A DNA stretch of 64,000 nt from Patiria pectinifera (lineage: Eukaryota > Echinodermata > Asteroidea > Valvatida > Asterinidae): NCBI GenBank assembly GCA_029964075.1, contig CM057142.1:34226392-34290391 (forward strand), read 5' to 3'. Positions 1 to 64,000 of this stretch are shown piece by piece (position 1 is the first letter of the stretch; every line of letters starts with the position of its first letter). The position numbers were made by a program, and so were the translations under genes. The notes below the pieces were generated by a model, which searched no databases, was not told the origin of the DNA, and saw nothing but the letters and a program-made list of their open reading frames with translations.

Positions 1-2
1 TG

Positions 3-1502
3 TTCATTGACAGTTTTCTCAAACCCCTTGTCCCACAGATTTCGTCATACATTCACGACACCCCAGACTTCCTACGCAAGCTTGAAGGAATCAAGGACCA
101 GATTCCCAGCACAGCCATCATTGGGACTTTCGACGTCTCATCTCTGTACACCAACATCCCACATGAGGAGGGTGTTCGTGCTTGCTCCTTGGCTCTGGCC
201 AAGGCAGGACACACTACTCCTCCCATCAGTGATGTTGGCACCCTCATGAGACTTATACTAACGAAGAACAATTTTCCTTCCTTGGTGAACACTATCTACA
301 GGTACACGGCACCGCAATGGGCACTCATGGCCCCTTCCATGGCTTGTGTCTTCATGGGTGACCTAGAAGAACGCATGCTTACCTCGGCCCCAAGCCGCGC
401 TTTGATCTGGTGGAGATATATTGATGATGTTTTTTTCATCTGGACCAGTGATGAGGACAGTCTCTTGTCCTTCACTAACCACATCAAGTCCTTCCACAGA
501 GCCATCGAATTCACATCTAGGTTCTCGGCTCACCAAACCCACTTTCTGGATGTCACCGTCCGCAAGCAAGGCAACTCACTAACCACTGACCTGTATTCCA
601 AACCCACAGACACCCACCAGTACCTCCACTCCTCCAGCTGTCACCCCAGGCACTGCAAAACTGGCATAGCGTTCAGCCTGGCACTCAGACTCAGAAGAAT
701 TTGTTCTAATGATTCCGATTTCTCCCGCCATACACAGATACTGAGGAACAACTTGGTGGCCAGGGGTCACAGCTCTCGCCAAGTTCATCGTGCCATTGCC
801 AGAGCTAAAGCTATCCCCAGAAATCTAGCCCTCACGGGAAAGGCCCCTGATGCCATGGCCAAACCCATGATTCCTTTGGTTACCACGTTTCACCCCAATC
901 TCCCTCCCTTTCGCAAAATCACAAATGACAATCATCATATCCTCCATACTTCAGATCGCCTTGCCCGCGCCATCCCCAACGGCCCCACATTGGCTTACAG
1001 GCGTCCTCGAAATCTACGGGACTTGATTGTTCGAGCTGAAGTCCCATCCTTAGATGCATCCCCTCCCACCCAGCATGGTACTTTCAAGTGCAGTTCCAGA
1101 TGTGTTGTCTGCCAGATTCATATCCAGGAGTCTGACTCCTTTTCTGGCCACTCTTCTGTCACTACCCACAGAACCATTGGTAACATCACTTGTAACACCT
1201 CTAATGTCATATATCTCATTTCTTGCAGGGTCTGTGGAGTGCAGTATGTAGGTGAGACTAAGAATACGCTCAAGAAGCGTTTCTATGCCCACCGGTCAAC
1301 GGTCAACACCAAGAAACTAGACACCCCTGTTGGTCATCACTTCAACCTGCCTAACCACTCCATTTCTGATATGATTTTGCAGGGCATTGAATCTCTTGGC
1401 CATCGCAAGGACTCAGTTCGCCTCAGCAGAGAGAAAGTGTGGATGAATCGTCTTCGAACTATTCAACCACATGGTCTCAACATCCAACTAGGGAATGATT
1501 AA
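3..1502 (+). pseudogene. Reverse transcriptase / GIY-YIG endonuclease of a Penelope-like element (5'-truncated, decayed)
   Basis: This frame is open from the window edge to a TAA at 1,500-1,502 (499 residues visible); a longer N-terminus is expected outside the window. Near the start it contains FDVSSLYTNIPHEEG, a hallmark of Penelope-type RTs. The catalytic YIDD is at nt 417-428 (about residues 139-142) and is followed by the LDVTV and DLYSKPTD motifs. The C-terminal GIY-YIG nuclease spans about nt 1,203-1,290, with VIYLISC, a CxxC-like pair and QYVGET (1,242-1,259), then a downstream Arg/His. In the family, RT copies the RNA and the GIY-YIG domain nicks target DNA. The conserved glycine/methionine motif expected at 290-330 is out of frame (HGTAMGT lies in frame 2 at nt 305-325), showing two compensating indels, so this copy is very likely inactive although no stop interrupts it. 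Confidence 0.85.
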
Positions 1503-1885
1503 TCCTTTTCTTCCTCCATTGTCTTCTGTTACAGATAATCCACCTGGTCTTCCTTGTTTGTGTTTACCCATCTTCCCCCATCTTTCATCCCTTTCCACCC
1601 CCATACTGTTCCCCCCCCCCCCATCATCATCACTCTCACACTCTTTTGTCCGTTCCCACTCCCTGTGACCTTTGATCCTTCCCCTTTCTGATCCCTCCCC
1701 TGTTTTCACTAGACCCCTTGTGGTTTGCCATCTCCCTTTGTTCCTTTGTTCTCTCATCCACCCTCCCCTGCATCTTTCCACACCTTTCCCACCTAATCCT
1801 CCTTTTGTGTTTCTTCTTTCAGCCCTGCATGTGGGTGTGCACCCCCATGTTAATGTTTGTACCTCTGTCATTTCTGTTTTAGCCT

Positions 1886-1916
1886 CTGAAGAAGAACTTG
1901 CTAAGTTCGCAACGTC
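1886..1916 (+). ncRNA. Hammerhead-ribozyme-like motif (degenerate)
   Basis: CTGAAGA at 1,886-1,892 matches the hammerhead core CUGANGA. It is followed, after one A, by a perfect 6-bp stem (GAACTT at 1,894-1,899 with AAGTTC at 1,903-1,908, 3-nt loop), then GCAAC where active ribozymes have GAAAC. Penelope-like elements are known to carry hammerheads in their terminal regions, which supports the assignment. The A-to-C change in the second core strand should abolish or strongly reduce self-cleavage. Confidence 0.5.
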
Positions 1917-1933
1917 AGGCCACATTAATTTTT

Positions 1934-4500
1934 AGATCTTTTGAAATGTGCTGTTTTTATGTAACAGCGATTGTACATGCATGTTGATATGCATCTGTAT
2001 CCTGAATAGCGCCCCCTTGTGTAATGTGGTGGTCATCCCACCTAATGCGCCAATGCAGCACCACCACACCACTACTACTGCCTCATCATCATAAGCGTGC
2101 ATTAAGAAGGGACCGAATATAGTTTTAAAAAAAAACACTTATGTGGCAAATGCTTTTTTCCAAGGCTACACCGGGTACAGTTGCATTTTTTAATTGTGCT
2201 TTGTACATGGACTCCTACTCGTTTGAAGCGCGGACACTTTCTTGGCATGACTCACCGGTATTTCATATAAAGAAAGTGAGTGCCTAATGCCGAGACACTG
2301 CAATGGATAATATTTTATGACAGGAATAAAATATGAATAAGGTTGACCTTTCCTGATGAAATGTGCCGGGGGGGGGGGGGTTGATAATAAACTGTGTACG
2401 ATCAATGCTACAACTTTCTAGAGTATCTTTTCTTTGTGTACAAAACATTGATTGAACTACCGTAACGGGCATAGTTGACACTTGTTGTTACTGAAATGTG
2501 CACGATCAATACTACATGTATGTGTTCAAAGCATTGATTTGAACTACGGGCCAGTTAAAGTATACCCAGTAACCCGAGTCCCCTAACCCTTGGCGACGGG
2601 TCGGTGAATCCTCTACAACTTTCCCCAAAATAACAAACGGAACACAAACCTTCGCAGAACAAGATGAACAACTGAGCGAACTTTAAACAAAAAAAACCAG
2701 GGTTAACAAATTAAGTGAAGAACTTGGAAGAATCTGTTAAAATAGACTTTGGAAGAACAAGATTAGTCAAACATTATAAGTAAAGTTTGAATGGCACTTG
2801 CGGGGTTATGTTCACAGACTATTCCATGAGTGTGTTATGGGGAAAGGAATTGAAGTCAACTATACCGACAACTATTTTATTAGGACGCAACTATTTTCGT
2901 CAGTTAATAAAGACATTTTATTCAATTGAACATATATAGTACAGATACTGACTGAAGAATAATCCAAGACCCACTAAATATTAAATGAATTATAATAATT
3001 ACTATATTATTCTGCCATTGTTTGTTCTTTAAATCAGTCAAATCCACTTAATGTAGTAATACCCGCGGTACGTATGATGAATATTTTGCTTTATGTGAAT
3101 TTTTTTTGGTTTTACTTGAAGCAACAATATTGCTCATAATCTTGACTAAAACAATTCTTGAGTAGGGTGCGTAACAACTAATCTGTTGAAGTTTAAGCTC
3201 AGTGGATACTATACATTTTGAAAAAAAACACCGGAGAAAAAGTATGTAAAATATTACAGTTTCTGTAGGTTCTTTTAAATACATTTAATTGTACATGTAA
3301 TAATCGGTTTATAATGTAAACAAAATGAAGGTTTAGTAAAGTTTATTCATCCCAAGATCGGAAAATTATTTTAAGCTTTGCTCGTAGTTGATTTTTCTGG
3401 TTTTTTGTTTTGTATGTTTTTTTTCTTTCTTAATTTGTTTTATATATATTTTTTTTAGTTTTTAGATATACATTTATAGATTGATATATATATATATTTT
3501 TAGTTTTTAGATATACATTTATAGATTGATTTGATGCCTTCAGACGATACTAAACACATTTTTTGAACTGCCAAGTTAAAATACCAACTCTTAAACTAAG
3601 TTAATGAACGAATATTTCAGGCATGGTCCCGGGCGTCCTTTACTTCAGAATGTAGTCCGAAAACTTCCAGCGTCCCCCTCCGTCTTAGTAAACTCTCAGT
3701 AAATGGATGTTAATGTTTTGACAACTATCATGACAGATTTCCCACCATTATTTGCCCGAGACTCAGTCCTCTAAACTTATACACGCTTTAAACAAATTTC
3801 GCTAAATCGTTAACAAATTCCCTATTTCCCAAATTTGTGCGCCCAAAAAAATTGCATATCAAAATAACCATAACCAGTGTACACTGAAGCAAGTTTGCAG
3901 AAAAACACAATTAAAAGATGTCTAATTTGAGGGGTAACAAGCAACCACAGTATTGACGTCTCATCACTCTATAACGAATCCCTTGAATCCATGGTGTTCC
4001 TGTAAACCTTTACACCAGTGGCGTATATCTGTGCCAGGGAGTATGGGGAATGCGATGACCCAAATCCAAAAATGGCCCGGCCGTGGAAATTCGACAAGCA
4101 GATGTGAGGGGGAGGGGGGGGGGGGGTGCTGGACACCACATTACACATGGGAGCGCCGTTTATGATACAGATTATACTTACGCGCCTTAACGTTACATCA
4201 AAAAGGCGCATTTAAAGCTTTCGTACTTTTTTCTCCGCTTTTCAGTGCTTTTGAATACTTTCTTTTCCTTACCACGGAAAAGTGGTGGTGGTGGTGGAGG
4301 AGGAGGGGGGGCCGGCTGGGGGGGGGGAGATCCAATAACACATCTCCCCGGTCAAAAGTGGAGTGACACCCCCCATCGGATTTACGCACCTGCTTTACAC
4401 TACCGTGCAAAACTTTCAAATATTACAACAGTGTAAACGTTTGAATCAAAGTATATCAGAAACTATTTTGTCAACTACGTAGCCTATTCCACACGTTCTT
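1934..4500. other. Non-coding part of segment A1
   Basis: No credible gene seen. It holds AT-rich sequence, G-runs (2,370-2,380; about 4,110-4,126; 4,317-4,328), the empty target site of a hAT insertion (CCGGGTAC at 2,171-2,178), and a 32-bp direct repeat TTTAGTTTTTAGATATACAT... at 3,454-3,485 and 3,499-3,530, separated by TA dinucleotides. The same block recurs at 25,136-28,888 and, in part, at 59,105-59,856 and 60,861-62,620. Confidence 0.7.
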
Positions 4501-5385
4501 TTACAGGCCAGTTTCTGAGACAGTCTCATAGACAGCAGGAACCTCACGATTGAAACGCCTCCAGAACATTTGGCGTGATCCCTCTTTGAAACCAGGCACC
4601 AGCATCCAGTAGATCCAAGGGTTGATCATCGGGGCCAGACAGTAGACCATTCCAGTAATCCAGAAGACCGCATCTCCATACTCAAAATCTCTGTGAAGGT
4701 AGTTCACCATCTGCATCACGCTAAACGGCATCCAGCAGATGAATGACGTGATTAGAATCAGAGTGAAAGTGACCAGCAAGCGGCGGGTCTGACGCACTCG
4801 GGTGCGGACCTGATCCTCGATGCATGATGTCTGCAATGGCGGGCTGGATGCGAGAGGAGTAGTGTAACCCTTGATCTTACGGAAAACGACGATGTAAAGA
4901 CCAGTGGTTATCAACCAAAAGACGAACACAGTTAGGGGCTTGATCACTCCTTCAAAGAGGGCTTCACCTGGGGAATGGGGCACGAATTCCGGAACGATCT
5001 GGATCGTGAGTGAGACGATCCAAATGAGAACGCAGACTGCCACCAAGCGGTTCCTGGTGACTAACACGTCGTAGCGAGCCGTGTCTACAAAGGACACTGC
5101 CAGATAGCGGTTGATGCCTTCGGCAAGGATCGTCCAAACGCCGACGAAGTAGCCCGAGAAAAAGATAGAGAAGAGAATTTCGGATCCTCCCCAAGTGAAT
5201 GCGATGGCCATGACGGCGTAGAACAAGTCAGCCAGCGTCAGGTTGATGAGGAAGCCGTAGTACTTCATTCTGAGACGGCTGGTACAAGCAAACACCACTA
5301 ACACCAAGAGATTCTCCACCGTGGCCACCGCGGCACACCCCGTCAGTGCGTACCTGGCTCCAGTGATGATGTCGATGGCGCTCAT
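4501..5385 (-). CDS. Orphan class A (rhodopsin-family) GPCR, copy 1
   Basis: A 294-residue seven-helix protein predicted to act as a plasma-membrane receptor; the ligand is unknown. Helices can be placed at about 10-34, 42-64, 72-97, 113-134, 148-168, 203-226 and 238-260. Class A marks are N25 in TM1, LAD with D53 in TM2, NRY (92-94) in place of DRY, W122 in TM4, CWMP (217-220) in TM6 and NPWIY (255-259) in TM7, then a short basic tail. The TM3 cysteine that normally forms the disulfide to loop 2 is absent, and loop 2 has no cysteine. The ATG at 5,385 is chosen because it has A at -3; the frame stays open upstream without another ATG. A good splice acceptor (TTTGTTATCCCAG, boundary about 5,427/5,426) lies about 41 nt upstream, so a 5' UTR intron is likely. 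The coding part is one exon. A close second copy lies at 28,889. Confidence 0.85.
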   Translation of the reverse strand: MSAIDIITGARYALTGCAAVATVENLLVLVVFACTSRLRMKYYGFLINLTLADLFYAVMAIAFTWGGSEILFSIFFSGYFVGVWTILAEGINRYLAVSFVDTARYDVLVTRNRLVAVCVLIWIVSLTIQIVPEFVPHSPGEALFEGVIKPLTVFVFWLITTGLYIVVFRKIKGYTTPLASSPPLQTSCIEDQVRTRVRQTRRLLVTFTLILITSFICWMPFSVMQMVNYLHRDFEYGDAVFWITGMVYCLAPMINPWIYWMLVPGFKEGSRQMFWRRFNREVPAVYETVSETGL

Positions 5386-5869
5386 GGTTTCAACGTACGT
5401 CGTACCCTTACCTGAAGAATTTTTATCTGGGATAACAAACACAAAGACGCCCACTTTCAAATTACGGTGTTTATTTGTTTGATTAAAACACCAAGGACAA
5501 ATTAATCTGGAATTGTAATCAGTAAAGTCAACTAACGGGACAGACTTTAAAACCTTGGGCCCGTTCAGGTTCGTGGCATGTTTGGCTGACCGAGGCTCGG
5601 TCTCATTAAAAAATATTTAGAATCGTGCAATTTTAGAAGTTGAAAGCTTTTTGTAATTAAACCCATTAGTCATAGCGTCCCATACCACCCAGTCTATCAC
5701 TTTCTGTAGCGCCCAAAACCGCCAACAAGCACTCTATGGTTTTCTTCAGTGAATAAACACAATGTAGTACAATATAGTACAGTTGCTATTGTCTTAAGAA
5801 GTAATATTTTTTTTATGCAATCAACTATGATGTGACCACTTCTGGAAGATGTATTGTTGCACTTTACTA
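5386..5869. other. Upstream region of GPCR copy 1
   Basis: 5,386-5,665 is shared with the region upstream of GPCR copy 2 and contains the candidate 5' UTR splice acceptor near 5,427. Homology to unit 2 stops at about 5,666 (after AAACCCATTA). I see no gene in 5,666-5,869. Confidence 0.6.
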
Positions 5870-6430
5870 CAGCGCGTCCCAAAATATCGGCAGCATATTT
5901 TTTCGAGGCTTTAGCGTCGCCGCGGAAACACGTGCCGCCATTATTTTTATATCAATTTAAAGCTGGGAATCTTGACTTTATCCCTGGTAAAGTATTGGTT
6001 TGATTTTCAAAAGGGTTTTGAAATGATTGAAAGCATGTCAAAAACAAACTAAACCGATTTCAAGGAAAATCAATCGCGCATTTTTTCTAATGTGGACAAT
6101 ACTTCATAATGTTCACGATGTGACGATCTTGTTGCCTTTTACTTTCTGTGTTTCCTTTTCTTTTTGATCCAGGTAGACTACACCTTAAATGAAATAACAA
6201 TATTGTCTTCGTTTCAAGTTCAATGTGTTTTTAATATAAATCCACTGTTTTCTTTTACTAATCTGCATGTTTAGACATATCAGACGTTATACAGGAGACT
6301 TGGCTCCACCAGGGATAAAGTTCAAATTCCAAGCTTTAACATGGTATACAGAATTAATAATGGCGGTACGCGTTTCCGCCCAGACGGTAGAGCTCCGCAA
6401 AAAAAGTTGCGGGTATTTTGGGACGCGCTG
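5870..6430. mobile_element. Fold-back MITE with Tc1/mariner-like TA flanks
   Basis: Terminal inverted repeats begin CAGCGCGTCCCAAAATA at 5,870 and end with TATTTTGGGACGCGCTG at 6,430, each flanked by TA (5,868-5,869 and 6,431-6,432). The inverted homology extends inward imperfectly for about 120 bp on each side (for example GCCGCCATTATT against AATAATGGCGGT, and CTTTATCCCTGG against CCAGGGATAAAG). No transposase is present. TA flanks and CAG ends fit a non-autonomous Tc1/mariner derivative. It is absent from unit 2. Confidence 0.75.
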
Positions 6431-6432
6431 TA

Positions 6433-6968
6433 AAATAAAGAATAGGATATTAGGCTAATTTTGTTTTCATCACAATTCATGTCAGGATTATGTTCATCAA
6501 TGCATGTCAACTTTTATGGCAGGCTTTTCTTGAGGTCTGCATAATACATGTATCCCTTTAGCCTTGTACTACTTACTTGGTAAACGAAAGAATGAATGAA
6601 GTTGGTACCGAACACGCTAGATTCGAACGCGGCACCGGGGGGGGGGGGGGGGGCTGTACCCCCGTGATGTTTACTTTAGTTGTTTTTTTGTAGATTAATA
6701 ATGAACAAGCGTTCTTTAAAGTGCGATTTTAAGCATTCGTTATTGCTTGGTTTAAATGCAAAAATATAAATGCATAACGTATAAGTAAATAATGCATGAG
6801 CTAGCGTATACAATATGGTACACGTAAATTATTTGGATTGATGGTTGGAGTTTTAGTTCAGTGCTGCATAATCAGTGAACGGTATGAATACCTAAGGTAT
6901 CAATAATATGAGACAGGGTATTTGTCTTTACCATACAGGGTGAGATCAACAAACCAAACGAAACCCAA
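6433..6968. other. Non-coding, G-run
   Basis: No gene seen. It contains a 17-G homopolymer at 6,637-6,653 followed by a short C-run, which is a likely assembly or sequencing trouble spot, and AT-rich flanks. Confidence 0.6.
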
Positions 6969-7372
6969 ATGGCAGGACCAATTTTCGAATGAAGTTTTGC
7001 CAGTAGCACTTTTAAAATCGAGGATGATAAAACCAATCAATAAGTTTTCTTTTAGTACAAGAATCATTCAAATCACTCATGTACTTTTCATTTTAGGGAA
7101 TTTTGGGACAATAATTAAAAATCTATTAAAAAGAAAAAGTAAAATTGTCCTGGTCTATATATGTGAATTGTTTTCGTCTTGCTGAAAGAACACTTACCTT
7201 TTTTGTGATCCGTGGACAGAACATTAAAACGGTGTTTGTGTTCAAAATTCCCTAACTGGAAAAGTACATGAGTGATTTGAATGTTTCTTGTACTAAAGAA
7301 AAGCCTATTTATTGGGATTTCATATTGAAAGTGCTACAGGCAAAACTTCATTCAGGAAATTGGTCCTGCCAT
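6969..7372. repeat. Fold-back (long imperfect inverted repeat)
   Basis: ATGGCAGGACCAATTT at 6,969-6,984 is inverted as AAATTGGTCCTGCCAT at 7,357-7,372. The arms continue inward for about 130 bp with scattered mismatches, including CACTCATGTACTTTT against AAAAGTACATGAGTG and TTAGGGAATTTTG against CAAAATTCCCTAA. This is typical of a MITE or fold-back element. ACAGGGTG just outside the left arm (6,936-6,943) has an inverted match CACCCTGT near 7,704, so a larger outer element is possible. Confidence 0.7.
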
Positions 7373-8258
7373 ACATATTTACGTTACATAACTAGTGTGG
7401 ACATTTCTTTGTTTTCGTGTATACACAGTTAAGAAAAACCTCTGGGAAAAAAACTCATTTTACTCACAATGTGAAAACACTGAAATTTTGTTTCTATTAT
7501 TCCCTTTAGTGTTTCTCTTAATTTTGCCACAGATAAACCTAACCCAAAAATGTCTGTTAACCTGTTTTTTTAGAGAGGGGGAAACACTGTGTGGACGTGG
7601 GCAAGTCCATAAAACGTCGCTGCTACCCGGTTTACGTGGTCATCTTTTGTTCGGAAGTCCACACAGTGAATGTAATGCTTACATTTGTGTTTCGTGTTTT
7701 TTTTTACCCACCCTGTATATTTACGGAGAGTATAGTCCTCAGAAAATAGTGCAGCTGAATTGTGAATTATACCTATTCGTTTGAATTAAAACACGAAAGA
7801 ATAGAATTACTGCAAATTGGCATAATTATCATTTAAACATAATTTAATACACGGAACACTTTAGTCAAAAGTGGTACCAAAAAATTAACCAACTGCAGTC
7901 CTCAGCTACATTATTAAAAATGTCTTTATTATAATTATGAACGACTGCTAACGAACGTAAACAATTGTGCCCATCCCGACAGACCTCCTTAAGCCACCTT
8001 CAATGACTGGTGTTTTTTTTTTTAAATCTGGAATGATACCACTAATAGACGGAATAATTTCACAGGGCCCTACTTTGTACCAGTCCTATCTTCACTTTGA
8101 GTAAGGATTTTCTCGTTAAATCGGTATGGTACGTTTCCGGGTGATTGCAAATGTTCCTTTAAAACCATAACTTCAGTGAAACATTACTAAGCTTGTCACC
8201 TGGAATCATAACTGAGCACCCCCTCAAAGAAATAAAACAAATTATTTTCGTTTTGGTA
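7373..8258. other. Non-coding between fold-back and candidate exon
   Basis: No supported gene; an open frame of 129 codons at 7,395-7,784 has low-complexity Phe/Leu composition and no recognisable domain. A perfect 12-bp inverted repeat (CACTGTGTGGAC at 7,585-7,596, GTCCACACAGTG at 7,657-7,668, 60-nt spacer) is present. Confidence 0.5.
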
Positions 8259-8264
8259 ACTTAC

Positions 8265-8485
8265 CTTCCAATTCAGTCGTTCCTCAACCGATCTAATTGC
8301 ACGAAGTCCACAGTATGATGTACTTTTCCAAATCGACGTCGGTGGATGAATGATTGCAGTGCCGACACGTGACTTTTGACGTCACCATCCCTTGCGACCG
8401 GCAGATTCATATATGAAATGCCCACGCGAAGAAGCCTATCCCCAGCTTCATCAAGGTTGGCAGCTTTAATCTCCCCGTCCGTCAT
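8265..8485 (-). CDS. Candidate short exon or small ORF, unassigned
   Basis: An ATG at 8,485 opens a 70-codon frame (MTDGEIKAANLDEAGDRLLR...) ending in TGA at 8,273-8,275. A strong splice donor, GAAG|GTAAGTTACC, lies at 8,265/8,264, eight bases past the stop; a second frame, open from about 8,379, runs into that donor as ...SVEERLNWK. The helical, charged composition looks protein-like, but I recognise no family. The middle of the ORF (MNLPVARDGDVKSHVSALQ) is encoded by sequence nearly identical to the conserved core of the array monomers, so it could be either a genuine exon that gave rise to the core or an exon interrupted by a solitary core. No copy exists in unit 2. Confidence 0.3.
8364..8415 (+). 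repeat. Solitary copy of the array monomer core (E-box + CRE)
   Basis: Contains CACGTG and TGACGTCA with the same spacing as in the arrays, followed by CACCATCCCTTGCGACCGG and a TCATATAT segment, aligning with the monomer's CACCACCCTTTGCAACCGG...TTTATATA with only a few differences. No tRNA-like head or T-run accompanies it. It lies about 2.2 kb before array 1. Confidence 0.75.
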
Positions 8486-8545
8486 CGCGGCCAAGAGAAA
8501 ACCTGCAGGATCTGCAGAAAGCCTACTATTGACATATGTTAGAAT

Positions 8546-8960
8546 CAGCGGCGGCGGAACGGTTTTCAAACTGGGGGGCAACACCAAAAAGTAGCACTTG
8601 CTTCATCCGTGCTGAAATGTCGACACGTTTTTTTCACCGGACACTTGCCTTGGCCCCGGGGAGGGAGGGGGGGGGGTATTTTCTTCCAAAATAGGGGGCG
8701 CTCTTCAAAACCGGCCATTATGCAAACTTCGCATTAGTTTTCTTTTGAGGCTTGGTTTTCATATTCCTCGTTCAAAACAGAACTCTCTATACCATTTTGG
8801 AAATGGTTACTGAAAACAAATTATCAAACATTTCAGGGCCAGTTTTGTTTTCGTCGCGAGGGGCACATATATGCTAGGGGGGTACATTTATGTCAGGCAG
8901 AGGGGCACTTGGGTAAATCTGGGGGAGTGCCCAGCCTCCCCCCCGGTTACGCCGCCCCTG
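8546..8960. mobile_element. hAT-like MITE (same family as 21,899)
   Basis: Begins CAGCGGCGGCGGAACGG and ends GTTACGCCGCCCCTG, inverted relative to each other. The internal start CTTTTCAAACTGGGGGG...CACCAAAAAG and the poly-G content match the element at 21,899-22,477. No clear target-site duplication is visible, so its ends or flanks have decayed. Confidence 0.6.
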
Positions 8961-10393
8961 TTACTGCGGATACTGAGCGGCGAAATGCCGAAGCCAGACG
9001 GCGACGCCACGAAAGGCAACAACGGCACAACTGATGTACTCCCGAACTCTTCGATGACGGAGATCTGCCCACACATACCTGGGTCCGGGCATGCAGCGCG
9101 CGTCCGGGCGTAGGACTCTCACAATCAGGGCACCTTCAAGAAGTTGTTAATGATCATTCTTCAGTGGGGAACATTTGCCAGTTCATGTCACATGCAGTAA
9201 AAGGCAAGCATATGCTGGATCTCCTAAAGGTCCGTGTAATGTAATGTTTTAAATTAATCCATGAAGTGCATTCTTGTGTCCCATTTGACTTTATTTTCAA
9301 AATTTTGTATTTCTTAATTGCGCCATGAATAATGGTAGTCATATCAACTTAATTGATAGGTTGAACTAAACTTTGTTTCGATATGGTCACATTAATAAGT
9401 ATATGCATTTGTATTGAAATTAATTGCAGAAGTGGACTTCTGTTTCGTTTTAATATCGTTTTATTATAGGTTTTCTCGGCTATTTTAAAACGTTTATTAT
9501 TCGAATTCACTGTTTATTAAAATTCGTCCATTAATATCGATTAAATGCTCTTAATTTGTTTAATTTCGTCTTTTGTCAGACAATTTCAAATTCAGTTCAA
9601 GCAAATTCAAACAATGAGCACACGACACGTTTTCGTACCGGAGAATCCCATTTCGTCTCGTCTATGCCAAACCTTGTTCAGAAATCAAATTCGTCTAATT
9701 GATTGATATCAGACGAATTCGATCTTTGTATGCTGCCATTCGGCAACAGCTTGGACCAATTCGATCTGTAATGACTAATATTCTCAACCCGGTGACTAAA
9801 GAGTATGACCAAGCTTTGAAATTGAATGGTAAATCACTAATGTGGTTTTCTTAAAAGCGTGTGAAATTTGTCGAGGACGACATTGAATGATAGAGTTGTT
9901 GAATTTGAATGAAATATCTTTTACAATAGCCGGGAAAACCTATACCATAGCCTTGCCGAGCAGATGTGAATTTCAAACTAAACCAAGGTAAACAAAAAAA
10001 GAGGCTAAACAAAAGGCACATAAAAAAATATGTGCTGACCAAGCATTCAGGGGTCTGATGAGCCATCACAATGAGCCCATGCCAACCCCTTATAGGACTC
10101 TTCTGGGATCTCGGCGGTCCCAGTCTATAGCCTACACACTTCCTTTCCTGTCCATCCATAATTATAATCCCGGAGGGCCAGGCACCATGTAAAAGCAAAG
10201 AGCTAGGGAGGAACAAGGCGGCACCCTAAGCCCTGATCCTCCGAGTGGACCACATGCCTTGAACCTGTACGAAGATGCACAACCTGGATTTCGCAGACAG
10301 TCCCAGCAGCAGAGCTTACCGAATAAGCTAAGGTACTTTAGCACGAGAAACTAAATCTCTTATAGTCAATGCGTAAACGAGTACGAAAAAAAA
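8961..10393. other. Non-coding, AT-rich
   Basis: No supported gene. Open frames here (for example 9,851-10,216 minus) lack recognisable domains. 10,040-10,330 is less AT-rich than its surroundings and could be part of an unidentified repeat or exon. Confidence 0.5.
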
Positions 10394-10466
10394 GACACCA
10401 GCGGGATTCGAAACCGGGGCCCGCTAGTGTGTACGACAAATCGTAACCACTCGGCAAGTTCGTTAC
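10394..10466 (-). tRNA. tRNA-like sequence (Leu/Ser type), probably pseudogene or SINE head
   Basis: On the minus strand, TTGCCGAGTGG (10,447-10,457) matches an A box of the Leu/Ser tRNA style and GGTTTCGAATCCC (10,403-10,415) a B box with one extra T. The T-arm has CGGG/CCCG pairing, and an 8-T run follows immediately, so Pol III signals are present. Acceptor-stem pairing is not evident, so it is unlikely to be a functional tRNA. It sits within 130 bp of the start of array 1. Confidence 0.45.
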
Positions 10467-10764
10467 CTTAGTTCTCTTTATAAAAAAGTTGTCTTTATAG
10501 GCGAGGAAACGCGCAAGGATGAGTCGACATTTTTTTAAGGAATAATCGTCGAAGAGCCAAATAAAATATATTATAAATAATAAATATATTATAAGTCGGT
10601 AGAGTGCCATTTTCAGATCATCATTCTGGGGTTGGTGGTTCAATCCTGAGGTTGTCAACAACGACATATTTTTTTTCCGTCAGAGCGGAGGGGGTGGGGG
10701 AGTGACGACGACACGTGACTTTTGACGTCACCACCCTTTGCAACCGGAGGTTTATATAGGCCTA

Positions 10765-11330
10765 TCTTTTGTTTGTAAACATTGGCGCCATTTTGTATGG
10801 GCTGCCGTAAGCGCATAAATTGAAGCCGTGGTTGGCAACATATTTTTCCAAAATAGTCCTCATAACGCCATCAACACATATATAAAAAGGAATGTGTAGG
10901 AATTATTTTGTAGCTTTGTTGAAAACTAGTGCAGGGCCCGTCAAAAAATGCACCTGTTCGGTAGGGGCAATTTCAAAATGCTCATATTATGCAAACAACG
11001 CACACGATTCAATTGTGTTGTTTTCACAGGTTAAACTCACACTCATAGGTTCAGCGCACTTTGTACATGTCGCCATACATCCCCGGCACTGATATTCACC
11101 CATACGACGGACAGACAGACAGACCGAACGACCGACAGACAGACAGCCCGACAGACAGACAGACAGACAGACAGACATTCCTGGAATTATTTTAAGGATG
11201 TTGTATTTTCAAGTATCAAATAAATTTTGGTGATCTGTAATAACTCTTCTTCGTTTTTGCAGTGTTGGACCTTCCATAGTTTTGCAGGCCGTGGTTGGCG
11301 AAAATTCAGTTTGCCAACCAAGCGCAGAAA
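10765..11330. repeat. Unrelated insertion in array B1 with CAGA microsatellite
   Basis: The first full monomer is interrupted after its TATA segment by about 565 bp of non-array sequence, and monomer sequence resumes near 11,331 (GATCATAAATTCCCG). TATATA occurs on both sides. Inside are a duplicated CCGTGGTTGGC motif (near 10,827 and 11,289) and an impure GACA/CAGA tetranucleotide tract at about 11,107-11,176. No transposon family recognised. Confidence 0.6.
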
Positions 11331-13024
11331 GCTATATAGATCATAAATTCCCGTTTCGGTAAGTGCGAGCCGGTAGCCAAGTCGGTAAAGTGCCGTTCTC
11401 AGATTATCAATCTAGGGGTTGGTGGTTCGAGCCCGAGGTTGTCAACAACGACATTTTTTTTTTCGTCAGAGCGTAGGGGATGGAGGACTGACGACGCCAC
11501 GTGACTTTTGACGTCACCACCCTTTGGAACCGGAGGTTTATATATAATAAAAATTCCCGGCTTGGTAAGTGCGAGCCGGTAGCCAAGTCGGTAGAGTGCC
11601 ATTTTCAGATTATCATTCTGGGGGTTGTTGGCTCGAGCCGGATGTTGTCAACAACGACATTTATTTATTTTTACGTTAGAGCGGAGAATGTTGGGGGGGG
11701 GGAGGGACTGACGACGACACGTGACTTTTGACGTCACCACCCTTTGCAGCCGGAGGTTTATATTTATTATCAATTCCCGGTTCGGAAAGTGCGAGCCGGT
11801 AGCCAAGCCGGTAGCCAAGTCGGTAGAGTGATATTTTCAGATCATCATTCTGGGGGTTGGTGGTTCGAGCCCGAGGTTGTCAACAACGACTATTTTTTTG
11901 TCAGAGCGGAGGGGATGGGGGAGTGACGACGACACGTGACATTTGACGTCACCACCCTTTGCAACCGGAGGTTTATATATATTATAAATTCCCGATTCGG
12001 CAAGTGCGAGCTGGTAGCCAAGTCGGTAAAGTGCCGTTCACAGATCATCAATCTAGGGGTTGGTGGCTCGACGAGCCCGAGGTTGTCACCAACGACATCT
12101 ATTTTTTTCCCGTCAGAGCGGAGGGGGTGGGAGACTGACGACGACACGTGACTTTTGACGTCACCACCCTTTGTAACCTTAGGTTCATTTATATTATAAA
12201 TTCAAAACATTTCAAGTGCGAGCCGGTAGCCTAGACGGAAGTGTGCCGTTCTCAGATCTTCAATCGCGGGGTTGGTGGTTCGAGCCCCAGGTTGTCATTT
12301 ACGACATTTATTTTTTTTCTGCGGAGGGGGCGGGCTGCGGAATTGATGACGACACGTGACTTTTGACGTCACCACCCTTTGCAACCTGAGGTTCATATAT
12401 TTTATAAATTCAAAACAGTTCAAGTGCGACCCGGTAGCCTAGACGGTAGAGTGCCGTTCTCAGATCTTCAATCGCGGGGTTGGTGGTTAGAGCCCCAGGT
12501 TATCATTTACGACATTTATTTTTTTTTCTGCAGAGCGGAGGGGGCGGGCTGCGGAATTGATGAGGACACGTGACTTTTGACGTCACCACCCTTTGCAACC
12601 TGAGGTTCATATATATTATATTTCAACACCTTTCAAGTGCGAGCCGGTAGCTCAGTCGGTAGACTGCCATTCTCAGATATTCAATCGCGGGATTGGTGGT
12701 TCGAGCCCCAGGTTGTCATCTGCGACAATTATTATTTTTTTCGACGCGTAAGCGGAGGGATTGATGAGGACAGGTGACTTTTGACGTCACCACCCTTTGC
12801 AACCTGAGGTTCATATATATTATATTTCAACACATTTCAAGTGCGATCCGGTAGCTCAGTCGGTAGAGTGCCATTCTCAGATATTCAATCGGAGGGTTGG
12901 TGGTTCGGGATCCAGGTTGTCAGCTGCGACAATTATTATTTTTTTCGACACGTGCGCGGAGGGAGCGGGGTGAGGGATTGATGACGACACGTGACTTTTG
13001 ACGTCACCACCCTTTGCAACCTGA

Positions 13025-13195
13025 GGTTCATATATATTATATTTCAACACATTTCAAGAGCCCCAGGTTGTCATTTGCGATATTTATTTTTTTTTTCGAC
13101 ACGGGAGCGGAGGGATTGATGAGGACAGGTGACTTTTGACGTCACCACCCTTTGCAACCTGAGGTTCATATATATTATATTTCAACACATTTCAA
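13025..13195 (+). repeat. Headless array monomer
   Basis: Monomer sequence passes from ...CATTTCAAG directly to AGCCCCAGGTTG, deleting the A box, the anticodon-like region and most of the B box while keeping the E-box/CRE core, TATA and T-run. One copy is present here; four are present in array B2. Confidence 0.8.
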
Positions 13196-16100
13196 GTGCG
13201 ATCCGGTAGCTCAGTCGGTAGAGTGCCATTCTCAGATATTCAATCGGAGGGTTGGTGGTTCGGGCTCCCCGTTGTCATCTGCGACAATTATTATTTTTTT
13301 CGACACGGGAGCGGGGTGAGGGATTGATGACGACACGTGACTTTTGACGTCACCACCCTTTGCAACCTGAGGTTCATATATATTATATTTCAATACGTTT
13401 CAAGTGCGAGACGGTTGCTCAGTCGGTAGAGTGCCATTCTCAGATATTCAATCGCGGGGTTGGTGGTTCGAGCCCCAGGTTGCCATTTGCGATATTTATT
13501 ATTTTTCGATTTTTTTTTTCGACAGAACGGAGGAGGCGGGCTGCGGAATTGATGACGACACGTGACTTTTGACGTCACCACCCTTTGCAACCTGAGGTTC
13601 ATATATTTTATAAATTCAAAACATTTCAAGTGCGACCCGGTAGCCTAGTCGGTAGAGTACCGTTCTCAGATCTTCACTTGCGGGGTTTGGTTCGAGCCCA
13701 AGGTTGTCATCTACGACGTTTATTTTGTTTCCTCAGAGCGGAGTGGGCGGTGTGAGGGATTGGTGTCGACACGTGACTTTTGACGTCACCACCCTTTGCA
13801 ACTGGACGTTCATATATATTATAAATTCCAAACATTTCAAATGCGAGCCGGTAGCCTAGTCGGTAGAGTGCCGTTCTCAGATCTTTAATCGTGGGGTTGG
13901 TGATTCGAGCCCCAGGTTGTCATTTGCGATATTTATTATTTTTCGATTTTTTTTTTCGACAGAACGGAGGGGGCGGGCTGCGGAATTGATGACGACACGT
14001 GACTTTTGACGTCACCACCCTTTGCAACCTGAGGTTCATATATATTATATTTCAATACGTTTCAAGTGCGAGACGGTTGCTCAGTCGGTAGAGTGCCATT
14101 CTCAGATATTCAATCGCGGGGTTGGTGGTTCGAGCCCCAGGTTGTCATTTGCGATATTTATTATTTTTCGATTTTTTTTTTCGACAGAACGGAGGGGGCG
14201 GGCTGCGGAATTGATGACGACACGTGACTTTTGACGTCACCACCCTTTGCAACCTGAGGTTCATATATTTTATAAATTCAAAACATTTCAAGTGCGACCC
14301 GGTAGCCTAGTCGGTAGAGTACCGTTTTCAGATCTTCACTTGCGGGGTTTGGTTCGAGCCCAAGGTTGTCATCTACGACGTTTATTTTGTTTCCTCAGAG
14401 CGGAGTGGGCGGTGTGAGGGATTGATGTCGACACGTGACTTTTGACGTCACCACCCTTTGCAACCTGTGGTACATATATATTATACATTCCAAACTTTCC
14501 AAGTGCGAGCCGGTAGCCTAGTCGGTAGAGAGTCGTTCTCAGTTCTTCAATCGCGGGGTTGGTGGTTCGAGCCCCAGGTTGTCATCTTCGATATTTGTTT
14601 TGTTTCGTGAGGGGAAGTGGGTGTTGTGAAGGATTGGTGTCGACACCTGACTTTTGACGTCACCACCCTTTGCAACCGGACGTTCATATATATTATAAAT
14701 TCCAAACATTTCAAATGCGAGCCGGTAGCCTAGTCGGTAGAGTGCCGTTCTCAGATCTTCAACCATGGGGTTGGTGATTCGAGCTCAAGGTTGTCATCCA
14801 CGATATTTTAATTTTTTTTCGTCAGAGCGGAGTGGGCGGTGTGAGGGATAGATGTCAACACGTGACCTTTGACGTCACCACACTTTGCAACCTGAGTTAG
14901 CCTAGTTTGTAGAGTGCCGTTTTCATATCTTCAATCGCGGGGTTGGTGGTTCGTGACAACCCAGGTTGTCATCTACGATATTTGTTTTTTTCGTCAGAGT
15001 GGAGGGGACTGTGTGAGAGATTGATGAAGACACGTGACTTTTGACGTCACCAACCGTTGCGACCTGATGTTAAAATATATTATAAATTACAAACATTTCA
15101 AGTGCGAGCCGGTAGCCTAGTCGGTAGAGTGCCGTTCTCAGATATTCAATCGCGGGGATGGTGGTTCGAGCCCCAGGTTGTCATCTGCGACATTTACCGT
15201 TTTTTCGACAGAGCGGAGGGGCCGGGTGAGGGATTGATGACGACACGTGACTTTTGACGTCACCACTCTTTGCAACCTGTGGTTCATATTTATTATATTT
15301 CAACACATTTCAAATGCGAGCCGGTTGCGCAGTCGGTAGAGCCCCGTTCTCAGATATTCAAACGCGGGGTTGGTGGTTCGAGGCCCAGGTTGTCATTTGC
15401 GACATTTTTTCTTTTTTCGACAGAGCGGAGGGGGCGGGGTGATGGATTGATGACGACACGTGACTTTTGCCGTCACCACCCTTTGCAACCTGAGGTTCAT
15501 ATATAAATGATATTTCAACACATTTCAAGCCGGTAGCTCAGTCGGAAGTGTGCCGTTCACAATTCTTCAATTGCGCGATTGGTGGTTCGAGCCCCAGGTT
15601 GTCATCTGCGACATTTTTTTTTCGACAGAGCGGAGGGGGCGGGGTGAGGTTCATATATATTAAAAAATCAAAACTTTTCAGGTGCGAGCCGGTAGCCTAG
15701 TCGGTAGAGTGTCCTTCTCAGATCTTCAATCGCGGGGTTGGTGGTTCGAGCCCGAGGTCGTCATCTGCTATATTTATTCATCTACTATATTCATTTATTT
15801 TTTTCGTCAGAGTAGAGGGGGCGGTGTGAGGGATTGATGTCGACACGTGACTTTTGACGACACCAACCTTTGCAACCTGAGGCTCATATGTATTATGAAT
15901 TCAAAACATTTCAAGTGCGAGCCGGTAGCTCAGTCGGTAGAGTGCCATTCTCAGATCTTCAATCGCCAGGTTGGTGGTTCGAGCCCAAGGTTGTCATTTG
16001 CGACATTTTTTTTTCCGACAGAACGGAGGGGGCGGGGTGAGGGATTGATGACGAAACCGGTAGCTCAGTCGGAAGTGTGCCGTTCACAATTCTTCAATCG

Positions 16101-18040
16101 CGCGGTTGGTGGTTCGAGCCCCAGGTTGTCATCTGCGACATTTTTTTTTCCACAGAGCGGAGGGGGCGGGTCGAGGGATTGATGACGACACGTTACTTTT
16201 GACGTCACCACCCTTTGCAACCTGAGGTTCATATTCATTATATTTCAACACATTTCAAGTGCGAGCCGGTTGCTCAGTCGGTAGAGTGGCATTCTCAGAT
16301 CTCCAATTGCGACATTTTTTTTTTTCGACAGAGTGGAGTTGGCGGGGTGAGGGATTGATGACGACACGTAACTTTTGATGTCACCACCCTTTGCAACCTG
16401 AGGTTCATATATATTATATTTCCACACATTTCAAGTGCGAGCCGGTTGCTCAGGCGGTAGAGTGCCGTTTTCAGATATTCAATCGCGGGGTTGGTGGTTC
16501 GAGCCCCACTTTGTCATCTGCGACATTTATTATTTTTTTGACACGGGGGCGGGTCGAGGGATTGATGACGACACGTGACTTTTGACGTCACCACCCTTTG
16601 CAACCTGAGGTTCATATATATTATATTTCAAGAAATTTCAAGTGCGAGCCGGTAGCTCAGTCGGCAGAGTGCCATTCTCAGATCATCAATTGCGGGGTTG
16701 GTGGTTCGAGCCCCACGTTGTCATTTGCGACATTTTTTTCCTACAGAACGGAGGGGGCGGAGTGAGGGATTGATGACGACACGTGACTTTTGCAACCCCC
16801 CTTTGCAACCTGAGGTTCATATTTATTATATTTCAACACATTTCAAGTGCGAGCCGGTTGCTCAGTCCGTTTAGTGCCATTCTCAGATCTTCAATCGCGG
16901 GGTTGGTGGTTCGAGCCCCAGGTTGTCATTTGCGATATTTTTTTTCGACAGAACGGAGGGGGCGGAGTGAGGGATTGATGACGACACGTGACTTTTGCAA
17001 CCCCCCTTTGCAACCTGAGGTTCATATTTATTATATTTCAACACATTTCAAGTGCGAGCCGGTTGCTCAGTCCGTAGAGTGCCATTCTCAGATCTTCAAT
17101 CGCGGGGTTGGTGGTTCGAGCCCCAAATTGTCATCTGCGACATTTATTATTTTTTTGACACGTGAGCGGAGGGAGCGGGGTGACGGATTGATGACGACAC
17201 GTGACTTTTGACGTCACCACCCTTTGCAACCTGAGGTTCATATATATTATATTTCAAGAATTTTCAAGTGCGAGCCGGTAGCTCAGTCGGCAGAGTGCCG
17301 TTCTCAGATCATCAATCGCGGGGTTGGTGGTTCGAGCCCCACGTTGTCATTTGCGACATTTTTTTTTCGACAGAACGGAGGGGGCGGAGTGAGGGATTTA
17401 TGACGACACGTGACTTTTGCAACCCCCCTTTGCAACCTGAGGTTCATATTTATTATATTTCAACTCATTTCAAGTGCGAGCCGGTTGCTCTGTCCGTAGA
17501 GTGCCGTTCTCAGATCATCAATTGCGGGGTTGGTGGTTCGAGCCCCACGTTGTCATTTGCGACATTTTTTTTCGACAGAACGGAGGGGGAGGAGTGAGGG
17601 ATTGATGACGACACGTGACTTTTGCAACCCCCCTTTGCAACCTGAGGTTCATATTTATTATGTTGCTCAGTCCGTAGAGTGCCATTCTCAGATCTTCAAT
17701 CGCGGGGTTGGTGGTTCGAGCCCCAGGTTGTCATGTGCGACATTGCATGTACTTTTTTTTCTACAGATCGGAGGGGGCCTGAGGTTCATATATATTATAC
17801 TTCAACTCATTTCAAGTGCGAGCCGGTAGCTCAGTCGGTAGAGTGCCATTCTCTGATCTTCAATCGTGGGTTTGGTGGTTCGAGCCCCAGGTTGTCATTT
17901 GCGACATTAATTTTTTTTCGACAGAGCGGAAGGCGCGGGGTGAGGGATTGATGACGAAACGTGACTTTGACGTCACCACCCTTTGCAACCCAAGGTTGTC
18001 ATTTCCGACATTTTTTTTCGACAGAGCGGAGGGAGCGGGG

Positions 18041-18406
18041 GCGTAATTTGTTTTCCTTGGAGGGTTAGGGGCAATGTCATGAATAATTCAGTTTTTCCTT
18101 TGAATCATTGCAAGACTTAGGTTCTCGTTCTATTTTCCCCTTAATTTAAAATTAAAAAAATAGCTGATGAAAATGAGCAGCGACGACGTCGTGGATTCGA
18201 ACCAGGGATCTTTGTATCCATAGCTCATCTCTCTATCCACTAGGCTACTGTGTGGTAGCTCGACGACAGCCGTTCTTTAAAATGCTTTAATGTATTGTAA
18301 CTAGTTGAGTAACTAACAACATTGCTGTTGATGTCATTGTCCGTTCTCATGGATAAACATTATGCATGACATTGCCCCTAAACCCTCCTAGGAATAAAAA
18401 TTACGC
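18041..18406. mobile_element. 366-bp MITE inserted in array B1
   Basis: Ends are inverted repeats of about 45 bp: GCGTAATTTGTTTTCCTTGG at the left against the complement of ...CCTAGGAATAAAAATTACGC at the right, both continuing into AGGGTTAGGGGCAATGTCATG. The flanking monomer sequence is GC-rich, so the target duplication is ambiguous (GAGCGGGG against GGGCGGGG is possible). It carries a minus-strand tRNA-like segment. Three 366-bp copies recur in array B2, so it was spread by array amplification, not by separate insertions. Confidence 0.85.
18183..18262 (-). tRNA. tRNA-like segment inside the 366-bp MITE
   Basis: On the minus strand the A-box-like TAGCCTAGTGG (18,237-18,247) and the perfect B box GGTTCGAATCC (18,193-18,203) are correctly ordered and spaced. 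No paired acceptor stem is visible and the anticodon arm does not fold canonically, so it is a tRNA-derived remnant or SINE head. The same segment occurs within the MITE copies at 43,394, 46,797 and 50,200. Confidence 0.5.
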
Positions 18407-19064
18407 GGGCGGGGTTAGAGATTGTTGACGACACGTGACTTTTGACGTCACCACCCTTTGCAACCTGAGGTTCATATATGTTATATTTCAACTCATTTCA
18501 AGTGCGAGCCTGTTGCTCAGTCGGTAGAGTGCCATTCTCAGATATTCAATGGCGGGTTGGTGGTTCGAGCCACAGGTTGTCATTTGCGCCTTTTTTTTTC
18601 GACAGAGCGGAAGGGGCGGGGTGAGGGATTGATGACGACACGTGACTTTTGACGTCACCACCCTTTGCAACCTGAGGTTCATATTTATTATATTTCAACA
18701 CATTTCAAGTGCCAGCCGGTAGCTCAGTCGGTAGAGTGCCGTTCTCAAATCTTAAATCGCGGGATTGTTGGTTCGAGCCTCAGGTTGTCATCTGCGACAT
18801 TTATTCTCTTCGAAAGAGCGGAGGGGGAGGGGTGAGGGATTGATTACGACACGTGACTTTTGACGTAACCACCCTTTGCAGCCTGAGGTTCATATGTATT
18901 ATATTTCAATACGTTTCAAGTGCGAGCCTGTAGCTCAGTCGGTAGAGTGCCATTCTCAGATATTCAATCGCAGGGTTGGTGGTTCGAGCCCCAGGTTCTC
19001 ATCTGCGACATTTATTATTTTTTTTCGACAGAACGGAGGGGGCGGGGTGAGGGATTGATGACGA

Positions 19065-19083
19065 CACGTGACTTTTGACGTCA
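19065..19083 (+). promoter_or_regulatory. Representative monomer E-box + CRE pair
   Basis: CACGTG at 19,065-19,070 and the palindromic CRE TGACGTCA at 19,076-19,083. CACGTG is the class of site bound by USF/MYC/MITF-type bHLH proteins and TGACGTCA that of CREB/ATF bZIP proteins. The same pair with the same 5-bp gap occurs in most monomers of both arrays. Confidence 0.7.
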
Positions 19084-19106
19084 CCACCCTTTGCAACCTG
19101 AGGTTC

Positions 19107-19119
19107 ATATATATTATAT
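19107..19119 (+). promoter_or_regulatory. Representative monomer TATA-like element
   Basis: ATATATATTATAT-like stretch 39 bp before the A box, a position consistent with the upstream TATA element of some Pol III genes. It is kept, with small variations, in nearly all monomers. Confidence 0.45.
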
Positions 19120-19134
19120 TTCAATACATTTCAA

Positions 19135-19239
19135 GTGCGAGCCTGTAGCTCAGTCGGTAGAGTGCCATTCTCAGATAATCAATCGCGGGATTGGTGGTTC
19201 GAGCCCCAGGTTGTCATCTGCGACATCTATTATTTTTTT
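19135..19239 (+). ncRNA. Representative putative Pol III transcript of an array monomer
   Basis: A box TAGCTCAGTCGG at 19,146-19,157, B box GGTTCGAGCCC at 19,196-19,206, hairpin TGTC (19,212-19,215) with GACA (19,222-19,225), and a 7-T terminator-like run at 19,233-19,239. The head resembles tRNA-Lys best, through the CGG-TAGCTCAGTCGGTAGAG 5' part and the TTCGAGCCCCACGTTG-type 3' part seen in sister monomers, but it has about 6 extra bases between the D and T arms and no acceptor stem. Expected RNA is about 90-105 nt. Transcription is not shown. Confidence 0.45.
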
Positions 19240-19737
19240 AGACACGGGAACGGGGTTAGGGATTGATTACGACACGTGACTTTTGACGTCACCACCCTTT
19301 GCAACCTGAGGTTCATATGTATTATATTACAATACGTTTCAAAGGCGATCCTGTAGCTCAGTCGGTAGAGTGCCATTCTCAGATATTCAATCGCGGGGTT
19401 GGTGGTTCGAGCCCTAGGTTGTCATCTGCGACATTTACTTTTTTTTCGACAGAGCGGAGGGGGCGGGGTGAGGGATTGATGACGACACGTGACTTTTGAC
19501 GTCACCACCCTTTGCAACCTGAGGGTCATATGTATTATATTTCAGTACGTTTCAAGTGCGAGCCTGTAGCTCAGTCGGTAGAGTGCCATTCTCAGATAAT
19601 CAATCGCGGGGTTGGTGGTTCGAGCCCCAGGTTGTCATTTGCGACATTTTTTTTTCCGACAGAGCGGAGGGGGCGGGGTAAGGGATTGATGACACGTGAC
19701 TTTTTACGTCACCACCCTTTGCAACCTGTGGTTCATA

Positions 19738-19753
19738 TTTATTAAATTTTATT
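19738..19753 (-). promoter_or_regulatory. Two AATAAA polyadenylation signals within the array edge
   Basis: TTTATT at 19,738-19,743 and 19,748-19,753 read AATAAA on the minus strand, about 35-50 nt past the stop codon of the unassigned ORF at 19,788-20,735. They are part of the last array monomer. The same arrangement exists in unit 2 near 54,878-54,893. Confidence 0.5.
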
Positions 19754-19787
19754 ATATTTCAACACATTTCAAGTGCGAGCCGGTACC

Positions 19788-20735
19788 TCAGTCATCTGCG
19801 ACATTAATTATATTTTTTGACAAGTCATCGTCAGTGTGGAAACTGGTGTCCTCCAACCCATATTCTTCCTCGACATTTGCCGCATTGACGTGATGAGCGC
19901 CAAGACCTTGATAACCACACTTGTCCTCTTTAACTTCGGTGCCATAAGGGTAGAGTTTTCTACGTTTGAAATGCTTCGTACTTCGGCAGGCTATTTCACT
20001 TTCGTTTGTATTCTCTGCCCGTGTACATATTTTCTGTCCATCAGCTTTAAGAAGGCGGTGGATGGAGTCTTCCAAACAACTCGGCTCGTGTTGCAGTCTA
20101 CTTAGAAGTTCTGAGATGCAAGTTTTTCCATCCTTGGTCCTCCTGACGATGGGTGAGCCGGGCGTTGTTTTCCTGGCGAGAGATCGGTGCCGGCCGTTCT
20201 TCGGCCGCTGCATTGCTAGGGCCTCAAGAACGTCCAGCAGTTGTTTGCTCACGACTTTCTCACCGAGTTGGTCAGCGCTATTCACCGCGTGTCCATAATC
20301 CAAGGTCTGGGTAGCAGCATCCCTCACTGATACTGCATCGAAGAAGCTGGGGTGATGGTTCAATGTGTTTCTCTGGCATGAGCACCTCGTCATGTTTGTC
20401 TGTGTGCCTCTAGTTTGGCGCAATTTCCGGGTTGCAGCGCAGACCTCGATGACACTCTCATCCGTATCGCTCTCCGAGGTGGTCGCCCAGCAGTCTGTCC
20501 CGATGCCGTCCGCGGTCCGGCCGGCGTACCAGCCCCACGCCGTGACGTCGCCGTCCGAGCGCCTCCTGAGCAGTCCGCGGCTGTTGAGATGCTTGCGGCA
20601 CCGCTCGTCAAACTTTTCCACCGAGCACCTGAGCGAGTCGACCCGGGACAGGAGCGCGGTTCGGTGCTTGGACAGTAATGCGTCAAAGGAACAGCCACCA
20701 TGTTCCTTTGACAAGAGTGATTCCGATATATCCAT
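19788..20735 (-). CDS. Unassigned 315-residue protein, copy 1
   Basis: From the ATG at 20,735 (MDISESLLSKEHGG...) the frame is open for 315 codons. The N-terminal 55 residues look helical (LSKHRTALLSRVDSLRCSVE), followed by LRRRSDGDV, an acidic SESDTDES stretch, two TQT motifs, a Lys/Arg-rich middle (RPKNGRHRSLARKTTPGSP) and a KRRK basic cluster near residue 260, suggesting a soluble, possibly nuclear protein. I recognise no domain. The last 11-12 codons (…SKNIINVADD, stop) come from the edge of the tRNA-like array, which also supplies two AATAAA signals, so the original C-terminus may have been replaced or this may be one exon of a longer gene. The copy in unit 2 is at least 95% similar but has a nonsense codon at W83. 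Confidence 0.6.
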   Translation of the reverse strand: MDISESLLSKEHGGCSFDALLSKHRTALLSRVDSLRCSVEKFDERCRKHLNSRGLLRRRSDGDVTAWGWYAGRTADGIGTDCWATTSESDTDESVIEVCAATRKLRQTRGTQTNMTRCSCQRNTLNHHPSFFDAVSVRDAATQTLDYGHAVNSADQLGEKVVSKQLLDVLEALAMQRPKNGRHRSLARKTTPGSPIVRRTKDGKTCISELLSRLQHEPSCLEDSIHRLLKADGQKICTRAENTNESEIACRSTKHFKRRKLYPYGTEVKEDKCGYQGLGAHHVNAANVEEEYGLEDTSFHTDDDLSKNIINVADD

Positions 20736-21898
20736 TGCCAAAGATCAACCAATGAGTAGTTTCAACATCGACAATATGGACGAATCAAGAATTTCTTCAA
20801 TTATTATATCATAATTTGGACCTAACCAGGGTCGGTGGCAGATAATTATAATGCACGATGCTACACTAGGCGATGCAAAAATGAAAATCGTCAGCGTTTT
20901 GTTTCGATCCGTGTGCATGTACAAAACACGGACTGCATACACCCTACCTGTGCAAATATTTATCTCTTGTAAACTTTGACCGCTCATTTTGTCTAGTGGA
21001 TGGCGGCCGATAATGATCGGATATTCGAACAATATATTCATATCATTTCTGGGACAAAACAAGCTAACACCATCATAATTCCTCACGCCGCATTTAGGGT
21101 AGTGTGTTCACTTCCGAAGGAATAATATGCGGGTTGAGAGGCCATTATTTTTCCAATCGTTCGTCACCCTGCTTTATATAATACTGCGTGTGTATAATAG
21201 TTCCATTATTGCATGGTTGACTGCACACATTCATCGTTACATGTAAAATGCTGTTATGTAAACACTCGTGACTGGAAGCTGCAGATGGTTACATTACACG
21301 TTGGCAAGATCGTTTTTGGAGGAGTCCATGATGAGGTCTTGCAGTTAGGCCGGAGACAGCAACAGAAAAATCATCAAGTCACAAGTTTATAATTGGTTGT
21401 AATGGCCTAATAGAAACATGTGATATTCAGGTTGCAGAATTCCATATGCTTCCATCATCACTTGCAGCCTGTGTACATGTATAGGTCTGGTGACATTCAC
21501 ACTAGTTCACAGAGGATACCACTGATCGAATACCGCTGTATTTTGGTCGATAGCATCTCATGATGAGTTTGATAGTTCTCCAGTAATTAGTCGGCTCTCC
21601 TGTCGCTGAATCCTCCTGCTGGTCTCGAACTCTTACGATGACACGAAGGCTCACTTCCCATATGTTTCTCCGAATATGATTATACATGTACATGTAGATG
21701 AAAATAACAAGCACGCACAGTACATGTACATGTATTATGTCAGCTGCATGTGTGCCGCCTGGTATATCGCAACGGTTCGGTGATCACAGAGTTTTACGCC
21801 CAATCGGGCGACATATTGAGCCCAATTAGCGCGCGACGACTCTCATGGTAGGGCGGACGACGCAGATTATTGGTGGTCTTGGGCATCTTAGCTCACAC
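20736..21898. other. Upstream region of unassigned ORF, segment C1
   Basis: No further gene supported. Contains TACATGTA-rich stretches (21,680-21,740). The region is shared with 55,876-57,033. Confidence 0.6.
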
Positions 21899-22477
21899 CA
21901 GGGGCGGCGGAAGAACGCTTTTCAAACTGGCGGGGGGGGGCACCAAAAAGGGGCACTTGCTTAGAAAAAAGGGGCACCTTCCATCAGTGTGAAAGTGGAG
22001 GAAAAGAATATGGTCCCGTTCATTTCGCTACAAACCTATATGACGAGGAACAAATTATAAATTCGTTTTCCATCTTACTCTTTGTGTTTCTTTTACCTAT
22101 ACTAGTTATGTAGCAAGACCATTTTTTTTAAATCTCGCGATCAAGAGGGGCACTGTTGCTTTTGATGGCCAGGTCAGTGACAATTTTATTTGCGTGAAGA
22201 GCACTATTATTTTTAGGGGCTAATATTTCCATCTCGAGAGGGGCACAGTTTTATTATTGCGAGAGGGGTACTTCTGTTTTTGAGGGGCAGTTTTGCATTA
22301 CAAGAGAGGAGACAATTTTTTTTGTAGCGCGATCATATGCTTTCATATGTGTGCGTTTGAGGGGCAGTTTTGTTTCCATCTCGAGGGAGCACATTTATAA
22401 CTGCGAGAGGGGCACTTTTGTTGGCCTGGGAAAATCTGCGGGGAAAGTGCCCCCAGCCCCCGGTTCCGCCGCCCCTG
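21899..22477. mobile_element. hAT MITE with perfect 8-bp target duplication
   Basis: Ends CAGGGGCGGCGGAA (left) and TTCCGCCGCCCCTG (right) are inverted repeats, flanked by GCTCACAC at 21,891-21,898 and 22,478-22,485. CAG-type ends with an 8-bp duplication are diagnostic of hAT. The interior is made of repeated GAGAGGGGCA(C/G)-type phrases with TTTT tracts and has no coding capacity. Confidence 0.9.
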
Positions 22478-22485
22478 GCTCACAC

Positions 22486-23999
22486 TTTCCCTCCATGAGG
22501 GCCATAAAACCGAACCCTTTCATTTTTCTTCTCGCACTTTATTTGAAACCCTTAGGTTGGGTGTGATCTTGCAGGCTGCTAAGGAAAATAATCAAAAGTG
22601 TTTGATGCTTTGCACATCATGAGAAGCCTGTGGATGCAAGCATTGCAAGCAAGTGCAAGGCAAGTAACGCTTACCAGCCAGCCTGCTAAGAGTACTGGCT
22701 GACTAAGGGCCGTCATGAGAGAAAGACAAGATATCACCGGCGTGTGGTCGCTGATGAAGGCCGGAAGTCTTCAATGCGGTTTTCGTTCGGATGCAACAAT
22801 GCCTATATACGGCACATCACTAGCGTAGCGCGGGGTTGTCTCAGTGGCACACCCTGGATGGGAGAAAGGATGTTCGAAAAGAAGTTGGAAGGGAACAATT
22901 CGTTCACAAGCCAAACCACAAGTTAGGTCAATCACAAGATTCGAATCACAAGTCGGGACAAAAATAACAGACGTTGAACAATAATACAAAGGACAGTCAT
23001 TGTCTCAGTTCATTTGAATACTTGAACCTTGACGTGGACTGGATTGACTTGTGATTGACTTTTGATGACTTGTGGTGAATTGTGACCGGCTCCATTGCAA
23101 CCCTGATGAGACTGGATGACTGCACGGCATGACTGCATTTATGACGTGATAAACCTTATGCGCTGCCTCCGTCGCGTGTCTACTGGGGGCACGCCCCCAG
23201 TCGCCCCTAGTCGCCCCCACTGGAAATTTGCCAATCAAAAAAATTACAGTCCTATAAGTTACTATGCTGAGCGTGTCACAAGCTGAAGTGGCTTTTTACG
23301 CGGTTTATGTTTATTTTTCAAGAAAACCTTGTTTGTCGCGATTGGCTGTTTAATATAACGTCCCGTGGAAATCGAATAGCTTCATCTATTAGTCTGACAG
23401 TGACCATGATGTCAATTTTGAACAGCGCCCCCAGGATGGGAAGATGGTGTCCAGCCCTCCCCCCCCCCCCCACACACAAGTGTGTATTTGCCTGCAATCG
23501 GGGACCCATATTGTCCCTCTTTACACATCGCCAAATTAAATTGGAAATTGGGGACATTCGGGAAATGTCCTCTATTGTTCAACGTCCCCTATTGAATGCA
23601 GAAACAAACTCACACACCCACATTATGTGGTGTAAATCGAGGATTTTCTATTGTTTTTCTTCCCTTTTCATTTGTTTGTACTTTTTTTGCAACAGCTCTC
23701 AATGGTTTTGTACACGTTTTCTAACCAAGGAATCCTCGATTTGGTTCCTGTCTTCAATTCATCGATAATGTTGCACGTGTGTGTGTCCTCGATTGACACC
23801 ATAAACAAACGCACACATGTAGCCGGTGTACGTGTTTACATACTCATATTTGCCTGCAATCGGGAACCCCATATTGTCCCTCTTTTCTTTGTACTTTTAC
23901 TTTTTAGGAAGACCTCACATATGTTTTGTACACGATCGTCAAATTGGGGACCTTCGGGAATGGGGACCCTATTGTCCTCTATTGTTTAACGTTCCCTAT
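22486..23999. other. Non-coding part of segment C1
   Basis: No gene supported. It contains a partial internal duplication: CCTGCAATCGGG...TTGTCCCTCT...GGGGAC...TTGTCCTCTATTGTT phrases occur at about 23,490-23,600 and 23,850-24,000. Also present are the CGCCCC(C/T)AGTCGCC phrases at 23,190-23,220 and a C-run at 23,460-23,470. Shared with 57,586-59,100. Confidence 0.6.
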
Positions 24000-24140
24000 C
24001 CGGTTCGTTAGTGTGACGTCACCTCCAGCACTTTCTGCACGATTGGAACCGGAAGTTAACGCAGCTCGAGCGTTTGTAGCCAATGGGTGCTAGTAATCAA
24101 TGGTGGGTGCGCGTGAATGACGTTTTTACTAACGAACCGG
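24000..24140. mobile_element. 141-bp MITE with 13-bp perfect inverted repeats
   Basis: CCGGTTCGTTAGT at 24,000-24,012 is exactly inverted at 24,128-24,140 (ACTAACGAACCGG), with AT on each side. The surrounding sequence CCCTAT...ATTGAATGCAGAAAC matches the uninterrupted phrase CCCTATTGAATGCAGAAAC at 23,587-23,605, giving an internal empty-site comparison. It contains one TGACGTCA, unrelated to the arrays. Superfamily not assigned. Confidence 0.8.
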
Positions 24141-24277
24141 ATTGAATGCAGAAACACTTGTGATTGCATTTAAAAGGGAAGCTATACACGCCAATATGAC
24201 TATAGAGGTCGCCATTGATATGGCTGATAATTATGACAAAACAACAGGTTTCGGGCGCAAAAGGATCGCAGTAGAGG

Positions 24278-24565
24278 CAATGGCGGATCCAGAACCCATT
24301 TTTTTTTTTTGGGGGGGGGGCAAATTTCTTTTTGTGTCTCCCAAAAAGTGGGTCAAAAATTACGGCGTCGTTTTTTTTTGGATTCTCGATGCTCTGTGGT
24401 GCGATCTGAATCAATTTCTGACCACTTTAGCCAATGTTTTTTGAGGAAAAGATGGTGGTGTACTCATTGCCTGCCTTTATTGCGACGTCACATAAAAAAA
24501 GCCAATTGGTTTCGTTTTTTGGGGGGGGCCATGGCCCCCTTTGGCCCCCCCTGGATCCGCCCTTG
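24278..24565. mobile_element. hAT MITE (CAAGGGCGGATCCAG ends), copy 1
   Basis: Left end CAATGGCGGATCCAG, right end CTGGATCCGCCCTTG, flanked by AGTAGAGG (24,270-24,277) and AGTAGGGG (24,566-24,573), a 7-of-8 target duplication. No coding capacity. A second copy is at 25,593. Confidence 0.85.
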
Positions 24566-24573
24566 AGTAGGGG

Positions 24574-25135
24574 GACAACTTCTCATGTTCTGAATTCATG
24601 TCCCAAAATAATGTAAAATGATCAAGGTTCCGGGTCCCAAAATGTAGATTCGGCCGGATTCCAACACAATCGGTAAGCTCCAGTGATTTATTCATTGAAT
24701 CATGGTTACGAATTTTTTTTTGGTATTCTGAGTGTTTTGATACGATTAGGCCTATTTGCAACTTTTCTAAGTGAATTTTGCATGTGTTTTGGTGAGATAA
24801 CTTGCATGAGCATAGTGTATACGCAGCATGTCGAGTGGAAGCTCAAACACGTTAATTTGGGTTAATGAAAAGATCAATAATTTACTAGGTTTTCCTGTAA
24901 TTGTTACTAAAGTTTTATAATGTTTGTAATATTACAGTGAACCACCCAGGAGCGTAAATCCCTGGGATGGCCCCCACACTTTTAGACCGGGGGGGGGGGG
25001 ATGGGCTATTGACTCATCCCCCACTTTTTCGTGATGAGAAAAACAAAATGCGGATTTTTAGGTATTTTTCGAACATCCCAACAACCCAAATTAATGTTTT
25101 CAGTGGCACTGACAAGTGGAGAAATAAAGTACACA
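24574..25135. other. Non-coding junction region before unit 2
   Basis: No gene seen. It includes a G-run near 24,990-25,001 next to a GGAGCGTAAATCCCTGGG phrase that may be a remnant transposon end. The start of homology to unit 1 is near 25,136. Confidence 0.5.
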
Positions 25136-25377
25136 TCTTTTGAAATGCGCTGTTTTGATGTAACAGCGAGTGTACATGCATGTTGATATGCATCTGTATC
25201 CTGAATAGCGCCCCCTTGTGTAATGTGGTGGTCATCCCACCTAATGTGCCAAATGCAGCACCACCACACCACTACTACTGCCTCATCATCATAAGTGTGC
25301 ATTAAGAAGGGACCGAATATAGTTTCAAATAAAACACTTATGTGGCAAATGCTTTTTTCCAAGGCTACACCGGGTAC

Positions 25378-26612
25378 CAGTGTTGGAGCAAAGGCTTTGA
25401 CCCTCAAGGCCAAGGCCAAGGCCAAGGCTTTGACCCTCAAGGCTAAGGCCAAGGCCAAGGCTTTGACCCTCAAGCCTCGAGGCCAAGGCCAAGGCTTAAC
25501 CCTCAAGGCCAAGGCCAAGGCCAAGGCCCTGTTTTATGAAATGACCACTGATATAGAACTAATTATAGTCACATGAGTGACACATCATCACGCAAGGGCG
25601 GATCCAGAACACAATTTGGGGGGGGGGGGCAAAGAAATTTTGGTCCCCCCCAAAAAAAGTGGGTCCAAAAATTATGGCTTCGGGGCTTAAGGGCCCCGAG
25701 AAATATTTGGGTTCGAGATGCTCTGTGGTGCAATTTGAGGCAATTTCTGGCCATTTTAACCGATGTTTTTTGAGGAAAAGATGGTGGTGTACTCATTGCC
25801 TGCCTTTATTACGACGTCACATAAAAAAAATGATTTCGTTTCTTTTTTTGGGGGGGGGGGGGATGGCCCCTTTTGGCCCCCCTGGACCGCCCTTATCATC
25901 ACAAATTGCTCATTACGAAGAACAACATTTCTTTAATTGCAATCAATATGCTCGCATAGGCCTACACCGTTTTATGACTGCACTGTACCTATTAAGGTAT
26001 AAGTTCAGGTCTTCAATATGGTTTAACTAAACAAAATAATGATTTACTTCTATATTGACACACAATTCTCCCAAGTGTAACAAAAGGGGGATCCAAGAAA
26101 CTGATTTGGGAAATTTTTATTTGCTGGCCCAACATGATCAGAAATATCAGCATTATCTAAAACAGATACATGCAAATCTTTAGCACTTATCAGGGAGACA
26201 TAATTAAACCAATCAGATCTATTCCATAGTTATATGCAATTAAAGTGATCATCTCATTAGCCCCACAAGTGTACGGAATATTTTTGCAGCAAATCTACTA
26301 CAATGGTAACAAAATGTGATGATACAAAAGTGGAAGTGTGCCAAACACACAAATCTATAGGGTGCTTCCCTCCTCCATGGTAATACGATTAAAATGGTAA
26401 CAGCAAAATTTCGAACAGATTTTTTTGGAAAATGCGAAAAATCTATGGGCCTTGAAGAGCCTTGACTCAAAATTGCAAGGCCCTGAACCCTCAAGGCCAA
26501 GGCCAAGGCCAAGGCTTTTGCCCTCAAGCCTCGAGGCCAAGGCCAAGGCCCTAAAATCCAGCCTTAAGGCAGCCTTAAGGCCAAGGCCCAGCATCAAGGC
26601 ACTACATCACTG
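25378..26612. mobile_element. 1,235-bp non-autonomous hAT insertion, with empty site in unit 1
   Basis: The element begins CAGTGTTGGAGC and ends GTAGTGATG-complement (…CACTACATCACTG), and is flanked by perfect CCGGGTAC duplications (25,370-25,377 and 26,613-26,620). The orthologous site in unit 1 has a single CCGGGTAC (2,171-2,178) with both flanks intact. Subterminal regions carry many direct AAGGCC repeats (25,388-25,530 and 26,465-26,600), as hAT elements often have. No transposase seen. It contains a nested smaller hAT MITE. Confidence 0.92.
25593..25895. mobile_element. hAT MITE copy 2, nested in the larger hAT
   Basis: Left end CAAGGGCGGATCCAG, right end CTGGACCGCCCTTA, flanked by TCATCACG (25,585-25,592) and TCATCACA (25,896-25,903). 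Internal sequence (GATGCTCTGTGGTGCAATTTGA..., TTGCCTGCCTTTATTACGACG...) matches the 24,278 copy, which lies only about 1 kb upstream. Confidence 0.85.
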
Positions 26613-26620
26613 CCGGGTAC

Positions 26621-28888
26621 AGTTGCATTTTTTAATTGTGCTTTGTACATGGACTCCTACTCGTTTGAAGCACGGACACTTTCTTGGCATGACACACCGG
26701 TATTTCATATAAAGAAAGTGAGTGCCTAATGCCGAGACACTGCAATGGATAATATTTTATGACAGAAATAAATTATGAATAAGGTTGACCTTTCCCGATG
26801 AAATGTGCCCTTTTTTTGGGGGGGGGGGGTTGATTATAAACTATGTACGATCAATACTACAACTTTCTGGAGTATCTTTTCTTTATGTACAAATATTGTT
26901 TGAACTACCGTAACGGGCATAGTTGACACTTGTTGTTACTGAAATGTGCACGATCAATACTATATGTATGTGCTCAAAGCATTGATTTGAACTACGGGCC
27001 AGTTAAAGTATGCCCAGTAAGTCCCAGTAACCCTCCCCTAACCGTTGGCGACATGTCGGTGAATCCTCTACAACTTTCCCCAAAATAACAAACGGAACAC
27101 AAACCTTCGCAGAACAAGATGAACAACTGAGCAAACTTTAAACAACAAAAAACAGGGTTAACAAATTAAGTGAAGAATTTGGAAGAATCTGTTAAAATAG
27201 AGTTTTGGAAGAACAAGATTAGTCAAACATTATAAGTAAAATTTGAATGGCACTCGCGGGGTTATATTCACAGGCTATTCCATGAGTGTGTTCTGGGGAA
27301 AGGAATTGAAGTCAACTATACCGACAACTATTTTATTAGGACGCAACTATTTTCGACAGTTAATAAAGACATTTTATTCAATTGAACATAATAGTACAGA
27401 TACTGACTGAAGTATAATCCAAGACCCACTAAATATTAAATGAATTATAATAATTACTATATTATTCTGCCATTGTTTGTTCTTTAAATCAATCTAATCC
27501 ACTTAATCTAGTAATACCCGCGGTACTTATGATGAATATTTTGCTTTATGTGATTTTGTTTGGTTTTACTTGAAGCAACAATATTGCTCATAATCTTGAC
27601 TAAAACAATTCTTGAGTAGGGTGCGTAACAACTAATCTGTTGAAGTTTAAGCTCAGTGGATACTATACATTTTGGAAAAAAACGGAGAAGTATGTAAAAT
27701 ATTACAGTTTCTGTGGGTTCTTTTAAATACATTTAATTGTACATGTAATAATCGGTTTATAATGTTAACAAAATGACGGTTTAGTAAAGTTTATTCATCC
27801 CAAGATCGGAAAATTATTTTAAGCTTTGCTCGTAGTTGATTTTTCTGGTTTTTTGTTTTGTATGGTTTTTTGTTTTTCTTAATTTGTTTTATATATATAT
27901 TTTTTTAGTTTTTAGATATACATTTATAGATTGATATATATATATATACATTTTTTTTTAGTTTTTAGATATACATTTATAGATTGATTTGATGCCTTCA
28001 GACGATACCAGACACATTTTTTGAACTACCAAGTTAAAATACCAACTCTTAAACTAAGTTAAAGAACGAATATTTCAGGCATGGTCCCGGGCGTCTGTTA
28101 CTTTCAGTAAACTCTCAGTAAATGTATGTTAATGTTTTGACAAGTATCATGACAGATTTCCCACCATTATTTGCCCGAGACTCAGTCCTCTAAACTTATT
28201 CACGCTTTAAACAAATTTCGCTAAAAAACAAATTCCCTATTTCCCAAATTTGTGCGACAAAAAAAATTGCATATCAATCGTCACCAGTGTATACTGAAGC
28301 AAGTTTGCAGAAAACACACAATTGAAAGATGTCTAATTTGAGGGGTAACAAGCAGCCACAGTATTGACGTCTCATGACTCTATAACGAATCCCTTGAATC
28401 CATGGTGTTCCTGTAAACCTTTACACCAGTGGCGTATTATCTGTGCCAGGGAGTATGGGCAATGCGATGACCCAAATCCAAAAATTGCCCGGCCGTGGAA
28501 ATCGACAAGCGGATTGGAGGGGGTTGCTGGGCATCACATTAGACATGGGAGTGCCGTTTATGATACAGATTATACTTACGCGCCTTAACGTTACATCAAA
28601 AAGGCGCATTTAAAGCTTTCGTATTTTTTTCTCCGCTTTTCAGTGCTTTTGAATACTTTCTTTTCCTTACCACGGAAAAGTGGTGGTGGTGGTGGTGGAG
28701 GAGGGGGGCCGGGGGGGGGGGAAGATCCAATAACACATCCCCAGTCAAAAGTGGAGGGAGTATACCCCCCATCGGACCTTCTTTACACTACCGTGTAAAA
28801 CTTTCAAATATTACAACAGTGTAAACGTTTGAATCAAAGTATATCAGAAACTCTTTTGTCAACTACGTAGCCTATTCCACACGTTCTT
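26621..28888. other. Non-coding part of segment A2
   Basis: Collinear with 2,179-4,500, with small indels and shorter G-runs. No gene supported. Confidence 0.7.
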
Positions 28889-29770
28889 TTACAGGCCAGT
28901 TTCTGAGACAGTCTCATAGACAGCAGGAACCTCACGTTTGAAACGCCTCCAGAACATTTGGCGCGATCCCTCTTTGAAACCAGGCACCAGCATCCAGTAG
29001 ATCCAAGGGTTGATTATCGGGGCCAGACAGTAGACCGTTCCAGTGATCCAGAAGACCGCATCTTGATACTCCAAATCTCTGTGAAGGTGGGCCACCACCT
29101 GCATCACGCTAAACGGCATCCAGCAGATGAATGACGTGATTAGAATCAGAGTGAAAGTGACCAGCAGGCGGCGGGTCTGACGCACTCGGGTGCGGACCTG
29201 ATCCTCGATGCATGATGTCTGCAATGGCGGGCTGGATGCGAGAGGAGTAGTGTAACCCTTGATCTTACGGAAAACGACGATATAAAGACCAGCGGTTATC
29301 AACCAAAAGACGAACACAGTCAGGGGCTTGATTACTCCTTGTAGGGCTTCACCTGGGGAATGGGGCACGAATTCCGGAACGATCTGGATAGTGAGTGAGA
29401 CGATCCAAATGAGAACGCAGACTGCCACCAAGCGGTTCCTGGTGACCAACACGTCGTAGCGAGCCGTGTCTACAAAGGACACTGCCAGATAGCGGTTGAT
29501 GCCTTCGGCAAGGATCGTCCAAACGCCGACGAAGTAGCCCGAGAAAAAGATAGAGAAGAGAATTTCGGATCCTCCCCAAGTGAATGCGATGGCCATGACG
29601 GCGTAGAACAAGTCAGCCAGCGTCAGGTTGATGAGGAAGCCGTAGTACTTCATTCTGAGACGGCTGGTACAAGCAAACACCACTAACACCAAGAGATTCT
29701 CCACCGTGGCCACCGCGGCACACCCCGTCAGTGCGTACCTGGCTCCAGTGATGATGTCGATGGCGCTCAT
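28889..29770 (-). CDS. Orphan class A GPCR, copy 2
   Basis: A 293-residue paralogue of the receptor at 4,501-5,385 with the same ATG context, splice-acceptor-like sequence and seven-helix plan, and the same NRY, CWMP and NPWIY motifs. Differences are few: a 3-nt in-frame deletion turns ALFEGV into ALQGV in loop 2, MVNYLHRDFEYGD becomes VVAHLHRDLEYQD in the loop after TM6, and TM7 has T and I for two methionines. Changes cluster in extracellular segments, which could alter ligand contact (inference). No stop or frameshift, so both copies appear functional. The third copy of the A segment ends before this gene. Confidence 0.85.
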   Translation of the reverse strand: MSAIDIITGARYALTGCAAVATVENLLVLVVFACTSRLRMKYYGFLINLTLADLFYAVMAIAFTWGGSEILFSIFFSGYFVGVWTILAEGINRYLAVSFVDTARYDVLVTRNRLVAVCVLIWIVSLTIQIVPEFVPHSPGEALQGVIKPLTVFVFWLITAGLYIVVFRKIKGYTTPLASSPPLQTSCIEDQVRTRVRQTRRLLVTFTLILITSFICWMPFSVMQVVAHLHRDLEYQDAVFWITGTVYCLAPIINPWIYWMLVPGFKEGSRQMFWRRFKREVPAVYETVSETGL

Positions 29771-30055
29771 GGTTTCAACGTACGTCGTACCCTTACCTGA
29801 AGAATTTTTATCTGGGATAACAAACACATAGACACCCACTTTCAAATTACGGTGTTTATTTGTTTGATTAAAACACCAAGGACAAATTAATCTGGAATTG
29901 TAATCAGTAAAGTCAACTAACAGGACAGACTTTAAAACCTTGGGACCGCTCAGGTTCGTGGCATGTTTGGCTGACCGAGGCTCGGTCTCATTAAAAAATA
30001 TTTAGAATCGTGCAATTTTAGAAGTTGAAAGCTTTTTGTAATTAAACCCATTATA
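29771..30055. other. Upstream region of GPCR copy 2
   Basis: Shared with 5,386-5,665 including the candidate 5' UTR acceptor (about 29,812). Homology stops at about 30,052 with AAACCCATTA. Confidence 0.6.
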
Positions 30056-30720
30056 GTGGAGCTGCTTAGGTCCATTTTTGGCCCAAATCGTGCACTTTGT
30101 GGTAAAAGCATGAAATTTGGCAAATGGGGTCAAAATGGGCTAGAATTCATTTTAAGATCGGGACCCATCCTGGATCTTGCCCATTTTGGGGGCGGAGCTT
30201 GATTTTTTTTAAAAGGGGGTGCAAACAATACAAACTCATAAAAACTGTATTTAACATCCATTTTTCTTGTTTTTCTATGGTTTGAAATAAACTTAAACAT
30301 AAAATATAACATTCTAGCATTCGAACACCAGTTAATTTCCACCCATTTTGTGGGCGTGGCCTACATGTACAAAAGAGGCGGTATATCAGTTTGGTTCTAA
30401 TATGGAAAACATTATTCGGCTTGGTAGTAAAATCCTGAAAATTGGCAGGTCCTGTTAAAATGGGCTGAAAATAATTTTAAGAGGTGAACACATCTTGGAT
30501 CTTGCACAATTTTGGGGGGCGGAGCTTGATTTTTCAAAAAGGGGAGTGCAAAAAATAAAAAACTCAGAAAAACTGTATTTAACATCCATTTTCCTTTGTT
30601 CTTCATGCTTGAAATAAACTTAGACCTGAGAAATAACTTTATGAGAAATAACACGTTAAAATTGTGCAGCAGCAGGATTCCAGTCGAAGCAGTGAGTTTG
30701 GTGGTTTGAGACATCATCTT
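30056..30720. repeat. Two degenerate ~330-bp direct repeats
   Basis: Shared phrases in order: AAAATGGGCT, ATTTTAAGA, CATC(C/T)TGGATCTTGC, GGGGGCGGAGCTTGATTTTT, AGGGG(G/A)(G/A)TGCAAA, ACTGTATTTAACATCCATTTT and TTGAAATAAACTTA, first at about 30,130-30,300 and again at about 30,455-30,630. No coding capacity. Specific to unit 2. Confidence 0.7.
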
Positions 30721-30815
30721 ACATTGAAAGACATCATCTTACATTGCCGACGCGCATGGCTATGGCGACGCGCGCGCATACCAGAAACCAGAGCCTTTTT
30801 TGGCCTAATAATCGT

Positions 30816-33576
30816 TTACTTCGTTTCGTATGAATAAAAAGGAGTAAATGCTTCAGATTTCAAATATGCACTTGTCATTTACAAGGCTGGCTTGGGGCAA
30901 CCTCGATATTATAAAGCAAAATAACTCTGCGCATAAACTACTGCATTTATTAAAATTCATAAAGTACAAATGATACCATATGTTTGTATGAATAAAGCAT
31001 GGCATTTGCTTTTTCTACCACTTTCGAAGCATTTACTCGCTCTGTATGAATGAAAATTAAGCAAACACTTTTACTAAAAACCATTTGCTCTTGAGTAAAT
31101 GGCCTGCAAAATGTAAAGCTTTACACGTTTATAAGTTTGCAGAAAATAAAACTATCGTAACCGAAACGGAAAGCGGCACAGGGGAGGGTCACGTGCTGGA
31201 GGACCGATACAAAAAAAGCGCATCAAACGTGACGAACGCAATGCCGTTTACGTGCACAATGCGCTGTGCATCGGCACCCATGGTCTACACGTGGATTGGG
31301 TTTTCAGTCCCTACCTGATTCCGTGGGTTTTCCCCAGACTATTCTTCTGGGGTTTTCCTCCCACCTCTAAAACTGTAATTTCTTCTCATTGTCTTCTCTC
31401 TACGTTTTTTCCCCGGGGTTTGCGAGCTACAGTGCCTGGGGCATGCAATTTTGAGGATTACTTCGTTTCGTATGAATATAAAGGAGTAAATGCTTCAGAT
31501 TTTAAATATGCACTTGTCATTTACAAGGCTGGGTTGGGGCAACCTTGAAATTATAAAGTAAAATAATTCTGCGCATAAACTACTGCATTTATTAAAATTC
31601 ATAAAGTACAAATGATACCATATGTTTGTATGAATAAAGCATGGCATTTGCTTTTTCTACCACTTTCGAAGCATTTACTCGCATCTGTGTGAATGAAAAT
31701 TAAGCAAACACTTTTACTAAAAACCATTTGCTCTTGAGTAAATGGCCTGCAAAATGTAAAGCTTTACACGTTTATAAGTTTGCAGAAAATAAAACTATCG
31801 TAACCGAAACGGAAAGCGGCACAGGGGAGGGTCACGTGCTGGAGGACCGATACAAAAAAAGCGCATCAAACGTGACGAACGCAATGCCGTTTACGTGCAC
31901 AATGCGCTGTGCATCGGCACCCATGGTCTACACGTGGATTGGGTTTTCAGTCCCTACCTGATTCCGTGGGTTTTCCCCAGACTATTCTTCTGGGGTTTTC
32001 CTCCCACCTCTAAAACTGTAATTTCTTCTCATTGTCTTCTCTCTACGTTTTTTCCCCGGGGTTTGCGAGCTACAGTGCCTGGGGCATGCAATTTTGAGGA
32101 TTTCTTCGTTTCGTATGAATATAAAGGAGTAAATGCTTCAGATTTTAAATATGCACTTGTCATTTACAAGGCTGGGTTGGGGCAACCTTGAAATTATAAA
32201 GTAAAATAATTCTGCGAAAAAATTACTGCATTTAATAAAAGTTCAAAAAGTACAAATGATACCATGTTTGTATGAATAAAACATGGCATTTGCTTTTGCT
32301 ACCACTTTGAAGCATTTACTCGCATCTGTATGAATGAAAATTAAGCAAACACTTTTACTAAAAACCGTTTGCTAAATTCTGAAAATAATTACTTTTTACC
32401 TTTTAGCTTTTGCTACACTATAAGCGTTTACTTCGTTTCTTATGAATAAAAAGGAGTAAATGCTTCAGATTTCAAATATTTACTTGTCATATTTCAAGGT
32501 TGCGTTGGGGCTACCTTGAAAATATAAAAGCACATAATTCTGCGCAAAAATTACTGCATTTATTAATGTTAATCGCGAAAAAGTACAAATAATACCATAC
32601 GGTAGTTCGTATGAATGAAAACTGGCATTTGCATTACTCCTATCTGTATGAATAAAAATTAATCAAAGGCTTTTACTGAAAACCATATGCTCTTGAGTAA
32701 ATGGCCTGCAAAATGTAAGCTTTACACGTTTATAGGTTTGCAGAAAATAAAACTATCGTAACCGAAACGGAATGCGGCACCTGGGAGGGTCATGTACTGG
32801 AGGACAGATACAAAAAAAGCGCATCAAACGTGACGAACGCAATGCCGTCTACGTGCACAATGCGCTGTGCATCGGCACCCGTGGTCTACACGTGGATTGG
32901 GTTTTCAGTCCCTACCTGATTCCGTGGGTTTTCCCCAGACTATTCTTCTGAGGTTTTCCTCCCACCTCTAAAACTGTAATTTCTTCTCATTGTCTTCTCT
33001 CTACGTTTTTTTTCCCGGGGTTTGCGAGCTACAGTGCCTGGGGCATGCACTTTTGAGGATCCTTGGTTTCATTACCAGAAAAAAATTATTTATCGTTTAC
33101 TTCATTTCGTATGAATAAAAAGGAGTAAATGCTTCAGATTTTAAATATGCACTTGTCATTCACAAGGCTGGGTTGGGGCAACCTTGAAATTATAAAGCAA
33201 ATAATTCTGCAAAAAAATTACTGCATTTATTAAAGTTCATAGGGTACAAATGATACCATGTTTGTATGAATAAAACATGGCCTTTGCTTTTGCTACCACT
33301 TTGAAGCATTTACTCGCATCTGTGTGAATGAAAATTAAGCAAACACTTTTACTAAAAACCGTTTGTTAAATTCTGAAAATAATTACTTTTTACCTTTAAG
33401 CTTTTGCTACACTATAAGCGTTTACTTCGTTTCTTATGAATAAAAAGGAGTAAATGCTTCAGATTTCAAACATTTACTTGTCATATTTCAAGGTTGCGTT
33501 GGGGCTACCTTGAAAATATAAAAGTACATAATTCTGCGCAAAAACTACTGCATTTATTAAAGTTCATAAAGTTCAA
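30816..33576. repeat. Tandem repeat with alternating 643-bp and ~325-bp units
   Basis: Two near-identical long units start at 30,816 and 31,458 (TTACTTCGTTTCGTATGAAT). They are followed by a short unit (about 32,101-32,427), a long unit (about 32,428-33,090), a short unit (about 33,091-33,418) and a truncated unit ending at the array junction. Short units lack the part of the long unit running from CTTGAGTAAATGGCCTGC to GGGGCATGCAATTTTGAGG. The long-unit extra contains GTGGGTTTTCCCCAGAC...GGTTTTCCTCCCACC. A 98-codon open frame crossing a unit junction is a by-product. Confidence 0.85.
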
Positions 33577-36500
33577 CCACCACCCTTTGCAACCGGACGT
33601 TCATATATATTATAAATTCCAAACATTTCAAATGCGAGCCGGTAGCCTAGTCGGTAGAGTGCCGTTCTCAGATCTTCAATCGTGGGGTTGGTGATTCGAG
33701 CCCAAGGTTGTCATCCACGATATTTTAATTTTTTTTCGTCAGAGCGGAGTGGGCGGTGTGAGGGATAGATGTCAACACGTGACCTTTGACGTCACCACAC
33801 TTTGCAACTTGAGTTAGCCTAGTCTGTAGAGTGCCGTTTTCATATCTTCAATCGCGGGGTTGGTGGTTCGTGACAACCCAGGTTGTCATCTACGATATTT
33901 GTTTTTTTCGTCAGAGTGGAGGGGACTGTGTGAGAGATTGATGAAGACACGTGACTTTTGACGTCACCAACCGTTGCGACCTGATGTTAAAATATATTAT
34001 AAATTACAAACATTTCAAGTGCGAGCCGGTAGCCTAGTCGGTAGAGTGCCGTTCTCAGATATTCAATCGCGGGGATGGTGGTTCGAGCCCCAGGATGTCA
34101 TCTGCGACATTTACCTTTTTTTCGACAGAGCGGAGGGGGCGGGGTGAGGGATTGATGACGACACGTGACTTTTGACGTCACCACTCTTTGCAACCTGTGG
34201 TTCATATTTATTATATTTCAACACATTTCAAATGCGAGCCGGTTGCGCAGTCGGTAGAGCCCCGTTCTCAGATATTCAACCGCGGGGTTGGTGGTTCGAG
34301 GCCCAGGTTGTCATTTGCGACATTTTTTATTTTTTGGACAGAGCGGAGGGGGCGGGGTGAGAGATTGATGACGACACGTGACTTTTGACGTCACCACCCT
34401 TTGCAACCTGAGGTTCATATATAAATGATATTTCAACACATTTCAAGCCGGTAGCTCAGTCGGAAGTGTGCCGTTCACAATTCTTCAATTGCGCGATTGG
34501 TGGTTCGAGCCCCAGGTTGTCATCTGCGACATTTTTTTTTTTCGACAGAGCGGAGGGGGCATATATATTAAAAAATCAAAACTTTTCAGGTGCGAGCCGG
34601 TAGCCTAGTCGGTAGAGTGTCCTTCTCAGATCTTCAATCGCGGGGTTGGTGGTTCGAGCCCGAGGTCGTCATCTACTATATTTATTCATCTACTATATTC
34701 ATTTATTTTTTTCGTCAGAGAAGAGGGGGCGGTGTGAGGGATTAATGTCGACACGTGACTTTTGACGTCACCAACCTTTGCAACCTGAGGCTCATATGTA
34801 TTATGAATTCAAAACATTTCAAGTGCAAGCCGGTAGCTCAGTCGGTAGAGTGCCATTCTCAGATCTTCAATCGCCAGGTTGGTGGTTCGAGCCCAAGGTT
34901 GTCATTTGCGACATTTTTTTTTGTCGACAGAACGGAGGGGGCGGGGTGAGGGATTGATGACGAAACCGGTAGCTCAGTCGGAAGTGTGCCGTTCACAATT
35001 CTTCAATCGCGCGGTTGGTGGTTCGAGCCCCAGGTTGTCATCTGCGACATTTTTTTTTCGACAGAGCGGAGGGGGCGGATCGAGGGATTGATGACGACAC
35101 GTGACTTTTGACGTCACCACCCTTTGCAACCTGAGGTTCAGATTCATTATATTTCAACACATTTCAAGTGCGAGCCGGTAGCTGAGTCGGTAGAGTGGCA
35201 TTCTCAGATCTCCAATTGCGACATTTTCTTTTTCGACAGAGTGGAGTTGGCGGGGTGAAAGATTGATGACGACACGTGACTTTTGACGTCACCACCCTTT
35301 GCAACCTGAGGTTCATATATATTATATTTCCACACATTGCAAGTGCGAGCCGGTTGCTCAGTCGGTAGAGTGCCGTTTTCAGATATTCAATCGCGGGGTT
35401 GGTGGTTCGAGCCCCACTTTGTCATCTGCGACATTTATTATTTTTTTGACACGTGAGCGGAGGGGGCGGGTCGAGGGATTGATGACGACACGTGACTTTT
35501 GACGTCACCACCCTTTGGAACCGGAGGTTTATATATAATAAAAATTCCCGGCTTGGTAAGTGCGAGCCGGTAGCCAAGTCGGTAGAGTGCCATTTTCAGA
35601 TTATCATTCTGGGGGTTGGTGGCTCGAGCCGGATGTTGTCAACAACGACATTTATTTATTTTTACGTTAGAGCGGAGAATGTTGGGGGGGGGGGAGGGAC
35701 TGACGACGACACGTGACTTTTGACGTCACCACCCTTTGCAGCCGGAGGTTTATATTTATTATCAATTCCCGGTTCGGAAAGTGCGAGCCGGTAGCCAAGC
35801 CGGTAGCCAAGTCGGTAGAGTGATATTTTCAGATCATCATTCTGGGGGTTGGTGGTTCGAGCCCGAGGTTGTCAACAACGACTATTTTTTTGTCAGAGCG
35901 GAGGGGATGGGGGAGTGACGACGACACGTGACATTTGACGTCAACACCCTTTGCAACCGGAGGTTTATATATATTATAAATTCCCGATTCGGCAAGTGCG
36001 AGCTGGTAGCCAAGTCGGTAAAGTGCCGTTCACAGATCATCAATCTAGGGGTTGGTGGCTCGACTAGCCCGAGGTTGTCACCAACGACATCTATTTTTTT
36101 TTCCCGTCAGAGCGGAGGGGGTGGGAGACTGACGACGACACGTGACTTTTGACGTCACCACCCTTTGTAACCTTAGGTTCATTTATATTATAAATTCAAA
36201 ACATTTCAAGTGCGAGCCGGTAGCCTAGACGGAAGTGTGCCGTTCTCAGATCTTCAATCGCGGGGTTGGTGGTTCGAGCCCCAGGTTGTCATTTACGACA
36301 TTTATTTTTTTTCTGCGGAGGGGGCGGGCTGCGGAATTGATGACGACACGTGACTTTTGACGTCACCACCCTTTGCAACCTGAGGTTCATATATTTTATA
36401 AATTCAAAACAGTTCAAGTGCGACCCGGTAGCCTAGACGGTAGAGTGCCGTTCTCAGATCTTCAATCGCGGGGTTGGTGGTTAGAGCCCCAGGTTATCAT

Positions 36501-37024
36501 TTACGACATTTATTTTTTTTTCTGCAGAGCGGAGGGGGCGGGCTGCGGAATTGATGAGGACACGTGACTTTTGACGTCACCACCCTTTGCAACCTGAGGT
36601 TCATATATATTATATTTCAACACCTTTCAAGTGCGAGCCGGTAGCTCAGTCGGTAGAGTGCCATTCTCAGATATTCAATCGCGGGATTGGTGGTTCGAGC
36701 CCCAGGTTGTCATCTGCGACAATTATTATTTTTTTCGACGCGTAAGCGGAGGGATTGATGAGGACAGGTGACTTTTGACGTCACCACCCTTTGCAACCTG
36801 AGGTTCATATATATTATATTTCAACACATTTCAAGTGCGATCCGGTACTTCAGTCGGTAGAGTGCCATTCTCAGATATTCCATCGGAGGGTTGGTGGTTC
36901 GGGCTCCAGGTTGTCAGCTGCGACAATTATTATTTTTTTCGACACGTGCGCGGAGGGAGCGGGGTGAGGGATTGATGACGACACGTGACTTTTGACGTCA
37001 CCACCCTTTGCAACCTGAGGTTCA

Positions 37025-37800
37025 TATATATTATATTTCAACACATTTCAAGAGCCCCAGGTTGTCATTTGCGATATTTATTATTTTTTTCGACACGGGA
37101 GCGGAGGGATTGATGAGGACAGGTGACTTTTGACGTCACCACCCTTTGCAACCTGAGGTTCATATATATTATATTTCAACACATTTCAAGTGCGATCCGG
37201 TAGCTCAGTCGGTAGAGTGCCATTCTCAGATATTCCATCGGAGGGTTGGTGGTTCGGGCTCCAGGTTGTCAGCTGCGACAATTATTATTTTTTTCGACAC
37301 GTGCGCGGAGGGAGCGGGGTGAGGGATTGATGACGACACGTGACTTTTGACGTCACCACCCTTTGCAACCTGAGGTTCATATATATTATATTTCAACACA
37401 TTTCAAGAGCCCTAGGTTGTCATTTGCGATATTTATTATTTTTTTCGACACGGGAGCGGAGGGATTGATGAGGACAGGTGACTTTTGACGTCACCACCCT
37501 TTGCAACCTGAGGTTCATATATATTATATTTCAACACATTTCAAGAGCCCCAGGTTGTCATTTGCGATATTTATTATTTTTTTCGACACGGGAGCGGAGG
37601 GATTGATGAGGACAGGTGACTTTTGACGTCACCACCCTTTGCAACCTGAGGTTCATATATATTATATTTCAACACATTTCAAGAGCCCCAGGTTGTCATT
37701 TGCGATATTTATTATTTTTTTCGACACGGGAGCGGAGGGATTGATGAGGACAGGTGACTTTTGACGTCACCACCCTTTGCAACCTGAGGTTCATATATAT
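37025..37800 (+). repeat. Cluster of headless monomers
   Basis: Four ~137-bp monomers (near 37,050, 37,406, 37,544 and 37,682) go from CATTTCAAG directly to AGCCC(C/T)AGG, so they lack A box, anticodon region and most of the B box. Three are consecutive. Their E-box is altered to CAGGTG. Array B1 has a single one near 13,057. Confidence 0.85.
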
Positions 37801-40356
37801 TATATTTCAACACATTCCAAGTGCGATCCGGTAGCTCAGTCGGTAGAGTGCCAGTCTCAGATATTCAATCGGAGGGTTGGTGGTTCGAGCCCCAGGTTGT
37901 CATTTGCGATATTTATTATTTTTCGATTTTTTTTTTCGACAGAACGGAGGAGGCGGGCTGCGGAATTGCTGACGACACGTGACTTTTGACGTCACCACCC
38001 TTTGCAACCTGAGGTTCATATATTTTATAAATTCAAAACATTTCAAGTGCGACCCGGTAGCCTAGTCGGTAGAGTACCGTTCTCAGATCTTCACTTGCGG
38101 GGTTTGGTTCGAGCCCAAGGTTGTCATCTACGACGTTTATTTTGTTTCCTCAGAGCGGAGTGGGCGGTGTGAGGGATTGATGTCGACACGTGACTTTTGA
38201 CGTCACCACCCTTTGCAACCTGTGGTACATATATATTATACATTCCAAACTTTCCATGTGCGAGCCGGTAGCCTAGTCGGTAGAGAGTCGTTCTCAGTTC
38301 TTCAATCGCGGGGTTGGTGGTTCGAGCCCCAGGTTGTCATCTTCGATATTTTTTTTGTTTCGTCAGGGGAAGTGGGCGTTGTGAAGGATTGGTGTCGACA
38401 CGTGACTTTTGACGTCACCACCCTTTGCAACCGGACGTTCATAAATATTATAAATTCCAAACATTTCAAATGCGAGCCGGTAGCCTAGTCGGTAGAGTGC
38501 CGTTCTCAGATCTTTAATCGTGGGGTTGGTGATTCGAGCCCCAGGTTGTCATTTGCGATATTTATTATTTTTCGATTTTTTTTTCGACAGAACGGAGGGG
38601 GCGGGCTGCGGAATTGATGACGACACGTGACTTTTGACGTCACCACCCTTTGCAACCTGAGGTTCATATATATTATATTTCAATACGTTTCAAGTGCGAG
38701 ACGGTTGCTCAGTCGGTAGAGTGCCATTCTCAGATATTCAATCGCGGGGTTGGTGGATCGAGCCCCAGGTTGTCATTTGCGATATTTATTATTTTTCGAT
38801 TTTTTTTTTCGACCGAACGGAGGGGGCGGGCTGCGGAATTGATGACGACACGTGACTTTTGACGTCACCACCCTTTGCAACCTGAGGTTCATATATTTTA
38901 TAAATTCAAAACATTTCAAGTGCGACCCGGTAGCCTAGTCGGTAGAGTACCGTTTTCAGATCTTCACTTGCGGGGTTTGGTTCGAGCCCAAGGTTGTCAT
39001 CTACGACGTTTATTTTGTTTCCTCAGAGCGGAGTGGGCGGTGTGAGGGATTGATGTCGACACGTGACTTTTGACGTCACCACCCTTTGCAACCTGTGGTA
39101 CATATATATTACACATTCCAAACTTTCCAAGTGCGAGCCGGTAGCATAGTCGGTAGAGAGTCGTTCTCAGTTCTTCAATCGCGGGGTTGGTGGTTCGAGC
39201 CCCAGGTTGTCATCTTCAATATTTTTTTTGTTTCGTCAGGGGAAGTGGGCGTTGTGAAGGATTGGTGTTGACACGTGACTTTTGACGTCACCACCCTTTG
39301 CAACCGGACGTTTATATATATTATAAATTCCAAACATTTCAAATGCGAGCCGGTAGCCTAGTCGGTAGAGTGCCGTTCTCAGATCTTCAATCGTGGGGTT
39401 GGTGATTCGAGCCCAAGGTTGTCATCCACGATATTTTAATTTTTTTTCGTCAGAGCGGAGTGGGCGGTTCATATTTATTATATTTCAACACATTTCAAAT
39501 GCGAGCCGGTTGCGCTACCCCCGTTCTCAGATATTCAACCGCGGGGTTGGTGGTTCGAGGCCCAGGTTGTCATTTGCGACATTTTTTCTTTTTTCGACAG
39601 AGCGGAGGGGGCGGGGTGAGGGATTGATGACGACACGTGACTTTTGACGTCACCACCCTTTGCAACCTGAGGTTCATATATAAATGATATTTCAACACAT
39701 TTCAAGCCGGTAGCTCAGTCGGAAGTGTGCCGTTCACAATTCTTCAATTGCGCGATTGGTGGTTCGAGCCCCAGGTTGTCATCTGCGACATTTTTTTTTT
39801 TCGACAGAGCGGAGGGGGCGGGGTGAGGTTCATATATATTAAAAAATCAAAACTTTTCAGGTGCGAGCCGGTAGCCTAGTCGGTAGAGTGTCCTTCTCAG
39901 ATCTTCAATCGCGGGGTTGGTGGTTCGAGCCCGAGGTCGTCATCTACTATATTTATTCATCTACTATATTCATTTATTTTTTTCGTCAGAGAAGAGGGGG
40001 CGGTGTGAGGGATTAATGTCGACACGTGACTTTTGACGTCACCAACCTTTGCAACCTGAAGCTCATATGTATTATGAATTCAAAACATTTCAAGTGCGAG
40101 CCGGTAGCTCAGTCGGTAGAGTGCCATTCTCAGATCTTCAATCGCCAGGTTGGTGGTTCGAGCCCAAGGTTGTCATTTGCGACATTTTTTTTTTTCGACA
40201 GAACGGAGGGGGCGGGGTGAGGGATTGATGACGAAACCGGTAGCTCAGTCGGAAGTGTGCCGTTCACAATTCTTCAATCGCGCGGTTGGTGGTTCGAGCC
40301 CCAGGTTGTCATCTGCGACATTTTTTTTTTCGACAGAGCGGAGGGGGCGGGTCGAG

Positions 40357-43300
40357 GGATTGATGACGACACGTGACTTTTGACGTCACCACCCTTTGCA
40401 ACCTGAGGTTCATATATGTTATATTTCAACTCATTTCAAGTGCGAGCCTGTTGCTCAGTCGGTAGAGTGCCATTCTCAGATATTCAATCGCGGGTTTGGT
40501 GGTTCGAGCCACAGGTTGTCATTTGCGCCTTTTTTTTTCGACAGAGCGGAAGGGGCGGGGTGAGGGATTGATGACGACACGTGACTTTTGACGTCACCAC
40601 CCTTTGCAACCTGAGGTTCATATTTATTATATTTCAACACATTTCAAGTGCCAGCCGGTAGCTCAGTCGGTAGAGTGCCGTTCTCAAATCTTAAATCGCG
40701 GGATTGTTGGTTCGAGCCTCAGGTTGTCATCTGCGACATTTATTCTTTACGAAAGAGCGGAGGGGGAGGGGTAAGGGATTGATTACGACACGTGACTTTT
40801 GACGTCACCACCCTTTGCAGCCTGAGGTTCATATGTATTATATTTCAATACGTTTCAAGTGCGAGCCTGTAGCTCAGTCGGTAGAGTGCCATTCTCAGAT
40901 ATTCAATCGCGGGGTTGGTGGTTCGAGCCCCGGGTTCTCATCTGCGACATTTATTATTTTTTTTCGACAGAACGGAGGGGGCGGGGTGAGGGATTGATGA
41001 CGACACGTGACTTTTGACGTCACCACCCTTTGCAACCTGAGGTTCATATATATTATATTTCAATACATTTCAAGTGCGAGCCTGTAGCTCAGTCGGTAGA
41101 GTGCCATTCTCAGATCTTCAATCGCGGGGTTGGTGGTTCGAGGCCCAGGATGTCATTTGCGACATTTTTTTTTTCGACAGAACGGAGGGGGCGGGGTGAG
41201 GGATTGATGACGAAACCGGTAGCTCAGTCGGAAGTGTGCCGTTCACAATTCTTCAATCGCGCGGTTGGTGGTTCGAGCCCCAGGTTGTCATCTGCGACAT
41301 TTTTTTTTTCGACAGAGCGGAGGGGGCGGGTCGAGGGATTGATGACGACACGTGACTTTTGACGTCACCCCCCTTTGCAACCTGAGGTTCATATTCATTA
41401 TATTTCAACACATTTCAAGTGCGAGCCGGTAGCTGAGTCGGTAGAGTGGCATTCTCAGATCTCCAATTGCGACATTTTCTTTTTCGACAGAGTGGAGTTG
41501 GCGGGGTGAAAGATTGATAACGACACGTGACTTTTGACGTCACCACCCTTTGCAACCTGAGGTTCATATTCATTATATTTCAACACATTTCAAGTGCGAG
41601 CCGGTTGCTCAGTCGGTAGAGTGGCATTCTCAGATCTCCAATTGCGACATTTTTTTTTTTCGACAGAGTGGAGTTGGCGGGGTGAGGGATTGATGACGAC
41701 ACGTGACTTTTGATGTCACCACCCTTTGCAACCTGAGGTTCATATATATTATATTTCCACACATTGCAAGTGCGAGCCGGTTGCTCAGTCGGTAGAGTGC
41801 CGTTTTCAGATATTCAATCGCGGGGTTGGTGGTTCGAGCCCCACTTTGTCATCTGCGACATTTATTATTTTTTTGACACGTGAGCGGAGGGGGCGGGTCG
41901 AGGGATTGATGACGACACGTGACTTTTGACGTCACCACCCTTTGCAACCTGAGGTTCATATATATTATATTTCAAGAAATTTCAAGTGCGAGCCGGTAGC
42001 TCAGTCGGCAGAGTGCCATTCTCAGATCATCAATTGCGGGGTTGGTGGTTCGAGCCCCACGTTGTCATTTGCGACAACTTTTTTTTCCGACAGAGCGTAG
42101 GGGGCGGGATGAGGGATTGATGACGACGACACGTGACTTTTGACGTCACCATCCTTTGCAACCTGAGGTTCATATTTATTATATTTCAACACATTTCAAG
42201 TGCGAGCCGGTTGCTCAGTCCGTAGAGTGCCATTCTCAGATCTTCAATCGCGGGGTTGGTGGTTCGAGCCCCAGGTTGTCATTTGCGATATTTTTTTTCG
42301 ACAGAACGGAGGGGGCGGAGTGAGGGATTGATGACGACACGTGACTTTTGCAACCCCCCTTTGCAACCTGAGGTTCATATTTATTATATTTCAACACATT
42401 TCAAGTGCGAGCCGGTTGCTCAGTCCGTAGAGTGCCATTCTCAGATCTTCAATCGCGGGGTTGGTGGTTCGAGCCCCAAATTGTCATTTACGACATTTTT
42501 TATTGTTTTGACACGTGAGCGGAGGGAGCGGGGTGACGGATTGATGACGACACGTGACTTTTGACGTCACCACCCTTTGCAACCTGAGGTTCATATATAT
42601 TATATTTCAAGAATTTTCAAGTGCGAGCCGGTAGCTCAGTCGGCAGAGTGCCGTTCTCAGATCATCAATCGCGGGGTTGGTGGTTCGAGCCCCACGTTGT
42701 CATTTGCCACATTTTTTTTTCGACAGAACGGAGGGGGCGGAGTGAGGGATTTATGACGACACGTGACTTTTGCAAGCCCCCTTTGCAACCTGAGGTTCAT
42801 ATTTATTATATTTCAACACATTTCAAGTGCGAGCCGGTTGCTCTGTCCGTAGAGTGCCGTTCTCAGATCATCAATTGCGGGGTTGGTGGTTCGAGCCCCA
42901 CGTTGTCATTTGCGACATTTTTTTTCGACAGAACGGAGGGGGAGGAGTGAGGGATTGATGACGACACGTGACTTTTGCAACCCCCCTTTGCAACCTGAGG
43001 TTCATATTTATTATGTTGCTCAGTCCGTAGAGTGCCATTCTCAGATCTTCAATCGCGGGGTTGGTGGTTCGAGCCCCAGGTTGTCATGTGCGACATTACA
43101 TGTACTTTTTTTTCTACAGATCGGAGGGGGCCTGAGGTTCATATATATTATACTTCAACTCATTTCAAGTGCGAGCCGGTAGCTCAGTCGGTAGAGTGCC
43201 ATTCTCTGATCTTCAATCGTGGGTTTGGTGGTTCGAGCCCCAGGTTGTCATTTGCGACATTAATTTTTTTTCGACAGAGCGGAAGGCGCGGGGTGAGGGA

Positions 43301-43759
43301 TTGATGACGAAACGTGACTTTGACGTCACCACCCTTTGCAACCCAAGGTTGTCATTTCCGACATTTTTTTTCGACAGAGCGGAGGGGGCGGGGGCGTAAT
43401 TTGTTTTCCTTGGAGGGTTAGGGGCAATGTCATGAATAATTCAGTTTTTCCTTTGAATCATTGCAAGACTTAGGTTCTCGTTCTATTTTCCCCTTAATTT
43501 AAAATTAAAAAAATAGCTGATGAAAATGAGCAGCGACGACGTCGTGGATTCGAACCAGGGATCTTTGTATCCATAGCTCATCTCTCTATCCACTAGGCTA
43601 CTGTGTGGTAGCTCGACGACAGCCGTTCTTTAAAATGCTTTAATGTATTGTAACTAGTTGAGTAACTAACAATATTGCTGTTGATGTCATTGTCCGTTCT
43701 CATGGATAAACATTATGCATGACATTGCCCCTAAACCCTCCTAGGAATAAAAATTACGC
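40357..43759 (+). repeat. Higher-order repeat copy a (~3.4 kb)
   Basis: Phased on the end of the 366-bp MITE. It joins sequence like B1 18,407-19,150 to sequence like B1 15,960-18,406, the signature of a tandem duplication of that B1-type interval. It contains the MITE copy at 43,394-43,759 with its minus-strand tRNA-like segment. Confidence 0.85.
43394..43759. mobile_element. 366-bp MITE copy in higher-order repeat a
   Basis: Same ends and interior as 18,041-18,406, with only a few base differences (for example CAATATTG for CAACATTG). Confidence 0.85.
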
Positions 43760-46700
43760 GGGCGGGGTTAGAGATTGTTGACGACACGTGACTTTTGACG
43801 TCACCACCCTTTGCAACCTGAGGTTCATATATGTTATATTTCAACTCATTTCAAGTGCGAGCCTGTTGCTCAGTCGGTAGAGTGCCATTCTCAGATATTC
43901 AATCGCGGGTTTGGTGGTTCGAGCCACAGGTTGTCATTTGCGCCTTTTTTTTTCGACAGAGCGGAAGGGGCGGGGTGAGGGATTGATGACGACACGTGAC
44001 TTTTGACGTCACCACCCTTTGCAACCTGAGGTTCATATTTATTATATTTCAACACATTTCAAGTGCCAGCCGGTAGCTCAGTCGGTAGAGTGCCGTTCTC
44101 AAATCTTAAATCGCGGGATTGTTGGTTCGAGCCTCAGGTTGTCATCTGCGACATTTATTCTTTACGAAAGAGCGGAGGGGGAGGGGTGAGGGATTGATTA
44201 CGACACGTGACTTTTGACGTCACCACCCTTTGCAGCCTGAGGTTCATATGTATTATATTTCAATACGTTTCAAGTGCGAGCCTGTAGCTCAGTCGGTAGA
44301 GTGCCATTCTCAGATATTCAATCGCGGGGTTGGTGGTTCGAGCCCCGGGTTCTCATCTGCGACATTTATTATTTTTTTTCGACAGAACGGGGGGCGCGGG
44401 GTGAGGAATTGATGACGACATCCCAACTCTGACGTCACCACCCTTTGCAACCTGAGGTTCATATATATTATATTTCAATACATTTCAAGTGCGAGCCTGT
44501 AGCTCAGTCGGTAGAGTGCCATTCTCAGATCTTCAATCGCGGGGTTGGTGGTTCGAGGCCCAGGATGTCATTTGCGACATTTTTTTTTTCGACAGAACGG
44601 AGGGGGCGGGGTGAGGGATTGATGACGAAACCGGTAGCTCAGTCGGAAGTGTGCCGTTCACAATTCTTCAATCGCGCGGTTGGTGGTTCGAGCCCCAGGT
44701 TGTCATCTGCGACATTTTTTTTTTCGACAGAGCGGAGGGGGCGGGTCGAGGGATTGATGACGACACGTGACTTTTGACGTCACCACCCTTTGCAACCTGA
44801 GGTTCATATTCATTATATTTCAACACATTTCAAGTGCGAGCCGGTAGCTGAGTCGGTAGAGTGGCATTCTCAGATCTCCAATTGCGACATTTTCTTTTTC
44901 GACAGAGTGGAGTTGGCGGGGTGAAAGATTGATAACGACACGTGACTTTTGACGTCACCACCCTTTGCAACCTGAGGTTCATATTCATTATATTTCAACA
45001 CATTTCAAGTGCGAGCCGGTTGCTCAGTCGGTAGAGTGGCATTCTCAGATCTCCAATTGCGACTTTTTTTTTTTTGGACAGAGTGGAGTTGGCGGGGTGA
45101 GGGATTGATGACGACACGTGACTTTTGATGTCACCACCCTTTGCAACCTGAGGTTCATATATATTATATTTCCACACATTGCAAGTGCGAGCCGGTTGCT
45201 CAGTCGGTAGAGTGCCGTTTTCAGATATTCAATCGCGGGGTTGGTGGTTCGAGCCCCACTTTGTCATCTGCGACATTTATTATTTTTTTGACACGTGAGC
45301 GGAGGGGGCGGGTCGAGGGATTGATGACGACACGTGACTTTTGACGTCACCACCCTTTGCAACCTGAGGTTCATATATATTATATTTCAAGAAATTTCAA
45401 GTGCGAGCCGGTAGCTCAGTCGGCAGAGTGCCATTCTCAGATCATCAATTGCGGGGTTGGTGGTTCGAGCCCCACGTTGTCATTTGCGACATTTTTTTCC
45501 TACAGAACGGAGGGGGCGGAGTGAGGGATTGATGACGACACGTGACTTTTGCAACCCCCCTTTGCAACCTGAGGTTCATATTTATTATATTTCAACACAT
45601 TTCAAGTGCGAGCCGGTTGCTCAGTCCGTAGAGTGCCATTCTCAGATCTTCAATCGCGGGGTTGGTGGTTCGAGCCCCAGGTTGTCATTTGCGATATTTT
45701 TTTTCGACAGAACGGAGGGGGCGGAGTGAGGGATTGATGACGACACGTGACTTTTGCAACCCCCCTTTGCAACCTGAGGTTCATATTTATTATATTTCAA
45801 CACATTTCAAGTGCGAGCCGGTTGCTCAGTCCGTAGAGTGCCATTCTCAGATCTTCAATCGCGGGGTTGGTGGTTCGAGCCCCAAATTGTCATTTACGAC
45901 ATTTATTATTTTTTTGACACGTGAGCGGAGGGAGCGGGGTGACGGATTGATGACGACACGTGACTTTTGACGTCACCACCCTTTGCAACCTGAGGTTCAT
46001 ATATATTATATTTCAAGAATTTTCAAGTGCGAGCCGGTAGCTCAGTCGGCAGAGTGCCGTTCTCAGATCATCAATCGCGGGGTTGGTGGTTCGAGCCCCA
46101 CGTTGTCATTTGCCACATTTTTTTTTCGACAGAACGGAGGGGGCGGAGTGAGGGATTTATGACGACACGTGACTTTTGCAAGCCCCCTTTGCAACCTGAG
46201 GTTCATATTTATTATATTTCAACACATTTCAAGTGCGAGCCGGTTGCTCTGTCCGTAGAGTGCCGTTCTCAGATCATCAATTGCGGGGTTGGTGGTTCGA
46301 GCCCCACGTTGTCATTTGCGACATTTTTTTTCGACAGAACGGAGGGGGAGGAGTGAGGGATTGATGACGACACGTGACTTTGCAACCCCCTTTGCAACCA
46401 GAGTTTAATATTTATTATGTTGCTCAGTCCGTAGAGTGCCATTCTCAGATCTTCAATCGCGGGGTTGGTGGTTCGAGCCCCAGGTTGTCGTGTGCGACCT
46501 TAATTTTAATTTTTTTTCTACAGGTCGGAGGGCCGCTGAGGTTCATATATATTATACTTCAACTCATTTCAAGTGCGAGCCGGTAGCTCAGTCGGTAGAG
46601 TGCCATTCTCTGATCTTCAATCGTGGGTTTGGTGGTTCGAGCCCCAGGTTGTCATTTGCGACATTAATTTTTTTTCGACAGAGCGGAAGGCGCGGGGTGA

Positions 46701-47162
46701 GGGATTGATGACGAAACGTGACTTTGACGTCACCACCCTTTGCAACCCAAGGTTGTCATTTCCGACATTTTTTTTCGACAGAGCGGAGGGGGCGGGGCGT
46801 AATTTGTTTTCCTTGGAGGGTTAGGGGCAATGTCATGAATAATTCAGTTTTTCCTTTGAATCATTGCAAGACTTAGGTTCTCGTTCTATTTTCCCCTTAA
46901 TTTAAAATTAAAAAAATAGCTGATGAAAATGAGCAGCGACGACGTCGTGGATTCGAACCAGGGATCTTTGTATCCATAGCTCATCTCTCTATCCACTAGG
47001 CTACTGTGTGGTAGCTCGACGACAGCCGTTCTTTAAAATGCTTTAATGTATTGTAACTAGTTGAGTAACTAACAATATTGCTGTTGATGTCATTGTCCGT
47101 TCTCATGGATAAACATTATGAAGGAAATTGCAACTCAACCCTCCTAGGAATAAAAATTACGC
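43760..47162 (+). repeat. Higher-order repeat copy b (3,403 bp)
   Basis: MITE-to-MITE spacing is exactly 3,403 bp. Monomer order and individual variants match copies a and c. It includes a locally diverged stretch near 46,380-46,550 and a degraded right MITE end. Confidence 0.9.
46797..47162. mobile_element. 366-bp MITE copy in higher-order repeat b
   Basis: Same length and ends, but the right inverted repeat is altered (ATGAAGGAAATTGCAACTCAA where the others have ATGCATGACATTGCCCCTAAA). Confidence 0.85.
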
Positions 47163-50100
47163 GGGCGGGGTTAGAGATTGTTGACGACACGTGACTTTTG
47201 ACGTCACCACCCTTTGCAACCTGAGGTTCATATATGTTATATTTCAACTCATTTCAAGTGCGAGCCTGTTGCTCAGTCGGTAGAGTGCCATTCTCAGATA
47301 TTCAATCGCGGGTTTGGTGGTTCGAGCCACAGGTTGTCATTTGCGCCTTTTTTTTCGACAGAGCGGAAGGGGCGGGGTGAGGGATTGATGACGACACGTG
47401 ACTTTTGACGTCACCACCCTTTGCAACCTGAGGTTCATATTTATTATATTTCAACACATTTCAAGTGCCAGCCGGTAGCTCAGTCGGTAGAGTGCCGTTC
47501 TCAAATCTTAAATCGCGGGATTGTTGGTTCGAGCCTCAGGTTGTCATCTGCGACATTTATTCTTTACGAAAGAGCGGAGGGGGCGGGGTGAGGGATTGAT
47601 TACGACACGTGACTTTTGACGTCACCACCCTTTGCAGCCTGAGGTTCATATGTATTATATTTCAATACGTTTCAAGTGCGAGCCTGTAGCTCAGTCGGTA
47701 GAGTGCCATTCTCAGATATTCAATCGCGGGGTTGGTGGTTCGAGCCCCGGGTTCTCATCTGCGACATTTATTATTTTTTTTCGACAGAACGGAGGGGGCG
47801 GGGTGAGGGATTGATGACGACACGTGACTTTTGACGTCACCACCCTTTGCAACCTGAGGTTCATATATATTATATTTCAATACATTTCAAGTGCGAGCCT
47901 GTAGCTCAGTCGGTAGAGTGCCATTCTCAGATCTTCAATCGCGGGGTTGGTGGTTCGAGGCCCAGGATGTCATTTGCGACATTTTTTTTTTCGACAGAAC
48001 GGAGGGGGCGGGGTGAGGGATTGATGACGAAACCGGTAGCTCAGTCGGAAGTGTGCCGTTCACAATTCTTCAATCGCGCGGTTGGTGGTTCGAGCCCCAG
48101 GTTGTCATCTGCGACATTTTTTTTTTCGACAGAGCGGAGGGGGCGGGTCGAGGGATTGATGACGACACGTGACTTTTGACGTCACCACCCTTTGCAACCT
48201 GAGGTTCATATTCATTATATTTCAACACATTTCAAGTGCGAGCCGGTAGCTGAGTCGGTAGAGTGGCATTCTCAGATCTCCAATTGCGACATTTTCTTTT
48301 TCGACAGAGTGGAGTTGGCGGGGTGAAAGATTGATAACGACACGTGACTTTTGACGTCACCACCCTTTGCAACCTGAGGTTCATATTCATTATATTTCAA
48401 CACATTTCAAGTGCGAGCCGGTTGCTCAGTCGGTAGAGTGGCATTCTCAGATCTCCAATTGCGACTTTTTTTTTTTTGGACAGAGTGGAGTTGGCGGGGT
48501 GAGGGATTGATGACGACACGTGACTTTTGATGTCACCACCCTTTGCAACCTGAGGTTCATATATATTATATTTCCACACATTGCAAGTGCGAGCCGGTTG
48601 CTCAGTCGGTAGAGTGCCGTTTTCAGATATTCAATCGCGGGGTTGGTGGTTCGAGCCCCACTTTGTCATCTGCGACATTTATTATTTTTTTGACACGTGA
48701 GCGGAGGGGGCGGGTCGAGGGATTGATGACGACACGTGACTTTTGACGTCACCACCCTTTGCAACCTGAGGTTCATATATATTATATTTCAAGAAATTTC
48801 AAGTGCGAGCCGGTAGCTCAGTCGGCAGAGTGCCATTCTCAGATCATCAATTGCGGGGTTGGTGGTTCGAGCCCCACGTTGTCATTTGCGACATTTTTTT
48901 CCTACAGAACGGAGGGGGCGGAGTGAGGGATTGATGACGACACGTGACTTTTGCAACCCCCCTTTGCAACCTGAGGTTCATATTTATTATATTTCAACAC
49001 ATTTCAAGTGCGAGCCGGTTGCTCAGTCCGTAGAGTGCCATTCTCAGATCTTCAATCGCGGGGTTGGTGGTTCGAGCCCCAGGTTGTCATTTGCGATATT
49101 TTTTTTCGACAGAACGGAGGGGGCGGAGTGAGGGATTGATGACGACACGTGACTTTTGCAACCCCCCTTTGCAACCTGAGGTTCATATTTATTATATTTC
49201 AACACATTTCAAGTGCGAGCCGGTTGCTCAGTCCGTAGAGTGCCATTCTCAGATCTTCAATCGCGGGGTTGGTGGTTCGAGCCCCAAATTGTCATTTACG
49301 ACATTTATTATTTTTTTGACACGTGAGCGGAGGGAGCGGGGTGACGGATTGATGACGACACGTGACTTTTGACGTCACCACCCTTTGCAACCTGAGGTTC
49401 ATATATATTATATTTCAAGAATTTTCAAGTGCGAGCCGGTAGCTCAGTCGGCAGAGTGCCGTTCTCAGATCATCAATCGCGGGGTTGGTGGTTCGAGCCC
49501 CACGTTGTCATTTGCCACATTTTTTTTTCGACAGAACGGAGGGGGCGGAGTGAGGGATTTATGACGACACGTGACTTTTGCAACCCCCCTTTGCAACCTG
49601 AGGTTCATATTTATTATATTTCAACACATTTCAAGTGCGAGCCGGTTGCTCTGTCCGTAGAGTGCCGTTCTCAGATCATCAATTGCGGGGTTGGTGGTTC
49701 GAGCCCCACGTTGTCATTTGCGACATTTTTTTTCGACAGAACGGAGGGGGAGGAGTGAGGGATTGATGACGACACGTGACTTTTGCAACCCCCCTTTGCA
49801 ACCTGAGGTTCATATTTATTATGTTGCTCAGTCCGTAGAGTGCCATTCTCAGATCTTCAATCGCGGGGTTGGTGGTTCGAGCCCCAGGTTGTCATGTGCG
49901 ACATTACATGTAATTTTTTCTACAGATCGGAGGGGGCCTGAGGTTCATATATATTATACTTCAACTCATTTCAAGTGCGAGCCGGTAGCTCAGTCGGTAG
50001 AGTGCCATTCTCTGATCTTCAATCGTGGGTTTGGTGGTTCGAGCCCCAGGTTGTCATTTGCGACATTAATTTTTTTTCGACAGAGCGGAAGGCGCGGGGT

Positions 50101-50565
50101 GAGGGATTGATCACGAAACGTGACTTTGACGTCACCACCCTTTGCAACCCAAGGTTGTCATTTCCGACATTTTTTTTCGACAGAGCGGAGGGGGCGGGGG
50201 CGTAATTTGTTTTCCTTGGAGGGTTAGGGGCAATGTCATGAATAATTCAGTTTTTCCTTTGAATCATTGCAAGACTTAGGTTCTCGTTCTATTTTCCCCT
50301 TAATTTAAAATTAAAAAAATAGCTGATGAAAATGAGCAGCGACGACGTCGTGGATTCGAACCAGGGATCTTTGTATCCATAGCTCATCTCTCTATCCACT
50401 AGGCTACTGTGTGGTAGCTCGACGACAGCCGTTCTTTAAAATGCTTTAATGTATTGTAACTAGTTGAGTAACTAACAATATTGCTGTTGATGTCATTGTC
50501 CGTTCTCATGGATAAACATTATGCATGACATTGCCCCTAAACCCTCCTAGGAATAAAAATTACGC
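47163..50565 (+). repeat. Higher-order repeat copy c (3,403 bp)
   Basis: Nearly identical to copy b over most monomers, indicating very recent duplication or homogenisation. Confidence 0.9.
50200..50565. mobile_element. 366-bp MITE copy in higher-order repeat c
   Basis: Same length, ends and minus-strand tRNA-like segment as the other copies. Confidence 0.85.
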
Positions 50566-51385
50566 GGGCGGGGTTAGAGATTGTTGACGACACGTGACTT
50601 TTGAGGTCACCACCCTTTGCAACCTGAGGTTCATATATGTTATATTTCAACTCATTTCAAGTGCGAGCCTGTTGCTCAGTCGGTAGAGTGCCATTCTCAG
50701 ATATTCAATCGCGGGTTTGGTGGTTCGAGCCACAGGTTGTCATTTGCGCCTTTTTTTTTCGACAGAGCGGAAGGGGCGGGGTGAGGGATTGATGACGACA
50801 CGTGACTTTTGACGTCACCACCCTTTGCAACCTGAGGTTCATATTTATTATATTTCAACACATTTCAAGTGCCAGCCGGTAGCTCAGTCGGTAGAGTGCC
50901 GTTCTCAAATCTTAAATCGCGGGATTGTTGGTTCGAGCCTCAGGTTGTCATCTGCGACATTTATTCTTTACGAAAGAGCGGAGGGGGAGGGGTGAGGGAT
51001 TGATTACGACACGTGACTTTTGACGTCACCACCCTTTGCAGCCTGAGGTTCATATGTATTATATTTCAATACGTTTCAAGTGCGAGCCTGTAGCTCAGTC
51101 GGTAGAGTGCCATTCTCAGATATTCAATCGCGGGGTTGGTGGTTCGAGCCCCGGGTTCTCATCTGCGACATTTATTATTTTTTTTCGACAGAACGGAGGG
51201 GGCGGGGTGAGGGATTGATGACGACACGTGACTTTTGACGTCACCACCCTTTGCAACCTGAGGTTCATATATATTATATTTCAATACATTTCAAGTGCGA
51301 GCCTGTAGCTCAGTCGGTAGAGTGCCATTCTCAGATCTTCAATCGCGGGGTTGGTGGTTCGAGGCCCAGGATGTCATTTGCGACA
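50566..51385 (+). repeat. Higher-order repeat copy d, partial
   Basis: Begins like copies a-c and stays collinear for about 820 bp, then diverges at GACATTCATTTTTTTTTCG (about 51,386). Confidence 0.8.
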
Positions 51386-52454
51386 TTCATTTTTTTTTCG
51401 AAAGAACGGAGGGGGCGGGTTGAGGGATTGATGACGACACGTGACTTTTGACGTCACCACCCTTTGCAACCTGAGGTTCATATGTATTATATTACAATAC
51501 GTTTCAAGTGCGAGCCTGTAGCTCAGTCGGTAGAGTGCCATTCTCAGATAATCAATCGCGGGGTTGGTGGTTCAAGCCCTAGGTTGTCATCTGCGACATT
51601 TTTTTTTTAGACAGAACGGAGGGGGCGGGGTGAGGGATTGATGACGACAAGTGACTTTTGACGTCAACACCCTTTGCAACCTGAGGTTCATATATATTAT
51701 ATTTCAATCCATTTCAAGTTCGAGCCTGTAGCTCAGTCGGTAGAGTGCCATTCTCAGATAATCAATCGCGGGGTTGGTGGTTCGAGCCCCAGGTTGTCAT
51801 CTGCGACATCTATTATTTTTTTCGACACGGGAACGGGGTGAGGGATTGATTACGACACGTGACTTTTGACGTCACCACCCTTTGCAACCTGAGGTTCATA
51901 TGTATTATATTACAATACGTTTCAAGTGGGAGCCTGTAGCTCAGTCGGTAGAGTGCCATTCTCAGATAATCAATCGCGGGGTTGGTGGTTCGAGCCCCAG
52001 GTTGTCATCTGCGACATCTATTATTTTTCGACAGAGCGGAGGGGGCGGGGTGAGGGATTTATGACGACACGTGACTTTTGACGTCACCACCCTTTGCAAC
52101 CTGAGGTTCATATGTATTATATTTCAATACGTTTCAAGTGCGAGCCTGTAGCTCAGTCGGTAGAGTGCCATTCTCAGATAATCGATCGCGGGGTTGGTGG
52201 TTCGAGCCCCAGGTTGTCATCTGCGACATCTATTATTTTTTTCGACACGGGAACGGGGTTAGGGATTGATTACGACACGTGACTTTTGACGTCACCACCC
52301 TTTGCAACCTGAGGTTCATATGTATTATATTACAATACGTTTCAAAGGCGATCCTGTAGCTCAGTCGGTAGAGTGCCATTCTCAGATATTCAATCGCCGG
52401 GTTGGTGGTTCGAGCCCTAGGTTGTCATCTGCGACATTTACTTTTTTTTCGACA

Positions 52455-54170
52455 GAGCGGAGGGGGCGGGGTGAGGGATTGATGACGACACGTGACTTTT
52501 GACGTCACCACCCTTTGCAACCTGAGGTTCATATGTATTATATTTCAATACATTTCAAGTGCGAGCCTGTAGTTGAGTCGGTAGAGTGCCATTCTCAGAT
52601 AATCAATCGCGGGGTTGGTGGTTCGAGCCCCAGGTTGTCATCTGCGACATTTATTATTTTTTTTCGCCAGAACGGAGGGGGCGGGGTGAGGGATTGATGA
52701 CGACACGTGACTTTTGACGTCACCACCCTTTGCAACGTGTGGTTCATTTTGATTATATTTCAACACATTTCAAGTGCGAGCCGGTAGCTCAGTCGGTAGA
52801 GTGCCGTTCTCAAGTATTAAATGGCGGGGTTGGTGGTTCGAGGCCCAGGTTGTCATCTGCGACATTCATTTTTTTTTGACAGAGCGGAGGGGGCGGGGTT
52901 AGAGATTGATGACGACACGTGAGTGGAGGGGGCGGGTCGAGGGATTGATGGTCGAGGGATTGAAGTCGACACTTGCGAGCCGGTAGCTCAGTCGGTAGAG
53001 TGCCGTTCTCAAATCTTGAATCGCGCGGTTGGTGGTTCGAGGTTAAATCGCGGGGTTGGTGGTTCGAGGCCCAGGTTGTCATCTGCGACATTTTTTTTTT
53101 CGACAGAGCGGAGGGGGTGGGGTGAGGGATTGATGACGACAGGTGACTTTTGATGTCACCACCCTTTGCAACCTGAGGTTCATATATAAATTATATTTCA
53201 ACACATTTCAAGCCGGAAGCTTAGTCGGTAGAGTGCCATTCTCAGATAATCAATCGCGGGGTTGGTGGTTCGAGCCCCAGGTTGTCATCTGCGACATCTA
53301 TTATTTTTCGACAGAGCGGAGGGGGCGGGGTGAGGGATTGATGACGACACGTGACTTTTGACGTCACCACCCTTTGCAACCTGAGGTTCATATGTATTAT
53401 ATTTCAATACGTTTCAAGCGCGAGCCTGTAGCTCAGTCGGTAGAGTGCCATTCTCAGATAATCAATCGCGGGGTTGGTGGTTCGAGCCCCAGGTTGTCAT
53501 CTGCGACATTTATTATTTTTTTCGCCAGAACGGAGGGGGCGGGGTGAGGGATTGATGACGACACGTGACTTTTGACGTCACCACCCTTTGCAACGTGTGG
53601 TTCATTTTGATTATATTTCAACACATTTCAAGTGCGAGCCGGTAGCTCAGTCGGTAGAGTGCCGTTCTCAAGTATTAAATGGCGGGGTTGGTGGTTCGAG
53701 GCCCAGGTTGTCATTTGCGACATTCATTTTTTTTCGACAGAGCGGAGGGGGCGGGGTTAGAGATTGATGACGACACGTGAGTGGAGGGGGCGGGTCGAGG
53801 GATTGATGGTCGAGGGATTGAAGACGACACTTGCGAGCCGGTAGCTCAGTCGGTAGAGTGCCGTTCTCAAATCTTGAATCGCGCGGTTGGTGGTTCGAGG
53901 TTAAATCGCGGAGTTGGTGGTTCGAGGCCCAGGTTGTCATCTGCGACATTTTTTTTTTCGACAGAGCGGAGGGGGCGGGGTGAGGGATTGATGACGACAG
54001 GTGACTTTTGATGTCACCACCCTTTGCAACCTGAGGTTCATATATAAATTATATTTCAACACATTTCAAGCCGGAAGCTTAGTCGGTAGAGTGCCATTCT
54101 CAGATAATCAATCGCGGGGTTGGTGGTTCGAGCCCCAGGTTGTCATCTGCGACATCTATTATTTTTCGAC
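52455..54170 (+). repeat. 858-bp tandem duplication (four monomers)
   Basis: Landmarks repeat with an 858-bp offset (for example the chimeric head GAATCGCGCGGTTGGTGGTTC near 53,020 and 53,878). Each copy contains a compound monomer lacking the E-box/CRE between two heads. Confidence 0.8.
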
Positions 54171-54927
54171 AGAGCGGAGGGGGCGGGGTGAGGGATTTAT
54201 GACGACACGTGACTTTTGACGTCACCACCCTTTGCAACCTGAGGTTCATATGTATTATATTTCAATACGTTTCAAGTGCGAGCCTGTAGCTCAGTCGGTA
54301 GAGTGCCATTCTCAGATAATCAATCGCGGGGTCGGTGGTTCGAGCCCCAGGTTGTCATCTGCGACATCTATTATTTTTTTAGACACGGGAACGGGGTTAG
54401 GGATTGATTACGACACGTGACTTTTGACGTCACCACCCTTTGCAACGTAAGGTTCATATGTATTATATTACAATACGTTTCAAAGGCGATCCTGTAGCTC
54501 AGTCGGTAGAGTGCCATTCTCAGATATTCAATCGCGGGGTTGGTGGTTCGAGCCCTAGGTTGTCATCTGCGACATTTACTTTTTTTTCGACAGAGCGGAG
54601 GGGGCGGGGTGAGGGATTGATGACGACACGTGACTTTTGACGTCACCACCCTTTGCAACCTGAGGGTCATATGTATTATATTTCAGTACGTTTCAAGTGC
54701 GAGCCTGTAGCTCAGTCGGTAGAGTGCCATTCTCAGATAATCAATCGCGGGGTTGGTGGTTCGAGCCCCAGGTTGTCATTTGCGACATTTTTTTTCCGAC
54801 AGAGCGGAGGGGGCGGGGTAAGGGATTGATGACACGTGACTTTTTACGTCACCACCCTTTGCAACCTGTGGTTCATATTTATTAAATTTTATTATATTTC
54901 AACACATTTCAAGTGCGAGCCGGTACC

Positions 54928-55875
54928 TCAGTCATCTGCGACATTAATTATATTTTTTGACAAGTCATCGTCAGTGTGGAAACTGGTGTCCTCCAACCCA
55001 TATTCTTCCTCGACATTTGCCGCATTGACGTGATGAGCGCCAAGACCTTGATAACCACACTTGTCCTCTTTAACTTCGGTGCCATAAGGGTAGAGTTTTC
55101 TACGTTTGAAATGCTTCGTACTTCGGCAGGCTATTTCACTTTCGTTTGTATTCTCTGCCCGTGTACATATTTTCTGTCCATCAGCTTTAAGAAGGCGGTG
55201 GATGGAGTCTTCCAAACAACTCGGCTCGTGTTGCAGTCTACTTAGAAGTTCTGAGATGCAAGTTTTTCCATCCTTGGTCCTCCTGACGATGGGTGAGCCG
55301 GGCGTTGTTTTCCTGGCGAGAGATCGGTGCCGGCCGTTCTTCGGCCGCTGCATTGCTAGGGCCTCAAGAACGTCCAGCAGTTGTTTGCTCACGACTTTCT
55401 CCCCGATTTGGTCAGCGCTATTCAACGCATGTCCATACTCCAAGGTCTGGGTAGCAGCATCCCTCACTGATGCAACATCGAAGAAACTGGGGCGATGGTT
55501 CAATGTGTTTCTCTGGCATGAGCACCTCGTCATGTTTGTCTGTGTGCCTCTAGTTTGGCGCAATTTCCGGGTTGTAGCGCAGACCTCGATGACATTCTCA
55601 TCCGTATCGCTCTCCGAGGTGGTCGCCTAGCAGTCAGTCCCGATGCCGTCCGCGGTCCGGCCGGCGTACCAGCCCCACGCCGTGACGTCGCCGTCCGAGC
55701 GCCTCCTGAGCATTCCGCGGCTGTTGAGATGCTTGCGGCACCGCTCGTCAAACTTTTCCACCGAGCACCTGAGCGAGTCGACCCGGGACAGGAGCGCGGT
55801 TCGGTGCTTGGACAGTAATGCGTCAAAGGAACAGCCACCATGTTCCTTTGACAAGAGCGATTCCGATATATCCAT
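54928..55875 (-). pseudogene. Unassigned protein, copy 2, broken by a nonsense codon
   Basis: Collinear with 19,788-20,735 at a constant offset of 35,140. The codon for W83 is TAG here (plus-strand CTA at 55,627-55,629). Other changes are scattered substitutions, mainly in the region just after the stop. Downstream of it the frame stays open to the same array-derived C-terminus, so the lesion is probably young. Unless the gene is spliced around it, the product would end at 82 residues. Confidence 0.7.
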
Positions 55876-57033
55876 TGCCAAAGATCAAGAGTAGTTTCAA
55901 CATCGACAATATGGACGAATCAAGAATTTCTTCAATTATTATATCATAATTTGGACCTAACTAGGGTCGGTGGCAGATAATGCATGATGTTACACTAGGC
56001 GATGCAAAAATGAAAACCGTCAGCGTTTTGTTTCGATCCGTGTGCATGTACAAAACACGGACTGCCGCATACCACCCTACCTGTGCAAATATTTATCTCT
56101 TCTAAACTTTGACCGCCCATTTTGTCTAGTGGATGGCGGCCGATAATGATCGGATATTCGTACAATATATTCATATCATTTCTGGGGCAAAACAAACTAA
56201 CACCATCATAATTCCACGCACTGCATTTAGGGCAGTATGTTCACTCCCGAAGGAATAATATGCGGGTTGAGAGGCCATTATTTTTCCAATCGTTCGTCAC
56301 CCTGCTTTATAAAATACTGCGTGTATAATAGCTCCATTATTGCATGGTTGACTGCACACATTCATCGTTACATGTAAAATGCTGTTATGTAAACACTCGT
56401 GACTGGAAGCTGCAGATGGTTACATTACACGTTGGCAAGATCGGTTTTGGAGGAGTCCATGATGAGGTCTTGCAGTTAGGCCGGAGACAGCAACAGAAAA
56501 ATCATCAAGTCACAAGTTTATAATTGGTTGTAATGGCCTAATAGGAATATGTGATATTCAGGTTGCAGAATTCCATATGCTTCCATCATCATTTGCAGCC
56601 TGTGTACATGTATAGGTCTGGTGACATGCACACTAGTTCACAGAGGATACCACAGATCGAATACCGCTGTATTTTGGCGATAGCATCTCATGATGAGTTT
56701 GATAGTTCTCCAGTAATTAGTCGGCTCTTCTGTCGCTGAATCCTCCTGCTGGTCTCGAACTCTTACGATGACACGGAGGCTCACTTCCCATATGTTTCTC
56801 CGAATATGATTATACATGTACGTGTTGATGAAAACAAAATAACAAGCACGCACAGTACATGTACATGTATTATGTCAGCTGCATGTGTACCGCCTGGTAT
56901 ATCGCAACGGTTCGGTGATCACAGAGTTTTACGCCCAATCGGGCGACATATTGAGCCCAATTAGCGTGCGACGACTCTCATGGTAGGGCGGATGACGCAG
57001 ATTATTGGTGGTCTTGGGCATCTTAGCTCACAC
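55876..57033. other. Upstream region of the broken copy, segment C2
   Basis: Collinear with 20,736-21,898, with small indels. No gene supported. Confidence 0.6.
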
Positions 57034-57585
57034 CAGGGGCTGCGGAAGAACGCTTTTCAAACTGGGGGGGGGGGGCATCAAAAAGGGGCACTTGCTTAGA
57101 AAAAAGGGGCACTTTCCATCAGTGTGAAAGTGGAGGAAAAGAATAAGGTCCCGTTCATTTCGCTATATACCTACATGACGAGGAACAAATTATAAATACG
57201 TTTTCCATCTTGCTCTTTGTGTTTCTTTTACCTATACACGTAGTTATGTAGCAAGACCATTTTTTTTAATCTCGCGATCGAGAGGGGCACTGTTGCTTTT
57301 GATGGCCAGTCAGTGACAATTTTATTCGCGTGAAGAGCACTATTATTTTTAGGGGCTAATATTTCCATCTCGAGAGGGGCACAGTTTTATTATTGCGAGA
57401 GGGGTACTTCTGTTTTTGAGGGGCAGTTTTGCATTACAAGAGAGGAGTCAATTTTATTTGTAGCGCGATCATATGTTTTCACATGTGTGCGTTTGAGGGG
57501 CAGTTTTGTATTCATCTTGAGGGGGCACATTTATAACTGTGAGAGGGGCACTTTTGTTGGCCTGGGAAAATCTGGGGGCAAGTGC
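57034..57585. mobile_element. hAT MITE, right end deleted
   Basis: Orthologous to 21,899-22,477: the left GCTCACAC (57,026-57,033) and CAGGGGCTGCGGAA are present, but the right inverted repeat and part of the second GCTCACAC are lost in a short deletion near 57,580. The insertion therefore predates the segmental duplication. Confidence 0.85.
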
Positions 57586-58110
57586 TTTCACACTTTCCAT
57601 CTATAACGGCCATAAACTGAAACCGAACCCTTTCATTTTTCTTCTCGCACTTTATTTGAAACCCTTGGGTTTGAGTGTGATCTAGCAGGCTGCTAAGGAA
57701 AATAATTAAAAGTGTTTGATGCTTTGCTCATCATGAGAAGCATGTGGATGCAAGCATTGCAAGGAAGTCCAAGGCAAGTCTCGCTTACCGGTCAGCCTGC
57801 TAAGAGTACTGGCTGACTAAGGGCCGTCATGAGAGAAAGACAAGATATCACCGGCGTGTGGTCGCTGATGAAGGCCGGAAGTCTTCAATGCAGTTTTCGT
57901 TCGGATGCAACAATGCCTATATACGGCACATCACTAGCGTAGCGCGGGGTTGTCTCAGTGGCACACCCTGGATGGGAGAAAGGATGTTCGAAAAGAAGTT
58001 GGAAGGGAACAATTCGTTCACAAGCCAAACCACAAGTTAGATCAATCACAAGATTCGAATCACAAGTCGGGACAAAAATAACAGAGGTTGAACAATAATA
58101 CAAAGGACTG
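57586..58110. other. Non-coding part of segment C2
   Basis: Collinear with 22,486-22,990. No gene supported. Confidence 0.6.
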
Positions 58111-59856
58111 TCATTGTCTCAGTTCATTTGAATACTTGAACCTTGACGTGAGACTGGATTGACTTGTGATTGACTTTTGATGACTTGTGGTGAATTGTGA
58201 CTGGCTCCATTACAACCCTAATGAGACGGCATGACTGCATTTATGACGTGATAAACCTTCCTTATGCGCTGTCTCCGTTGCGTGTCTCAAAGGCAGCGCC
58301 GTAGCTACCGGGGGGGGGGGGGCGCACGCCCCCATACAAAATCGTCGCCCCCAGTCGCCCCGAGTCGCCCCCACTGGATATTTGCCAATCAAAAAAATCA
58401 CAGTCCTATAAGTTACTATGTGAGCGTGTCACAAGCTGAAGTGGCTTTTGGCACGCTTCATGTTTATTTTTCAAGAAAACCTTGTATACGCCGATTGGCT
58501 GTTTAGTATAACGTCCCGTGGAAATCGAATAGCTTCATCTATTAGTCTGACAGTGACCATGATGTCAGTTTTGAACAGCGCCCCAGGATGGGAAAATAGT
58601 GTCCAGCCCCCCCCCCCTCCCACACACACACACACATCGCCGAATTGAAAATTGGGGACCTTTGGGAATTGGGGACCCTATTGTCCTCTATTGTTCAATT
58701 GCAGAAACAAGCTCACACACCCACATAAATTATATATTGTAAATCGAGTTTTTTTTTAATTTTTCCTTAACCCTTTTCATTTGTTTATTCTTTTTTACAA
58801 CAGCTCGCATTGGTTTTGTACACGTTTTCTAACCGAGAAGTCCTCGATTTGGTTCCTGCCTTCAATTCATCGATAATGCTGCGCGTGTGTGTGTCCTCGA
58901 TTGACACCATAAACAAACGCACACATGTAGCCTGTGTACGTGTTTACATACTCATATTTGCCTGCAATCGGGAACCCCTATTGTCCCTCTCTTGTTTGTA
59001 CTATAAGTTTTTAGGAAGATCTCCCATATGTTTTGTAAACGATCGTCAAATTGGGGACCTTCGGGAATGGGGACCCTATTGTCCTCTACTGTTTAATACT
59101 ACTACTGATAATAAACTGTGTACGATCAATGCTACAACTTTCTAGAGTATCTTTTCTTTGTGTACAAAACATTGTTTGAACTACCGTAACGGGCATAGTT
59201 GACACTTGTTGTTACTGAAATGTGCACGATCAATACTACATGTATGTGTTCAAAGCATTGATTTGAACTACGGGCCAGTTAAAGTATACCCAGTAACCCG
59301 AGTCCCCTAACCCTTGGCGACAGGTCGGTGAATCCTCTACAACTTTCCCCAAAATAACAAACTGAACACAACCCTTCGCAGAACAAGATGAACAACTGAG
59401 CAAACTTTAAACAACAAAAAACAGGGTTAACAAATTAAGTGAAGAATTTGGAAGAATCTGTTAAAATAGAGTTTTGGAAGAACAAGATTAGTCAAATATT
59501 ATAATTAAAATTTGAATGGCACTTGCGGGGTTATATTCACAGGCTATTCCATGAGTGTGTTCTGGGGAAAGGAATTGAAGTCAACCATACCGACAACTAT
59601 TTTATTAGGACGCAACTATTTTCGTCAGTTAATAAAGACATTTTATTCAATTGAACATAATAGTACAGATACTGACTGAAGTATAATCCAAGACCCACTA
59701 AATATTAAATGAATTATAATAATTACTATATTATTCTGCCATTGTTTGTTCTTTAAATCAATCTAATCCACTTAATCTAGTAATACCCGCGGTACTTATG
59801 ATGAATATTTTGCTTTATGTGATTTTTTTTGGTTTTACTTGAAGCAACAATATTGC
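58111..59856. repeat. 1,756-bp recent tandem duplication, left copy
   Basis: Spans the end of C2 and the first ~750 bp of a third A segment (from about 59,105, matching 2,382 onward). It ends at GCAACAATATTGC, followed by a filler of about 10 bp (CCCAGTTTCT). No gene. Confidence 0.9.
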
Positions 59857-59866
59857 CCCAGTTTCT

Positions 59867-61612
59867 TCATTGTCTCAGTTCATTTGAATACTTGAACCTT
59901 GACGTGAGACTGGATTGACTTGTGATTGACTTTTGATGACTTGTGGTGAATTGTGACTGGCTCCATTACAACCCTAATGAGACGGCATGACTGCATTTAT
60001 GACGTGATAAACCTTCCTTATGCGCTGTCTCCGTTGCGTGTCTCAAAGGCAGCGCCGTAGCTACCGGGGGGGGGGGGGCGCACGCCCCCATACAAAATCG
60101 TCGCCCCCAGTCGCCCCGAGTCGCCCCCACTGGATATTTGCCAATCAAAAAAATCACAGTCCTATAAGTTACTATGTGAGCGTGTCACAAGCTGAAGTGG
60201 CTTTTGGCACGCTTCATGTTTATTTTTCAAGAAAACCTTGTATACGCCGATTGGCTGTTTAGTATAACGTCCCGTGGAAATCGAATAGCTTCATCTATTA
60301 GTCTGACAGTGACCATGATGTCAGTTTTGAACAGCGCCCCAGGATGGGAAAATAGTGTCCAGCCCCCCCCCCCTCCCACACACACACACACATCGCCGAA
60401 TTGAAAATTGGGGACCTTTGGGAATTGGGGACCCTATTGTCCTCTATTGTTCAATTGCAGAAACAAGCTCACACACCCACATAAATTATATATTGTAAAT
60501 CGAGTTTTTTTTTAATTGTTCCTTTTCCCTTTTCATTTGTTTATTCTTTTTTTACAACAGCTCGCATTGGTTTTGTACACGTTTTCTAACCGAGAAGTCC
60601 TCGATTTGGTTCCTGCCTTCAATTCATCGATAATGCTGCGCGTGTGTGTGTCCTCGATTGACACCATAAACAAACGCACACATGTAGCCTGTGTACGTGT
60701 TTACATACTCATATTTGCCTGCAATCGGGAACCCCTATTGTCCCTCTCTTGTTTGTACTATAAGTTTTTAGGAAGATCTCCCATATGTTTTGTAAACGAT
60801 CGTCAAATTGGGGACCTTCGGGAATGGGGACCCTATTGTCCTCTACTGTTTAATACTACTACTGATAATAAACTGTGTACGATCAATGCTACAACTTTCT
60901 AGAGTATCTTTTCTTTGTGTACAAAACATTGTTTGAACTACCGTAACGGGCATAGTTGACACTTGTTGTTACTGAAATGTGCACGATCAATACTACATGT
61001 ATGTGTTCAAAGCATTGATTTGAACTACGGGCCAGTTAAAGTATACCCAGTAACCCGAGTCCCCTAACCCTTGGCGACAGGTCGGTGAATCCTCTACAAC
61101 TTTCCCCAAAATAACAAACTGAACACAACCCTTCGCAGAACAAGATGAACAACTGAGCAAACTTTAAACAACAAAAACAGGGTTAACAAATTAAGTGAAG
61201 AATTTGGAAGAATCTGTTAAAATAGAGTTTTGGAAGAACAAGATTAGTCAAATATTATAATTAAAATTTGAATGGCACTTGCGGGGTTATATTCACAGGC
61301 TATTCCATGAGTGTGTTCTGGGGAAAGGAATTGAAGTCAACCATACCGACAACTATTTTATTAGGACGCAACTATTTTCGTCAGTTAATAAAGACATTTT
61401 ATTCAATTGAACATAATAGTACAGATACTGACTGAAGTATAATCCAAGACCCACTAAATATTAAATGAATTATAATAATTACTATATTATTCTGCCATTG
61501 TTTGTTCTTTAAATCAATCTAATCCACTTAATCTAGTAATACCCGCGGTACTTATGATGAATATTTTGCTTTATGTGATTTTTTTTGGTTTTACTTGAAG
61601 CAACAATATTGC
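59867..61612. repeat. 1,756-bp recent tandem duplication, right copy
   Basis: Starts TCATTGTCTCAG, matching 58,111. Only a few differences from the left copy (for example TTCCTTTTCCC for TTCCTTAACCC near 60,520). It continues without a break into the rest of segment A3. Confidence 0.9.
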
Positions 61613-62620
61613 TCATAATCTTGACTAAAACAATTCTTGAGTAGGGTGCGTAACAACTAATCTGTTGAAGTTTAAGCTCAGTGGATACTATACATTTTGG
61701 AAAAAAAACGGAGAAAAAGTATGTAAAATATTACAGTTTCTGTGGGTTCTTTTAAATACATTTAATTGTACATGTAATAATCGGTTTATAATGTTAACAA
61801 AATGACGGTTTAGTAAAGTTTATTCATCCCAAGATCGGAAAATTATTTTAAGCTTTGCTCGTAGTTGATTTTTCTGGTTTTTTGTTTTGTATGGTTTTTT
61901 TTTTCTTAATTTGTTTTATATATATATATTTTTTAGTTTTTAGATATACATTTATAGATTGATATATATATATATATTTTTAGTTTTTAGATATACATTT
62001 ATAGATTGATTTGATGCCTTCAGACGATACCAAACACATTTTTTGAACTACCAAGTTAAAATACCAACTCTTAAACTAAGTTAAAGAACGAATATTTCAG
62101 GCATGGTCCCGGGCGTCCTTTACTTCAGAATGTAGTCTGAAAACTTCCAGCGTCCCCCCCCCCTCTTGGTAAACTCTCAGTTAATGTATGTAAATGTTTT
62201 GACAACTATCATGACAGATTTTCCCACCAATATTTGCCCGAGACTCAGTCCTCTAAACTTATAACAAATTCCCTATTTCCCAAATTCGTGCGACAAAAAA
62301 AAATTGCATATCAATCGTCACCAGTGTATACTGAAGCAAGTTTGCAGAAAACACACAATTGAAAGATGTCTAATTTGAGGGGAACCAAGCAGCCACAGTA
62401 TTGACGTCTCATGACTCTATAACGAATCCCTTGAATCCATGGTGTTCCTGTAAACCTTTACACCAGTGGCGTATTATCTGTGCCAGGGAGTATGGGCAAT
62501 GCGATGACCCAAATCCAAAAATTGCCCGGCCGTGGAAATCGACAAGCGGATTGCTGGACATCTCATTAGACATGGGAGCGCCGTTTATGATACAGATTAT
62601 ACTCACGCGCCTTATAGTCC
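61613..62620. other. Remainder of third A segment (A3), ends before the GPCR
   Basis: Collinear with 3,130-4,185, including the 32-bp direct repeat near 61,930-62,010. Homology ends at ACGCGCCTTA, about 320 bp before the position where the GPCR gene would start on its 3' side. No gene. Confidence 0.75.
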
Positions 62621-64000
62621 AGGCAATATAAGGTTTGACCTCAAACAAATTGCAACAGAATTTTTTTTACCACAGTGCATTTCTTTAAGGTCCCTAAAAT
62701 GACATACTAAAAGTCCAAAAAAATCCAAGTGGTGGAAATATGCCTAATTTGCATAAATCCAAAATTGCCGCATATTTTAGGACTTTCACAATGATTTGGT
62801 CATATATCTCATACTATTAGCTTCTTGAGGAACTTTAAACAACAATTTTAGTCCTTTTACATTGATTTCATCATTATTCTAGTCCTAGGTAAATTTCAAG
62901 ATCTCTATGTTTCCCAAATTTGCCAAATGCGATATAATAATTTGCATAAATGCCGTATATTAATTTGCATAAATTAAAGTTAAAATTATGGCTGTCATGT
63001 GCTGACATCACAATTGAATTTTCCCTAATAACTTCTAGTTCAGTTACATGTATGTATACATAAATATCACACCATACTTTCGGCACGTGCAGTTTCTATT
63101 CGCACAAGTCTTTCTAGCGTTCTTTCGTTTTTGGACGGTTAGTCATGACGGGTCGTCATGACAGCTCGTCATAACGGTCGTCCTGTCCAATCACATTCCT
63201 CGCTGAAACGAAGGGGCGTGATCAATACAATTTTCTCAATCAACTGGCTCCTCTGTACGGTAACCTTTGTCATTCGTAATAAAGACTTTAGAATGCAACA
63301 ACAATGCAACAACAATGCAAATTGAAATCGAATGCAACAACAATGGAAATTGAAAGCCAGCCCATGCAGTTGCTCACTTTGAATGAGATTAGTGCGGGAG
63401 TTTCAAAAGGGGTACGAGGCCATAGGCCCTACATTTATTTACCACGCAATGTTTAAAGTTCTTAAAGAAAAGGAGCAGGAAGAAATCTCTTTCATGCAGG
63501 GACTGTCTTAGGGCTCGTACAAAAACATGATGGATTACAGGGTTCATTTATTGCGAGAATAAATTGGCAAACTTTCATCACTACATGTAGTTTTGAACAC
63601 AGTGCATGTGTTTATATATACTATGTACATGTGGATTCAAACACTAAAATGCCACTTTTGCAATATACCCCATAATCCTTCATTTTTCTGTGCGACTTCA
63701 TCTGTGCCTGCATGGAAGAGGTTTTTTCTCAATTCTTTTCTTTCAGAATTCTAAACATTGCACGATATGTGCCTCCTGCCTACTTAAAGTCATATTTGCT
63801 ATTAATTTAATACGCATTTAACAAAATGGGCGTCTGCAGGGGTGTCACTGGGGGTGGGTTGGGCAAATTTCCCCCGCCCACCCAAAAACAAAATGATCAA
63901 TTGAGAATATTCTAGAGAGAATACAAGGATTTTGGGGGACAATTAATTTGCTTTGCCCCCGCTACAAAAAAAATCCTGGGTGGGCCAAATGAGTGGCAAA
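62621..64000. other. Non-coding right end of window
   Basis: No supported gene. It contains three TAATTTGCATAAAT-like phrases (about 62,745-62,980), GTCATGAC palindromes (63,140-63,170), an imperfect GCAACAACAAT repeat (63,295-63,345), and from about 63,837 CAGGGGTGTCACTGGGGGTG with G/C-runs, which looks like the left end of another hAT-type MITE running out of the window. Confidence 0.5.

What the first reader, a model, noticed from the sequence alone, without database searches (positions are those of the whole stretch)
10593..19823. Tandem array in which each monomer is built like a complete RNA polymerase III gene
Seen: ~215-bp monomers, one orientation, each normally with TATA-like stretch, A box, B box about 50 bp later, and a T-run about 25 bp after the B box. 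Known: A/B boxes plus T-run define type 2 Pol III genes; vault RNA and EBER genes add upstream CRE and TATA elements, as here. Inference: the array may be a large bank of ~90-105 nt ncRNA genes, or a satellite born from a tRNA-Lys-like SINE that kept its promoter parts.
Basis: partly seen in the sequence, partly recalled or inferred. Interest (0 to 1): 0.92.

Follow-up and report, generated by a model that had tools for sequence, protein, structure and literature searches.

The report
Sea-star satellite built from Pol III genes
A bat star's chromosomes carry long rows of a repeated 211-letter DNA unit, and most units look like a small-RNA gene made from an old lysine tRNA gene plus an on-switch and a stop signal, so the rows may be a bank of small-RNA genes; that any RNA is made has not been shown here.

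Summary
The window lies on a contig whose length equals the largest published Patiria pectinifera pseudochromosome. Positions 10593-19793 hold 43 whole or partial copies of a ~211-bp unit, all on the + strand; a second array (33578-54933) holds 106. Further arrays lie on other contigs; a 25-base promoter word occurs 1,648 times genome-wide with <=1 mismatch, 0 in the control. A typical unit joins E-box, CRE, TATA at -31, a degenerate tRNA-Lys(CUU)-like body with A and B boxes, and a T-run. The most diverged subfamily tested (C13, 80% identical) differs at 2 of 43 promoter-element sites against 37 of 145 others (one-sided p=0.0013). E-box/CRE is the best conserved part, the B box next; the A box and TATA are weakly supported on their own. 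No consensus RNA fold was found, vault RNA genes form a separate cluster, and no A-tailed SINE-like copy was found. I read it as a tRNA-Lys-derived Pol III-type satellite. The nearest relatives are amphibian Pol III-type tandem repeats; an E-box/CRE/TATA promoter built into the unit is the unusual part. Transcription is not shown.

The parts
10593..19793 (+). array 1 of the ~211-bp Pol III-type satellite (43 profile hits, 33 near-full); interrupted at ~10759-11294 and ~18044-18403
   Evidence: nhmmer with a profile built from the window's own units; counts
33578..54933 (+). array 2 of the same satellite (106 hits, 75 near-full), with a repeated ~3.4-kb higher-order block
19034..19240 (+). exemplar complete unit (best-scoring profile hit of the window)
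19065..19070 (+). E-box CACGTG of the exemplar unit (-74 if +1 is tRNA nucleotide 1)
   Evidence: consensus position
19076..19083 (+). CRE TGACGTCA of the exemplar unit (-63 to -56), inside the most conserved stretch
19108..19118 (+). TATA element TATATATTATA, starting at -31
19139..19236 (+). putative transcript of roughly 90-100 nt: tRNA-like body from tRNA nucleotide 1 into the T-run (both ends inferred, not measured)
   Evidence: sub-threshold Rfam tRNA match 19139-19214, 19.3 bits against a gathering score of 29
19146..19156 (+). A box TAGCTCAGTCG
19196..19206 (+). B box GGTTCGAGCCC
19233..19239 (+). T-run (terminator-like)
   Evidence: read; over all units a run of 4 or more T was found behind the B box (or behind unit position 160 where the strict B box is missing) in 532 of 540
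8344..8414 (+). solo copy of the promoter part only (E-box to TATA) without A or B box behind it
   Evidence: nhmmer model positions 12-79, E 1.7e-11; a second copy at C14:34300090 (L039)

Best explanation
A satellite DNA of the bat star Patiria pectinifera that descends from a tRNA-Lys(CUU) gene or pseudogene joined to an upstream promoter. A typical ~211-bp monomer is laid out as a type 2 RNA polymerase III gene with gene-external elements: E-box at -74, CRE at -63, TATA at -31, A box at +8, B box at +58, T-run at about +88 (all counted from tRNA nucleotide 1, assumed to be +1). The likely mechanism is that TFIIIC binds the A/B boxes, a CREB/ATF-type and a bHLH-type factor bind upstream, TFIIIB settles on the TATA, and Pol III makes a ~90-95-nt RNA with no conserved fold. 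The family seems to have spread by tandem duplication and transfer of array pieces, not by retroposition. Shown: layout, copy number, tRNA-Lys similarity, retention of promoter elements in the diverged subfamilies, no consensus fold in this alignment. Inferred: factor binding, transcription, RNA ends, mode of spread, any benefit to the animal.
For: Order and spacing of elements. tRNA-Lys similarity. Subfamilies C13 and C21 are 80% and 85% identical in consensus to array 1; at E-box, CRE, 15-base TATA region and constrained A/B positions C13 differs at 2 of 43 against 37 of 145 other sites (one-sided p=0.0013) and C21 at 2 of 43 against 27 of 145 (p=0.017; 5 units; 17 changes shared with C13, so not independent). 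With an 11-base TATA core: 1 of 39 against 38 of 149 (p=5e-4) and 28 of 149 (p=0.006). Among 86 representatives under 93% identical: E/CRE block 4.6% deviation, B box 5.3%, spacer 13.8%; A-box free positions 18.0%, constrained 6.3%; B box 9.3% and 4.2%. Parsimony changes per site: E/CRE block 3.6, A+B constrained 4.1, spacer 5.9 (p=1.6e-4 and 0.037). B-box integrity ranks 2 of 134 pseudo-box positions outside the E/CRE block, 15 of 179 overall. CpG observed/expected is 1.08-1.10 in the arrays, 0.78-0.85 in the three flanks. TATA-like box at -31/-24, CRE near -50 and sometimes Sp1 further up are described for 7SL, EBER and 4.5SH genes (PMC7279448, passages read).
Against: No RNA evidence of any kind. 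The A box alone is weak: integrity rank 22 of 130 outside the E/CRE block, 54 of 177 overall; its parsimony test gives p=0.21, TATA p=0.12, and A+B constrained sites against body spacer p=0.10; A+B alone between subfamilies p=0.17 and 0.09. The free-against-constrained contrast ranks 6 of 177 for the A box but only 40 of 179 for the B box. The E/CRE block was delimited after I saw it unchanged, and the element tests were set after the subfamily alignment was seen; the motif strings are standard ones (recalled). The other 11 groups compared with array 1 have 1-7 differences each and test nothing; one of them, C14c, has the E-box changed to CAGGTG in its consensus, and L017, from which it comes, has CACGTG in 13 of 40 units. 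Fewer than half of array-1 units have intact A+B+T (15 of 33). CRE sits at -63, about 12 bp further up than in mammalian genes. Gene conversion within arrays can mimic conservation. The 15 upstream stretches of other Pol III genes compared (8 vault, 4 7SL, 3 U6 or U6-like) do not share the module.
Confidence: 0.6

Rival explanations
1. An inert satellite born once from a tRNA-Lys-like sequence that lay next to a CRE/TATA promoter; today nothing is transcribed and the shared elements are leftovers kept alike by gene conversion.
For: No consensus RNA structure; A+B+T incomplete by strict motifs in 18 of 33 array-1 units; A box weakly conserved; the other Pol III genes compared lack this upstream module.
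Against: The two diverged subfamilies differ mostly outside the promoter elements, and A-box deviations concentrate at positions the consensus leaves free.
Confidence: 0.25
2. A binding-site array: the units work as DNA, collecting TFIIIC (strong B box) and CREB/bHLH factors, as an insulator-like or extra-TFIIIC-type element, and transcripts are incidental.
For: Conservation is strongest at E-box/CRE and B box, weaker at the A box and in the RNA body; no RNA fold.
Against: TATA-to-A-box distance is 37-39 in 379 of the 386 distances printed, and T-runs are kept in 532 of 540 near-full units, which pure binding would not need; indels are rare almost everywhere in the unit, and a T-run may be kept by slippage.
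Confidence: 0.12
3. A SINE family whose members happen to be tandem here, with ordinary retroposed copies elsewhere.
For: tRNA-Lys-type head.
Against: 0 places with the exact 20-base head end followed by an A-tract. 893 exact 21-base matches to the head end exist; every place in the capped listing lies in one ~100-kb stretch of C3, and the share followed by unit spacer (490 of 893) is near that inside known arrays (173 of 273; 125 of 223 without C3). Diverged or non-A-tailed copies were not excluded.
Confidence: 0.03

Closest known systems
Amphibian tRNA-like tandem repeats: PolIII/TAN of Cynops, OAX (satellite I) of Xenopus, Rana/polIII, Hy/polIII (PMC10702118, Background section read)
   Same: Tandem repeats (about 360, 250 and 200 nt for three of them; OAX longer) with a tRNA-like or supposed tRNA-like segment; PolIII/TAN is transcribed in vitro, and the title of the cited OAX paper calls it transcribed in Xenopus oocytes; that paper finds their link to SINEs unproven
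   Different: Here the tRNA is Lys(CUU) and the unit also carries E-box, CRE and TATA upstream; whether the amphibian units do was not stated in the text read; echinoderm, several chromosomes, diverged subfamilies
SINE-derived satellites of squamates, sSat (PMC10702118, passages)
   Same: Satellites that contain tRNA-type promoter parts
   Different: Those come from known dispersed SINEs and often hold only part of the head; here both boxes and an upstream promoter are kept and no dispersed SINE was found
7SL, EBER1/2, vault and 4.5SH RNA genes (type 2 Pol III genes with gene-external elements; PMC7279448, passages)
   Same: CRE upstream (7SL, EBER, vault, 4.5SH), TATA-like box about -31/-24, A and B boxes
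   Different: Those make known RNAs; here well over a thousand units, no consensus fold, CRE ~12 bp further up, an E-box, product unproven
4.5SI and 4.5SH RNA of rodents (PMC10137851, start of abstract in a listing)
   Same: Small RNA genes derived from tRNA and 7SL RNA with A/B boxes and TATA-like boxes at -31/-24
   Different: Recalled: 4.5SH genes lie in tandem with far longer units; 4.5SI genes are not a satellite

Membership tests
Type 2 RNA polymerase III gene with external elements | A box (TRGYNNARNNG) and B box (GWTCRANNC) spaced by 30-40 bp | tested here: met
   A 429, B 471 of 540 near-full units; start-to-start 51, i.e. 40 bp between them. Motif strings recalled; spacing from the start of the PMC7279448 abstract.
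Type 2 RNA polymerase III gene with external elements | T-run terminator behind the B box | tested here: met
   532 of 540
Type 2 RNA polymerase III gene with external elements | TATA-like box about -31/-24 and CRE near -50 | tested here: inconclusive
   TATA at -31, CRE at -63 if +1 is tRNA nucleotide 1; CRE position differs from the -51/-44 of PMC7279448
Type 2 RNA polymerase III gene with external elements | A transcript made by Pol III | not testable with these tools
   No RNA or ChIP data on hand
Satellite DNA | Long head-to-tail arrays at several chromosomal sites | tested here: met
   Arrays read on C3, C13, C14, C15, C21 (degraded), C132, C861, C906; C2 only by spacing of pattern matches
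SINE | Dispersed copies with a tail | tested here: not met
   0 A-tailed exact head ends; exact head ends lie in arrays as far as listed; diverged or otherwise tailed copies not excluded
SINE | LINE-derived 3' region and target-site duplications | not tested
   No solo head to examine
Vault RNA | Match to Rfam RF00006 | tested here: not met
   None in the window at gathering score nor at E<=10 in 16200-17400 and 19135-19245; the genome's vault genes lie at C15:15.571-15.595 Mb
Functional tRNA gene | Cloverleaf | tested here: not met
   ARAGORN 0 in the window (bacterial setting); Rfam tRNA 19.3 bits in one unit, below 29
Structured ncRNA family | Consensus structure with covariation | tested here: not met
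   RNAalifold of 146 distinct bodies (profile-aligned, insertions dropped): no pair; mean z -0.7 over 40 sampled units; one vault RNA of the same genome gives -2.7
U6-type (type 3) promoter | Shared upstream module with the genome's U6 genes | tested here: not met
   Two U6 genes over the cut-off and one U6-like match; a fourth, sub-threshold match (L023) has TGACGTCACCA about 160 bp upstream but no E-box-CRE-TATA module

The most novel reading that the evidence does not exclude
The arrays are a working gene bank: over a thousand CREB- and bHLH-responsive Pol III genes that flood some tissue or stage (oocyte or embryo would be first guesses) with a ~90-nt tRNA-Lys-derived RNA, so that a satellite doubles as an inducible small-RNA locus.
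Probability: 0.2. Interest if true: 0.85.

Novelty: new variant of a known kind. Interest (0 to 1): 0.55.

Why it matters
If the reading is right, satellite repeats here carry their own complete promoter, and diverged subfamilies on different chromosomes keep it while the rest drifts. That makes a plain test possible of whether a satellite can be selected as promoter or binding site, and it offers a marine embryo model in which a Pol III satellite, if active, could be measured with small-RNA libraries.

Tried and rejected
U6/snRNA-type promoter origin: U6 upstream regions share no module. 7SL and vault upstream regions: none either, apart from one 10-base match with a vault gene at E 0.11; one of eight vault genes has a CRE-like TGACGCAA at -50. 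Vault RNA identity: rejected. A viral (EBER-like) origin was not tested beyond Pfam on 5 of the 15 ORFs listed; the one match is a 7TM receptor. Rfam at E<=10 gave snoRNA-type and other matches far below gathering scores; taken as chance. Literature: the listings showed no title or abstract start that reports this repeat; I opened four papers only in part (PMC10702118, PMC4233971, PMC7279448, PMC10511450), and only open-licence papers are held. A random genome sample for solo copies was planned and could not be fetched. An earlier count said that the 37-bp block is identical in the consensus of all 14 groups; that is wrong, C14c differs at the E-box.
Full report
Where it is. The window lies on contig C14 of a 613.5-Mb genome in 1,020 contigs. 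C14 is 54,886,374 bases, exactly the largest pseudochromosome reported for Patiria pectinifera (PMC10511450, passages read); the published assembly counts 22 + 1,458 scaffolds and 615 Mb, so the held copy is not identical in its small pieces. A receptor ORF of the window is 98% identical over 79% of its length to a P. miniata protein. The assembly has 5.16% heterozygosity and a k-mer size of 426 Mb against 615 Mb assembled, so uncollapsed haplotypes can inflate copy counts, and the window's own doubled blocks (for instance 3687-5668 and 28106-30053, 95%) may be partly of that kind (inference).

What is in the sequence. A profile from the window's own units finds 150 hits, all on the + strand: 43 in 10593-19793, 106 in 33578-54933, and one outside at 8344-8414. 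Median period is 211 and 210 bp. A typical unit reads: purine/GC block, E-box CACGTG, CRE TGACGTCA, a CCACCCTTTGCAACC stretch, TATA, a variable leader, a tRNA-like body with A and B boxes, T-run. With +1 set at tRNA nucleotide 1 (an assumption), the E-box starts at -74, the CRE at -63, TATA at -31, A box at +8, B box at +58 and T-run at +88 in the consensus. Strict motifs are found in 429 (A), 471 (B), 462 (CRE), 439 (E-box), 535 (TATA, loose pattern) and 532 (T-run) of 540 near-full units from 13 loci; A+B+T together in 376 and all six in 296.

How far it spreads. The first search scored 40 matches on C3, C14, C15, C132 and C906. A 25-base promoter word has 1,648 matches at <=1 mismatch and none for the reversed control; fetched loci show further arrays on C13, C861 and, degraded, C21, and pattern spacing suggests one on C2. 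On C13 two arrays stand back to back in opposite orientation (L054).

What it came from. The body matches tRNA-Lys(CUU): local score 62 against a maximum of 26 in 300 shuffles and 14 for a tRNA-Ser; the C13 body scores 35 (only these two tRNAs were compared). A real tRNA-Lys-CTT gene of the genome (C11) aligns at 53 of 69 columns; its 150 bases upstream hold TATATA at -35 and no E-box or CRE. The body no longer passes as a tRNA: ARAGORN finds none in the window, and Rfam tRNA gives 19.3 bits in one unit, under its cut-off of 29. TATA boxes also stand before the eight vault genes read, so TATA may be ordinary for Pol III genes of this animal, while E-box plus CRE is the special part.

Is the promoter being kept? 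(1) 86 units under 93% identical: deviation 4.6% in the E/CRE block, 5.3% in the B box, 8.4% in the 15-base TATA region, 10.6% in the A box, 13.8% in the spacer; the A box has 18.0% at free and 6.3% at constrained positions, the B box 9.3% and 4.2%. Slid along the unit, that contrast ranks 6 of 177 for the A mask but only 40 of 179 for the B mask. Intact A box 57 of 86 and B box 68 of 86, against 41% and 39% expected at the spacer rate. (2) Parsimony counts on a tree: E/CRE 3.6 changes per site, A+B constrained 4.1, spacer 5.9 (p=1.6e-4 and 0.037); B alone p=0.037, A alone 0.21, TATA 0.12; A+B against body spacer only p=0.10. (3) Subfamily consensuses against array 1: with E-box, CRE, 15-base TATA region and constrained A/B positions, C13 differs at 2 of 43 and 37 of 145 other sites (one-sided p=0.0013), C21 at 2 of 43 and 27 of 145 (p=0.017, five units, 17 changes shared with C13); the other 11 groups have 1-7 differences and test nothing, and one of them (C14c) has lost the CACGTG in its consensus. 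With an 11-base TATA core the figures are 1 of 39 against 38 of 149 and 28 of 149 (p=5e-4 and 0.006), and A+B alone gives p=0.17 and 0.09. These element sets use standard motifs but were applied after the alignment had been seen. (4) A sliding integrity control puts the B box 2nd of 134 and the A box 22nd of 130 positions outside the E/CRE block (15th of 179 and 54th of 177 overall). Read together: E-box/CRE clearly kept, B box kept, TATA and A box weakly supported.

Is there an RNA? Unknown. The body has no consensus structure over 146 distinct sequences and a mean z of -0.7 (40 sampled), where one vault RNA of the same genome reaches -2.7. Retroposed copies would have been indirect proof of a transcript: none with an A-tail on the exact head end were found, and exact head ends lie in arrays as far as the capped listing and the spacer calibration show. 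Arrays show no CpG loss (1.08-1.10 against 0.78-0.85 in flanks), which speaks against germline methylation but does not prove activity.

Comparison. [quoted passage not shown] By layout the unit therefore works like such a gene. By ancestry and arrangement it belongs with tRNA-like tandem repeats of amphibians (PMC10702118, Background section). The genome's true vault genes form a separate cluster; in 15 upstream stretches of vault, 7SL and U6 or U6-like genes the E-box/CRE module was not found, though one vault gene has a CRE-like TGACGCAA at -50.

The solo promoter. At 8344-8414, about 2.2 kb before array 1, a copy of only the promoter part stands alone, its stretch from E-box through CRE unchanged. 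It may be a remnant, or the kind of promoter that the tRNA-like piece was joined to. Its duplicate at C14:34300090 shares the same surroundings (98.5% over 2,743 aligned bases).

Verdict. A tRNA-Lys-derived Pol III-type satellite, a new variant of a known kind. Layout is shown and retention of the promoter is supported; transcription and function are inferred.

Noticed in passing
window ~18044-18403; end motifs also at 43412-43741, 46815 and 50218-50547: A ~360-bp element with imperfect terminal inverted repeats (31 nt, 84%) sits inside the array and carries on the - strand another A box (TAGCCTAGTGG) and B box (GTTCGAATC): a MITE-like element with Pol III boxes of its own.
   Followed up: partly
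G000 C15:15570808-15595093 (L025-L032): A cluster of vault RNA genes: 18 Rfam matches, 15 over the cut-off, plus one over the cut-off at C15:185531. The eight upstream regions read carry TATA boxes. ARAGORN calls tRNAs in 8 of 55 sequences at positions that fit the inside of these vault genes (sequence names were not printed, so the link is inferred).
   Followed up: partly
L056, L057, L058: Three 7SL RNA genes lie directly behind a tRNA-like sequence (tRNA-Ser by eye).
   Followed up: no
window 4501-5616 (-) and 28889-30001 (-): Two copies of a rhodopsin-family receptor ORF in blocks 95% alike at DNA level (Pfam run on the first only); tandem duplicates or uncollapsed haplotypes.
   Followed up: no
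window 19788-20744 (-) and 54928-55626 (-): An ORF without a Pfam match abuts the end of both arrays.
   Followed up: no
window 58111-59856 and 59867-61612: A 1.75-kb tandem duplication, 99.7% identical.
   Followed up: no
window 37321-37821: Inside array 2 a 138-bp truncated unit is itself tandemly repeated 3.6 times; most of these pieces match only unit positions up to 105, i.e. promoter without A or B box.
   Followed up: no
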